Positions 1 to 64,000 of a stretch of 64,000 nt of DNA are shown one piece after another. The stretch comes from Enoplosus armatus (lineage: Eukaryota > Chordata > Actinopteri > Centrarchiformes > Enoplosidae): contig NC_092189.1 of assembly GCF_043641665.1 (NCBI RefSeq), forward strand, positions 11,990,333 through 12,054,332. Direction: 5' to 3'. The notes under the pieces were generated by a model. The model did no database searches and was not told the DNA's origin. It was given only the letters and a program-made list of their open reading frames with translations. The position numbers were made by a program, and so were the translations under genes. How positions within the stretch are numbered: the first letter of the stretch is position 1; every line of letters starts with the position of its first letter.

Positions 1-75
1 TGCTGGTACATTAATTTCATAAGGAAGACCATATATAAATGCCTAAGAGGTTTAGGTAAAGCTACAGCGTTCCCA

Positions 76-96
76 TTCAGCACCATGGACAGCGAC
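76..96 (+). promoter_or_regulatory. RE1/NRSE (REST-binding) site upstream of A1
   Basis: Left half TTCAGCACC and right half GGACAGCGAC are separated by AT. Against the RE1 consensus (TTCAGCACC, AC, GGACAGCGCC) there are two mismatches in 21 positions. REST silences neuronal genes outside neurons, and RE1 sites are known in clustered protocadherin loci. It lies 315 bp upstream of the A1 CGCT-box element. Confidence 0.85.
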
Positions 97-390
97 ACTG
101 CTAACTCCAGTAAATATAGCCATGTGTTTTGTTTTTGTTTTTCGTCTATCATTCCTTCTATTCACTCAGACTACAATTCAGAAACAATGCTTTTGTAATT
201 ACACTATTCAAATATGTTACTAAACCACTTGAGCACAATATTATCAAAGTATGTATTTTGGGAAACATCAGTATACTAAATGAATGGCCGAATGTTTTCT
301 GGTTTTAGTTCCACCTGATTACCAGTGTCACTTTGCACTAAACTGCTTCTCTCTGATATTACTTGTTGTAATTTGTATTTTCAACTCAAA

Positions 391-417
391 GGGTCGCTGT
401 TGGCAAACGTGTTGAGA
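391..417 (+). promoter_or_regulatory. CGCT-box conserved promoter element (CSE) of A1
   Basis: GGGTCGCTGTTGGCAAACG matches the element before A2-A7 (core CGCTGTTGGC). In mammals the protocadherin CSE binds CTCF and drives promoter choice. It lies 276 bp before the A1 start codon, the spacing seen across the group. Confidence 0.75.
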
Positions 418-666
418 CTTAACTAGATGTTATTTTTTTCTGTCTGTGTCCTGCCCCTTCGTGTCGATACGTTGGACATAATAGTAGAAAGAGAGAATAC
501 ACAGTTCGTGCTCGTACGGAGTCCTGTGAGGACTGGTATCACTGGATTTGTTGTTTTGCTGGCTATTTTGATTTGAGGACTATTTTTCTTTGTTACCTTT
601 CTTCGCATCGGCTGCATTGGGAATGCTTTTGTTTTAATGGTGCAGGAAACGACTTCGGCCAGAACA

Positions 667-3051
667 ATGAGACGGCAAGTACTGTTGTTTCTCTCGGTCC
701 TATGTCTCAGCTACGTGCTCGGGCAGGTCAGCTATTCCATCCCCGAAGAAATGACGAAAGGCTCTGTAGTTGGCAACATAGCTAATGATTTGGGTTTAGA
801 TCTTAAAAGGCTAAAATCAGGCAAAGCTCGTGTCTATACAGGAGCCAGTGTGGAATACATCGGGCTGAATAAAGAAAGGGGAGTCCTCCTCATCCAAGAG
901 AGGATCGACAGAGAGGCTTTATGTGGAGAGACGACGCCTTGTGCTTTACATTTCCAGTTAATTCTGGAAAATCCAATGGAATTGTTTCGTGTAACAGTGG
1001 AGATTACCGACATAAACGATAACACCCCCAGTTTTACAAATGCGGAAAAACGCTTCGAAATTAGCGAGTCTGCTGTGATAGGATCGAAATTCATTTTAGA
1101 GAAAGCAATTGATTCCGACATTGGGATGAATGGCTTACAACAATACTCACTTGCCCCAAAACATAACTTTGTATTGAAACTAGAAAATCAGGCAGACGGG
1201 AGCAAAAAGGTAGAGATGGTTCTACAGAAGCCTCTAGATCGAGAGCAGCAGGAATATATTTCACTGTTATTGACTGCTGTAGATGGAGGAGAGCCGCAGA
1301 TGTCAGGGACAATGCAGATATTTGTCAATGTATTAGATGCGAATGATAACGCACCTACATTCGCTAAACCGCTGTATAGAGCAAAAGTTCGAGAAAATTC
1401 TCCCAAAGGCACCAGCGTAACGACTGTGAGTGCATCTGATAAAGACATCGGCTCGAACGGAGAAGTATCATATCTGATATCTACCAGCAAACGCCTTATA
1501 TCTGAACTCTTTAAGATTGATTCAAAAACTGGTGAAATTATACTAATAGGTGAAATAGATTATGAAAAGGCAAAAATGTATCAAATGGATATTGAAGTTG
1601 TAGACAGCGGTGGACTCTCTGATTCCACTAAAGTAATAGTTGATGTTATTGATATTAATGACAATAGTCCTTACATGAACACTGTTTCTAAATCAGAGTC
1701 CATATTAGAAGACTCACCTCCAGACACTGTTATAGCCATGTTAAGTGTAAATGATCCAGATTCAGAGAACAATGGAGAGGTAGAATGTAATATAGACGGT
1801 AACATTCCCTTCAAAATACAAACTACATTAAATGGATTTTATACTTTAGTTACAGAGGTCGCTTTAGACAGAGAGATCGCTTCTCAATACAATATCACTG
1901 TGACCTGCTCTGATGAGGGAGTGCCCTCCCTCTCCAGCAGCGTCACTCTCACCTTACAGATCTCTGACGTGAATGACAACGCGCCTGTCTTTGAGAGGAG
2001 CTCATATGAGGCCTACATTGTAGAAAACAACACACCAGGCCTCTCTATATTCACAGTGAAAGCCAGAGACGCTGACTGGAACCAGAATGCGCGTGTTTCT
2101 TACATACTGGAGGACTCCTCTGTTAACGGAGTGCCGGTCTCCTCATATGTGTCCGTTAGTGCTGATAGTGGAGTCATCCATGCAGTGCGCTCTTTTGACT
2201 ACGAGCAGATCAAAGACTTCCAGTTCCGCGTCAAGGCGCAGGATGGAGGCTCCCCTCCACTCAGTAGCAACGTGACCGTGAAAATAATGATCCAGGACCA
2301 GAACGACAACCCCCCTCAGGTTCTGTACCCAGTCCAGACTGGTGGCTCTCTGGTGGCCGAAATGGTGCCTCGTTCCGCAGATGTGGGCTATCTGGTCAGT
2401 AAAGTGGTGGCTGTTGATGTGGACTCTGGACAGAATGCCTGGCTCTCCTATAAACTGCAGAAAGCCACAGACAGGGCGCTGTTTGAAGTGGGCTTACAGA
2501 ATGGAGAAATAAGAACTATCCGCCAAGTCACTGATAAAGATGCTGTGAAACAAAGACTGACTGTTATAGTGGAGGACAACGGGCAGCCCTCTCGTTCAGC
2601 TACAGTCATTGTTAACGTGGCGGTGGCGGACAGCTTCCCTGAAGTGCTGTCGGAGTTCACTGACTTTACACACGACAAGGAGTACAACGACAACCTGACT
2701 TTTTACTTAGTGTTGGCTCTGGCTGTAGTTTCCTTCCTCTTCATCACGTGTTTAGTGGTTATTATATCGGTGAAAATCTACAGATGGAGACAGTCTCGCG
2801 TCCTGTATCACTCCAACCTCCCTGTGATTCCATATTATCCACCACGTTACTCAGACACTTTGGGGACAGGGACTCTCCAACACGTGTACAACTACGAGGT
2901 GTGCAGGACGACTGACTCCAGAAAGAGTGACTGTAAGTTCGGCAGAGCTGGTAGTCAGAACGTGCTGATAATGGACCCCAGTTCAACAGGGACGATGCAG
3001 CGGATCCAGAGTGAAAAGAGCATCCTGGATGAACCAGACTCTCCTCTAGAG
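667..3051 (+). CDS. pcdhg: Protocadherin gamma variable exon A1 (gamma-A-like)
   Basis: Encodes the extracellular, membrane and variable cytoplasmic parts of a clustered protocadherin, a calcium-dependent homophilic adhesion and self-recognition protein of neurons. 795 codons: signal peptide 1-20, then six cadherin repeats with inter-repeat DxNDNxP calcium motifs starting near residues 115, 224, 329, 434 and 544. EC1 has the CX5C loop (CGETTPC). Membrane helix about 679-702, then a variable tail with YNYEVCRTTDSRKSD. The start chosen is the Met of MRRQVLL because it is conserved in A2-A6 in an AACAATG context; an in-frame ATG at 637 would add 10 residues. The exon ends at GAG/gttggt, phase 0, for splicing to the constant exon at 62,626. 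From about 1891 onward it is nearly identical to A2-A6. Its EC2-EC4 most resemble A3. Confidence 0.93.
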
Positions 3052-3145
3052 GTTGGTCATGTGGGGTAATTTCAGTTGTACCCGTTTTGCATGTTCTCGG
3101 TCACTAATGAATTCCTTATCAGGCGGCATTCATCGCTAGTCTGTA

Positions 3146-3166
3146 ATCAGGACCATGGACAGAGGC
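3146..3166 (+). promoter_or_regulatory. RE1-like site upstream of A2 (weakened)
   Basis: ATCAGGACC, AT, GGACAGAGGC. The 2-nt gap is canonical and the central ACC-AT-GGACAG is intact, but both ends have mismatches. It lies 542 bp upstream of the A2 CGCT box, further than in other units. Confidence 0.55.
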
Positions 3167-3377
3167 ACATGTGTCACCCTGGACTTGTTGCTTAATGCAG
3201 TTGTCAGTGGCGAGTGTGTTTTTGTTTGCAAGCGTTATTGTGTGGGCGCGTGTGAGTTCAGGCCAGTGTTTTTCTGAAATTGTTACATGATGCATGGATT
3301 GACAGACTGATACTTAATATATTTTTTATGACTAACAATAGCTTACATTTTATCGTTCTGCTGACGATGGACCTATG

Positions 3378-3408
<31 letters not shown>
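3378..3408 (+). repeat. (ATCT)n microsatellite
   Basis: About eight tandem copies of a TATC/ATCT tetranucleotide. Similar arrays lie after B1 (33,322) and, as GTCT/ATCT, after A6 (18,618). Confidence 0.9.
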
Positions 3409-3687
3409 ACGTAACATGTAAGAGTTTACAAGTATTTGACTTTTAACCTGTCGGTGTAAATTGAACTCTTCGTCCATATATAAAACTTGTTTTATAGTAT
3501 TTCCTTTCCATTGTGTAATAACGAAATGTATGAATAACGTTTCAAACCAAAGTATGCCCTCCATTATCCAGTTTTCCATGCCTTTTATCAATTTATTGGC
3601 CTTTTCTCCTGGTACAGATCTGCATTCTCTCGTGTACAGTGTTTTTTTCTCCTGACATTTTCTGTAGTTCATTGCTCTGTACTCTTA

Positions 3688-3711
3688 GGGCCGCTGTTGG
3701 CCAGTGTGTTG
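3688..3711 (+). promoter_or_regulatory. CGCT-box conserved promoter element of A2
   Basis: GGGCCGCTGTTGGCCAGTG, the best version of the group A element, 281 bp before the A2 start codon. Confidence 0.8.
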
Positions 3712-3968
3712 ATGTTTTACGGTAGATTTGAAGACAAGCCTCCCCCAGCTTTATGGTATCACAGAGAGAAAGACAGACACAGGGTTACAACGTCGGCGTA
3801 TACACGTAAAAGACGACAGTGCAGAAACTCTTTTTTTCATCGATGTGGACGACTATGGATTGACACCCTTTGATGTTTTTCTTAAAATGTAATGGGCCAT
3901 AAAGATCCGGTCGTTGTGGAGCATAATTCGTCTTTATAAATTTCGTGAGGAAAATGTCGGACAGAACA

Positions 3969-6353
3969 ATGAGACGGCAAGTACTGTTGTTTTCCTTGGT
4001 CCTTCATCTCGTTTCAGTGCTCGGCCAAGTCAGCTACTCTATCCCCGAGGAAATGCCGAGTGGCTCTTTAGTCGGTAATATTGCTCAGGATTTGGGTTTA
4101 GACATTAAACGACTGAAATCAGGTAAAGCTCGCGTTTACACAGGAGACAGTGCGGGATACATCGACCTAAATAAAGAACGAGGAGTCCTCCTTATCAAAG
4201 ACAGAATAGACAGAGAAGCGATTTGCAGACAGACTACGCCTTGTGCTTTACATTTCCAGATCATTTTGGAGAATCCCATGGAGTTCTACAGTATCACTGT
4301 CGAGATTACAGATGTAAATGACAACCCTCCCACCTTCGAAAAAAATGAAGTCAGTTTTAAAATCAGCGAATCTGCTGTAATTGGAGCAAAATTTGTATTG
4401 GATAGAGCAATAGATCTCGATGTCGGTAAAAACGGTCTTCAGAAATACGAGCTTAAACCTGCCGATAATTTTGTACTGAAGCGAGACAGTCAGGGTGATG
4501 GAACAGAAAAAGCTGAAATGGTTTTACAGAAGCCTCTCGACAGAGAAAAGGAAGAGTTGAAATCTTTAGTTTTGACAGCTTTTGATGGAGGAGACCCGCA
4601 AATGTCAGGAACAATTCGGATTTTCATCACGGTGTTAGATGCAAATGATAATGCACCTGTTTTTACACAGTCCACCTACACAGCCACTATTTTTGAAAAT
4701 GCCCCAGAAGGGACGGTTGTCACAAGCGTTACTGCGTCAGATGCAGATTATGGAACGAATGGTAGAATAAAATACTCAATTACAAACAGTTTAGATCAAG
4801 CCCATGCGCTGTTTCACATAAACGAAGAGAGCGGTGAAATTAGATTGGTTGGAAATATTGATTATGAAAATGCACGGAATTACCACGTTAATATACGTGC
4901 AAGTGATGATGGTGGACTTACAGATTCATGTAAAGTCATAGTTGAAGTGGTGGATATGAACGACAACAAACCAACGATTAACGTAATGTCAAAATCAAAC
5001 ATGATTTCTGAACACTCTAAACTGAACACTGTTGTAGCGATGATGAACGTTCAAGACCCAGATTCAAATGAAAACGGTAAAGTTCACTGTTTTATCAACG
5101 ATCACACCCCTTTGACTATAAAGTCGACATCAAATAATTTCTATAGTTTAGTGACAGACAGTGAATTAGACAGAGAGACAGCCTCTGAGTATAATATCAC
5201 TGTGACCTGCTCTGATGAGGGAGTGCCCTCCCTCTCCAGCAGCGTCACTCTCACCTTACAGATCTCTGACGTGAATGACAACGCGCCTGTCTTTGAGAGG
5301 AGCTCATATGAGGCCTACATTGTAGAAAACAACACACCAGGCCTCTCTATATTCACAGTGAAAGCCAGAGACGCTGACTGGAACCAGAATGCGCGTGTTT
5401 CTTACATACTGGAGGACTCCTCTGTTAACGGAGTGCCGGTCTCCTCATATGTGTCCGTTAGTGCTGATAGTGGAGTCATCCATGCAGTGCGCTCTTTTGA
5501 CTACGAGCAGATCAAAGACTTCCAGTTCCGCGTCAAGGCGCAGGATGGAGGCTCCCCTCCACTCAGTAGCAACGTGACCGTGAAAATAATGATCCAGGAC
5601 CAGAACGACAACCCCCCTCAGGTTCTGTACCCGGTCCAGACTGGTGGCTCTCTGGTGGCCGAAATGGTGCCTCGTTCCGCAGATGTGGGCTATCTGGTCA
5701 GTAAAGTGGTGGCTGTTGATGTGGACTCTGGACAGAATGCCTGGCTCTCCTATAAACTGCAGAAAGCCACAGACAGGGCGCTGTTTGAAGTGGGCTTACA
5801 GAATGGAGAAATAAGAACTATCCGCCAAGTCACTGATAAAGATGCTGTGAAACAAAGACTGACTGTTATAGTGGAGGACAACGGGCAGCCCTCTCGTTCA
5901 GCTACAGTCATTGTTAACGTGGCGGTGGCGGACAGCTTCCCTGAAGTGCTGTCGGAGTTCACTGACTTTACACACGACAAGGAGTACAACGACAACCTGA
6001 CTTTTTACTTAGTGTTGGCTCTGGCTGTAGTTTCCTTCCTCTTCATCACGTGTTTAGTGGTTATTATATCGGTGAAAATCTACAGATGGAGACAGTCTCG
6101 CGTCCTGTATCACTCCAACCTCCCTGTGATTCCATATTATCCACCACGTTACTCAGACACTTTGGGGACAGGGACTCTCCAACACGTGTACAACTACGAG
6201 GTGTGCAGGACGACTGACTCCAGAAAGAGTGACTGTAAGTTCGGCAGAGCTGGTAGTCAGAACGTGCTGATAATGGACCCCAGTTCAACAGGGACGATGC
6301 AGCGGATACAGAGTGAAAAGAGCATCCTGGACGAACCAGACTCTCCTCTAGAG
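3969..6353 (+). CDS. pcdhg: Protocadherin gamma variable exon A2 (gamma-A-like)
   Basis: 795 codons, the same length as A1. Signal peptide about 1-20 (MRRQVLLFSLVLHLVSVLGQ), EC1 with CRQTTPC, six cadherin repeats, helix about 679-702 and the A-type tail ending DSPLE before donor gag/gttaga. In EC1-EC4 it pairs with A6 rather than its neighbours: both have EFYS.TVEIT, FEKNE and GGLTDSCKVIV. The EC3-EC4 linker reads DMNDNKP. The near-identical 3' tract starts about 5127, earlier than in A1, and that extension is shared with A4 and A6. An in-frame ATG 24 bases upstream (3945) is a possible alternative start. Confidence 0.93.
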
Positions 6354-7073
6354 GTTAGACTACCATGCTTGCATTGAATACTTAAACTTTTGAAGTCATG
6401 GCATCGTTGTGTGTTTGCTAACTGACTTTTATCTTTTTTATCACGTCTGACACAAAACCTGTTATTATTTATTTTGGTGGCACAGAGCTTCAGTACTCAA
6501 TAGAAGTTTTGTATTTAAAGTTCTAGGTTTTGATCTTCGCAGTGTGATTTCATCCTTATTGGACTTCCAACCAATAAGGATAATTTCATTTATTCACTAA
6601 ACTATTAGATGATACTATTACTAATGTTTTACTTCGAGCCCTTATTTTGGTAAACCTGAAATATCACAGACATAAACCAAGATCTTACTGAGACTAACCA
6701 AATACTAATATAATTTAACAATAGCATAATAATAACAATATATTTACGTTTGCTTTTCCATATGCATCCATATTTCTCATCCCCCTTACCCCAACGTTTG
6801 CTGTTTCGTGTGTTGAACAGAAAGGGCCGCTATTGGCCAGAGTGTGGCAGTCTTCGATAGGGCTGGCAACTGTACCTCCCTCTTAGATTGTGACATGGTA
6901 GACAATAAAACAGGCAATCCCCGCCTGTCCTCGTTTAAATGGAAAACTGCTCACGGACATGGGAAGCTGTAATTTTTTGTTCATCATTTCCTTGTGATAC
7001 GGTCGGTAATTTGAACAACATTGATAAGGATTACAGTTTTATTAATACGACACTGGAATACCCCGACAAAACA
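6354..7073. other. Spacer between A2 and A3
   Basis: AT-rich non-coding DNA with the A3 CGCT-box element (6824-6850). No convincing RE1; a TTCAG-starting remnant at 6489-6509 has lost the right half. Confidence 0.65.
6824..6850 (+). promoter_or_regulatory. CGCT-box conserved promoter element of A3
   Basis: GGGCCGCTATTGGCCAGAG, one base changed in the core compared with A2. It lies 250 bp before the A3 start. Confidence 0.78.
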
Positions 7074-9458
7074 ATGAGACGGCAAGTACTGTTGTTCATC
7101 TTGGTTCTCTCTCTCACCTCGGTGTTCGGGCAGGTCAGCTACTCCATTCCTGAGGAAATGGAGAAAGGGTCATTAGTCTGTAATTTAGCTCAGGATTTAG
7201 GTTTGGATTTTAAAAGGCTCAAATCGGGCAGAGCTCGCATTCATTCGGGAGACAGTGCAGAATATATCGAGCTGAACAGAGAAAGGGGTGTCCTCGTCAT
7301 CAAAGAGAGAATAGACAGAGAGACGTTGTGTGGAGAAACGACGCCCTGCGCTTTACATTTACAGATGATTTTGGAAAATCCTATGGAATTGTTTCGCATC
7401 ACAATGGAAATCACAGACATTAACGACAACGCTCCCAGCTTTGCATCGAGCGAGAAACGTTTTGAAATCAGCGAGTCAGCCGTTGTTGGGTCTAAATTTG
7501 TGTTGGAGAAAGCCATCGATGCTGACATTGGTGAAAATGGTCTCCAAGGGTATTCGCTTAATCCAACAAACAATTTTGCATTGAAATTAGAGAATCAAGC
7601 TGACGGAAGTAAAAAGGTAGAAATGGTTCTACAGAAGCCTCTTGATCGAGAGCACCAGGAAAAGATATCTCTATTATTAACTGCTCTGGACGGCGGACAG
7701 CCGCGTATGTCAGGTACAATGCAGATAACTGTTAACGTGTTAGATGTAAACGACAATGCACCGGTTTTCACTAAGTCAGTATACAAGGCAACAATAACCG
7801 AGAATTCCCCGAGGGGAACCAGTGTTACAACTGTTAGTGCATCTGACAAAGATGGAGGCTCTAATGGAGAAATATCATACGCAATTTCAAATAGCAAGCG
7901 TCGATTATCAGACCTATTTCAGATCGATAGAAAAACAGGAGAGGTTATCTTGATCGGTGAAATAGATTATGAAAAAGCGAAGCTCTTACAGATTGATATC
8001 GAGGCTATAGATAATGGAGGACTGTCTGATTCCAGTAAGATCCTCATTGATATAATTGATGTAAATGATAATAGTCCTCAACTGAAAATGCTCTCTAAAT
8101 CAGACACCATCTTAGAGGACTCTCCTGAGAATACTGTCATTGCTATGCTAAGCGTAAATGACCCTGACTCTGAGAGGAGTGGAGAGGTGAAGTGTACTAT
8201 TAATGACGACATTCCTTTTAAAATACAAAACACAATGAACGGATTTTATAGTTTAGTTACAGAGGTAGCTTTGGATAGAGAGGTCGCGTCCAGATATAAT
8301 ATCACTGTGACCTGCTCTGATGAGGGAGTGCCCTCCCTCTCCAGCAGCGTCACTCTCACCTTACAGATCTCTGACGTGAATGACAACGCGCCTGTCTTTG
8401 AGAGGAGCTCATATGAGGCCTACATTGTAGAAAACAACACACCAGGCCTCTCTATATTCACAGTGAAAGCCAGAGACGCTGACTGGAACCAGAATGCGCG
8501 TGTTTCTTACATACTGGAGGACTCCTCTGTTAACGGAGTGTCGGTCTCCTCATATGTGTCCGTTAGTGCTGATAGTGGAGTCATCCATGCAGTGCGCTCT
8601 TTTGACTACGAGCAGATCAAAGACTTCCAGTTCCGCGTCAAAGCGCAGGATGGAGGCTCCCCTCCACTCAGTAGCAACGTGACCGTGAAAATAATGATTC
8701 AGGACCAGAACGACAACCCCCCTCAGGTTCTGTACCCAGTCCAGACTGGTGGCTCTCTGGTGGCCGAAATGGTGCCTCGTTCAGCAGATGTGGGCTATCT
8801 GGTCAGTAAAGTGGTGGCTGTTGATGTGGACTCTGGACAGAATGCCTGGCTCTCCTATAAACTGCAGAAAGCCACAGACAGGGCGCTGTTTGAAGTGGGC
8901 TTACAAAATGGAGAAATAAGAACTATCCGCCAAGTCACTGATAAAGATGCTGTGAAACAAAGACTGACTGTTATAGTGGAGGACAACGGGCAGCCCTCTC
9001 GTTCAGCTACAGTCATTGTTAACGTGGCGGTGGCGGACAGCTTCCCTGAAGTGCTGTCGGAGTTCACTGACTTTACTCACGACAAGGAGTACAACGACAA
9101 CCTGACTTTTTACTTAGTGTTGGCTCTGGCTGTAGTTTCCTTCCTCTTCATCACGTGTTTAGTGGTTATTATATCGGTGAAAATCTACAGATGGAGACAG
9201 TCTCGCGTCCTGTATCACTCCAACCTCCCTGTGATTCCATATTATCCACCACGTTACTCAGACACTTTGGGGACAGGGACTCTCCAACACGTGTACAACT
9301 ACGAGGTGTGCAGGACGACTGACTCCAGAAAGAGTGACTGTAAGTTCGGCAGAGCTGGTAGTCAGAACGTGCTGATAATGGACCCCAGTTCAACAGGGAC
9401 GATGCAGCGGATACAGAGTGAAAAGAGCATCCTGGATGAACCAGACTCTCCTCTAGAG
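7074..9458 (+). CDS. pcdhg: Protocadherin gamma variable exon A3 (gamma-A-like)
   Basis: 795 codons from the conserved MRRQVLL Met. An open frame continues 45 codons upstream to an ATG at 6939, but that extension would bury the signal peptide and is not conserved, so it is read as leader. EC1 has CGETTPC; EC1 begins with LVCNLAQDLGLD where others have VGN. EC2-EC4 are closest to A1 (EKRFEISESAV, KLENQADGSKKVEMVLQ, SDTILEDSP). The homogenised 3' tract starts about 8298. It carries one private change in EC5 (NGVSVSSY where the other five have NGVPVSSY). Donor gag/gttggt as in A1. Confidence 0.93.
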
Positions 9459-9547
9459 GTTGGTCATGTGAAGTTAATTTCTGTTTTAAGTGTTGGCTCG
9501 CCGTATTGGACTGATACGATTGTTTAAAGCCGTCAGTCAGGCAAAAT

Positions 9548-9568
9548 TTCAGCACCTTGGAAAGCGAC
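9548..9568 (+). promoter_or_regulatory. RE1/NRSE site upstream of A4
   Basis: TTCAGCACC, TT, GGAAAGCGAC. Perfect left half and canonical gap; the right half has two changes. It lies 286 bp before the A4 CGCT box. Confidence 0.78.
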
Positions 9569-9833
9569 AATGAAAGCACAGTTCCACATTGCTTCCTTTT
9601 TGTACACTCCCCCCTCATGTTTCTTCTCTATCTGTATTAGACTCTTTTATCGATTACTCTAATTTCCATTTCATATGACTCCCTATAGGAGAATTTTGTT
9701 TTCTTTTTTTTTATTATTCTGGCAAGTTGGACAGGCTTTGCGTAATTTACGTATCCTTTTTGTGAACATAGTATTTGAATTCACATGGCATTCCTGCTGT
9801 TTTTCTCGTGTACTTTCCCAATTTGAACTCATC

Positions 9834-9860
9834 GGGCCGCTGTTGCCCAATATGTTGCAG
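9834..9860 (+). promoter_or_regulatory. CGCT-box conserved promoter element of A4
   Basis: GGGCCGCTGTTGCCCAATA followed by TGTTGCAG. It lies 284 bp before the A4 start. Confidence 0.78.
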
Positions 9861-10117
9861 TTGTGAATTGCTTTTGTAACAGACTCTCTCAGTCATCGTC
9901 CTGGCATAGTACTGAGACACAGTCACATACGTAGAATGCACACTTCGGAGATCAGACCATACTATCCACGGACATCTCAAGCTGGAATTCTACTTTTTAA
10001 ATGTGTGGATTAAGAACATGTTTCTCTTCGATTTGTAAATTACATGTGACGGGATCGTACTCGTGAAACGGAATAAAACACGGTAGCTGTGGTGCGAAAG
10101 AGATACCGGACCGAACA

Positions 10118-12499
10118 ATGAAACGGCAAGTACTGATGTTAATCTCCATCTTCTGCCTCAGTTCTGTGATCGGGCAGGTCAGCTACTCAATTCCGGAGGA
10201 AATGGCAAAAGGCTCTTTGGTCGGTAACATAGCACAAGATTTAGGTTTAGATGTCAAACGGCTTAAGACAGGTAAAGCTCGTATTTATACGGGAGACAGT
10301 GTTCAGTACATCGAGCTGAATCGAGAAAGAGGAGTTCTCCTTATTAAAGAAAAAATAGACCGCGAAGCGCTCTGCAGACAGACAACGCCTTGCGCTTTGC
10401 ATTTTCAAATCACGTTAGAGAACCCACTCGAATTATTCCCAGTTACTGTAGAAATAACCGATATTAATGACAATGCTCCAGTGTTCCAAAAGGAGGAGAG
10501 GAGGTTTGAGATAAGCGAGTCGGCAGTCATCGGCTCTAAATTCATGCTAGAGAAAGCGATTGACCCTGATATCGGACTGAATGGTCTTCAGAGATACACT
10601 CTCAAGCCGAGTGAGAATTTTGTGCTTAAACTGCATACTCAATCTGATGGAAGCAAAAAGGTAGAAATGATTCTACAAAAGCCGCTGGACCGAGAGAAAG
10701 AAGAACACATATCTTTACTATTGACAGCGGAGGATGGAGGAGAACCGCAAATGACTGGAACAATGCAGATTCATGTTACTGTACTTGATGCAAACGACAA
10801 TGCCCCTGTCTTTAGTAAACCCGTTTACAAAGCAAGCATTACAGAAAACTCCGTAGTAGGAACACTTGTCACTAAGGTCAGTGCTTCTGATGCAGACAAA
10901 GGCTCGAATGGAGAGGTGACCTACGTCATCGGGAATAGCATGGACACTGTTTCAAAGTTATTTCACATTAATAGTGACGGAGATGTGATACTAGACGGTC
11001 GAATAGACTATGAAACAGAAAAAAATTATCACATCGACATAGAGGCGATTGATCAAGGCGGACTCTCGGATTCCAGTAAGATAATAATTGATGTAATTGA
11101 CGTGAATGACAATAGCCCTTCTGTAAATATGATATCAACATCAGGCTCAGTACCAGAGGATTCAGCCCACAAAACAGTAATAGCTTTAATGAGTGTAAAT
11201 GACCCTGATTCGGAAACTAATGGGAAAGTCCACTGTGCGATCAATGAAAATATCCCTTTTGAAATTAAATTTACATCAAATAATTTCTATAGTTTAGTGA
11301 CAGACAGTGAATTAGACAGAGAGACAGCCTCTGAGTATAATATAACTGTGACCTGTTCTGATGAGGGAGTGCCCTCCCTCTCCAGCAGCGTCACTCTCAC
11401 CTTACAGATCTCTGACGTGAATGACAACGCGCCTGTCTTTGAGAGGAGCTCATATGAGGCCTACATTGTAGAAAACAACACACCAGGCCTCTCTATATTC
11501 ACAGTGAAAGCCAGAGACGCTGACTGGAACCAGAATGCGCGTGTTTCTTACATACTGGAGGACTCCTCTGTTAACGGAGTGCCGGTCTCCTCATATGTGT
11601 CCGTTAGTGCTGATAGTGGAGTCATCCATGCAGTGCGCTCTTTTGACTACGAGCAGATCAAAGACTTCCAGTTCCGCGTCAAAGCGCAGGATGGAGGCTC
11701 CCCTCCACTCAGTAGCAACGTGACCGTGAAAATAATGATCCAGGACCAGAACGACAACCCCCCTCAGGTTCTGTACCCGGTCCAGACTGGTGGCTCTCTG
11801 GTGGCCGAAATGGTGCCTCGTTCAGCAGATGTGGGCTATCTGGTCAGTAAAGTGGTGGCTGTTGATGTGGACTCTGGACAGAATGCCTGGCTCTCCTATA
11901 AACTGCAGAAAGCCACAGACAGGGCGCTGTTTGAAGTGGGCTTACAGAATGGAGAAATAAGAACTATCCGCCAAGTCACTGATAAAGATGCTGTGAAACA
12001 AAGACTGACTGTTATAGTGGAGGACAACGGGCAGCCCTCTCGTTCAGCTACAGTCATTGTTAACGTGGCGGTGGCGGACAGCTTCCCTGAAGTGCTGTCG
12101 GAGTTCACTGACTTTACGCACGACAAGGAGTACAACGACAACCTGACTTTTTACTTAGTGTTGGCTCTGGCTGTAGTTTCCTTCCTCTTCATCACGTGTT
12201 TAGTGGTTATTATATCGGTGAAAATCTACAGATGGAGACAGTCTCGCGTCCTGTATCACTCCAACCTCCCTGTGATTCCATATTATCCACCACGTTACTC
12301 AGACACTTTGGGGACAGGGACTCTCCAACACGTGTACAACTACGAGGTGTGCAGGACGACTGACTCCAGAAAGAGTGACTGTAAGTTCGGCAGAGCTGGT
12401 AGTCAGAACGTGCTGATAATGGACCCCAGTTCAACAGGGACGATGCAGCGGATACAGAGTGAAAAGAGCATCCTGGATGAACCAGACTCTCCTCTAGAG
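10118..12499 (+). CDS. pcdhg: Protocadherin gamma variable exon A4 (gamma-A-like)
   Basis: 794 codons. Starts MKRQVLM, with Lys in place of the Arg of the other A exons. Signal peptide 1-20, EC1 CRQTTPC, A-type membrane helix and tail, donor gag/gttaga. EC1-EC3 pair with A5 (EERRFEISESAVIGSKFML, ASDADKGSNGEV.YVIGNS), while the end of EC4 (TSNNFYSLVTDSELDRETASEY) matches A2 and A6, so its 3' shared tract starts about 11,271. EC3 has a one-residue deletion relative to A1-A3. Two silent differences near 11,341-11,360 lie inside the otherwise shared tract. Confidence 0.93.
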
Positions 12500-12574
12500 G
12501 TTAGAATGTTACAATTATTATAATTAAACTATTTTATTTTATATTCCAGTACAATCATTTTCAGTCCCTGCCGT

Positions 12575-12595
12575 TTCAGTCCCTTGGTCAGCGAA
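12575..12595 (+). promoter_or_regulatory. RE1/NRSE-like site upstream of A5
   Basis: TTCAGTCCC, TT, GGTCAGCGAA. Canonical spacing, with mismatches in both halves. It lies 292 bp before the A5 CGCT box. Confidence 0.65.
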
Positions 12596-12866
12596 ACTGC
12601 TCTTGCTTTCTCTCTCTCTTTATATTACTCTTTTACCTAAAATCTCTTCTCCTTCATTCACTCTGCAGATGATTACCTTAGTGTAGGACCAATATTTGTT
12701 GCCATTTATTCCGGGGGAAATATTGTGCTATTTGGCATCATATTGTCAATAAAACCGTGCCAACAGTATTTGCTGGGTGATGGTTTATCCGGCGGCCATA
12801 GAGGTAACAACAGAGGTAACAGTATTTTTTTCTTTGACTCGTGTAGTTTCGTGTTGTGAACTCAGT

Positions 12867-12893
12867 GGGCCGCTGTCGACCAGCGTCTTGGTG
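12867..12893 (+). promoter_or_regulatory. CGCT-box conserved promoter element of A5
   Basis: GGGCCGCTGTCGACCAGCG; two changes in the TTGGCC part. It lies 271 bp before the A5 start. Confidence 0.75.
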
Positions 12894-13137
12894 TTTGAAT
12901 TTATATTTATGTACTAGGACATCCCCTATCCTCTCACAAGGGAGAAGGGCTCCGAAGCATAACGCACAGTCGACGGTGGGTGAAACACCATGCTCGGAAT
13001 ATGAAGTTGGAATAATTTCATCGTCAGTCATTGATTAAACATACCCCTCTGCATCTTTTTGATTTACATCGGTAACGCTGATTGCGAAAGGGACGAGAAC
13101 ACGTTTGTTTGGTTCGACGAATGAGCTTGACAGAACA

Positions 13138-15519
13138 ATGAGACGGCAAGTACTGTTGTTTTCCTGGGTCCTCTGTCTCACTTCAGTGCTCGGTCAGGTC
13201 AGCTACTCCATTCCCGAGGAAATGGCCAAAGGCTCCTTTGTCGGTAACATAGCTCAGGATTTAGGTTTAGATGTTAGACGGCTACAAGCGGGTAAAGCTC
13301 GCATCCACACAGGAGACAGTGCAGAATACATTCAGCTTAACAAGGAAAAAGGACTCCTCATCATCAAAGAGAAAATAGACCGCGAAGCTCTTTGTGGACA
13401 GACAACGCCTTGCGCTTTGCATTTTCAGATTGCCTTAGAAAACCCAATAGAAATATTCCCGATTACTGTCGAAATCACAGATATTAATGACAATGCTCCT
13501 GTATTTGAAAAGGAAGAGAGAAGGTTTGAAATAAGCGAGTCTGCAGTCATCGGCTCTAAGTTCATGCTCGAGAAAGCAATAGACCCTGATATCGGACTGA
13601 ATGGTCTTCAGAGCTATACACTAAAGCCCAATGATAATTTTATGCTTAAATTGCATAGTCAGTCTGATGGCGGTAAAAAGGTCGAGATGGTTTTACAGAA
13701 ACCTCTGGACAGAGAGAAACAGGAGTTTGCATCATTGTTGTTAACAGCCGCAGATGGAGGAGAGCCGCAGAGATCTGGGACTATGCAGATCCATATTACT
13801 GTTTTAGACGTTAATGATAACGCTCCTGTTTTTACGCAAAACACTTACAAAGCAAGTGTAAAAGAAAACTCCCTCACGGGAACACTCGTTACAAAAGTGA
13901 GTGCCTCCGATGCAGACAAAGGCTCGAATGGAGAGGTTAGCTACGTCATAGGAAATAGCAGGAGGAGCATTTCAAAATTATTCCACGTTACTGAAGACGG
14001 TCATCTTATATTAAATGGGCCTATTGATTATGAAAAAGCCAAAAAATATGAGATTGATATCGAGGCAGTTGACCGAGGCGGTTTATCTGATTCAAGCAAA
14101 GTGGTGATTGATGTAGGCGACATTAATGACAATAGTCCCGTTATAAATATGATTTCATCATCAAGTTCAATAGGAGAAGATTCTCCTTCCAACACGGTGG
14201 TAGCTGTAATGAGTGTAAATGACCCTGATTCTGAAGAAAACGGGAAGGTCCGATGTGCAATTAATAAAAATATACCATTTGCAATTTCACCAACATCCAG
14301 TAGTTTATATAGCATCGTGACAGACGGTGAATTAGACAGAGAGACAGCCTCTGAGTATAATATCACTGTGACCTGCTCTGATGAGGGAGTGCCCTCCCTC
14401 TCCAGCAGCGTCACTCTCACCTTACAGATCTCTGACGTGAATGACAACGCGCCTGTCTTTGAGAGGAGCTCATATGAGGCCTACATTGTAGAAAACAACA
14501 CACCAGGCCTCTCTATATTCACAGTGAAAGCCAGAGACGCTGACTGGAACCAGAATGCGCGTGTTTCTTACATACTGGAGGACTCCTCTGTTAACGGAGT
14601 GCCGGTCTCCTCATATGTGTCCGTTAGTGCTGATAGTGGAGTCATCCATGCAGTGCGCTCTTTTGACTACGAGCAGATCAAAGACTTCCAGTTCCGCGTC
14701 AAAGCGCAGGATGGAGGCTCCCCTCCACTCAGTAGCAACGTGACCGTGAAGATAATGATCCAGGACCAGAACGACAACCCCCCTCAGGTTCTGTACCCGG
14801 TCCAGACAGGTGGCTCTCTGGTGGCCGAAATGGTGCCTCGTTCAGCAGATGTGGGCTATCTGGTCAGTAAAGTGGTGGCTGTTGATGTGGACTCTGGACA
14901 GAATGCCTGGCTCTCCTATAAACTGCAGAAAGCCACAGACAGGGCGCTGTTTGAAGTGGGCTTACAGAATGGAGAAATAAGAACTATCCGCCAAGTCACT
15001 GATAAAGATGCTGTGAAACAAAGACTGACTGTTATAGTGGAGGACAACGGGCAGCCCTCTCGTTCAGCTACAGTCATTGTTAACGTGGCGGTGGCGGACA
15101 GCTTCCCTGAAGTGCTGTCGGAGTTCACTGACTTTACACACGACAAGGAGTACAACGACAACCTGACTTTTTACTTAGTGTTGGCTCTGGCTGTAGTTTC
15201 CTTCCTCTTCATCACGTGTTTAGTGGTTATTATATCGGTGAAAATCTACAGATGGAGACAGTCTCGCGTCCTGTATCACTCCAACCTCCCTGTGATTCCA
15301 TATTATCCACCACGTTACTCAGACACTTTGGGGACAGGGACTCTCCAACACGTGTACAACTACGAGGTGTGCAGGACGACTGACTCCAGAAAGAGTGACT
15401 GTAAGTTCGGCAGAGCTGGTAGTCAGAACGTGCTGATAATGGACCCCAGTTCAACAGGGACGATGCAGCGGATACAGAGTGAAAAGAGCATCCTGGACGA
15501 ACCAGACTCTCCTCTAGAG
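13138..15519 (+). CDS. pcdhg: Protocadherin gamma variable exon A5 (gamma-A-like)
   Basis: 794 codons from the conserved MRRQVLL Met; an in-frame frame opening at 13,105 is read as leader. EC1 has CGQTTPC. EC1-EC3 are close to A4, consistent with an A4/A5 duplication, but EC4 (SSSSSIGEDSPSNTVVAVMSVNDPDSEENGKV) has diverged. The 3' tract shared with A2, A4 and A6 starts about 14,329. Membrane helix and tail are as in A1; donor gag/gttaga. Confidence 0.93.
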
Positions 15520-15626
15520 GTTAGAAAAGTATTACATCACACAAGCCATTCTTTATTACTTGTCATTACCAAACATTTTTCTCTAATACGCTAGTGTTTT
15601 GGTGACTTCGTTTGGCCTTTTCATTT

Positions 15627-15647
15627 TTCAGCACCTTGGACAGCAAC
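15627..15647 (+). promoter_or_regulatory. RE1/NRSE site upstream of A6
   Basis: TTCAGCACC, TT, GGACAGCAAC. Left half perfect, right half two changes, canonical gap. It lies 274 bp before the A6 CGCT box. Confidence 0.8.
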
Positions 15648-15900
15648 ATGTAGCATTTTTACATGCGCGTTAATCTGTGTGACAGATAGAAAATGGTCAG
15701 TGTTCACCCTCCGTACTTTGAATGTCGTTGAGATCATTTGAAATAGTTTTCTATACATTTAGATTTTTTTATTTAAGATACGGATTGAGAAGGAACTCTT
15801 ATTGTAATTTAATTCCAACCTTTATCAATACATTTCTGAGCTTTTCCTATTCTCCCATCTCACAACACATGTTTCTGCAGTTTTGCTTTCTGAACTCAAT

Positions 15901-15927
15901 GGGCCGCTGTTGCCTAGTCTGTTGCAG
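15901..15927 (+). promoter_or_regulatory. CGCT-box conserved promoter element of A6
   Basis: GGGCCGCTGTTGCCTAGTC followed by TGTTGCAG. It lies 263 bp before the A6 start and resembles the A4 version. Confidence 0.78.
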
Positions 15928-16163
15928 TTGTACTGTCTTTACAGCAGTACCGCCTCTTCATTTCGATGTATTACAGAGAAAGAGAAGGCGCAGACGGCAT
16001 TGTCTTCGGCAGAGGGGCCGATATACACGACGAGGCAAAACTGTCATTCTTTCGCTTCAAATTTGAGGACTGTTTTTGCTTCATATTTTCTTTGAATGAT
16101 TCTCTATCTTCCTGACGGATTTTACGAGGTTTCTGTTTCTTCTTGCAGGGACAATTTCAAACA

Positions 16164-18548
16164 ATGAGACGGCAAGTACTGTTGTTTATGTCGATCCTCT
16201 CGCTTCGTTCAGTCTTCGGACAGGTCAGTTACTCTATTCCGGAGGAAATGTCGAAAGGCTCTTTGGTTGGTAATATAGCTCAAGATTTAGGCTTAGACGT
16301 TAAACGGTTGAAGTTGGGTAACGCTCGGGTTTATTCGGGTGATAGCAGAGAATACATCGAGCTGAACAGCGAAAGAGGAGTCCTCCTTATCAAAGAGAGA
16401 ATAGACAGAGAGGCGTTGTGCGGTGATACGACACCATGTGCTGTGCATTTTCAGATTGTGTTGGAGAATCCGATGGAATTTTACAGTGTCACAGTTGAAA
16501 TTACGGACATTAACGATAATGCACCAACCTTTGAGAAAAACGAAATAAAATTCATAATTAGCGAGTCTGCAGTTGTCGGGGCAAAATTTGTTTTAGAAAG
16601 AGCTGTTGATTTGGATGTAGGTATTAACACTCTCCAAAGCTACGTACTCAAGCCAAGCGATAATTTTTTACTTAAACTTCACAACCAAGCCGATGGTACA
16701 AAGAATGTTGAAATGGTCTTACAAAAACCTCTGGACAGAGAGAAAAACGAGTTCATTTCTTTGGCGTTGACGGCTTTAGATGGAGGAGAGCCACAGATGT
16801 CAGGAACAATGCAGATTGTCATCACAGTGTTAGATGCGAATGACAATGCACCTGTTTTTACACAGCCGATATACAAAGGCACTGTAGCTGAAAGTGCTGC
16901 AAAAGGTACGATTGTGACCACGGTCAGTGCGTCAGATGCTGATCATGGATTAAATGGTAAAATAACATATTCAATCACAAATACTTTAGATGACGTCAGG
17001 CATATGTTTGAAGTAAACGAGGAAAACGGTGAGGTTAGGTTGATTGGACGTTTGGACTATGAAAAGAAAAGAAATTTTCAGATCAATGTACGTGCAGTGG
17101 ATAACGGGGGACTAACGGATTCTTGTAAAGTGATTGTAGACGTCGTCGATATAAATGACAATGAACCAATTATTAAAATCATGTCTAAATCAGCTATTAT
17201 ATCAGAGAATGCTGACCCCAATACAGTCGTTACAATGATTAACATCCAAGACCCAGACTCAGGTGAAAATGGTAAAGTTCAGTGTTTTATAAATGAGAAT
17301 ATCCCCTTCCTCTTGAAATCGACATCAAACAATTTCTATAGCTTAGTGACAGACAGTGAATTAGACAGAGAGACAGCCTCTGAGTATAATATCACTGTGA
17401 CCTGCTCTGATGAGGGAGTGCCCTCCCTCTCCAGCAGCGTCACTCTCACCTTACAGATCTCTGACGTGAATGACAACGCGCCTGTCTTTGAGAGGAGCTC
17501 ATATGAGGCCTACATTGTAGAAAACAACACACCAGGCCTCTCTATATTCACAGTGAAAGCCAGAGACGCTGACTGGAACCAGAATGCGCGTGTTTCTTAC
17601 ATACTGGAGGACTCCTCTGTTAACGGAGTGCCGGTCTCCTCATATGTGTCCGTTAGTGCTGATAGTGGAGTCATCCATGCAGTGCGCTCTTTTGACTACG
17701 AGCAGATCAAAGACTTCCAGTTCCGCGTCAAAGCGCAGGATGGAGGCTCCCCTCCACTCAGTAGCAACGTGACCGTGAAAACAATGATCCAGGACCAGAA
17801 CGACAACCCCCCTCAGGTTCTGTACCCAGTCCAGACTGGTGGCTCTCTGGTGGCCGAAATGGTGCCTCGTTCAGCAGATGTGGGCTATCTGGTCAGTAAA
17901 GTGGTGGCTGTTGATGTGGACTCTGGACAGAATGCCTGGCTCTCCTATAAACTGCAGAAAGCCACAGACAGGGCGCTGTTTGAAGTGGGCTTACAGAATG
18001 GAGAAATAAGAACTATCCGCCAAGTCACTGATAAAGATGCTGTGAAACAAAGACTGACTGTTATAGTGGAGGACAACGGGCAGCCCTCTCGTTCAGCTAC
18101 AGTCATTGTTAACGTGGCGGTGGCGGACAGCTTCCCTGAAGTGCTGTCGGAGTTCACTGACTTTACACACGACAAGGAGTACAACGACAACCTGACTTTT
18201 TACTTAGTGTTGGCTCTGGCTGTAGTTTCCTTCCTCTTCATCACGTGTTTAGTGGTTATTATATCGGTGAAAATCTACAGATGGAGACAGTCTCGCGTCC
18301 TGTATCACTCCAACCTCCCTGTGATTCCATATTATCCACCACGTTACTCAGACACTTTGGGGACAGGGACTCTCCAACACGTGTACAACTACGAGGTGTG
18401 CAGGACGACTGACTCCAGAAAGAGTGACTGTAAGTTCGGCAGAGCTGGTAGTCAGAACGTGCTGATAATGGACCCCAGTTCAACAGGGACGATGCAGCGG
18501 ATACAGAGTGAAAAGAGCATCCTGGATGAACCAGACTCTCCTCTAGAG
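16164..18548 (+). CDS. pcdhg: Protocadherin gamma variable exon A6 (gamma-A-like)
   Basis: 795 codons from the conserved MRRQVLL Met. EC1 has CGDTTPC. EC1-EC4 are closest to A2 (EFYSVTVEIT, FEKNE, FVLERAVDLDVG, GGLTDSCKVIVDVVDINDNEP), although three exons lie between them. The homogenised tract begins about 17,344. It carries a private Ile-to-Thr change in the EC5 strand before the DQNDNPP linker (VKTMIQDQ). Donor gag/gttaga. Confidence 0.93.
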
Positions 18549-18590
18549 GTTAGAATTTATATTAGAAGCAAACCATAGCCACTTTCAATG

Positions 18591-18611
18591 TCCAGTACCA
18601 TGGACAGAGAC
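18591..18611 (+). promoter_or_regulatory. RE1/NRSE site upstream of A7
   Basis: TCCAGTACC, AT, GGACAGAGAC. Canonical gap, three or four mismatches spread over both halves. It lies only 162 bp before the A7 CGCT box. Confidence 0.65.
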
Positions 18612-18617
18612 ACAGCA

Positions 18618-18682
18618 TCTCTCTCTATCTGTCTGTCTGTTTATCTGTGTATCTGTCTGTATGTCTGTCTGTCTATCTATTA
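18618..18682 (+). repeat. (GTCT/ATCT)n microsatellite
   Basis: Imperfect tetranucleotide array of CTGT and CTAT units lying between the A6 donor and the A7 promoter element. Confidence 0.85.
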
Positions 18683-18752
18683 TTTTTGTGCAAGTAATAA
18701 GATCTCAAGCCGTATATATGAACTATTTCTGCAATTTCTTTTTACGTCTCTA

Positions 18753-18777
18753 AGTGCCGCTGTTGGTTAGTGTGAGG
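18753..18777 (+). promoter_or_regulatory. CGCT-box conserved promoter element of A7
   Basis: AGTGCCGCTGTTGGTTAGTG keeps the CCGCTGTTGG core. It lies 222 bp before the A7 start, the shortest spacing in the group. Confidence 0.75.
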
Positions 18778-18974
18778 AAAAGAAGGACCTTTTCCTGAGT
18801 GAAGTCGTCCCCCGTCTGTCTGATGCGTTATTGGAGCACTATTTTAATCGGACCTATAGCCTGACAAATCCAGCCGCCCAGCACTCAGCAATGAGCTCAT
18901 GATCAAATATTTGGTTGTTTTTTTGACGGTGGTTTTTGTTTTCCTATTCGGATTTTGCAGAGGCTCTCGTCATA

Positions 18975-21383
18975 ATGGGTGTTCTTTGTTGTGCGTCCGA
19001 AAAAAGAACATCCTCATGGTGGCCGCTGCTTCTCTGCATCTGTGTCGCAGAAATGGCTCTCGGACAAGTCCGTTACTCTATACCTGAGGAGATGTCGACA
19101 GGCTCGGTTGTCGGGAATATCATACAGGACCTAGGTTTGGATGTTAAACGGCTGAAATCTGGGCGGGCTAGGATATTTACCGAGGATGGCAGTGAGTACA
19201 TTGGTCTGAATGCAGAAAAAGGAACCTTGGTAGTGGCTAAAAGGATAGACAGAGAAGAACTGTGCAAGCAAGTGTCTCCCTGCTCTCTTCATTTCCAAAT
19301 CATCCTAGAAAACCCAATGGAGTTGCATCGAATTGATGTAGAGATTACAGATATTAATGATAATGCACCGTTTTTTTCCAAAAAGGAATATAGTTTCCAG
19401 GTTAGTGAATCTGCCTCACTAGGGGCTCGCTATTCGCTTGAGAGTGCCAGAGACCCCGATGTAGCACACAACACCATTCAAACATACAAACTCAACCCTA
19501 CCGATAATTTCAAATTGAATGTTGTTTCTCGGCCTGATGGAACAAAATATATTGAAATGGTTCTTCACACGTCGCTTGACAGAGAAAAACAAGAAGAGCA
19601 TAAATTAACTCTGACAGCATTTGACGGCGGTAATCCTCAGAAATCAGGTTCTGTCAAAATAAATGTCGTTGTTTTGGATGCAAATGACAATGCACCAGTA
19701 TTCAGTCAGTCTGTTTACAGAGTAACAGTTCCCGAAAACGAGTCTAGGGGCACTGCTATTTTAACAGTCAGTGCCACTGATAATGATAAAGGAGCAAACG
19801 AAGAGGTGGTGTATTCGTTCTCCCAGCACACCGATAGTGCATCATCACTGTTTAATATGGATCCCCATACCGGCGAAATGACTGTAATTGGTGTGTTAGA
19901 TTACGAAAAAGCGAAACATTATGAAATAGACATTGAAGCTACAGACAAAGGAGGGTTGACAGACACAAGTAAAGTGCTAATTGAGGTGACCGACCTAAAT
20001 GATAATGCCCCTGTCATAAGCATAATTTCCCTCTCCAATCCCATACCAGAGGATTCGGCTCCAGATACTATTATAGCAATGCTTAATATCAAAGACTTGG
20101 ACTCAGGTAAAAATGGCCAAGTTAAGTGTTTCATTAGCCCAGATTTACCTTTCAAAATCAAATCATCATCGACTAATTTTTATAGCCTGATGTCTGACGA
20201 TGATTTGGACCGTGAAACAGTGCCGGAATATAATGTAACAATAACAGCAATGGACGAGGGCTCACCTCCTTATGCTACAAACAAGACTATTCATTTGAAA
20301 ATATCGGACGTAAACGACTACGCCCCGATGTTCCCACGACCATTTCTGACTGCTTTCGTCACTGAAAATAATTCACCTGGTATGTCACTCCTCTCTGTCA
20401 AAGCCAGTGACAAAGACTCTGGCAACAATGCGCGCATTTCTTACTTCCTTGAAGATAGCCAACTGAATGGGATGTCAGCCTCCACTTATTTTTCAGTGAA
20501 TGCAGAGAGTGGAGAGATACTTGCTGTGCGTTCCTTCGACTTTGAGCAAACAAAAGAGTTCCATATCCGCGTCAAAGCGCAGGATGGAGGCTCCCCTCCA
20601 CTCAGTGGCAACGTGACCGTGAAAATAATGATCCAGGACCAGAACGACAACCCCCCTCAGGTTCTGTACCCAGTCCAGACTGGGGGCTCTCTGGTGGCCG
20701 AAATGGTGCCTCGTTCAGCAGATGTGGGCTATCTGGTCAGTAAAGTGGTGGCTGTTGATGTGGACTCTGGACAGAATGCCTGGCTCTCCTATAAACTGCA
20801 GAAAGCCACAGACAGGGCGCTGTTTGAAGTGGGCTTACAGAATGGAGAAATAAGAACTATCCGCCAAGTCACTGATAAAGATGCTGTGAAACAAAGACTG
20901 ACTGTTATAGTGGAGGACAACGGGCAGCCCTCTCGTTCAGCTACAGTCATTGTTAACGTGGCGGTGGCGGACAGCTTCCCTGAAGTGCTGTCGGAGTTCA
21001 CTGACTTTACTCACGACAAGGAGTACAATGACACCCTGACTTTTTACTTAGTGTTGGCTCTGGCTGTAGTTTCCTTCCTCTTCATCACGTGTTTAGTGGT
21101 TATTATATCGGTGAAAATCTACAGATGGAGACGCGAGCGCCTGTTTTACAAATCCAATGGGAATCTTCCTGTTATTCCGTATTACCCGCCCCTTTACGCA
21201 GACGTAGGAGGAACCGGAACGTTGAAGCAGGCGTTCAATTATGAGGTGTACGGAACTACTGACTCCCGGAAGAGTGATATAAAGTGCTCCCGACCCTTCA
21301 GTCAGAGCACTCTGAGTGTTGACCATACTGCTTCCAGGACAGTGCCACGGCATAAAACAGAGTCAGAAAATATGCTCATAGAG
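18975..21383 (+). CDS. pcdhg: Protocadherin gamma variable exon A7 (divergent, chimeric)
   Basis: 803 codons. The ATG chosen (MGVLCCASEK) has A at -3 and G at +4; the frame opens further upstream only through a TTG. Signal peptide about 1-30 with its own sequence. EC1 has CKQVSPC. EC1-EC5 differ clearly from A1-A6, including the linker DVNDYAP in place of DVNDNAP after EC4. From about 20,567 to 21,132 (end of EC5, EC6, membrane helix) the DNA is almost identical to A1-A6. The tail is again divergent but keeps YNYEV and TTDSRKSD, ending ENMLIE. The donor is gag/gtgaga, closer to consensus than those of A1-A6. It is the last A exon. Confidence 0.92.
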
Positions 21384-22761
21384 GTGAGATCCCCTGCGTC
21401 CTTGCTTCCTTAAAACCATTGTTCCCATATGTTTTGTTTGTTTTGTGTGTGTTTTTTTTATCAGTACAGTTTAGCCACTGCCCACTCATTATGTGGGTAG
21501 TTCTGTATAAGTACTGACTCAAAGGTCATACTCAGACTGCAGACTATTCTTATTGTGCTAAAAGTAGTCAACAAGCATTTTGTCTCTTTGTATCACACAA
21601 TTTATCTTGTGGATCATCAGGTTTTCTGTCACTGCAAGCATCAACATGGTTCAACTGTTTATTGTGCCCTCTTTCATTCCCTGTAGCTGCCCAACTTTGC
21701 CCCAAAAAGAATGTAATTGTTTTGGTTCACCCACAAAACCCTGGTTTTGTGTTTCGCTCAGTATTCAAACTGCATCCATTAATGTTCCGTATACTTAATG
21801 CACATACTCAAACACTGTTGTTGACTCTCTAGCGTGCTTTGTACATGATGGTGTAGATGCTACACCTGTGTCTACCTGTGTGTTTTTTTGCAAGGCACAC
21901 TTTGTCAGATATTTGTTATTTTTGCTTTATGACTCTACAGCCTCCTTGACGTATTGGCATATTTTTTTTGCTTTTGATTTTCTTTGATATTCATATTGAT
22001 TCATTTATCATATAGTGCTGGCAATTATATGCGACATCTTGCATTGAAACATGATGTTATGTGCAGACAAACCAAGTAGAAACATGTAGTTACCTATGTG
22101 TAGATCCCTTTCCACATTGACAGACTGACTTAGACATACTGTATGTGTGAGAGAACAATACAGAAGCTACAGTGAAAGAAAACAATTCTGGGCTTCATCC
22201 CTACTAAAGTACTGCTACAGATTACTCCTGCAGAAACACACAACCACGCAGTGTACTACTTTTTCAGTGACCTAGTTCCCTTCATAACACGGTGCAGCCA
22301 TAGGCATAGGGCTACACACAGAGAGAAAAGGAGCAGGGATGGATGCAGGCAAACTATAACAAAGGTAGTTAATGCAAATCAATAAAAATTACAAAGAGTG
22401 ACACAATAGGAATCATTAAGAGGTTTGAAATGTGGTAGAGGGGAAGAGGGAACAGTCACTACTGGTGTAGGGAAGATTGAGAACGAGGGAGAGAAGCAGT
22501 GTGATGGAGAGGAAGAGAGAGGCAGCGGGGGAGGGGAAGAGGCACGTGGTAACCAGCACAGTCTCCACCATCCCTGTGCAGCTTTCGTGTTAGTGATGCA
22601 CGGCAGCCATTTTGATCTGCAGCCCTCTTTGTCTGCTGAGATAGGGGGCTCAGGGAAGTCTTATGTGTGAAACAGCTGTGTCAGGCTACTGACACACTGT
22701 CAAGGACACAGACAACATGAGATATTTCTTGTTGAAATAAAAAGGAATGGGAGACAAGAGA

Positions 22762-22765
<4 letters not shown>

Positions 22766-22795
<30 letters not shown>
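22766..22795 (+). repeat. (GA)n microsatellite
   Basis: About 15 tandem GA units in the spacer between groups A and B. Confidence 0.9.
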
Positions 22796-22800
<5 letters not shown>

Positions 22801-25800
22801 ATTAGTTATATAACAAATGACCAGGGGATGTCAGAAATCAGTACAGAGACTGAATGTGTTTGAACGGAAAAATGTAACGACAAAGAAAAACTGACCAATA
22901 ATGTATTGAAATCTAGCAAACCACAAAGTCGTGTTTTTAATCAGCATCATGTAAACACACAATAAGTTACACAGTAACAGACTAGATTTGCCACCTCCTT
23001 TATCAGTTTCCACCTGAGGGTTTTCATTATATGCTGAATATGAAAGCAGTGTGTTGTGTTTTTTAAATGACAGTGTGGTCAACTGGCCACAAATAACGCT
23101 GTTATTATACTGATGCCTGTGGTGAGGAAAATAAAGGCATGTGTGTTTGATATCTTTTTAAATTTAGTGAAAATAACACTTAGATAAAAGCCACATAAAG
23201 CTTCTTTTCAACATCCAGCCTGATGCAAGAGTGATGATTCAATGCTTGATTGTTGTGGTTGAAGACAGTCTGTCTGCAGTTATGTTTGCTCAGTTTTTTT
23301 CCAGTATCAGAGGAAGCATTAGATCAACTAGTGTGCCTGGTCTGGTCACTCTGGGTGGTGTATGTGTCTGTATGATGTTCAGGGTGTGTTCATGTGAAAA
23401 TAGAAACTACAAGGCAGAAACCCAGGTTAATGGTGTTAACTCCCATATCCGCTGGAAGTAGTCTGTCATCATTATCAGCCCACATCTGTGTCTGCTTTAC
23501 CTGTCTCAACTGTGTTTAAACCATTATGTCTCATTTTCTCAGGTCTGTTAGAGGTGAAGGTTTTTACTGAGTACCATAAATTCTTTTGGCCAGTGTCTCC
23601 ATAGGGGTCAAAGCTCACAGAAAAGTCTTTGATAGCAACTAAATGGTTCAGCCTGTTTCGTACCCTGTACCCCTTCAACGTGTTGTTATTTTATCGTTCT
23701 CTTGTCTAAGAAACCTACCTTGGAGCTGTCATCATTCATTTTGGATCTTACACAAAGCCCCAATCATGAGTTTGCTAAACTTGTTACTGACCACAAAACT
23801 ATAAGCATGTGCAGAAGCTCCTGGTTCCCACAGGCCCTAGCTCTTGTTTAAGTGTCCCGCCCTCCTAGCCAGGCTGTCTGGTGAGCAGCTGTGTGTCCAT
23901 GTGTATGCCGGTGGGGCTCAGCAACACGCTGTGCACCGTGTGTGTTTGGGGATGTGGTTAATGTTTGTACTATAACCTCTCATTATATTTTTGTTTACAA
24001 AATATCTGAGACCCACAGAGAAGACATTAATACAGTAAGCATGATATCAACAGAAAAAAAAAAATAATATGTGCATAGCTCCAGTGCATAATGCTTTCTC
24101 CATCTGATGACTGCTGTTGCCTGTCCCTCTGGGACTGTTGTTTGGTTGCTTTATACAAAAGGGCGCATTTAAACTCGTACAGGATAGGGCCAAACTGTTA
24201 GAGAGCATCCTTAAGCAGTGTGGATGCTTGCTGGAGAGGAGCTTGAAGCTTCAGTTTAGTTTAGCTAAGTGTCAAGAACACAAAACTATTCTGTAGCTGA
24301 CCCCAACTTTGTCTTTCACTGTGGAAGGAGGGCAAGCCTGTACATACATTATTAGTAAAGAACATATTCCGTATGTTGGAGTCATTGATGCATTGCTTGG
24401 TCAAACATGTAGAGATGGCAAATATATTGACTACTGTGGTGTAGATGTCGATTTTACTTTGTTCCTCAGGTGCATTTGATAAATGGCAGGACAATAACTG
24501 ATTTGTGTTTATTTGCAAGGAACCTGAAGAGAAAACAAGCAAGCACATGCAGAGTATAATTAATTGTACCTTTCTTTGCATGAATTCAGGTAAACCAGAC
24601 ATATGTTTTCTTAAGAACATACAAAAGATGTTGTCTTTGGATGTGTGTTGCTGTCCCAGAGGTGGAAGTGTAGAGTTCTGCACTGGCTGATTCTCTGGGA
24701 AGGATTACACCAGGGATTACCCAGAACAGTGTAATATGGGGCAATGGCAAAGTTGTGTCGAGCACACAAAGACTGTGAGCCATATCCACACAGGCTTTAC
24801 TAAAATATATTCTCAAAGGTCACATTCCTCAGTGTCAGGGCATTATTCTATATAATTATCATGGATTGTGTCCATTTTGTTACTATATTGTGTCCAAATT
24901 GAACAATAACTCAAACATATTGCTAACTGCAATTTACTCAATCTCTCTAGTTAACATTGTGTCACATTGAAGCTAAAACTGGATGGATGCTGTTCAGCAG
25001 TCATTCTTGGTTTCCAGCAGTCTTCCTTTTTCCTCCTGATCTCATTTTCTGCGTCCCTCCCCTCCCCCTCTCCAGCTGCACCACTCTGCTGCAGAGAGAG
25101 AAAGAGACAGAGAGAAAGGGAGAGGGAGATTGCTCTGTGTAGGACATTTTGTTCAGTCTATAAAAAGTATTTTTACGTCATACAGTGTCATTTCATCCCT
25201 GTGTAGGTCAAAATGTTCGTGACGAGATGAAATATCTCCTTTGTGTCACTTTCCAGCCATCAACAAGAGATTCTTTATTACCCAGCAGTCCATAAACATG
25301 TGCTTTATTTAAACAACACATCATCAATGTACAAATGTGTCTGTGTCTGAGCATCGTTTCACTTCCTTTCCACTGTCTTCTTCTTTATCCTCCATGTTGT
25401 TTTTGTAGCTCTATTTTTTGCCACCATTGCCAGCTCACGGGAAGCTGGGTGGGATGCGAGCAAAGCAAGCAGGGTGGGATGTGTTACCATAGCAACAAGC
25501 TGACTCACTGGCAGGACTGTACCATTTTTCATTTAGCCACAGGGGGTCAGCAGCAGATGCAGCCTCTGAGCTGTGATGGCTCCATGCGTTTGTTGATACT
25601 GGGAGGAGAGGAGACACCCCTGTTTTAGTAAATCGGTGCAGCATCCTCAGACCTGGGGTGGCTGATGATGGAGAAAAGGGAGGGGGTGATCATGGCATTT
25701 GTTCTGATCGATGCTCTACTGTTCGTTTTGCCTTCCCCTGTTTCAGCAAACCTGTGTCTATGATGAGTGTATTGACTAAACTCAGATTAACCAAATTCTT

Positions 25801-28800
25801 ATGAAATTCTTTGTTTCTGCTATATGAAAGGGACAACAGCGTTTTGGTGTCCTGTTATTGTTTCCTTGTCGCTTGTTTTCCTGGTTGACCTGCTTATTTT
25901 GGCTGTATGTGTCTTTTGGACCAACACTGTGATCTTCTGTTATTACTTAAAATGTGTTAATGTGCACAACCAAAAGGTGTATTACCTAGAGTGTATAGTT
26001 TATACATTTTGTACTCAGGTATAATAAAAAAAGCAGTTGCTGTTTTGCTTTGTCTAAGAAGCTTATACTCGCTCTCACAAAGACACTCATACACACATCA
26101 GCTGTGACAAACACAGGGTCACAGAGCAAAGAACCTCATTAATAAGGCATGGATTTGTCTCAGGGCATCGCCTCGATGCCCCCTGCTGTTGCTATGAGGG
26201 TAGTGGCTTTGTGTAGCAGTGCAGTATTTTGGTTGTGATTCATACATTGGTGGTGTTAGCAGGTTTTCCTAAGTCTTCAGTTTCCTCAGCAATGATTGTG
26301 TTAGTGCTTTGGTTTGGGCCAAAGTGGTTGTATTTTACCAAAGTATGTTTATGCTCCTGTTTGAAGTTGGAGTTGATTGATCCAGTTTCTATTACATAGC
26401 ATAATCTAACATACCATAAACTATTTTGTGAATGTTGTTGAAAATGATTCACAAAACATGGCTGGATATATTTTTGGTAAAGCAGCCACGGCGACCTGTA
26501 ACTCTGGACTGTGTAGTGCCATTGTCCAGATGGAGCTACAGCCTCTGTCTTTCCCGACAATATTATTTATTTTTGTTTCATCATAAGTATCATCCTTCTT
26601 ACATGGACAGCCGTGCTAAAACAAAGTTTACCTGAAACTCCATCCTCTCTCTCTCTCTGTCTGTCTTCATACTCATACACGCACAAACACAAACACTCTT
26701 ATGGCACTGTGTTCCCTCATTTTTTGTGTGAGTTTGATACTTTTGGCTCCGTGACCTGGATTGACACCCACCTTGGTTCATTCTTTCAATTAAGGTTATG
26801 GCCTATTCCCTGTTCAGTATAGTTTGAACATAGTCGAATTGTTATATTATCATAATACATAAAATATCTGTATCATACTATTGTATTTAAGAGTTTTCCT
26901 AGTCTTTATATTTTGTTACGGTATGTGCTGATGGGTGCTCAATCTTATCATTATGCTGACTGAAGGATGAGGATGACACAGACGCAGAACAAACAACACA
27001 TAATTGTTTCCACATTTTAAACTTTAATAGTTAATCTGCATACACAGCGGACTACTTTTGTGAACAGTCCAATCTTGAGAGACAATTTATCATCAATCAC
27101 AATAAACAGAAATTACGTGCACTATGAATCACCACACAAAGTCACAATGCCGTTTGTTGTGAGCCACATGGTAAGTATTTTGGTTGCTGTACTTCCCAAA
27201 GCCAGACTCAGTATGTTGACCACCAGTCTAACTGACATCCTTTCTCTCTTGTTTTTCTCTTTCATGTGTCCCCTCTTGCTGCCTGGTGCTGTTCCTGTTT
27301 CCTCCCTGACTTATGTTAAATCCTGTCTCACCAAATAAGGTAAGAAATAGTTTTCATCTATATTGTTCACAGCCATCAAACACATAAGTACAAAACCTCT
27401 TGATTCCACAAACGGTACAGATTACTGATTCACTGGCAACTGAACATCATACTCAAGATCACCATGCAGGAACAGCTTTCAGACACAAACAGTGATATAT
27501 TTTACAGTGTCCAAACATTACACATTGGCACTGAGTCAGGCAGGTAATCAGATTTTCCACAAGTGACACATCTGTATACATACCATCATCACTGATGATT
27601 GCCTGAATTAGGCATTGATGGACGGAGCTTTTGTTTACAACATGTCATGTGTGACAGTGTGAGTGGCTTGTTGCTCAAAATATGATGTGATGTGTTTTAT
27701 CCGACTGGGCTGTTGCACTGATTTACACTCACACACACACATGCACACACACATCACATGGACATAAGTTACAATCTATACCGTAGATAAGTGGACATTT
27801 TCATTTTAATATTAGTCTCTGGGTATTAAATGATAAATTAAATGTTTAGACTGCAATTCTTAATATGAGAATATTTTGAATCAGTGGTTTTTGCTCTTTT
27901 GTACACACCCTCTTTTTCAGGGTTCCAAAGTAGGCCTGCTTTACATTTGAACAAGACATTTGAACAAGTTGGACAGCTCTCCCTACTAACAGGCTTATAT
28001 GGTTTTAGGGAAGTATTAGCAGGTAAAACCAGCTGTTCATGCCTGAATTAAGTTGCAGTGATTATACTGTCCAGCACTGTATCTGGGATTTTGGTACGTT
28101 AGCATGTTAAGAGGACATTAAAAGCGAAGCGTTGATTCAACTATAACTATATTGTCACTTTTAAAGCTGTGATTTGATGTACTGGATTGCATTGTTCTTC
28201 CAGTTTCCAGTTTATTGTTATTGTTAAAACTAATGCAGTGTCTTGCAAATGTCCTGTAATAAATCCTCTCTTCATGAAGGTGTGTATGTTCAGCTTTTGT
28301 TCAAAGTGTTGATTCGACTGTATGATCACTTTGGAGGATGTAGTTTGTGGTGCTGCTGAACTATATAGTGCATTATACAGACAGATGTTTCTGTTATTTT
28401 GCTATTTATTTTGTGTTATTTAACACCTATAACACAATACAATTCAACACAATCACAAACTGTGGCTTCCAAAGTGATGATAAAGTTGAATCAACATGTC
28501 TCTAAAACAGTTTCCCCAAAAACTGATTATAACCTTCATAGGATTTATAGCAGGGCTGTTGTATTAGACTGCATTAATTTTATGTGTACCCAATCAACTG
28601 GCAACTGAGTGTAAGTGTAACTGAGGTAGAAAAATACCAGAAAAAAAGCTTTTTGCATAATGCAGACCAATACCAACATCACACACCATGCAGCTGATTG
28701 AACACACACAAACATCTAACATAGTAGTCTTAACAAAACCCAAACATTCTGTGTGTTTGCTAGTATTTACAGAAGGAATCTTGTATTATGTTGCTTTACA

Positions 28801-29479
28801 TCCTACATGTGCCGCTTTCTTTCTAACCATTCAGTGTCAGTTCATCTGATACAAGTTAGGGTACTAACTAAAAGTATGCATTAACTGCATAATCATAACC
28901 CTCCACCCCCAACTCCCACCACCACAGGATAAATAGGTATAGAAAAGAAATGAATCGATGGATGGATAGAATATCACTAAGCTTTGGTAAAAAGGAAACC
29001 ACTTTAGTCTATGCAACGTCAGCACTTTGCACTGCAGCTCAACACCTGACGGTGAACACCTGCAAGATGAGGCTTAACATGAAATTTAAATTTTACAATT
29101 CAAAAAGTGTGAATGAAATGCATGTGTACTTCAAAATGTGTGCTTCAGAATCCCACTTTGTGTATGTGTTTTGATGTCTACAAATATCAGCCATGGACAT
29201 AACATCCCTGGACTAGTAGCAAAATAGCATCAAAATATTCAAGACTTTGATGGAGAAGCGCTGATTTCATAATTCAACTCAAAATGATGTCATTATTTAA
29301 CATCTCTGTATGTTTCTTTTGCTCACTGATGCCAGTATAAAGTTAGCATGATAATATGCTTTATATGTACCCAAACTTATCTTATCTTATTATTTTCATG
29401 TCCTGTGTTTACAGCAGTAAAATTGAATTAAGTGTGCCTGCCGATCTACTCCTGTATTTATTCCTGTATTCAGTATGAA

Positions 29480-29700
29480 AAATAGTGAGGAGGCTGAGGT
29501 TTTGTTTTCCTGGCTGCTCGCTGTCTTCAGTGAGAGCCTATGAGACTGGCTTTCCTCTGCGGCAGCATGCAGCAGCAGCAGTTGGCCGCCTGTGTGGCGC
29601 TGTCCACACATGTGGTGCTGAAATCAGCTCTCGCTGTCTCTCACACTGCCTCTCCACATCTCCCTCTGTCGCCCACCTCCATTTAGAGCTGAAGACGATT
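29480..29700. promoter_or_regulatory. Candidate regulatory block upstream of group B
   Basis: A locally GC-richer stretch in AT-rich surroundings. It contains CAG repeats (near 29,568-29,581) and the reverse RE1 at 29,596-29,622. Function is inferred only from composition and the RE1 site; it could be a silencer or enhancer, or the relic promoter of a lost exon. Confidence 0.4.
29596..29622 (-). promoter_or_regulatory. RE1 site with 8-nt gap, minus strand, upstream of B1
   Basis: Read on the minus strand: TTCAGCACC, an 8-nt gap ACATGTGT, then GGACAGCGCC. Both half-sites match the RE1 consensus at every position. The gap equals that of all group B RE1 sites, but the orientation is opposite. 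It lies about 970 bp upstream of the B1 promoter block. Confidence 0.8.
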
Positions 29701-29975
29701 GCAAATACTTGTTTATTTAGTTTATTTTCCATATTAATTTACATATGTCAATGGATTATTTTATCATTTGTAACATTGAATTTACGTTACATTTTGAGCT
29801 TTATCGTTATTTTGTAACGGAAGGATATTGCATAATTATGGTGCATGGCTTGTAGAATGATTTGATTGTTAGTGACGACCAAACATCTAGGAAGTACGTA
29901 AATGTAACACTGGCTAATCTGGCCTTAAAATGTATTATTGGTTGGCGAAATTTAAGCAGTAAATAATGCTCTCTC

Positions 29976-29979
<4 letters not shown>

Positions 29980-30013
<34 letters not shown>
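29980..30013 (+). repeat. (GA)n microsatellite
   Basis: About 16 GA units, preceded by a short CT run (CTCTCTAT), so a local hairpin is possible. Confidence 0.9.
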
Positions 30014-30014
<1 letters not shown>

Positions 30015-30529
30015 CAAACGCCTCCCTACACCATATGCGCTCCCCCTCCCTTTTCATTTGCTCTACAGACCTCCATACGGGTATTTTACGTCGGCTGCTG
30101 ACGGAATTATTTCTCTGAGGCTTGTTGAGAGCTGTGAAGACGTAATGACGTATGCAGGCTGCATTGGCTTTCTGTGGCCACAGGAAGGCAACGAAGAGCC
30201 TTGTCAACCACAAGGGCATGTGCATGCATGCAGGTACATACAGACAAGAGAACAGATGGATTAACACAAAGCATTTTGAGTGATTATATAATGATCAGTC
30301 ATTCAATTATTTATAAGACACTTAGATACGAAGTCATCTATTATCTACAGCTTTTATCCATAATTAATGTATTATATAGTCTACATATTTGTATTGATTA
30401 TCGTCAAATTCACATAAAAAAGGGGTGTAGGTGATGGGGAGACTGTTTAATGAATAGTATAGTTATATTTTGTATGATACTGTCACAATAACCCGGATAA
30501 TTTTTCTCTGGCTCATATTTTACGTCACT

Positions 30530-30537
30530 GTTCTGTA
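30530..30537 (-). promoter_or_regulatory. CRE-like site before the B1 promoter block
   Basis: TTACGTCA on the + strand (TGACGTAA on the minus), a known variant of the CREB/ATF site. It lies 20 bp before the ATTGG box of B1. Related half-sites occur at 30,086-30,092 and 30,139-30,153. Confidence 0.45.
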
Positions 30538-30556
30538 GACGTTTACTGGTGCCACA

Positions 30557-30620
30557 ATTGGTCGAAATGGGTATACTCTGTCCACCAATGACATCCAGAG
30601 CTGTACAAAGAGATCTACTC
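30557..30620 (+). promoter_or_regulatory. Group B promoter block of B1
   Basis: ATTGG (30,557-30,561) and CCAAT (30,585-30,589) with 23 nt between, followed by CTGTACAAAGAGATCTACTC. The same layout precedes B2-B7. The internal sequence is the most diverged of the seven. It lies about 234 bp before the B1 start codon. Confidence 0.7.
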
Positions 30621-30790
30621 ACCGAGTAGCTTCAGCGTCGTAACCATTACAATGTTCTGCACGGGAGGAGAGGGGTGCATATGCAGACACAAAGAATGAC
30701 TGTCTCTGTTATGTATGAGGGCGCTTCTACTTTGGATCATAGACCTTATATGCTTAATGACTTAAGAAGTTGGGATTGGAGTGAAAATAT

Positions 30791-33259
30791 ATGGGATTTA
30801 TGCAACGTGGAATAATGTGGAACAAATTGCCTGCATGGCAGGTGTTTTTGTGGTGGCATCATTTCTTTCTCTTGTGGAGTACAATAGACGGACAGACTCG
30901 CTACAGCATCCCGGAGGAACTGAAACAGGGCTCTGTGGTAGGAAATCTAGCCAAAGATCTGGGTTTGGTTGTATCTGAACTATATCGACGTAAATTGCGG
31001 ATTACCTCGGAGGCTGGTAAGCAGTATTTTAGTATAGACTTGGGGAGGGGAGAACTGGTGGTGATTGATAGGATAGATAGGGAGGAACTGTGTGGACAAA
31101 GACCGTCATGTTTGTTGCCTTTGGAACTAGTTATCGATAACCCCCTTCAGCTGCATAGAGTCGAAATTGAAATACAGGATACAAACGATAATTCTCCTAG
31201 TTTTCTTACTAAAGAGAAAGTGGTGAAAATTGCAGAGCTGGTAAATCCAGGCGCGCGATTTCCTTTAGAAAGTGCACAAGATCCAGATGTCGGCACCAAT
31301 TCTGTACGCTCTTACCTCATAAGCAAAAATGACAATTTCAAATTGACTGTTAAAAACCACAAGGACGGAAGAAAAATCCCTGAACTGGTTCTGGAAAAAC
31401 CGCTTGATCGAGAAAAGCTGCCTGTGCACAATCTTATCCTCACCGCTGTAGATGGTGGAGATCCAGTGCGCTCGGGGACATCTGAGATTACAGTTATAGT
31501 ACTTGATATTAATGATAATGCGCCGCAGTTTGAGAGACAGGTATATGAGGCTAATGTCAGCGAAAAGGCAACACCTGGAACTGAAATATTGCATGTTAAA
31601 GCAACAGATTCAGACGAAGGACCAAATGGAGAAATTGAATATTTTTTTGCAGAGCAAACTACGGATCTGATTTTATCATTGTTTGACATAGAAGCTTCTA
31701 CTGGAGTTATTGTTGTCAAAGGAATTTTAGACCATGAAACAAACTCCTTACATAGATTTGACATAACTGCTAAAGACAAAGGGAATCCTGAGATGGATGG
31801 GCATTGTGGCGTCGAAATTAAAGTAGTTGACATTAACGACAACGTTCCTGAAATAATTGTGACGTCTTTAACAACACCTGTTCCAGAAGATTCCGCAATC
31901 GGAACAGTTATTGCATTAATAAGTGCAAAAGACCCAGATTCGGGTGACAATGGCAAGGTTACGTTGAGCGTGTCTTCCAAATCCCCCTTTAAGTTAAATC
32001 CGTCTGTCTCTAACCATTACTCTTTAGTGACGAATGGGCCACTTGACCGTGAAAACAATGGCCGGTATAGTATCAAAATAAGTGCTACTGATTCTGGAAA
32101 ACCCCCATTATCGAGTGAGAAAGTAATACTTGTTGAATTGTTAGATGTCAATGACAACCCACCAGTTTTCTCCCTGCCTTCATATGTCGTTTATGTAAAA
32201 GAGAACAATGCTCCTGGGAACATTTTATGCTCAGTGTCAGCAACTGATGCTGATTCTGGTGATAACGCGAAGATCTCCTACTCCATGTTGGACTCTAAAG
32301 TGCAGGACGTGTCTGTCTCATCTTATGTTTACATTAACTCAGATAACGGCAGCATCTACAGCATGCACTCGTTTGACTATGAGAAACTGAAGGTGTTTCA
32401 GATTCAGGTTCAGGCAAAGGACCAGGGCTCTCCGTCTCTCAGCAGCAACGCCACTGTCCATGTTTTTATCCTGGACCAGAACGACAATGCCCCCGCTGTT
32501 ATCTACCCCTCCTCCGCTGCCCTGGGCTCCCTCTCTCACCAGAGGATGCCTCGCTCCGCTAAAGCGGGTCACCTGGTTACTAAGGTGTCGGCCGTGGACG
32601 CTGACTCGGGCCATAACGCCTGGATCTCCTACAAACTGGCGGAGGCCACCGACGCCTCTCTGTTCACGGTCAATCTGTACACAGGGGAGGTGAGGACTAA
32701 ACGCGCTGTGTCCGAGCAGGACGACTCCTCTCAGAGGCTGCTTATAGAGATCAAGGACGACGGGGAACCGGTCCAGTCCGCCACCGTCACGGTGTCCATC
32801 CTGCTGGAGGACGGCCTCCATGAGCCCATCTTAGACCTCCGACAGAAAGCGGCCGAGCCCAGCAAGAAAACTGGGAGAATCACCCTTTATTTGATTCTCT
32901 CTCTGGCCTCGGTGTCCGTGCTGTCTCTGCTGACTTTTCTCATCTTAGCGGTTAAATGCATCAGGAGCAGCAGAAGCAGCGGTAGTTGCTGCACGAGACG
33001 GACCGACTGTGATGATTACAAGAACCCCAACAGAAACCTGCAGATTCAGCTCAACACCGATGGACCCATAAAGTACGTGGAGGTCCTGGGAGGAGACATG
33101 TTGTCTCAGAGTCAGTCGTTCAGGTCCTGTCTGTCTCCCATGTCAGAGTACAGTGATTTCACTCTGATTAAACCCAGCAGCACCACTGACTTTAAGGAGG
33201 TGATCAGTGTTCTGGATGCGTCTTTGCCCGACAGCACCTGGACCTTTGAGAGCCAGCAG
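30791..33259 (+). CDS. pcdhg: Protocadherin gamma variable exon B1
   Basis: 823 codons. First exon of the B group and the most divergent. Signal peptide region ends LLWSTIDGQ; the N-terminal 20 residues (MGFMQRGIMWNKLPAWQVFL) differ from the MTK start of B2-B7, and ATGs at 30,800 or 30,815 are possible alternatives. EC1 has CGQRPSC. EC1 (after its first part) to EC5 start are its own sequence (for example ITSEAGKQYFSIDLGRGEL). Two stretches are near-identical to B2-B7: 30,851-30,968 (signal peptide end and EC1 start) and from about 32,290 to the donor cag/gtgagc. Membrane helix LYLILSLASVSVLSLLTFLIL, then the QLNTDGPIKYVEVLGG tail. Confidence 0.92.
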
Positions 33260-33321
33260 GTGAGCAAAACAAAATGCAGACGTTGAGTTGCATTTACTCC
33301 GAGGGACTTCATAGTATTTGC

Positions 33322-33352
<31 letters not shown>

Positions 33353-33360
33353 ATCTATCG
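33322..33360 (+). repeat. (ATCT)n microsatellite
   Basis: About nine tetranucleotide units with one TTTC interruption, 60 bp after the B1 donor. Confidence 0.9.
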
Positions 33361-33457
33361 GATAAAAGACTGTTCAGAAACTGTTGAAATAATTATGTTC
33401 AAGACATCTGTCAATGTAGCCTCATATGCGCACACTTCCATAGCCATTTCTGAACAG

Positions 33458-33484
33458 TTCAGCACCACGACGGTGGACAGCGGC
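33458..33484 (+). promoter_or_regulatory. RE1 site with 8-nt gap upstream of B2
   Basis: TTCAGCACC, gap ACGACGGT, GGACAGCGGC. Left half perfect, right half one change. The centre-to-centre half-site distance is 6 bp longer than in a canonical RE1; such expanded sites are known REST targets. Confidence 0.8.
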
Positions 33485-33841
33485 ACTTTGAGAATGCAGT
33501 AATGCTTAAAGGCCTATGATCAAAGTATGTGTGTGAGCGCGTGTGTTTTGCCTCTGCTGTAGCTCATCTTTTCAGAAGAAAACATAAAAGTGATTGATTA
33601 AAAATCTCTCACAGTGAAGATTGTGATCGTTTACGTCTGATGTTGGATTAATCGTATTTCCTGTTCGTTCGTTCGTTCGTTCTCTCTTTCTTTCTGTTTT
33701 AAAAACATATTTTATAGTGGCATGCCACCTTTATATTGTTTGACGTCCTCTGAGTTTCAAAATAACTGCCTTTTGTTGAAGTGAAGGGGCACAAAGAGAA
33801 TAGATGCTGCCACTTTAAGAGTGTCGATCAGTTTCCCTCTC

Positions 33842-33920
33842 ATTGGATGGTAGAGGTGGATGCTGTGCACCAATAGGATTCACAACTGTACAAAGCAATC
33901 TAGTCCCTGCCCCCATGCAG
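33842..33920 (+). promoter_or_regulatory. Group B promoter block of B2
   Basis: ATTGG and CCAAT 23 nt apart around GAGGTGGATGCTGTGCA, then ACTGTACAAAGCAATC and a C-rich stretch ending CATGCAG. It lies 289 bp before the start codon. The B3 block is nearly the same over more than 130 bp. Confidence 0.78.
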
Positions 33921-34130
33921 CCCAGTGCTATAACGCGTAGAATGCAAAGAGCTCGAGGAGAGAGACAACAATGAGCTCGTATTTTATATTATGACAATTT
34001 TATATTTAGCTTACAACCATGCTCCGTAATTCTGGAAAATGTTCTATTGGATTAACATCTCCGAATATGGATTTCAGCCTTGTTCAGTACAGTATGTCGA
34101 TTGGAATTAACGTGTTATAGCGGACCAAGG

Positions 34131-36584
34131 ATGACAAAGAGAACAGGATACCGAGACTGGAGATGGCAGGCGCTTTGGTGGCATCATTTCTTTCTCTTGT
34201 GGAGTACAATAGACGGACAGACTCGTTACAGCATCCCGGAGGAACTGAAACAGGGCTCTGTGGTAGGAAATCTGGCCAAAGATCTGGGTTTGGGACTATC
34301 TGAAATTTTTGACCGTAAGCTGCGCGTCGCCTCTGAGGCTGGTGAGCAGTATTTCAGTGTGGACGCGGGGAAGGGCGAGCTGGTGGTGAATGACAGAATA
34401 GACAGAGAGGCTTTATGCGGACAAAGCGCCAGCTGTGTGTTGCCTCTGCAGGTTGTAATTGAAGACCCATTACAACTTTTCCGTGTTGAGGTAGAAATAC
34501 AAGACATGAATGATAATGCGCCTAGATTTCCATCAAATGATATCACATTGGAGGTTGCGGAATCTACGGCTTTAGGGGTTCGTTTTCCATTAGAGAGCGC
34601 CATAGACCCAGATGTTGGCAGTAATTCAGTAAAATCATACACTCTCAGTAAAGATGAATGTTTTAATATTAGAGTAAAAGAAGTTGCCGGTGGAAGGAAA
34701 GTCCCTGAATTGATTTTAGCAAAAAATTTAGACAGAGAGAAAAAGGCCGTTCATAAGCTTTTGTTGACAGCTCTAGATGGGGGCAACCCAGTGAGATCAG
34801 GGACCGCTCAGCTATCTGTTACAGTCCTTGACATCAACGATAACGTCCCAGCTTTTGGGAAAACGTTGTATAAAGTATCTATCAGTGAAAATGCTCCAGA
34901 GGGTGCATTGATAGTACAAACAAAAGCGACAGACATGGACGATGGTCAAAACGGAGAGATAGAATACTCATTTGGAGCGCACACATCAGACACTGTTCTC
35001 TCTGTTTTTAGTATCGATCATGTATCGGGAACAATATTTCTTAAAGGAAAACTAGACTTCGAGGCAAGTGAAAATTATGAATTAGATATAAGTGCGAAAG
35101 ATAGAGGCAGTCCGAGAATGGAGGGGCATTGTACTGTGCATGTTGACGTTTTAGATGTTAACGATAATGCCCCAGAAATAATACTCACCTCTCATCCAAA
35201 GCCAGTGCGCGAAGATTCACCTAATGGCACCGTAGTAGCTTTAATCAGTGCCCGAGACCTTGACTCCGGTGTTAACGGTAAAGTAACATTACAGCTCCCC
35301 AAGAGGTCTCCATTTACCCTGAAACCGTCGTTTTCTCATAATTACGCACTGGTTACCAGTGGTGCTTTAGATCGGGAAAATGTCTCCGAATATAATATTG
35401 AGATAACAGCCACTGATTCAGGCTCTCCTCCTCTGTCCAGTAAGAAAACTATACCTGTCAGCATCACTGATGTGAATGACAACCCTCCTGTATTCACTCA
35501 GCCCTCCTATAATGTATATTTAAAAGAGAATGGGGTACCAGGGTCTATACTGTTCTCAGTATCAGCATCTGACCTGGACTTTGGTGAAAACGCCAAAATC
35601 TCTTACTCTATACTGGACTCTAAAGTGCAGGACGTGTCTGTCTCATCTTATGTTTACATTAACTCAGATAACGGCAGCATCTACAGCATGCACTCGTTTG
35701 ACTATGAGAAACTGAAGGTGTTTCAGATTCAGGTTCAGGCAAAGGACCAGGGCTCTCCGTCTCTCAGCAGCAACGCCACTGTCCATGTTTTTATCCTGGA
35801 CCAGAACGACAATGCCCCCGCTGTTATCTACCCCTCCTCCGCTGCCCTGGGCTCCCTCTCTCACCAGAGGATGCCTCGCTCCGCTAAAGCGGGTCACCTG
35901 GTTACTAAGGTGTCGGCCGTGGACGCTGACTCGGGCCATAACGCCTGGATCTCCTACAAACTGGCGGAGGCCACAGACGCCTCTCTGTTCACGGTCAATC
36001 TGTACACAGGGGAGGTGAGGACTAAACGCGCTGTGTCCGAGCAGGACGACTCCTCTCAGAGGCTGCTTATAGAGATCAAGGACGACGGGGAACCGGTCCA
36101 GTCCGCCACCGTCACGGTGTCCATCCTGCTGGAGGACGGCCTCCATGAGCCCATCTTAGACCTCCGACAGAAAGCGGCCGAGCCCAGCAGGAAAACTGGG
36201 AGAATCACCCTTTATTTGATTCTCTCTCTGGCCTCGGTGTCCGTGCTGTCTCTGCTGACTTTTCTCATCTTAGCGGTTAAATGCATCAGGAGCAGCAGAA
36301 GCAGCGGTAGTTGCTGCACGAGACGGACCGACTGTGATGATTACAAGAACCCCAACAGAAACCTGCAGATTCAGCTCAACACCGACGGACCCATAAAGTA
36401 CGTGGAGGTCCTGGGAGGAGACATGTTGTCTCAGAGTCAGTCGTTCAGGTCCTGTCTGTCTCCCATGTCAGAGTACAGTGATTTCACTCTGATTAAACCC
36501 AGCAGCACCACTGACTTTAAGGAGGTGATCAGTGTTCTGGATGCGTCTTTGCCCGACAGCACCTGGACCTTTGAGAGCCAGCAG
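34131..36584 (+). CDS. pcdhg: Protocadherin gamma variable exon B2
   Basis: 818 codons, the exact length also of B3-B7. Start is the Met of MTKRTGYRDWRWQ, conserved in B2-B7; the frame opens further upstream only with a TTG. Signal peptide 1-30 ending STIDGQ. EC1 has CGQSASC. Calcium linkers begin near residues 125 (DMNDNAP), 234 (DINDNVP), 342 (DVNDNAP), 447 (DVNDNPP) and 557 (DQNDNAP). Membrane helix about 694-718, then a Ser/Arg/Cys-rich juxtamembrane stretch (RSSRSSGSCCTRR) and the QLNTDGPIKYVEVLGG and SPMSEYSDFTLIKP motifs. Codons 1 to about 105 and from about 418 to the end are near-identical to B3-B7; the part between is private. Donor cag/gtgagc. Confidence 0.93.
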
Positions 36585-36917
36585 GTGAGCTGAAAACAAC
36601 CATTGAACTTAATAATGATGAAAAAATTAGCATTATTATTTAGTACAAAAAGTACTCGATGGTAGCATTGTCTGTCATGAATGTCCATCAACAGTGCAAA
36701 CAAAAAAACGTACAAAATGCCTGTCTGTCTGCAGTGGTCTATGTGTCGGTCTGCCCTCTTTCCTGTCTCTTAGTTTCAATACATCATTGTGTTTTTATCA
36801 CACCTTTTGGCAGTGTGTATTTTAAATTTGTTTTCAAAGTGGGGAAATTTTCTTTGCAATAACTGTATTCAAAGACGGTTAAAATAGTTGTGTTGCATCA
36901 ATTTGGTGTTGGAACAT

Positions 36918-36944
36918 TTCAGCACCATGACAGCGAACAGCGAC
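36918..36944 (+). promoter_or_regulatory. RE1 site with 8-nt gap upstream of B3
   Basis: TTCAGCACC, gap ATGACAGC, GAACAGCGAC. One internal change in the right half. The gap itself contains GACAGC, so a shifted reading with a 1-nt gap is possible, but the 8-nt alignment fits better and matches the other B sites. Confidence 0.75.
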
Positions 36945-37260
36945 TGTGACGTGCAGCCATGATCATGCAACGTTAGAACAGTGTTGATTTATTTACTTTG
37001 TACAATTGCGTGGACACTACATAACATTTTAATACTTTTATGCTTTCTATTTTTTCTGTGATAGGAAATTCAATTTTATCGTTTCAATTAATTTGAAGCA
37101 CTTACTGCAAAGTGGTTTTAATTTATCTTCTATGTTTGACAACGACTAGGCTTTCTCATATTATTTGATATTCAGTGATATTTGTCATCATCATCCCAAA
37201 TGAAAGCTCACAAAGAGAATAGATGCTGCCACTTTAAGAGTGTCGATCAGTTTCCCTCTC

Positions 37261-37340
37261 ATTGGATGGTGGTGGTGGATGCTGTGCACCAATAGGATTC
37301 AGAACTGTACAAAGCAATCTAGTCCCTGCCCCCATGCAGC
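37261..37340 (+). promoter_or_regulatory. Group B promoter block of B3
   Basis: ATTGG and CCAAT 23 nt apart around GGTGGTGGATGCTGTGCA, then ACTGTACAAAGCAATC. It lies 292 bp before the start codon. Homology with B2 reaches back to about 37,207 and forward past the CTCGAGGAGAGAGACA stretch. Confidence 0.78.
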
Positions 37341-37552
37341 CTTAACGCTGTAACACGTTGAATGCAAAGAGCTCGAGGAGAGAGACAGCAATGAGCTCGT
37401 ATTTTCTAAGATTTAAACATGTAAATTTTAGCTTACAGCCATGCTCAAACATTGTGGCTTTTCTTCTTTGGGTTTATTTCCTACTATCATGGATTCCAAC
37501 ATTTTCTTAAACAAGATCACGATTGGAATTAATGTGTTATAGCGGATCAAGG

Positions 37553-40006
37553 ATGACAAAGACAATAGGATACCGAGACTGGAGATGGCAGGCGCTTTGG
37601 TGGCATCATTTCTTTCTCTTGTGGAGTACAATAGACGGACAGACTCGTTACAGCATCCCGGAGGAACTGAAACAGGGCTCTGTGGTAGGAAATCTGGCCA
37701 AAGATCTGGGTTTGGGACTATCAGACATTTTTGACCGTAAGATGCGCGTCGCCTCTGAGGCTGGTGAGCAGTTTTTCAGTGTGGATGCGGGGAAGGGCGA
37801 GCTGGTGGTGAATGAGAGAATAGACAGAGAGGCTTTATGCGGACAAAGCGCCAGCTGTGTTCTACCTCTGCAAGTAGTCGTTGAAAATCCTTTGCAGTCT
37901 CATCGAATTGAAGTGGAAATACGAGACGTAAATGACAATTCTCCTAGTTTTCTTACACAGGAGATTAACCTTAAAATACCAGAATCAGTTGCGATTGGCA
38001 AACGTTTTCCTTTGGAGAGCGCAGAGGACCCTGATGTTGGAAGCAATTCTTTGAAAACTTACTCTCTGAGCAAAAACGATTATTTTTCTCTAAAATTTAA
38101 AGACACAAAAAATGGTAAAGCTGTCCCTGAATTGGTGTTAGAAAAGCCGTTAGACCGGGAAAAGGATGCTCTCCATCAGCTGCTGTTGACAGCATTAGAT
38201 GGGGGAAACCCGGTCACATCGGGAACCTGTAAGATTATCATTACTGTGCTTGATAATAACGACAATTTTCCAGTATTCAATGAAAATGAGTACAAAGTGT
38301 CTTTGAAAGAAAACAGCACCAAAGGAACACTTGTAATTAAACTTAAAGCTACAGATGCTGACGATGGTCTTAATGGTGAAGTTAAATATTCTTTCGGGTC
38401 CCGCACTCCAGACTTTGTGTTGTCAACATTTGACATCAATGATATAACAGGAGACATCGTATTAAAAGGAGGATTAGATTATGAGACTTCTAAATCATAC
38501 CTTATTGATATAACTGCTAAAGACAAAGGCATTCCCGAAATGGAGGGCCATTGTCGTGTACAGTTGGACGTAGAGGACATAAATGACAATTCTCCAGAAA
38601 TTGTGCTTACTTCAAAACCCAGTCCTGTACGCGAGGACGCACCAAGTGGCACAGTAGTGGCTTTAATCAGTGCACGAGACCTTGACTCCGATGTTAACGG
38701 TAAAGTGAAGTTACAGCTCCCTAAAGGTTCTCCCTTTACTCTGAAACCATCGTTCTCTAATAATTACGAACTGGTCACCAGTGGTCCTTTAGACCGAGAG
38801 AGTTTCTCAGAGTATAATATTGAGATAACAGCCACTGATTCAGGCTCTCCTCCTCTGTCCAGTAAGAAAACTATACCTGTCAGCATCACTGATGTGAATG
38901 ACAACCCTCCTGTATTCACTCAGCCCTCCTATAATGTATATTTAAAAGAGAATGGGGTACCAGGGTCTATACTGTTCTCAGTATCAGCATCTGACCTGGA
39001 CTTTGGTGAAAACGCCAAAATCTCTTACTCTATACTGGACTCTAAAGTGCAGGACGTGTCTGTGTCATCTTATGTTTACATTAACTCAGATAACGGCAGC
39101 ATCTACAGCATGCACTCGTTTGACTATGAGAAACTGAAGGTGTTTCAGATTCAGGTTCAGGCAAAAGACCAGGGCTCTCCGTCTCTCAGCAGCAACGCCA
39201 CTGTCCATGTTTTTATCCTGGACCAGAACGACAATGCCCCCGCTGTTATCTACCCCTCCTCCGCTGCCCTGGGCTCCCTCTCTCACCAGAGGATGCCTCG
39301 CTCCGCTAAAGCGGGTCACCTGGTTACTAAGGTGTCGGCCGTGGACGCTGACTCGGGCCATAACGCCTGGATCTCCTACAAACTGGCGGAGGCCACCGAC
39401 GCCTCTCTGTTCACGGTCAATCTGTACACAGGGGAGGTGAGGACTAAACGCGCTGTGTCCGAGCAGGACGACTCCTCTCAGAGGCTGCTTATAGAGATCA
39501 AGGACGACGGGGAACCGGTCCAGTCCGCCTCCGTCACGGTGTCCATCCTGCTGGAGGACGGCCTCCATGAGCCCATCTTAGACCTCCGACAGAAAGCGGC
39601 CGAGCCCAGCAGGAAAACTGGGAGAATCACCCTTTATTTGATTCTCTCTCTGGCCTCGGTGTCCGTGCTGTCTCTGCTGACTTTTCTCATCTTAGCGGTT
39701 AAATGCATCAGGAGCAGCAGAAGCAGCGGTAGTTGCTGCATGAGACGGACCGACTGTGATGATTACAAGAACCCCAACAGAAACCTGCAGATTCAGCTCA
39801 ACACCGATGGACCCATAAAGTACGTGGAGGTCCTGGGAGGAGACATGTTGTCTCAGAGTCAGTCGTTCAGGTCCTGTCTGTCTCCCATGTCAGAGTACAG
39901 TGATTTCACTCTGATTAAACCCAGCAGCACCACTGACTTTAAGGAGGTGATCAGTGTTCTGGATGCGTCTTTGCCCGACAGCACCTGGACCTTTGAGAGC
40001 CAGCAG
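37553..40006 (+). CDS. pcdhg: Protocadherin gamma variable exon B3
   Basis: 818 codons, start MTKTIGYRDWRWQ; an ATG at 37,532 is in frame upstream but lies outside the conserved block. EC1 reads EQFFSVDAGKGELVVNERIDRE with CGQSASC. Private EC2-EC4 include a DNNDNFP linker after EC2 and DINDNSP after EC3. The shared 3' part carries the Ser form (VQSASVTV), the Arg form (PSRKTG) and the Met form (CCMRRTD) of three segregating sites. Donor cag/gtgagc. Confidence 0.93.
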
Positions 40007-40917
40007 GTGAGCAAAGAGTAAAATAATTTTTTATGTGTATATTCTCACACGATTTCCTTAATTTTTCGGTTTCTTGCCTTTCTGTCCTCAAGAAATTTGA
40101 TTTGATATGATGCACACACACTTTTAAAGTATTATCACACTCAGGTTTATATTTTTACAATTATTTTTAAGGAACGTCTAATAGAGCAACATGCCTTTCA
40201 CTCGCATGTTTTTTATATTTTTTCATAAATGAGTTCGTAGATGTGGGGCTTTATGTGACTCTGTTTGTGACTGGATGATTGTCTGATTCAAACAGCGACG
40301 CAAACTAAGCAAGTACAATAGCCAATGTTTCTTGGTATTGTAATCTATCTGATTAAAATCGCAGCATGTACTGGAAGTCTAAAGCTCCATTTAGTTTCAT
40401 TTATTTGAGTGTGGGTTTCGTTTTTAGACACCTTGCAAAATGTAAGTGAATGAATTGCAAAAGTCAAAGCAGTCAAGATAAAGAGAAAACATTTATCATA
40501 ATTTTAAATAAACACCTCTAATTTCATGTAACTGCTCATTTGAATAAGCAGCCCATTGTGCCTTTTCGTGCATTTTTGAATTGCAGTGCTGGGTCTGGAG
40601 CACATTGCTGTTTCCATCTTATTGGCTGTAGGGTAGATGCTGTGCACCAATAGCATTAGGAGTTGTACAAAGAGATCTACTCCCTCCCCCACCCATCCTC
40701 ATCACTGTAGCCAGTACATTGCTTCAACCCCGAGATGAGAGGAGGGTGCGTTTAGACACTCAGATTTAATAATATACCTTTAATTTGCATCTCATGATGC
40801 ATAAATATGGCTATTTATGGAGTACAGCAAGTTCGTCGTTGATGGATTTTTACATTGACCTCTTTATTCTGAACAATATTTCGCTGGGAAATAACGCCGT
40901 ATTGTAACGGACCGGAG
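40007..40917. other. Spacer between B3 and B4
   Basis: AT-rich non-coding DNA with the B4 promoter block (40,621-40,690). No intact RE1; a decayed look-alike lies at 40,422-40,443. Confidence 0.65.
40621..40690 (+). promoter_or_regulatory. Group B promoter block of B4
   Basis: ATTGG and CCAAT separated by 21 nt instead of 23, around AGGGTAGATGCTGTGCA, then GTTGTACAAAGAGATCTACTCC. It lies 297 bp before the start codon. Confidence 0.76.
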
Positions 40918-43371
40918 ATGACAAAGAGAATGGGATACCGAGACTGGAGATGGCAGGCGCTTTGGTGGCATCATTTCTTTCTCTTGTGGAGTACAATAGA
41001 CGGACAGACTCGTTACAGCATCCCAGAGGAGCTGGAGCTTGGCTCTATGGTTGGAAATCTGGCCAAAGATCTGGGTTTGGGACTATCAGATATTTTTGAC
41101 CGTAAGCTGCGTGTCGCCTCTGAGGCTGGTGAGCAGTTTTTCAGTGTGGACGCGGGGAAGGGCGAGCTGGTGGTGAATGACAGAATAGACAGAGAGGCTT
41201 TATGCGGACAAAGTGTCAGCTGTGTTCTACCTCTGCAGGTTGTAATAGAGAACCCGCTGCAGTTACACCGGATAGAAGTGGAAATAAGAGACGTAAATGA
41301 CAATGCTCCTAGTTTTCTCAAAAGCGAACACATAATAGAAATAGCTGAATCCACCGTTGTAGGTGTGCGTTTTCCCTTAGAGAGTGCAGAGGATCCCGAT
41401 GTTGGGAGTAACGGATTAAAGACGTATACACTAAGCAAAGATGAGTGCTTCACTTTAAAAGTTAAAGAAATTGAAAATGGACGAAAAATACCAGAATTGG
41501 TGTTAAATAAATCTTTGGACCGCGAGAAAAAAGCCATTCACAGTTTGTTTCTTACTGCTGTGGACGGAGGCAATCCGGTTAAATCTGGAACTTCAAAAAT
41601 AACTATAAATGTGCTTGATAATAACGACAATGTACCATTATTTGAAAATGCTTTTTATAAAATTGCTGTTCAAGAAAACAGTGCGAATGGCTCCTTTGTA
41701 ATTACAACAAAAGCAACCGACATAGATGAAGGTCCAAATGGAGAAATTGAGTACTCGCTTGGGATACACACACCACCATCAGTGCTCTCATTATTTCATA
41801 TAGATGCTGTAACGGGAGACATATTTTTGAAAAACCAGCTCGACCACGAAACTCAAGCCTCATATCGAATAGACATTAGTGCAAAAGACAAAGGCTTGCC
41901 TAAAATGGAGGGTCACTGCACTGTGCAGGTGGATGTCTTAGATGTTAATGATAACGCCCCAGAAATAGTTTTAACTTCAAAACCCACTTCTGTGCCCGAA
42001 GACTCTCGCAGTGGGACAGTCGTGGCTTTACTGAGCGTCCGTGACCTTGATTCCGGTGATAACGGTAAAGTGACGTTACAAATTCCCAAACGTTCTCCTT
42101 TCACTCTAAAACCATCATTTTCTAATAATTACGCCCTGGTTACCAGTGGTGCTTTAGACCGAGAGAGTTTCTCACAGTATAATATTGAGATAACAGCCAC
42201 TGATTCAGGCTCTCCTCCTCTGTCCAGTAAGAAAACTATACCTGTCACCATCACTGATGTGAATGACAACCCTCCTGTATTCACTCAGCCCTCCTATAAT
42301 GTATATTTAAAAGAGAATGGGGTACCAGGGTCTATACTGTTCTCAGTATCAGCATCTGACCTGGACTTTGGTGAAAACGCCAAAATCTCTTACTCTATAC
42401 TGGACTCTAAAGTGCAGGACGTGTCTGTCTCATCTTATGTTTACATTAACTCAGATAACGGCAGCATCTACAGCATGCACTCGTTTGACTATGAGAAACT
42501 GAAGGTGTTTCAGATTCAGGTTCAGGCAAAGGACCAGGGCTCTCCGTCTCTCAGCAGCAACGCCACTGTCCATGTTTTTATCCTGGACCAGAACGACAAT
42601 GCCCCCGCTGTTATCTACCCCTCCTCCGCTGCCCTGGGCTCCCTCTCTCACCAGAGGATGCCTCGCTCCGCTAAAGCGGGTCACCTGGTTACTAAGGTGT
42701 CGGCCGTGGACGCTGACTCGGGCCATAACGCCTGGATCTCCTACAAACTGGCGGAGGCCACCGACGCCTCTCTGTTCACGGTCAATCTGTACACAGGGGA
42801 GGTGAGGACTAAACGCGCTGTGTCCGAGCAGGACGACTCCTCTCAGAGGCTGCTTATAGAGATCAAGGACGACGGGGAACCGGTCCAGTCCGCCACCGTC
42901 ACGGTGTCCATCCTGCTGGAGGACGGCCTCCATGAGCCCATCTTAGACCTCCGACAGAAAGCGGCCGAGCCCAGCAAGAAAACTGGGAGAATCACCCTTT
43001 ATTTGATTCTCTCTCTGGCCTCGGTGTCCGTGCTGTCTCTGCTGACTTTTCTCATCTTAGCGGTTAAATGCATCAGGAGCAGCAGAAGCAGCGGTAGTTG
43101 CTGCACGAGACGGACCGACTGTGATGATTACAAGAACCCCAACAGAAACCTGCAGATTCAGCTCAACACCGATGGACCCATAAAGTACGTGGAGGTGCTG
43201 GGAGGAGACATGTTGTCTCAGAGTCAGTCGTTCAGGTCCTGTCTGTCTCCCATGTCAGAGTACAGTGATTTCACTCTGATTAAACCCAGCAGCACCACTG
43301 ACTTTAAGGAGGTGATCAGTGTTCTGGATGCGTCTTTACCCGACAGCACCTGGACCTTTGAGAGCCAGCAG
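40918..43371 (+). CDS. pcdhg: Protocadherin gamma variable exon B4
   Basis: 818 codons, start MTKRMGYRDWRWQ directly at the first ATG of the frame. The shared 5' tract is broken by a private patch (about 41,022-41,060) that changes EELKQGSVVGN to EELELGSMVGN, and the CX5C loop reads CGQSVSC. Private EC2-EC4 contain DNNDNVP and DVNDNAP linkers. The shared 3' part starts about 42,170 and carries Thr, Lys and Thr at the three segregating sites, as in B1. Donor cag/gtgagc. Confidence 0.93.
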
Positions 43372-43926
43372 GTGAGCTGAAAACAATAGAAGACAAACTT
43401 TATAATTTTATATCGTTGTATACATTTTTTTAAACTTCAAACACTTAACTGTCCTCTGATAACATGACATTTGCCTGGTCCTTAAAACGTATGGTACGAG
43501 TTCTCAGTCACAAGCATTTCTTCTTTCTTTCTTTCTTTTTTTTTGCTAAACATTTTGTTTGGCGTTCTGGTGATCTTTCCTCTTGGCTGTCCTACATGTG
43601 TTTTACACTGATAATATAGCATCTTGTCATTTTATGTTATCAGTTTGTTCAATCGTTATTGTCAGTTAAAGAATGCAAACAAGATATTGAAATCACTACG
43701 TCCTCATTGCAACCTAGTCATCTTCGTCAGCACATGCTGGACCCTTGTTGATCGCGTACTTTCTGTTTGCAAAGAGGATTTTAACTTTTCACCCTGCCTA
43801 CTATTTGTTTCTGCTACAAAGATCTACGTTGTGTCAAAGTTCACATTTTGTAGTTAGCTGTGTTTGCCTGGGACTGTATTAGGGTTTTGTAATGCTCCCT
43901 TTATTGTTGTCTGAATGGCACTTTGT

Positions 43927-43953
43927 TTCAGCACCACAGAGCTGGACAGCGAA
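43927..43953 (+). promoter_or_regulatory. RE1 site with 8-nt gap upstream of B5
   Basis: TTCAGCACC, gap ACAGAGCT, GGACAGCGAA. Left half perfect; the right half differs only in its last two bases. It lies 324 bp before the B5 promoter block. Confidence 0.8.
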
Positions 43954-44250
43954 ACCTTCAGGCTTGTTTATTACAGGTTTTAACTGCTTTCAGTGATCAA
44001 ACTGCACAATACTATCACATATCTTCTGATTCAAATCACAAAAATAGTTTGTTTCATGAAAAGTTCGAATAACCGGAACACAGACAGTATTTGTATTTTT
44101 CTAATCAGATTTCATTTTATTTGCATTAACGTTATCGGCCACGTGTAGCAGCTGGCAGCGTACCATTTCTTTTATCACACTCATAATGCATCGAGGCAGA
44201 TTCTTTTCAGGGCGGCTGTGGCTTTAAACGCACTGCTCAGCCCCCTTCTT

Positions 44251-44330
44251 ATTGGCTGGTAGAGATGGACATTGTGCACCAATGAAACGTAGAACTGTAC
44301 AAAGAGATCTACTCCCTCCCCCATGCAGCC
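44251..44330 (+). promoter_or_regulatory. Group B promoter block of B5
   Basis: ATTGG and CCAAT 23 nt apart around AGAGATGGACATTGTGCA, then ACTGTACAAAGAGATCTACTCC. It lies 284 bp before the start codon. Confidence 0.77.
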
Positions 44331-44534
44331 TGAAGCACCGTACACATTCTCACTGCAAGGAGCTGGGTGAGAGGGAGTGATGCTCTTATCGGAATTAAAA
44401 AAAGAAAAATCTTTATTTCGTTTTTGGTATGAAGCGATTTTGGATCTTTGTTTTGGATTAATGCTCTAAGGCAATGGATGGTAACTATCTACTTTTCGAT
44501 TATCTCAATGGGAAATCATTCTAACGGACCGGGG

Positions 44535-46988
44535 ATGACAAAGACAATAGGATACCGAGACTGGAGATGGCAGGCGCTTTGGTGGCATCATTTCTTTCTC
44601 TTGTGGAGTACAATAGACGGACAGACTCGTTACAGCATCCCGGAGGAACTGAAACAGGGCTCTGTGGTAGGAAATCTAGCCAAAGATCTGGGTTTGGGAC
44701 TATCAGACATTTTTGACCGTAAGCTGCGCGTCGCCTCTGAGGCTGGTGAGCAGTATTTCAGTGTGGATGCGGGGAAGGGCGAGCTGGTGGTGAATGACAG
44801 AATAGACAGAGAGGCTTTATGTGGACAAAGCGCCAGCTGTGTGTTGACTCTGCAAGTTGTCATTGATAAACCGTTACAACTACACCGAGTTGAGGTGGAA
44901 ATACAAGATATTAATGATAATTCTCCAAGATTCCCTTCGCAAGATATAACATTACAGATAGCAGAGTCAACAGCGTCAGGAGCACGTTTTCCTTTGGAGA
45001 CCGCGCAAGATCTTGACGTTGGAGTGAATTCCGTGAGGTCGTATACTCTGAGTAAGGACGACTTTTTTAGTTTGAAAATAAAAGATGTATCCGGTGGGAG
45101 GAAAGTGCCAGAGCTAGTCTTGTCTAAATCTCTCGACAGAGAAAAGAATCCTATACATCAGCTTCAACTAACAGCTGTAGACGGGGGAACCCCAGTTAAA
45201 TCTGGGACCTCACAGATAACCATCAATGTGCTTGACAATAACGATAATTTTCCTGTATTTGAGAAAAATATTTACAAAGTTTCCATAAGCGAAAATAGCG
45301 TACAAGGTGCATCTATCGTGAAACTTATAGCAAAAGATACTGATGAAGGTCCTAATGGAGAAGTAGACTATTCATTTGGAACGCACACACCAGATAATGT
45401 CCTATCTGTGTTTGATATTGATTCACTCACCGGGGAAATACGTCTTCTAGGGAAATTAGATTTCGAAACAAATGCAAATTATGAAATTGACATTTGCGCA
45501 AGAGACAAAGGAACCCCGAGAATGGAGGGGCATTGCACTGTCCATATTGAAGTGTTAGATGTTAACGATAATTCTCCAAATATATTTCTGACCTCTCAAC
45601 CAAACTCTGTGCCCGAGGACTCACCAAGTGGTACTGTAGTGGCTTTAATCAGTGCCCGAGACCTTGACTCTGGTGACAACGGTAAAGTGACGTTACAGCT
45701 TCCGAAGGGATCCCCTTTTAATCTGAAACCCTCCTTTTCTGATAATTACGCCCTGGTTACCAGTGGTGCTTTAGACAGAGAGAGTTTCTCCGAATATAAT
45801 ATTGAGATAACAGCCACTGATTCAGGCTCTCCTCCTCTGTCCAGTAAGAAAACTATACCTGTCAGCATCACTGATGTGAATGACAACCCTCCTGTGTTCA
45901 CTCAGCCCTCCTATAATGTATATTTAAAAGAGAATGGGGTACCAGGATCTATACTGTACTCAGTATCAGCATCTGACCTGGACTTTGGTGAAAACGCCAA
46001 AATCTCTTACTCTATACTGGACTCTAAAGTGCAGGACGTGTCTGTCTCATCTTATGTTTACATTAACTCAGATAACGGCAGCATCTACAGCATGCACTCG
46101 TTTGACTATGAGAAACTGAAGGTGTTTCAGATTCAGGTTCAGGCAAAGGACCAGGGCTCTCCGTCTCTCAGCAGCAACGCCACTGTCCATGTTTTTATCC
46201 TGGACCAGAACGACAATGCCCCCGCTGTTATCTACCCCTCCTCCGCTGCCCTGGGCTCCCTCTCTCACCAGAGGATGCCTCGCTCCGCTAAAGCGGGTCA
46301 CCTGGTTACTAAGGTGTCGGCCGTGGACGCTGACTCGGGCCATAACGCCTGGATCTCCTACAAACTGGCGGAGGCCACCGACGCCTCTCTGTTCACGGTC
46401 AATCTGTACACAGGGGAGGTGAGGACTAAACGCGCTGTGTCCGAGCAGGACGACTCCTCTCAGAGGCTGCTTATAGAGATCAAGGACGACGGGGAACCGG
46501 TCCAGTCCGCCTCCGTCACGGTGTCCATCCTGCTGGAGGACGGCCTCCATGAGCCCATCTTAGACCTCCGACAGAAAGCGGCCGAGCCCAGCAAGAAAAC
46601 TGGGAGAATCACCCTTTATTTGATTCTCTCTCTGGCCTCGGTGTCCGTGCTGTCTCTGCTGACTTTTCTCATCTTAGCGGTTAAATGCATCAGGAGCAGC
46701 AGAAGCAGCGGTAGTTGCTGCACGAGACGGACCGACTGTGATGATTACAAGAACCCCAACAGAAACCTGCAGATTCAGCTCAACACCGATGGACCCATAA
46801 AGTACGTGGAGGTGCTGGGAGGAGACATGTTGTCTCAGAGTCAGTCGTTCAGGTCCTGTCTGTCTCCCATGTCAGAGTACAGTGATTTCACTCTGATTAA
46901 ACCCAGCAGCACCACTGACTTTAAGGAGGTGATCAGTGTTCTGGATGCGTCTTTGCCCGACAGCACCTGGACCTTTGAGAGCCAGCAG
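44535..46988 (+). CDS. pcdhg: Protocadherin gamma variable exon B5
   Basis: 818 codons from MTKTIGYRDWRWQ. An open frame extends 29 codons upstream and includes ATGs at 44,478 and 44,508, but it is not conserved. EC1 has CGQSASC followed by VLTLQVV, where the other B exons have VLPLQVV. Private EC2-EC4 include FPSQDITLQIAESTASGARFPLE. EC5 has SILYSVSAS instead of SILFSVSAS, a change inside the shared tract. Segregating sites: Ser, Lys, Thr. Donor cag/gtgagc. Confidence 0.93.
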
Positions 46989-47993
46989 GTGAGCTGAAAA
47001 CAACAGACCTGCTTCATACATTTTCAGTCATTATTGGCTCATAGATTTCTTGTAGCCTGAAATAAAATAACAACTCATCTGAACATTATTTTTTACTTTT
47101 TGATTACTTTCTGAATATAAAACAGCGCTGCAGTCTTTAATATGACATTACAATGTGTATGACAAGCGATCTCTTTCAGGTGGTTTAAGAAGTAGTTTTA
47201 TATTAGATGGAGATATTGTGAAGGTTGGTGGTTTTTCAACGTGATATGGTATCGTTCCCTTACAAAAATTAGTCCATTAAATTGTGAGAAATTTCTTTTG
47301 AAAATGTGTTTAAAGTAGGAACTCTAAGTGACCGTTTCTAATGATCACAATGTATTAATTTAAGAAATAATGCACTGCGCCTTAATTTCCAGAAGTTGCT
47401 TCCACATTATACAATATTTTTAATAACTTTGAATGGAATTTCATAAAATATATTTTCAAATTTAAACTGTTATTTTGATTTATTTATTAATATCATAGCC
47501 ATGACTAGTTGGCAGCAATCCTTTTAAAATAAGGTGTCTAGCACATTCTGGGTATTGGAATTAAAACCCATACATTTTTCAACAGCTGAATTTTTTTCTA
47601 CTTTTCTACAGAGACAATTATCACGAAAATCTGACGTTCCCTAATGTTACATTTGACAAAATACATTGCAACCTTGAGGGGGTGCAGTAGCTTTATAAGC
47701 AGAGTTAGGTCTCTGTGATTGGATAGCAGAGATGGATGCTGTGAACCAATAGCATACAGGACTGTACAAAGAGATCGACTCCATCCCCCATTCAGTCTCA
47801 CCACGGTAACCCTCACAGTGCTCAGAGCTGGAGAGGAGATGTGTTTATTCGAAGGCGTCCGGAATATATATTTTATTATCAATTATCTAAGGATTTAATT
47901 TAAATGGAGTGTCCATTCTGGCGATGACTTTGAACGTTGGGTTGTGTTGACGAATATCTCGATGGAAAAATAACGAATTTTAACGGAGCGAGG
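46989..47993. other. Spacer between B5 and B6
   Basis: Very AT-rich non-coding DNA with the B6 promoter block at 47,718-47,790. No intact RE1; a weak remnant is at 47,537-47,558. Confidence 0.65.
47718..47790 (+). promoter_or_regulatory. Group B promoter block of B6
   Basis: ATTGG and CCAAT 23 nt apart around AGAGATGGATGCTGTGAA, then ACTGTACAAAGAGATCGACTCC. It lies 276 bp before the start codon. Confidence 0.77.
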
Positions 47994-50447
47994 ATGACAA
48001 AGACAATAGGATACCGAGACTGGAGATGGCAGGCGCTTTGGTGGCATCATTTCTTTCTCTTGTGGAGTACAATAGACGGACAGACTCGTTACAGCATCCC
48101 GGAGGAACTGAAACAGGGCTCTGTGGTAGGAAATCTGGCCAAAGATCTGGGTTTGGGACTATCAGACATTTTTGACCGTAAGCTGCGTGTCGACTCTGAG
48201 GCTGGTAAGCAGTATTTCAACGTGGATGCGGGGAAGGGCGAGCTGGTGGTGAATGACAGAATAGACAGAGAGGCTTTATGCGGACAAAGCGCCAGCTGTG
48301 TGTTGCCTTTACAGGTTGTAACAGAGAATCCGCTACAGCTACACCGGATAGAAGTAGAAATAAGGGACATAAACGACAATTCTCCGATTTTTTCAACAGA
48401 GGAACGATCATTAAAAATAGCAGAATCTACTGCCACAGGCATACGCTTTCCCTTAGAAACAGCACAGGATCAGGACGTTGGTAGTAATTCAGTAAAATCT
48501 TATACTCTAAGTAAAGATGAGTGTTTTAGTTTAAGGATTAAAGAGTTGTCTGGTAATCGAAAGGTTCCGGAACTAGTGTTAGAGAAATCACTTGACAGAG
48601 AGAAACAAAGTGTCCATCAGTTATTACTGACAGCATTGGACGGAGGCAATCCTGTCAAAACTGGAACCACAAAAATCATAGTTACTGTACTCGACAACAA
48701 CGACAATGTCCCCGTTTTCAAAAGGCCGTTGTATAATGTAACTGTACATGAAAATAGTGCCGCTGGTTCAGTACTTGTAAAAGTTGAAGCAACAGACGCA
48801 GACGAGGGTGTTAATGGAGAGATCGAATACGCATTTGCTGAGCACACACCGCAGTCACTGCTGTCCATTTTTCATTTACATTCAGGTACAGGTGAAATAT
48901 CCTTAGTAGGACCATTAGATTATGAAAGCAATGCAATACATGAAATAGATATAACTGCTAAAGACAAAGGAGTTCCTGAGATGGAGGGCCACTGTCGTGT
49001 ACAAGTAGTAGTAATAGACATTAATGATAATGCCCCAGAAATAGTTCTAACTTCAAAACCAAACACAATACGCGAAGATGCACCAAGAGGCACTGTCGTT
49101 GCTTTAATCAGAGCACGAGACCTTGACTCCGGTGATAATGCCAAAGTCGCGTTAATACTCCCAAAGGGTTCTCCCTTCAGTTTGAAACCATCATTTTCTA
49201 ATAATTACGCACTGGTTACCAGTGGTGCTTTAGACCGAGAACGTTTCTCAGAGTATAATATTGAGATAACAGCCACTGATTCAGGCTCTCCTCCTCTGTC
49301 CAGTAAGAAAACTATACCTGTCAGCATCACTGATGTGAATGACAACCCTCCTGTATTCACTCAGCCCTCCTATAATGTATATTTAAAAGAGAATGGGGTA
49401 CCAGGGTCTATACTGTTCTCAGTATCAGCATCTGACCTGGACTTTGGTGAAAACGCCAAAATCTCTTACTCTATACTGGACTCTAAAGTGCAGGACGTGT
49501 CTGTCTCATCTTATGTTTACATTAACTCAGATAACGGCAGCATCTACAGCATGCACTCGTTTGACTATGAGAAACTGAAGGTGTTTCAGATTCAGGTTCA
49601 GGCAAAGGACCAGGGCTCTCCGTCTCTCAGCAGCAACGCCACTGTCCATGTTTTTATCCTGGACCAGAACGACAATGCCCCCGCTGTTATCTACCCCTCC
49701 TCCGCTGCCCTGGGCTCCCTCTCTCACCAGAGGATGCCTCGCTCCGCTAAAGCGGGTCACCTGGTTACTAAGGTGTCGGCCGTGGACGCTGACTCGGGCC
49801 ATAACGCCTGGATCTCCTACAAACTGGCGGAGGCCACCGACGCCTCTCTGTTCACGGTCAATCTGTACACAGGGGAGGTGAGGACTAAACGCGCTGTGTC
49901 CGAGCAGGACGACTCCTCTCAGAGGCTGCTTATAGAGATCAAGGACGACGGGGAACCGGTCCAGTCCGCCACCGTCACGGTGTCCATCCTGCTGGAGGAC
50001 GGCCTCCATGAGCCCATCTTAGACCTCCGACAGAAAGCGGCCGAGCCCAGCAAGAAAACTGGGAGAATCACCCTTTATTTGATTCTCTCTCTGGCCTCGG
50101 TGTCCGTGCTGTCTCTGCTGACTTTTCTCATCTTAGCGGTTAAATGCATCAGGAGCAGCAGAAGCAGCGGTAGTTGCTGCATGAGACGGACCGACTGTGA
50201 TGATTACAAGAACCCCAACAGAAACCTGCAGATTCAGCTCAACACCGACGGACCCATAAAGTACGTGGAGGTGCTGGGAGGAGACATGTTGTCTCAGAGT
50301 CAGTCGTTCAGGTCCTGTCTGTCTCCCATGTCAGAGTACAGTGATTTCACTCTGATTAAACCCAGCAGCACCACTGACTTTAAGGAGGTGATCAGTGTTC
50401 TGGATGCGTCTTTGCCCGACAGCACCTGGACCTTTGAGAGCCAGCAG
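47994..50447 (+). CDS. pcdhg: Protocadherin gamma variable exon B6
   Basis: 818 codons from MTKTIGYRDWRWQ; an in-frame ATG at 47,962 falls outside the frame of conservation. EC1 reads LRVDSEAGKQYFNVDAGKGEL with CGQSASC. Private EC2-EC4 include RPLYNVTVHENSAAGSV, with an extra N-glycosylation sequon (NVT), and a lysine-to-alanine change (DNAKVALILPKG). Segregating sites in the shared 3' part: Thr, Lys, Met. Donor cag/gtgagc. Confidence 0.93.
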
Positions 50448-50702
50448 GTGAGCAGTGAGTAGAACATAAATGGCATATACAGTTTTGTAAGACTTTTACT
50501 TAAACCACAGAAACCACAAAGAAAGCACAACTTTTGCTTTCACGGTGAGAATCATAATAACAAGGTTGCTCAACAGATCATCCTATATTTGAAATCAAAA
50601 TATTAAATGTATATCCAAATCAAAAGTTATGTAGTTAACTTTACTTCACTTCAACAACAGTTGTGGTTTGACCTGAAGAGTGTGTTGGGTGTTGAATGGC
50701 TT

Positions 50703-50729
50703 TTCAGCACCACAGGGATGGACAGCGAC
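50703..50729 (+). promoter_or_regulatory. RE1 site with 8-nt gap upstream of B7
   Basis: TTCAGCACC, gap ACAGGGAT, GGACAGCGAC. Only one base of the two halves departs from consensus. It lies 420 bp before the B7 promoter block. Confidence 0.82.
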
Positions 50730-51122
50730 TCTGACCCATGAGGCGTACAGAGGGCTTGACAATAGATTGTTGCTGATGGCCTTTACTCAATGGGGTAACA
50801 ATGAAAATATATAAACGCTGAACTCAATTACTATTTTCACTTCTTACATTCCCCATTCCCTGTACTTATTGATTTACATAATGAAGGCCTTCACGCATTA
50901 GAAATCCAAGCCAGGCAAAATAAAGTTGGTCTCAGTGAAATCAGTGTTAACAGTAAATATATTTTTTAATATACAGACTTTGATTTCAATACATGTATTT
51001 ATTTTACATGTATTTAAGTCATGGATATGTTAATGGCATCTCATTATGGTGTTTCACTTGTTATTTAACGACCGTGCAAAAGGGTTAGTGTGTTTTTAAC
51101 GATGCCGCTCAGTTTTCCTCTC

Positions 51123-51200
51123 ATTGGATGAGAGAGATGGATGCTGCGCACCAATAGCATTCAGAACTGTACAAAGAGATCTACTCCCTCCCCCATGCAG
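51123..51200 (+). promoter_or_regulatory. Group B promoter block of B7
   Basis: ATTGG and CCAAT 23 nt apart around AGAGATGGATGCTGCGCA, then ACTGTACAAAGAGATCTACTCC. It lies 285 bp before the start codon. Confidence 0.78.
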
Positions 51201-51407
51201 CTTCAGCACCAAAACCACAATGCTCGGAGTGGGAGGAGAGTAGGCAAATGGTTCATATACTCACAGTATAACATTATATCTTAATTTTATCTTTGACGAT
51301 GAACAGGCATCTTTTTAACGGAATATGTCACGCTCTCGGAATATGGATTTTGACTTTATATTCTCCTTTCTTGTGGATTGGAAATGATGTGTTTTACTGA
51401 ATCGGGG

Positions 51408-53861
51408 ATGACAAAGACAATGGGATACCGAGACTGGAGATGGCAGGCGCTTTGGTGGCATCATTTCTTTCTCTTGTGGAGTACAATAGACGGACAGACT
51501 CGTTACAGCATCCCGGAGGAACTGAAACAGGGCTCTGTGGTAGGAAATCTGGCCAAAGATCTGGGTTTGGGACTATCAGACATTTTTGACCGTAAGATGC
51601 GCGTCGCCTCTGAGGCTGGTGAGCAGTATTTCAGTGTGGACGCGGGGAAGGGCGAGCTGGTGGTGAATGACAGAATAGACAGAGAGGCTTTATGCGGACA
51701 AAGCGCCAGCTGTGTTCTACCTCTGCAAGTAGTTATTGAGGACCCGCTACAGTTACACCGAATTGAGGTTGAAATAAGAGATATTAATGATAATTCTCCA
51801 AGTTTCCTTTCAAACGAATTATCTTTAAAATTAGCCGAATCAGCAGCAGTTGCCACGCGCTTTCCTTTAGAGAGCGCAACAGACCCCGACGTTGGTACAA
51901 ATTCATTGAAAACATATACTCTCAGTAAAAATGAGTGTTGTTCCCTTAAAATAAAAGAAATTGAGGGTGGTAAGACCGTTCCGGAACTTGTTCTAGAAAA
52001 GCCTCTCGATCGAGAGAAAAAAGCAGTTCACAAAATATTACTAACAGCTTTAGACGGTGGGAATCCAGTAAGATCTGGAACCTCACAAATAACCATAAAT
52101 GTGCTTGACAACAATGATAACTTCCCGGTGTTTGAGAAAAATATTTACAAAGTCACCCTGGGTGAAAAAAGTATAAAAGGAGCTATTGTTATAAAGCCCA
52201 AAGCAACTGATGCAGATGAAGGTTTAAATGGTGAAATTGAATTCTCATTCGGCTCTCGGACACCAGATTCTGTTTTGTCAATGTTCGATATTAACCCCTT
52301 AACAGGTGAAATCACTCTGAAAGGAGAGTTAGACTATGAAACTACGAAGTCATATGACATTGATGTAACTGCAAAAGATAAAGGCAGCCCCGAAATGGAG
52401 GGCCACTGTCGCGTGCAAGTTGACATTACTGATTTCAATGATAACGCTCCAGATATAGTTTTCACTTCTCAGCCAAAGCCAGTGCGCGAAGACGCACCAA
52501 GTGGCACGGTAGTTGCTTTGATCAGTGCCCGAGACCTTGACTCCGGTGATAACGGTAAAGTAACATTACAACTCACCAAAGGCTCCCCCTTTAATTTGAA
52601 ACCATCCTTTTCTAATAATTACGCCCTGGTTACCAGTGGTGCTTTAGACAGAGAGAGCTGCTCGAACTATGATATTGAGATAACAGCCACTGATTCAGGC
52701 TCTCCTCCTCTGTCTAGTAAGAAAACTATACCTGTCACCATCACTGATGTGAATGACAACCCTCCTGTATTCACTCAGCCCTCCTATAATGTATATTTAA
52801 AAGAGAATGGGGTACCAGGGTCTATACTGTTCTCAGTATCAGCATCTGACCTGGACTTTGGTGAAAACGCCAAAATCTCTTACTCTATACTGGACTCTAA
52901 AGTGCAGGACGTGTCTGTCTCATCTTATGTTTACATTAACTCAGATAACGGCAGCATCTACAGCATGCACTCGTTTGACTATGAGAAACTGAAGGTGTTT
53001 CAGATTCAGGTTCAGGCAAAGGACCAGGGCTCTCCGTCTCTCAGCAGCAACGCCACTGTCCATGTTTTTATCCTGGACCAGAACGACAATGCCCCCGCTG
53101 TTATCTACCCCTCCTCCGCTGCCCTGGGCTCCCTCTCTCACCAGAGGATGCCTCGCTCCGCTAAAGCGGGTCACCTGGTTACTAAGGTGTCGGCCGTGGA
53201 CGCTGACTCGGGCCATAACGCCTGGATCTCCTACAAACTGGCGGAGGCCACCGACGCCTCTCTGTTCACGGTCAATCTGTACACAGGGGAGGTGAGGACT
53301 AAACGCGCTGTGTCCGAGCAGGACGACTCCTCTCAGAGGCTGCTTATAGAGATCAAGGACGACGGGGAACCGGTCCAGTCCGCCTCCGTCACGGTGTCCA
53401 TCCTGCTGGAGGACGGCCTCCATGAGCCCATCTTAGACCTCCGACAGAAAGCGGCCGAGCCCAGCAGGAAAACTGGGAGAATCACCCTTTATTTGATTCT
53501 CTCTCTGGCCTCGGTGTCCGTGCTGTCTCTGCTGACTTTTCTCATCTTAGCGGTTAAATGCATCAGGAGCAGCAGAAGCAGCGGTAGTTGCTGCACGAGA
53601 CGGACCGACTGTGATGATTACAAGAACCCCAACAGAAACCTGCAGATTCAGCTCAACACCGATGGACCCATAAAGTACGTGGAGGTCCTGGGAGGAGACA
53701 TGTTGTCTCAGAGTCAGTCGTTCAGGTCCTGTCTGTCTCCCATGTCAGAGTACAGTGATTTCACTCTGATTAAACCCAGCAGCACCACTGACTTTAAGGA
53801 GGTGATCAGTGTTCTGGATGCGTCTTTGCCCGACAGCACCTGGACCTTTGAGAGCCAGCAG
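51408..53861 (+). CDS. pcdhg: Protocadherin gamma variable exon B7
   Basis: 818 codons from MTKTMGYRDWRWQ; an in-frame ATG 24 bases upstream is not conserved. EC1 matches B3 (KMRVASEAGEQ) with CGQSASC. Private EC2-EC4 include a doubled Cys (SKNECCSLKIKE) and a DFNDNAP linker after EC3. EC4 end reads DRESCSNYDIEITA. Segregating sites: Ser, Arg, Thr. Last B exon; its donor cag/gtgagc lies about 1.1 kb before the C-type start codon. Confidence 0.93.
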
Positions 53862-54946
53862 GTGAGCTGAAAACCATGTGTGGTGTTGCATCTATAAATG
53901 TGGGCTGAACAGAATTTCCCTAATTCTGTTGTGTTTTTCTTCTTTCCTCTAATATTCACGAGCATAGCGCGAATTTATATTTCTTTGCTTATCTGTGGGT
54001 GTACGTGGGAAGTGTTCTGTTTCTCTGTGATGTAAACCAAATCGCACAAACTCGGTATATCAGCTACGTGACAGAGCACATTTGCCATATATTTGAGCTA
54101 TATTACTTCAGCAAATTCAGCCGTCGACGTATAGACATCTTTTGTATTGTTTGCAACAATTATATTTTATTTGTTATTTCTTCTAAAACAAACTAATTTT
54201 GCTGTTTAATTTGGGCTACATGGCCTGTATCTTCAAATTGTCTGCTGCGTGGCATTTCTACTTCAAAATATTTTATAGAACATCTTAACTTTATAGTGAA
54301 ACAACATTTCAACTTTCCTTTGACTTAGGCGAGTTGGGAAAACCAGTTTGGAAACCATGCCCCCCTGCGGATATAAATAGCATTGCTATAAATAACAGCT
54401 GCTTGATGCACTGCTGCGTTTTGACTATGAGGAGTTCTCAATGAGAGCACGTGACTGAATTGTTCAATAACATAAAATGTATCCATTTATGTTTTTTCTT
54501 GGATTATGAAAAACAGTCGCAACATGTTCCTCCTTCTGTTCATTGTCCATTGTCATTGAGAATTAGGTTGGTACTTGCCTGTCAGTGGACGTGGAGTCAG
54601 TGAAAAGTTTTCACTGTGTGTGAGAGTTGTGTGACAGAGCTGGTCCAGCCCCGTCTCCCAATGAGAGGGAAGGCCTCTGTGGCCTCTCCCCGCCCACGAG
54701 GCCAGTGAGGCGGAGGAGACGGAGCAGAGAGTTTCACTGGAGGCAGAAAGTACTTTGATTTTCGTCCTCGTTTTCTCTTAAAAGACGGCCGTCATGATCA
54801 CATCAAAACTTCCCATCGCTCTATTTTTAAAACGGAAATGTTTACCAACAAGCCTGGCAGCCTCGTTTTAACGTTACTATGGATACGTTACGGTGAAAGA
54901 AGAACTTAAAAACTTTCCCATTCTCCGATCCTCGGAGCGCAGCACA
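53862..54946. other. Spacer between B7 and the C-type exon
   Basis: AT-rich on the left, then a GC-richer promoter region (54,590-54,760). No CGCT box, no ATTGG/CCAAT 23-nt pair and no RE1 was found on either strand by eye. Confidence 0.6.
54590..54760 (+). promoter_or_regulatory. Candidate promoter of the C-type exon
   Basis: GC-richer than its surroundings, with one CCAAT (54,658-54,662), a repeated GGCCTCT motif and a GC box CCCCGCCC (54,688-54,695). It lies 190-350 bp before the C-type start codon. Assignment is from position and composition. Confidence 0.5.
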
Positions 54947-57409
54947 ATGGACTCCAGACAGAGGAAGCGCTCCGGAGGAGGGAGGCTGTGGAGGCTCTGC
55001 TTTTATCTAGCTTGCTTCTCCGGTGCCTCCGCTCAGCTCAGCTATTCTGTATCGGAAGAACTGAGCCCGGGCTCTGTCGTTGGGAATATCGCTAAAGATT
55101 TGAGTCTCACTGCTCAGCGGATTGTTCAGAGGAGGTTGCGGGTGGTCTCGGAATCCACAACGCAGTATTTTGAGGTAAAGCAGGAGACGGGCGATTTGGT
55201 TATTAAACAAACAATTGACAGGGAGCAAATGTGCGAATTAAGCTCAGCATGTTCACTACACCTCCAAATACTTCTGGAGAATCCTTTAGACATTCATCGC
55301 GTCGTGGTGGACATTCTGGATGTGAATGACAACGCACCGCAGTTTTCAACCAGCAACATTTCTCTGGAGATATCAGAGGCGGCCGCGCCGGGCACGCGGT
55401 TCCGTTTGGAGAGCGCACACGACCCCGACGTGGGGACCAACTCGTTACGCACTTACCATCTCGCAGCAAATGACTTCTTTATATTAAATGTGGAAACTAA
55501 AAGTGACGGCAGTAAGTTTCCAGAGCTAGTGGTGGACAAGCCTTTGGACAGGGAGACGCAGGCCTCGTTTCGCTTGTTGCTCAGTGCTGTGGATGGGGGT
55601 CAGCCGGAGAAGTCTGGCTCAACACTGCTGCTTATTAAAATCCTGGATGTAAATGACAATGCGCCCGTCTTTGACGAGCCTGTAAAGAAAGTTAAACTAT
55701 TAGAGAATGTTGCACGGGGCACTTTAGTAATGAAATTAAACGCGACTGACGCGGATTCGACTAACAACGGAGAAATATCTTTCCTGTTTAGTAAATACAC
55801 ACCGGAACGCGTTCTCAGCCTTTTCAGTGTGGATTCTAAAACCGGGGAGATCCGTGTGAAGGGGGATGTGGATTATGAGAAAGCCACTGCATACCACATC
55901 ACAGTGCAGGCCAGAGATGGTGGCTCTCCAGCTATGGAGGGCTCTTGTAATGTCATAGTGGACATCATTGATGTGAATGACAATGCACCAGAGGTGACTC
56001 TGACGTCACTGACCAGTCCTATCAGAGAGGACTCAGCACCGGAGACTGTGATAGCGCTCATTAGTGCTCGGGACCTGGACTCTGGTGTGAATGGCGAGGT
56101 TACATTAACTGTGCAGCCAGGTTTGCCATTTAAACTTAATTCAGCTTTTGGCATGCATTACAGCCTCACCACTGCTGGAACCCTGGACCGTGAGACTGTC
56201 CCAGAGTACACAGTGGTCATCAAGGCCACTGATGCTGGTTCCCCTCCCCTTTCATCACAAACCACCTTCGTGGTGAAGCTCTCCGATGTAAATGACAATG
56301 CCCCCACCTTCTCTCAGCCTTCATACTCTGTGGACATCCCAGAGAACAATGCTCCCAGTGCCCCCATCGCTGCTGTTTCAGCCTCTGATCCAGACCTTGG
56401 TGACAATGCTCGCATCTCCTACTCCATCCTTCCCAGCATGGTCCAGGGCTCATCAATCGCTTCTTATGTCTACATTAACCCAGAGAGTGGCCACATCTAC
56501 AGCATGCGCTCTCTGGATCATGAACAGCTTAACGCTTTCCGTATTGAGGTGCAGGCCCGGGATGCTGGGGTGCCCCCACGGACAGCCAACGTCACTGTGC
56601 ATGTGTTTGTGGTGGATGTGAATGACAATGCACCAGTGATTGTACACCCCTCCTTCCCAAAAGACAAAAGGTTACAGCTCAGTGTGCCCCCATCTGCCGG
56701 CCCAGGGCACCTCATAAATAAACTTGTAGGGGTGGATGCAGACAGTGGGCACAATGCATGGTTGTTTTACTCAATCGCCCAAGGACCAAATGCTGGCATG
56801 TTCCGTATTGGGGCACACACTGGTGAGCTCCGTACAGCCCGCAAGTGGGCTGAGGAGGAGGCAGGTTTGACGTATGACATCGTGATCATCATTCAGGACA
56901 ATGGTGACCCGCCAAAGTCCAGTTCTGTGAATATTACAGTAACTGTAGATGAGAAGGGCACGGCCAACGATGCTCCAGCCAGCCCCCGCCACACACCCTT
57001 CTACCACCGTACTGGGATGTCGGACATCACCCTGTACCTCATCATCTCTCTAGCTTGTGTATCAGCTGTGTCCTTCATCACCTTTGTCATCCTCATGGTA
57101 CGCTGCCTAAGGCACCGTGACCCAGGGCTGGGAGACTCTGACTGCTGCTGCTACGGTCGGCACAGGTCCAGCCGCTACCACCAGAGGCCCAGCAAGGACC
57201 TGCACCTGCAGCTCAATACTGATGGACCCATACGCTATATGGAGGTCGTGGGAGGCCCCCAGGAGGCACACACACGCACCTACAGGCCCTGCTATTCCAC
57301 CTTATCCAGCCGCAGTGACTTTGTATTTATGAAGACACCCATGCTGAGTCACAACAACACACTCAACATGACACTCAGCAGGAAGCACCTTATGAACTCA
57401 GTCAGTGAG
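54947..57409 (+). CDS. pcdhg: Protocadherin gamma C-type variable exon
   Basis: 821 codons. Start chosen at ATG in CACAATGG (MDSRQRKRSGGGR); the frame opens earlier only with a GTG. Signal peptide 1-29 ending GASA, mature QLSYSVSEEL. EC1 has CELSSAC and six cadherin repeats follow, with DVNDNAP linkers; the first is near residue 125. EC5 has SYVYINPESGHIYSMRS, close to group B, and EC6 has the GHNAW motif. Membrane helix about 696-719. Tail: CCCYGRHR, then LHLQLNTDGPIRYMEVVGG and SDFVFMK. It shares no long identical DNA tract with A or B. Its place as the last variable exon before the constant exons and its own promoter type fit a C isoform, possibly the c5 class. Donor gag/gtgagg, phase 0. 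Confidence 0.9.
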
Positions 57410-60400
57410 GTGAGGGATTAAATGGGAGAGCAAACATGGCATTGGTGGGATATGCCATGGTGGGATAAGACCAGTACATGTGTTTCGGTATCTACAGACA
57501 GGTTTGAGAGAGAAATGTTTTTCACATGCAGTTTTGACGTTATATATATTGATAATGGTATATCTATACAATGAATGGCTTAAAACCATACTTTTAATGC
57601 GTTGACTCTTGACTGTAGAGTGCGAACCTAGATCTCCTCAGTCATGTAGCTCTACAGTATTTTATCTGAAACCCCACTTGTTTCAGCAGGAGGATCCCTC
57701 TCTCTTCGTGGTGAAAAAGCTCGTAGAGTTTTATAGTCCTACTAGACAGGTTTTGGCAGAGTGAAGAAGAACAGCTTGATATTTAATCTGATCCCAGGCT
57801 ATAAAATAGGGTTACTATCTCTGACTTTCAGTAACTAAATTCACAGGGGAGAGAAACTGTTCTTTATTGATAGGAAAGATACAGACAAAGACAAAGTTAG
57901 GCTGAGAGAAGTTAGTTGGAGATAGGCAAAGGAAGGGGAAATGGAGAAACATAAGTGCTCCTAACAGATGGAGAGGAGGAGACAAACAGATGAAAATAGG
58001 TCCTGCAGTGTTGGCTCAGTGGAATGGCTGGGAGACAGAGGGGAACAGGATGACAGAGGGAGAGAAGAGGGGTGAAGGAGAGGAAAGGGCCAGAAAGAAA
58101 ATGGTAAGAGGGGTGGGGGGGTAAGAGTCAAAGAATAAAGCAGTAGCTGAAAAACAGGAATTCATGGGGTCAGTGGCCTGACCCCTGACTTCCTGTTGTC
58201 CTCTGAACTCTTGGTGATTGGTTCCAGGACTCAGCATCACATGAGTGAGGCTGTTCTCACTGTGCGGGTTCTGTACTGACATTTCTAATTTCCATTCTTT
58301 GATCCTTGGTCAGAAATGCCACTTTTTTTTCCATGTGTTCAGAGAGTGACGTGAAGGAAAGCTAACCAGATAATAATCACATGCGTAAGACATAGACAAC
58401 CCTGTGTTTTGATGCAAAGGAAGCACTGTCAAGGATAGAAAATGGCTGACAGTGCTCTCACCAGGGTGACCTTTTCAATTCAATGGGAAAAAGAGCATGA
58501 TGTTTTTTCATTCTATCTTCCTTAATCCGTTCATCCTCAGCCATGTCATGGTTAATAGAGAGGCTAATTGAAGGTTGCTGTGGTATTTTGGTGATAACTG
58601 TTTCTTCTCTATCACAACAGGATGTTTAGCCTGGTGTCTGTTTAATATCTATAAGATTCTCCGGTTTCTCATGAGTCTGTATTACAGAGACAGAGAGACT
58701 CTCTGTGCTGAATTAGGTTGTCCCCGAGGTCAGCAGGGTACCATCTGTCTCCCTGCTCTAGTGACACGTGTGCAACGAGGACAACAGAGGAAAAGAGAAA
58801 GAGGGACAGATAAAGGGAAAGGAAGGATGGCCACGTGTGCCACAGACGGCACAGGCTGTAATGGCTTCAGCGCAGCAGCCATCACTGTGGGTGTTTATAT
58901 GCTTGCGTGTGAAATTGTGTGTACAAAGAATCAGACACGAGGAGCCCTCCAGTAGTGTGTAATTTTAGCAGGACCCTGGGGCTTTAATTCACTATTGTCA
59001 GTCACTTCCCACTACCCATCGTTGTATCCTCTGTCCTTTAGCTGTGTGCTGTTTTGGCACACTCTGTTTAACTCACAGAAAGTTTGGGGAAAAAATTATA
59101 TTGAAGGTTTCTTCCCTGAACCATCGATAAATAAATAGAAAGATTTATTTGCTCCCTATTGGACATTGGAAATATTCCCATGATGATGGGAGCAGTGGAT
59201 ATAGAAAACATGCCATGTAATCCTGATGTCATGAGTTTGACTCACTTGTTAAGTTGCCTGTTATCACTTGTCTCTTCCATCTTTGCAATTATTCTCCTCT
59301 CTATACTTAAGAGATTTAAAGCAGGATAGGAAAATCTACATGACTGTGTGTTTTTCAGTCTGAGTCTGTGGGAGTTTATAAGGGTTGGCACGTGCACTGC
59401 AGTGATTTGTAAATATACTTTTTTTTATGGACGATAAAGCTGCACATGCGACAAACTGGCTCATGCGGTTCAGAAAAACTGTCCTCAAGGGTTTTGATAT
59501 TTGGGTCATTTTAAGGGAGAGGAATATTAAAATCAAGCACCACACGTTGTGCTTTGTCTCAATGCTCAGCTTTTCCCTCATAATGAATATCTATATATTT
59601 TTACATTTCTACTTGCGTAATCATTACTTAGCATTAAAGAACACTGTCTCTGGAAACAAAATAAGATAGCTGGGATTAGGGAGTGAATGTATGCCTGTGT
59701 GCTGAAGGTTATCAGAGCAACAGAGCAGACACGACTTCCTCTTTTCAGACTGAGCTCGTGCTGCAGTCCAGCCACAGTTCTTTTAACACAAGTACAATTT
59801 GTGAGCATGTTAGGTCACTGAATCTTCCACAAAGAGGACCAGATGGACCTGTCTGTGTGTGTGGAGGAAGGTTTTGCATGTACTATTTTTCCACCCCTGC
59901 CAGAGAGAGAGAGAGAGAGAGAGAAAAGGATGGAGATTACATTGATTTTCTTTTGTACACCTGGATCTTTGTGTCGATCATTGTGTATCATGATAGAGAA
60001 GCGGTTAACCAGTAAACCAGATGTTTTAGCAAAGGTCACATTCACATGCTTTAAAACATGCTGGATGAAGTCCAGATGTGCTAGAAGTCCAGTTTATAAT
60101 CCCTGTTGAATCCAGCTCACATAATGTCACATAATGAATATCCAGACAGACATTGTGTTGCAGTAGCTACTCTGTCAGGTAGTAATTCACTTGAGGAGCC
60201 TTCAAAGCTCTTTGGTTCAACTTAAAGATGTAAGGGAAGCAGACTGACAGTGTTTAAAGCTTCCAGGCTGGTATGAAACTCTTTCTGTTGGCTGAGCATC
60301 CAGGCCCACAGAACTGTAATGCTTTCATCTCTCTCCATTGGCCTAATCTCCCTGAATAGTCTATCTGACCTTCTCTGTCTATGTCCTGCCTTTTTAAATC

Positions 60401-62625
60401 TAACATCCTCTCTGAAAAAATGTCTTGTGCATTTTAAATATTTTCGTCTCATCTATCTTAAGGGATAAAGTCACTTCAGAGACAACATAACAAAGAAAAA
60501 CGAGCACATCTGAAGATGCTCAGATAACAATAATTGATTGAAGTCAATTAGCTTTTGATTCCTGCCTGCATGCCATGAAACCTGGCTTAAGATTTGTTTT
60601 CCCTGGAAACTGTTGTTGTCCAAACCATCTTAACTTAAGAACTCAGCAACAATAATGAAGCACACAGAATAACAGTACATGAGGTGTTCACCTTAAGCTA
60701 GCAGTGGGGCCCAATATTCCAGCACAGAGTCTGTTACCCTTTACTCCACATGCCTGCAGTGGGATCTGACCTTGGAAATGGCAGGCGTGTGTCTCTGAGT
60801 GCTTGTGTGGTGAGAGCGAGTCACACAGCTGGAATGCTGGGCCTCTCTGTGGATGTTTGCCTCCACTCAGTGCTGATCTTTTTCTCTCCCTACCAAAGCT
60901 CAGACAGACATCCGTGCCCACGCTCATCTCCGAGTCCATTTTTAGATAAAACATCGACCAAGCTCTGCTCTGAAGCAGGGTAAGAGTTCAGATATGCCCT
61001 CCTCTTCTCATCCTCGTCCACTATGGTTTTATTTTGTAATAATGACGACTTGTGAGTTCTGGCCTCGCAGTTTGTTGTGAGGACATAACCAACCTCCTTT
61101 TGCTGAGTGTTGAAGACTCTACTGGTTGTGTTGAGCGACCACCAAGGTGAAACAGACACTTTTCTACACAACGCTGAAATGTAATCCACTGACAGCCATT
61201 TCCACTTGACACACTACATGCATTACAGGGTTGTTCAGTAGTTGTTTTGTTTTATTGAACGAACACTGATTGTTATTCACACTCCCGCTCACTCTGTAGT
61301 GTCCTTCACAGGTCCTTAGTAGACAAGATAATATAACAGGCCCTTCTTACACTCCTCTATTTAAGTTGCAGTTGATTTTCTCAGTAATTCTCTGTTCGTG
61401 GAATCACTTGTTTTGTCTACATAGATACTGAATACTATTCCCCATTTCACTTGTTTCAACAACCCGTGATTCCTTTTCAGTTCTTTTTGTGGATTCACGT
61501 CACCTGTGCATTTGCTCCTTATTTACCTGTATTCTAATAGGTGCTCCAGTCATGATAGTCAGTTTATCCTGCAATACTGTTTGCTTTGTGTAGGTATTTC
61601 TTCTCTCCCCTGCTCTCTCACTTCTTTCCATCATTCCCTCGGGTAGAACAGCTCTTTTAATAATGCAGCACATCATCCTGCCGGCCTCTCTCTCCGGAGA
61701 GCTCTTGTGTCGATTAGGCGGCAGAGTCTGGAGCCAAGCCAAGGGTCTATTCACCGCATCACTGCACAACAAGAGGGTCTGAGAGAGAGGGAAAGAGCTA
61801 GAGAGATGGGAAAGACATGGTGGTATGGCCACTGAGGTAGAGATGGACAGGAGTGCAATGGGCTTGAAGACATTAATAGAGAGTAGCAGGGACGGCTAGA
61901 GATGAGAGAGGCTTTTATCACTGCTGAGGCACCATCATAGCCTTATCTCCATGAAGTTTTGGTATTAAAATAACAAACAGCATTATCTTCCAAGTACTCT
62001 CTCTGCCCTCTACATCTATTAAAAAGATAACCATCCATCAAAAAGCGTAAGTCACAGACATGGAGGAGTGTCGTAGTTTTGTTTTGCCTGATCTGTTAAA
62101 TTCTGTATTATAGACTGATCTTTGTTTGTGTGGTCATCCATGTGTCACCATCAGATGCCTTTAGACGTCTGATTCATCTTCTGGCTGCATTGGTGCATTT
62201 TGAGGGCTTATGAGACTATTTTATAGGTGAATGCTCAGTTATGTGATCATGTAGTTCTCATTTTGATATTGTCTGCCTTTGTGTTTTTAGTTTTGAGTCC
62301 TGTTTTATAAGCAAAGCCCCAGTTTGTGTGTTTGTTGGTGTGCGTGTGTGCTCCTCTGCAGCATTTTATGCTCCACAGCTTTTGGAACAACATGGATGCC
62401 TGAGCATACAGATAGTTGTTGCCATCTGTAACCCTTTGTTGAGCCTCACTGAAAAACTAAAACGTTTTTCCAAACCACAGACAGACACACAGACATACAC
62501 CATCTCACACACACGTGTCAGCCACAAAACAACATCTTTTGAACCAAAGGTTAAACCTCAGAAACGTCTCGCTGTTGTTGCAATGAAACATGCAATTCAT
62601 GTTGCATCTTCTGTTCTCTTCACAG
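57410..62625. other. Intron between the C-type exon and constant exon 1
   Basis: 5.2 kb without a supported exon. Contains a purine-rich stretch (about 57.9-58.1 kb), a GA microsatellite (59,901-59,924) and, at the right end, a pyrimidine-rich acceptor (CTGTTCTCTTCACAG). This is where further C-type exons would lie in mammals; none is seen. No RE1 or CGCT box found. Confidence 0.65.
59901..59924 (+). repeat. (GA)n microsatellite
   Basis: About 12 AG units in the last variable-to-constant intron. Confidence 0.9.
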
Positions 62626-62684
62626 CAAAAGCCCCCCAACAATGACTGGCGCTTCACACAGGGACAGAGACCAGGACCTAGCGG
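62626..62684 (+). CDS. pcdhg: Protocadherin gamma constant exon 1
   Basis: A 59-nt exon coding QKPPNNDWRFTQGQRPGPS plus two bases of the next codon (GG). It is bounded by a pyrimidine-rich acceptor ending ACAG and a consensus donor gtgagt. The reading frame joins in phase 0 to every variable exon here (for example ESQQ or SPLE then QKPP). Gamma constant exon 1 in mammals has the same 59-nt length and a closely similar NTDWRFSQAQRPGTSG sequence, so this exon identifies the locus as gamma rather than alpha or delta. It starts the shared cytoplasmic tail of all isoforms. The following constant exons are not in the window. Confidence 0.93.
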
Positions 62685-64000
62685 GTGAGTAAACTGAGAC
62701 ACACACACACACACTCAGATAAAATGCCCAGTAATGTCAAGGACATGTTGTTGTGCTGCACAAGACAAGCTCATCGTAAAGACAGAGGGAGTGATGAAGG
62801 ACGAGGAATAAAAAAGGGAGGGGGATGGTAGTGAGTGCTGTAAACATAAGAACTGGCTGCCTGCAGGGTGCTGACTGTAAAGTACTGATGACATTAAAGT
62901 CACACTGCAACCAACTGAATCTGACTTTGAACTGCAGTGTAGCGAGGATATAATTTATGGTTGAATTTTACAGCATGATTCTGCTCAGTGAATTCAGATT
63001 CTTGCTTTACACTCCTGAATGAGCATCTCTGCCTGCTTTATAAAATGGCTGCCGCAGCTTCCACTCCCCCTCCCCCTCCCCCTCCCTCTCCTGCTCCTCT
63101 CTGCGCTCTCTGAGCCTGTGCGCCATCACTCAGTACTACTGATGAGGGACGGTGACCAGAGCTAGTGGGGGGATGGGACAGCGTCTTGCTTTCGCTTCAT
63201 TTTCTGCCATCTGAGCGCTCATACTGACTTGTTAACTTGAAATTAAATTTTTGACACAAGCAACTCGCCTATTTAATGTCAATAGATGAATTGTGTTTCT
63301 ATATTTCAGTAGTGTGTTTTAGTGAGCGTTTGTGTTGATGGTTGATGATTGCTATTTGCCCATATTGTGTGGGCAAAGATGGAGTGCGTGCAGTAACAGT
63401 TTTCACAACAATGATTGCACAACACATTCTGTGAGTCAAGGCTTCTCCCTGAAACATACCAGCTGGGGCAGAAAGCTCTGTCGAGCCAAGTCAGGAGAAA
63501 GTTAGACACACACAAACACACGCCACTGACGCTATGGAATACCAGTGGGATTTTGGATACATTGAAAATAATTCATGTTTGTGGTGTAGAAAAAGAAACT
63601 TCCCTACTCTGGTATTTAAAGGGGCATGACAGACTCAACATATTTTCCACTGAGATCTAGAGCACAATATCTCAGCGTTTTTCCCTTTTTCTTACACGAA
63701 CACCAACTTTCACTCAAATACACAATGGTTCTTTCAGACTGTATAACTTGTTGTGTTTTTAGTCCCCACATGCCATACGGTACACACATACGATGGACGC
63801 CGAAGAGTGGGACAAGGTACTAATTTAGACGTAGATAACTCTATGGTCACTTTCTGTCCTTAGCAGCTGATCAGTGTTCAGTTTTGGACCTGATCACAAA
63901 TCGGCTGATAAGGGCAGAGTGGCTTAACTCTTTTAGGTAGTGCACTGCAGTTGAGTGCTGTACTGTGTGTAGATGTACCTAACCCATAGCTTCTGTTAGT
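62685..64000. other. Start of constant intron 1 (runs out of the window)
   Basis: No second constant exon was found. Contains a CA repeat (62,699-62,716) and a promoter-like block at 63,030-63,180 with a TATA-like TTTATAAA, a YY1-like AAAATGGCTGC (63,042-63,052) and a run of CCCCCT units (63,065-63,088). Small open frames are not supported. Confidence 0.6.
62699..62716 (+). repeat. (CA)n microsatellite
   Basis: Nine AC units just inside constant intron 1. Confidence 0.85.

What the first reader, a model, noticed from the sequence alone, without database searches (positions are those of the whole stretch)
33458..50729. All group B REST sites share an expanded 8-nt half-site gap
Seen: RE1 sites before B2, B3, B5 and B7 (33,458; 36,918; 43,927; 50,703) and the reverse site before B1 (29,596) all have TTCAGCACC and a GGACAGCG-like half separated by exactly 8 nt. 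Group A sites in the same locus all have the canonical 2-nt gap. The gap sequences differ while the length is fixed, so length looks selected or inherited from one founder unit. Known: REST binds RE1 half-sites with centre spacing of about 11 bp or expanded 16-19 bp; 8 nt falls in the expanded class. Inference: the two exon groups may be silenced with different strength or timing.
Basis: partly seen in the sequence, partly recalled or inferred. Interest (0 to 1): 0.8.

Follow-up and report, generated by a model that had tools for sequence, protein, structure and literature searches.

The report
Two spacing classes of REST sites
In what looks like a fish protocadherin gene cluster, one family of exons carries the standard form of a neuron-specific silencer site and the neighbouring family carries a known stretched form with an 8-base gap, so the two families may be silenced with different strength outside neurons.

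Summary
Five REST/NRSF (RE1) sites with exactly 8 nt between half-sites lie upstream of group B exons B1 (minus strand), B2, B3, B5 and B7; simulations expect 0.0025 such gap-8 pairs per 64 kb. A3, B4 and B6 have none above shuffles. So spacing class follows exon family (6 of 6 against 5 of 5), but these are tandem paralogues, so the independent sample is small. B sites are conserved islands: left half 100%, right half 85%, inner gap and flanks near chance. Fixed length alone does not prove selection (P of no indel under neutrality 0.002 to 0.51, by assumed rate and tree length). An 8-nt gap is a known REST class: 7-9 bp in ChIP-nexus; only 8 and 9 bp silence in an MPRA, more weakly than 2 bp; the Pcdh-alpha HS5-1 enhancer has an 8-bp site. 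A review says fugu Pcdh promoters hold canonical and non-canonical NRSEs. The split by exon family is the possibly new part; orthologues could not be tested.

The parts
29596..29622 (-). RE1 of B1, gap 8 (TTCAGCACC ACATGTGT GGACAGCGCC), reversed, about 980 bp upstream of the B1 core promoter element
33458..33484 (+). RE1 of B2, gap 8 (ACGACGGT)
36918..36944 (+). RE1 of B3, gap 8 (ATGACAGC, right half GAACAGCGAC); overlapping gap-1 right half TGACAGCGAA
43927..43953 (+). RE1 of B5, gap 8 (ACAGAGCT)
50703..50729 (+). RE1 of B7, gap 8 (ACAGGGAT)
76..96 (+). RE1 of A1, gap 2, strong (30.2 bits)
3146..3166 (+). RE1 of A2, gap 2, weak (19.1 bits)
9548..9568 (+). RE1 of A4, gap 2 (24.0 bits)
12575..12595 (+). 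probable RE1 relic of A5, gap 2 (10.9 bits), at about the same distance from the core promoter as in A4 and A6
15627..15647 (+). RE1 of A6, gap 2 (27.8 bits)
18591..18611 (+). RE1 of A7, gap 2, weak (16.9 bits; left half TCCAGTACC)
30791..33286 (+). variable exon B1 (ORF)
34080..36593 (+). variable exon B2 (ORF)
37523..40021 (+). variable exon B3 (ORF)
40918..43380 (+). variable exon B4 (ORF), no RE1 pair above shuffles upstream
44448..46997 (+). variable exon B5 (ORF), protocadherin by Pfam and PDB sequence match
47937..50462 (+). variable exon B6 (ORF), no RE1 pair above shuffles upstream
51378..53870 (+). variable exon B7 (ORF)
33841..33895 (+). example (B2) of the group B core promoter element (ATTGG ... 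ACCAAT ... TGTACAAAG); TGTACAAAG lies 288-338 bp before the GQ..YSIPEE codons in B1-B7
15903..15912 (+). example (A6) of the group A core promoter element with CGCT box; pattern GCCGCT[AG]T[TC]G in A2-A7, variant GTCGCTGTTG in A1

Best explanation
REST then represses the nearby promoter, and units without a site (A3, B4, B6, the last exon) may be covered by neighbouring sites. The shared length most likely reflects inheritance from an early B unit plus REST's own requirement for 8 or 9 bp. Shown here: site positions, spacing, family partition, half-site conservation. Taken from mammalian papers: binding mode and weaker silencing. Inferred: REST binding in this species, the ancestry of the sites, cover by neighbours, and any expression difference between A and B.
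For: Five gap-8 sites against 0.0025 expected. Gap 2 in 6 of 6 A sites and gap 8 in 5 of 5 B sites (naive exact p=0.002, or 0.018 with the 3 strong A sites only; not corrected for paralogy). RE1s keep their distance to the downstream promoter: 276-294 bp above the core element in A4, A5, A6 and 369-465 bp in B2, B3, B5, B7. Half-sites 100% and 85% identical while flank 8-mers average 28%. BLAST aligns core-promoter parts within each family; the A-B matches at E up to 1e-3 all fall in one short stretch of the B2 unit with overlapping registers, which looks repetitive. Published: gaps are 2 or 7-9 bp, and HS5-1 has an 8-bp gap (PMC8096226 sections 20 and 23); only 8- and 9-bp gaps silence among non-canonical arrangements, weaker than 2 bp (PMC9903721 section 11); fugu Pcdh clusters hold canonical and non-canonical NRSEs, and NRSE deletion makes reporters ubiquitous in Xenopus (review PMC3601302 section 8 part 1, citing Tan et al. 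2010).
Against: No binding data for this species. Flanks of the B sites do not align (19 of 20 flank tests at p above 0.05), so descent from one founder is not shown; the B1 site is reversed and about 1 kb from its promoter; A2 (544 bp) and A7 (165 bp) also depart from their family's distance, and A1's was not computed. Position 9 C is 'barely conserved' in mammalian non-canonical sites, yet it is C in 5 of 5 here. B3 can also be read with a 1-bp gap. Length conservation is compatible with neutrality. One ChIP-PET paper words the expanded class as 'expanded by 7-11 base pairs' (PMC2573930); taken literally against a 2-bp spacer that would not include 8 nt; I did not see its figure. Two weak gap-8 pairs occur outside group B.
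Confidence: 0.72

Rival explanations
1. Convergence: B sites arose separately, and all show 8 nt because REST tolerates few gaps (2, or 7-9 in ChIP, 8-9 for silencing).
For: Flanks not alignable; B1 reversed and far from its promoter; the MPRA limits functional gaps to 8 and 9 besides 2.
Against: Near-consensus sites far outnumber altered-spacing sites in mouse ChIP-PET (70% against 5%, PMC2573930 passages), so five independent expanded sites and no canonical one in B would be odd; gap positions 1-2 are shared (p=0.0004).
Confidence: 0.2
2. Pure founder effect: the B sites share 8 nt only because they were copied; gap class has no functional meaning.
For: Neutral survival of gap length has P about 0.17-0.48 at the indel rate measured in B promoters; the units are tandem duplicates by their promoters and exons.
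Against: Half-sites are conserved in flanks at chance identity, so the sites look constrained; published data show that gap changes alter silencing.
Confidence: 0.3
3. The pairs are not REST sites but sites of other factors or chance half-sites.
For: No binding data here; the matrices are recalled.
Against: Chance expectation 0.0025; near-consensus half-sites; REST regulation of Pcdh clusters is published.
Confidence: 0.03

Closest known systems
Non-canonical (expanded, 7-9 bp gap) NRSE/RE1, for example the Pcdh-alpha HS5-1 enhancer site with an 8-bp gap (PMC8096226)
   Same: Same half-site order and 8-bp gap, in a clustered protocadherin locus
   Different: HS5-1 is one distal enhancer site; here five sites upstream of promoters recur in one exon family, and C at position 9 is kept in 5 of 5
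Fugu Pcdh-cluster NRSEs (Tan et al. 2010; known here only from the review PMC3601302 and from recall)
   Same: Fish Pcdh promoters with canonical and non-canonical NRSEs; their deletion broadens reporter expression
   Different: Whether gap class follows exon subfamily there could not be read
Mammalian PCDH gamma sites 'b' and 'c' inside variable exons (site c of gamma a6 has a canonical 2-bp gap; the class of site b was not seen)
   Same: One or two REST sites per gamma variable exon
   Different: Here the sites lie upstream of the exons; the best pairs inside exons reach at most 17.4 bits at gaps 2, 8 and 9

Membership tests
[quoted passage not shown]
   5 of 5 sites, with recalled matrices
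REST expanded (non-canonical) RE1 | Gap of 7-9 bp (ChIP-nexus) or 8-9 bp (silencing) | tested here: met
   8 nt in 5 of 5; B3 also has a gap-1 alternative
REST expanded (non-canonical) RE1 | Bound by REST in cells | not testable with these tools
   no binding data for this species at hand
REST expanded (non-canonical) RE1 | Silences a linked promoter | not testable with these tools
   needs a reporter assay
Canonical RE1 (group A) | Half-sites with 2-bp gap | tested here: met
   best pair at gap 2 in 6 of 7 A units, three of them weak
Clustered protocadherin | Large exon with six cadherin repeats and a cadherin cytoplasmic part | tested here: met
   five Cadherin stretches, Cadherin_2 and Cadherin_C_2 in 3 of 3 exons scanned out of 15; best PDB match protocadherin gamma B4 for 2 of 2 queried
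Clustered protocadherin | Splicing of each variable exon to shared constant exons | not tested
   a GT follows the conserved exon ends in the printed sequences, but constant exons were not identified in the window

The most novel reading that the evidence does not exclude
Gap class is a subfamily-wide setting of REST silencing strength: group B promoters are held by the weaker 8-nt form, compensated by better half-sites, so as REST falls during neurogenesis group B exons are released earlier, or leak more in progenitors, than group A exons.
Probability: 0.2. Interest if true: 0.65.

Novelty: new member of a known kind. Interest (0 to 1): 0.38.

Why it matters
If the split holds in other fish, this locus is a natural test of what the two REST binding modes do: the same cluster, the same cell, two promoter families that differ in RE1 gap. 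It would link the ZF6-flip model to protocadherin isoform choice. It also shows what scans with a fixed 2-bp gap miss, such as the zebrafish genome scan with TCAGCACCnnGGACAG in PMC3531662 (passages).

Tried and rejected
Searched the upstream units of A3, B4, B6 and the last exon for RE1 relics at gaps 2, 8 and 9: none above shuffles at p below 0.05 (closest: last exon, gap 9, p=0.06). Tested whether the B RE1s lie in a shared repeat or transposon: flanks do not align, so rejected. Tested whether gap letters or gap length show selection: gap positions 3-7 at chance, length not significant at the measured indel rate. Tested whether B half-sites score better than A half-sites: 25.5 of 30 comparisons favour B, p=0.067, not significant. 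Looked for a related coding locus in viral contigs: 9 pattern matches, none a relative. I did not scan genome contigs and did not run the protein search, so the species was not determined; no fish relative was obtained. Literature: six searches; in the listings shown (20 of 33, 6 of 6, 7 of 7, 17 of 17, 20 of 49, 3 of 3) no title or abstract start names RE1 gap class by protocadherin exon subfamily. Tan et al. 2010 is not held, so absence from print is not claimed. Papers seen: passages only of PMC2573930, PMC2824720, PMC1852091, PMC7811963, PMC3531662; passages and named sections of PMC8096226 (20, 23 and outline), PMC9903721, PMC3601302 (8, part 1 of 2), PMC4978886.

Full report
What is there. 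The window holds a clustered protocadherin locus. The three exons scanned (B5, A6, the last) each carry five Pfam Cadherin stretches, Cadherin_2 and Cadherin_C_2, and the best solved relative of the two compared (B5, A6) is protocadherin gamma B4.

Observation. A two-half-site scan with gaps 0-20 gave nine pairs at 20 bits or more: five with gap 8 (29622-, 33458+, 36918+, 43927+, 50703+), three with gap 2 (76, 9548, 15627) and one gap-1 alternative reading of the 36918 site. Simulations expect 0.0025 gap-8 pairs at 24 bits or more per window. Taking the best pair of each upstream unit added weaker gap-2 sites at A2 (3146, 19.1 bits), A7 (18591, 16.9) and a decayed one at A5 (12575, 10.9); the last lies 294 bp above its core promoter element, against 288 and 276 bp in A4 and A6. 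No pair above shuffles was found for A3, B4, B6 or the last exon. So 6 of 6 A sites have gap 2 and 5 of 5 B sites have gap 8; a naive exact test gives p=0.002, or 0.018 with strong A sites only, but tandem paralogues are not independent.

Results that do not fit neatly. Two weak gap-8 pairs lie outside group B (56032+ in the last exon, 17.4 bits; 62875-, 16.9 bits), against 0.155 expected at 16 bits or more. Seven weak gap-15 pairs also occur, six of them one coding stretch repeated in exons A1-A6. Each of the seven B exons has an identical 13.4-bit gap-8 pair near its 3' end (no p-value was computed for exons). None comes near the 25.2-33.2 bits of the five sites.

Position. The sites keep their distance to the downstream promoter: in B2, B3, B5 and B7 they lie 369-465 bp above the core element, in A4-A6 276-294 bp; exceptions are A2 (544), A7 (165) and B1 (980, reversed), and A1 was not computed. 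Group A promoters have a CGCT-box core (GCCGCT[AG]T[TC]G in A2-A7, a variant in A1). Group B promoters share a different core (ATTGG ... ACCAAT ... TGTACAAAG in 7 of 7). BLAST aligns core regions within each family; A-B matches are confined to one short stretch of the B2 unit. Gap class therefore goes with promoter type.

Selection or inheritance. Among the five B sites the left half is 100% identical, the right half 85%, the gap 45%, and flank 8-mers average 28%. Conservation in the gap is at its ends: A in 5 of 5 and C in 4 of 5 at positions 1-2 (p=0.0004), T in 4 of 5 at position 8; positions 3-7 are at chance. Each B site thus reads like a canonical RE1 (recalled consensus) with six bases inserted after position 11. 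Flanks of 150 bp align beyond shuffles in 1 of 20 tests (B5/B7 left, p=0.005), so copying is supported for that pair only. With the median of 0.033 indel events per substitution measured in B promoters and a star tree assumed, the gap keeps its length under neutrality with P 0.17-0.48; with an assumed rate of 0.12, 0.002-0.07. The fixed length by itself is not strong evidence of selection; the conserved half-sites are.

What is known. ChIP-nexus finds REST gaps of 2 or 7-9 bp and not 3-6; EMSA and molecular dynamics put ZF3-5 on the right half, ZF7-8 on the left half and ZF6 flipped out over the 8-bp gap of the HS5-1 site (PMC8096226, passages and sections 20 and 23). A reporter screen found silencing only with 8- and 9-bp spacers among non-canonical arrangements, weaker than with 2 bp (PMC9903721, passages and section 11). 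Altered spacing was 5% of mouse ChIP-PET sites, most often shortened to none or one bp or 'expanded by 7-11 base pairs' (PMC2573930, passages). A review states that fugu, mouse and human Pcdh clusters hold canonical and non-canonical NRSEs, in promoters in fugu, and that NRSE deletion makes reporter expression ubiquitous in Xenopus (PMC3601302, section 8 part 1). Tan et al. 2010 itself was not readable; from recall, it also reports that genes lacking an NRSE are governed by those of neighbours, which would cover A3, B4 and B6. Mammalian PCDH gamma NRSEs lie inside the variable exons.

Judgement. The sites are new members of a known class in a locus type where that class is already reported. 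The split by exon family is the interesting part. It predicts weaker silencing of group B, which half-site quality may offset (B scores higher in 25.5 of 30 comparisons, p=0.067, not significant). One point does not fit the mammalian model: position 9 C is kept in 5 of 5 B sites although ZF6 should not read it in the expanded mode. Shared ancestry or a residual contact could explain it.

Noticed in passing
30602, 33887, 37306, 40664, 44296, 47763, 51168: All seven group B promoters share a core (ATTGG, about 20 nt, ACCAAT, then TGTACAAAG at these positions), unlike the CGCT-box core of group A: two promoter types in one cluster.
   Followed up: partly
36918-36944: The B3 RE1 holds two overlapping right halves (TGACAGCG at gap 1, GAACAGCG at gap 8) that look like a 7-nt tandem repeat, a possible step by which gaps expand.
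   Followed up: partly
the five group B RE1 sites: Positions 9 (C) and 10 (A) are invariant, although mammalian expanded sites hardly conserve position 9.
   Followed up: partly
56032 (+) and 62875 (-): Two weak gap-8 RE1-like pairs outside group B, one inside the last exon.
   Followed up: partly
3' ends of exons B1-B7 (for example 46959): An identical weak gap-8 pair (13.4 bits) recurs in the 3' end of all seven B exons.
   Followed up: no
21414-30790: A 9.4-kb stretch separates groups A and B; its longest listed ORF (ATG/GTG/TTG start, bacterial code) is 140 aa.
   Followed up: partly
3' parts of exons A1-A6 and B1-B7: By eye, near-identical distal ectodomain and cytoplasmic parts against diverse N-terminal parts, as expected from the regional gene conversion reported for fugu (PMC1852091, passages).
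   Followed up: no
54893-57421: The last exon differs in its cytoplasmic part by eye and has no RE1 pair above shuffles upstream.
   Followed up: partly
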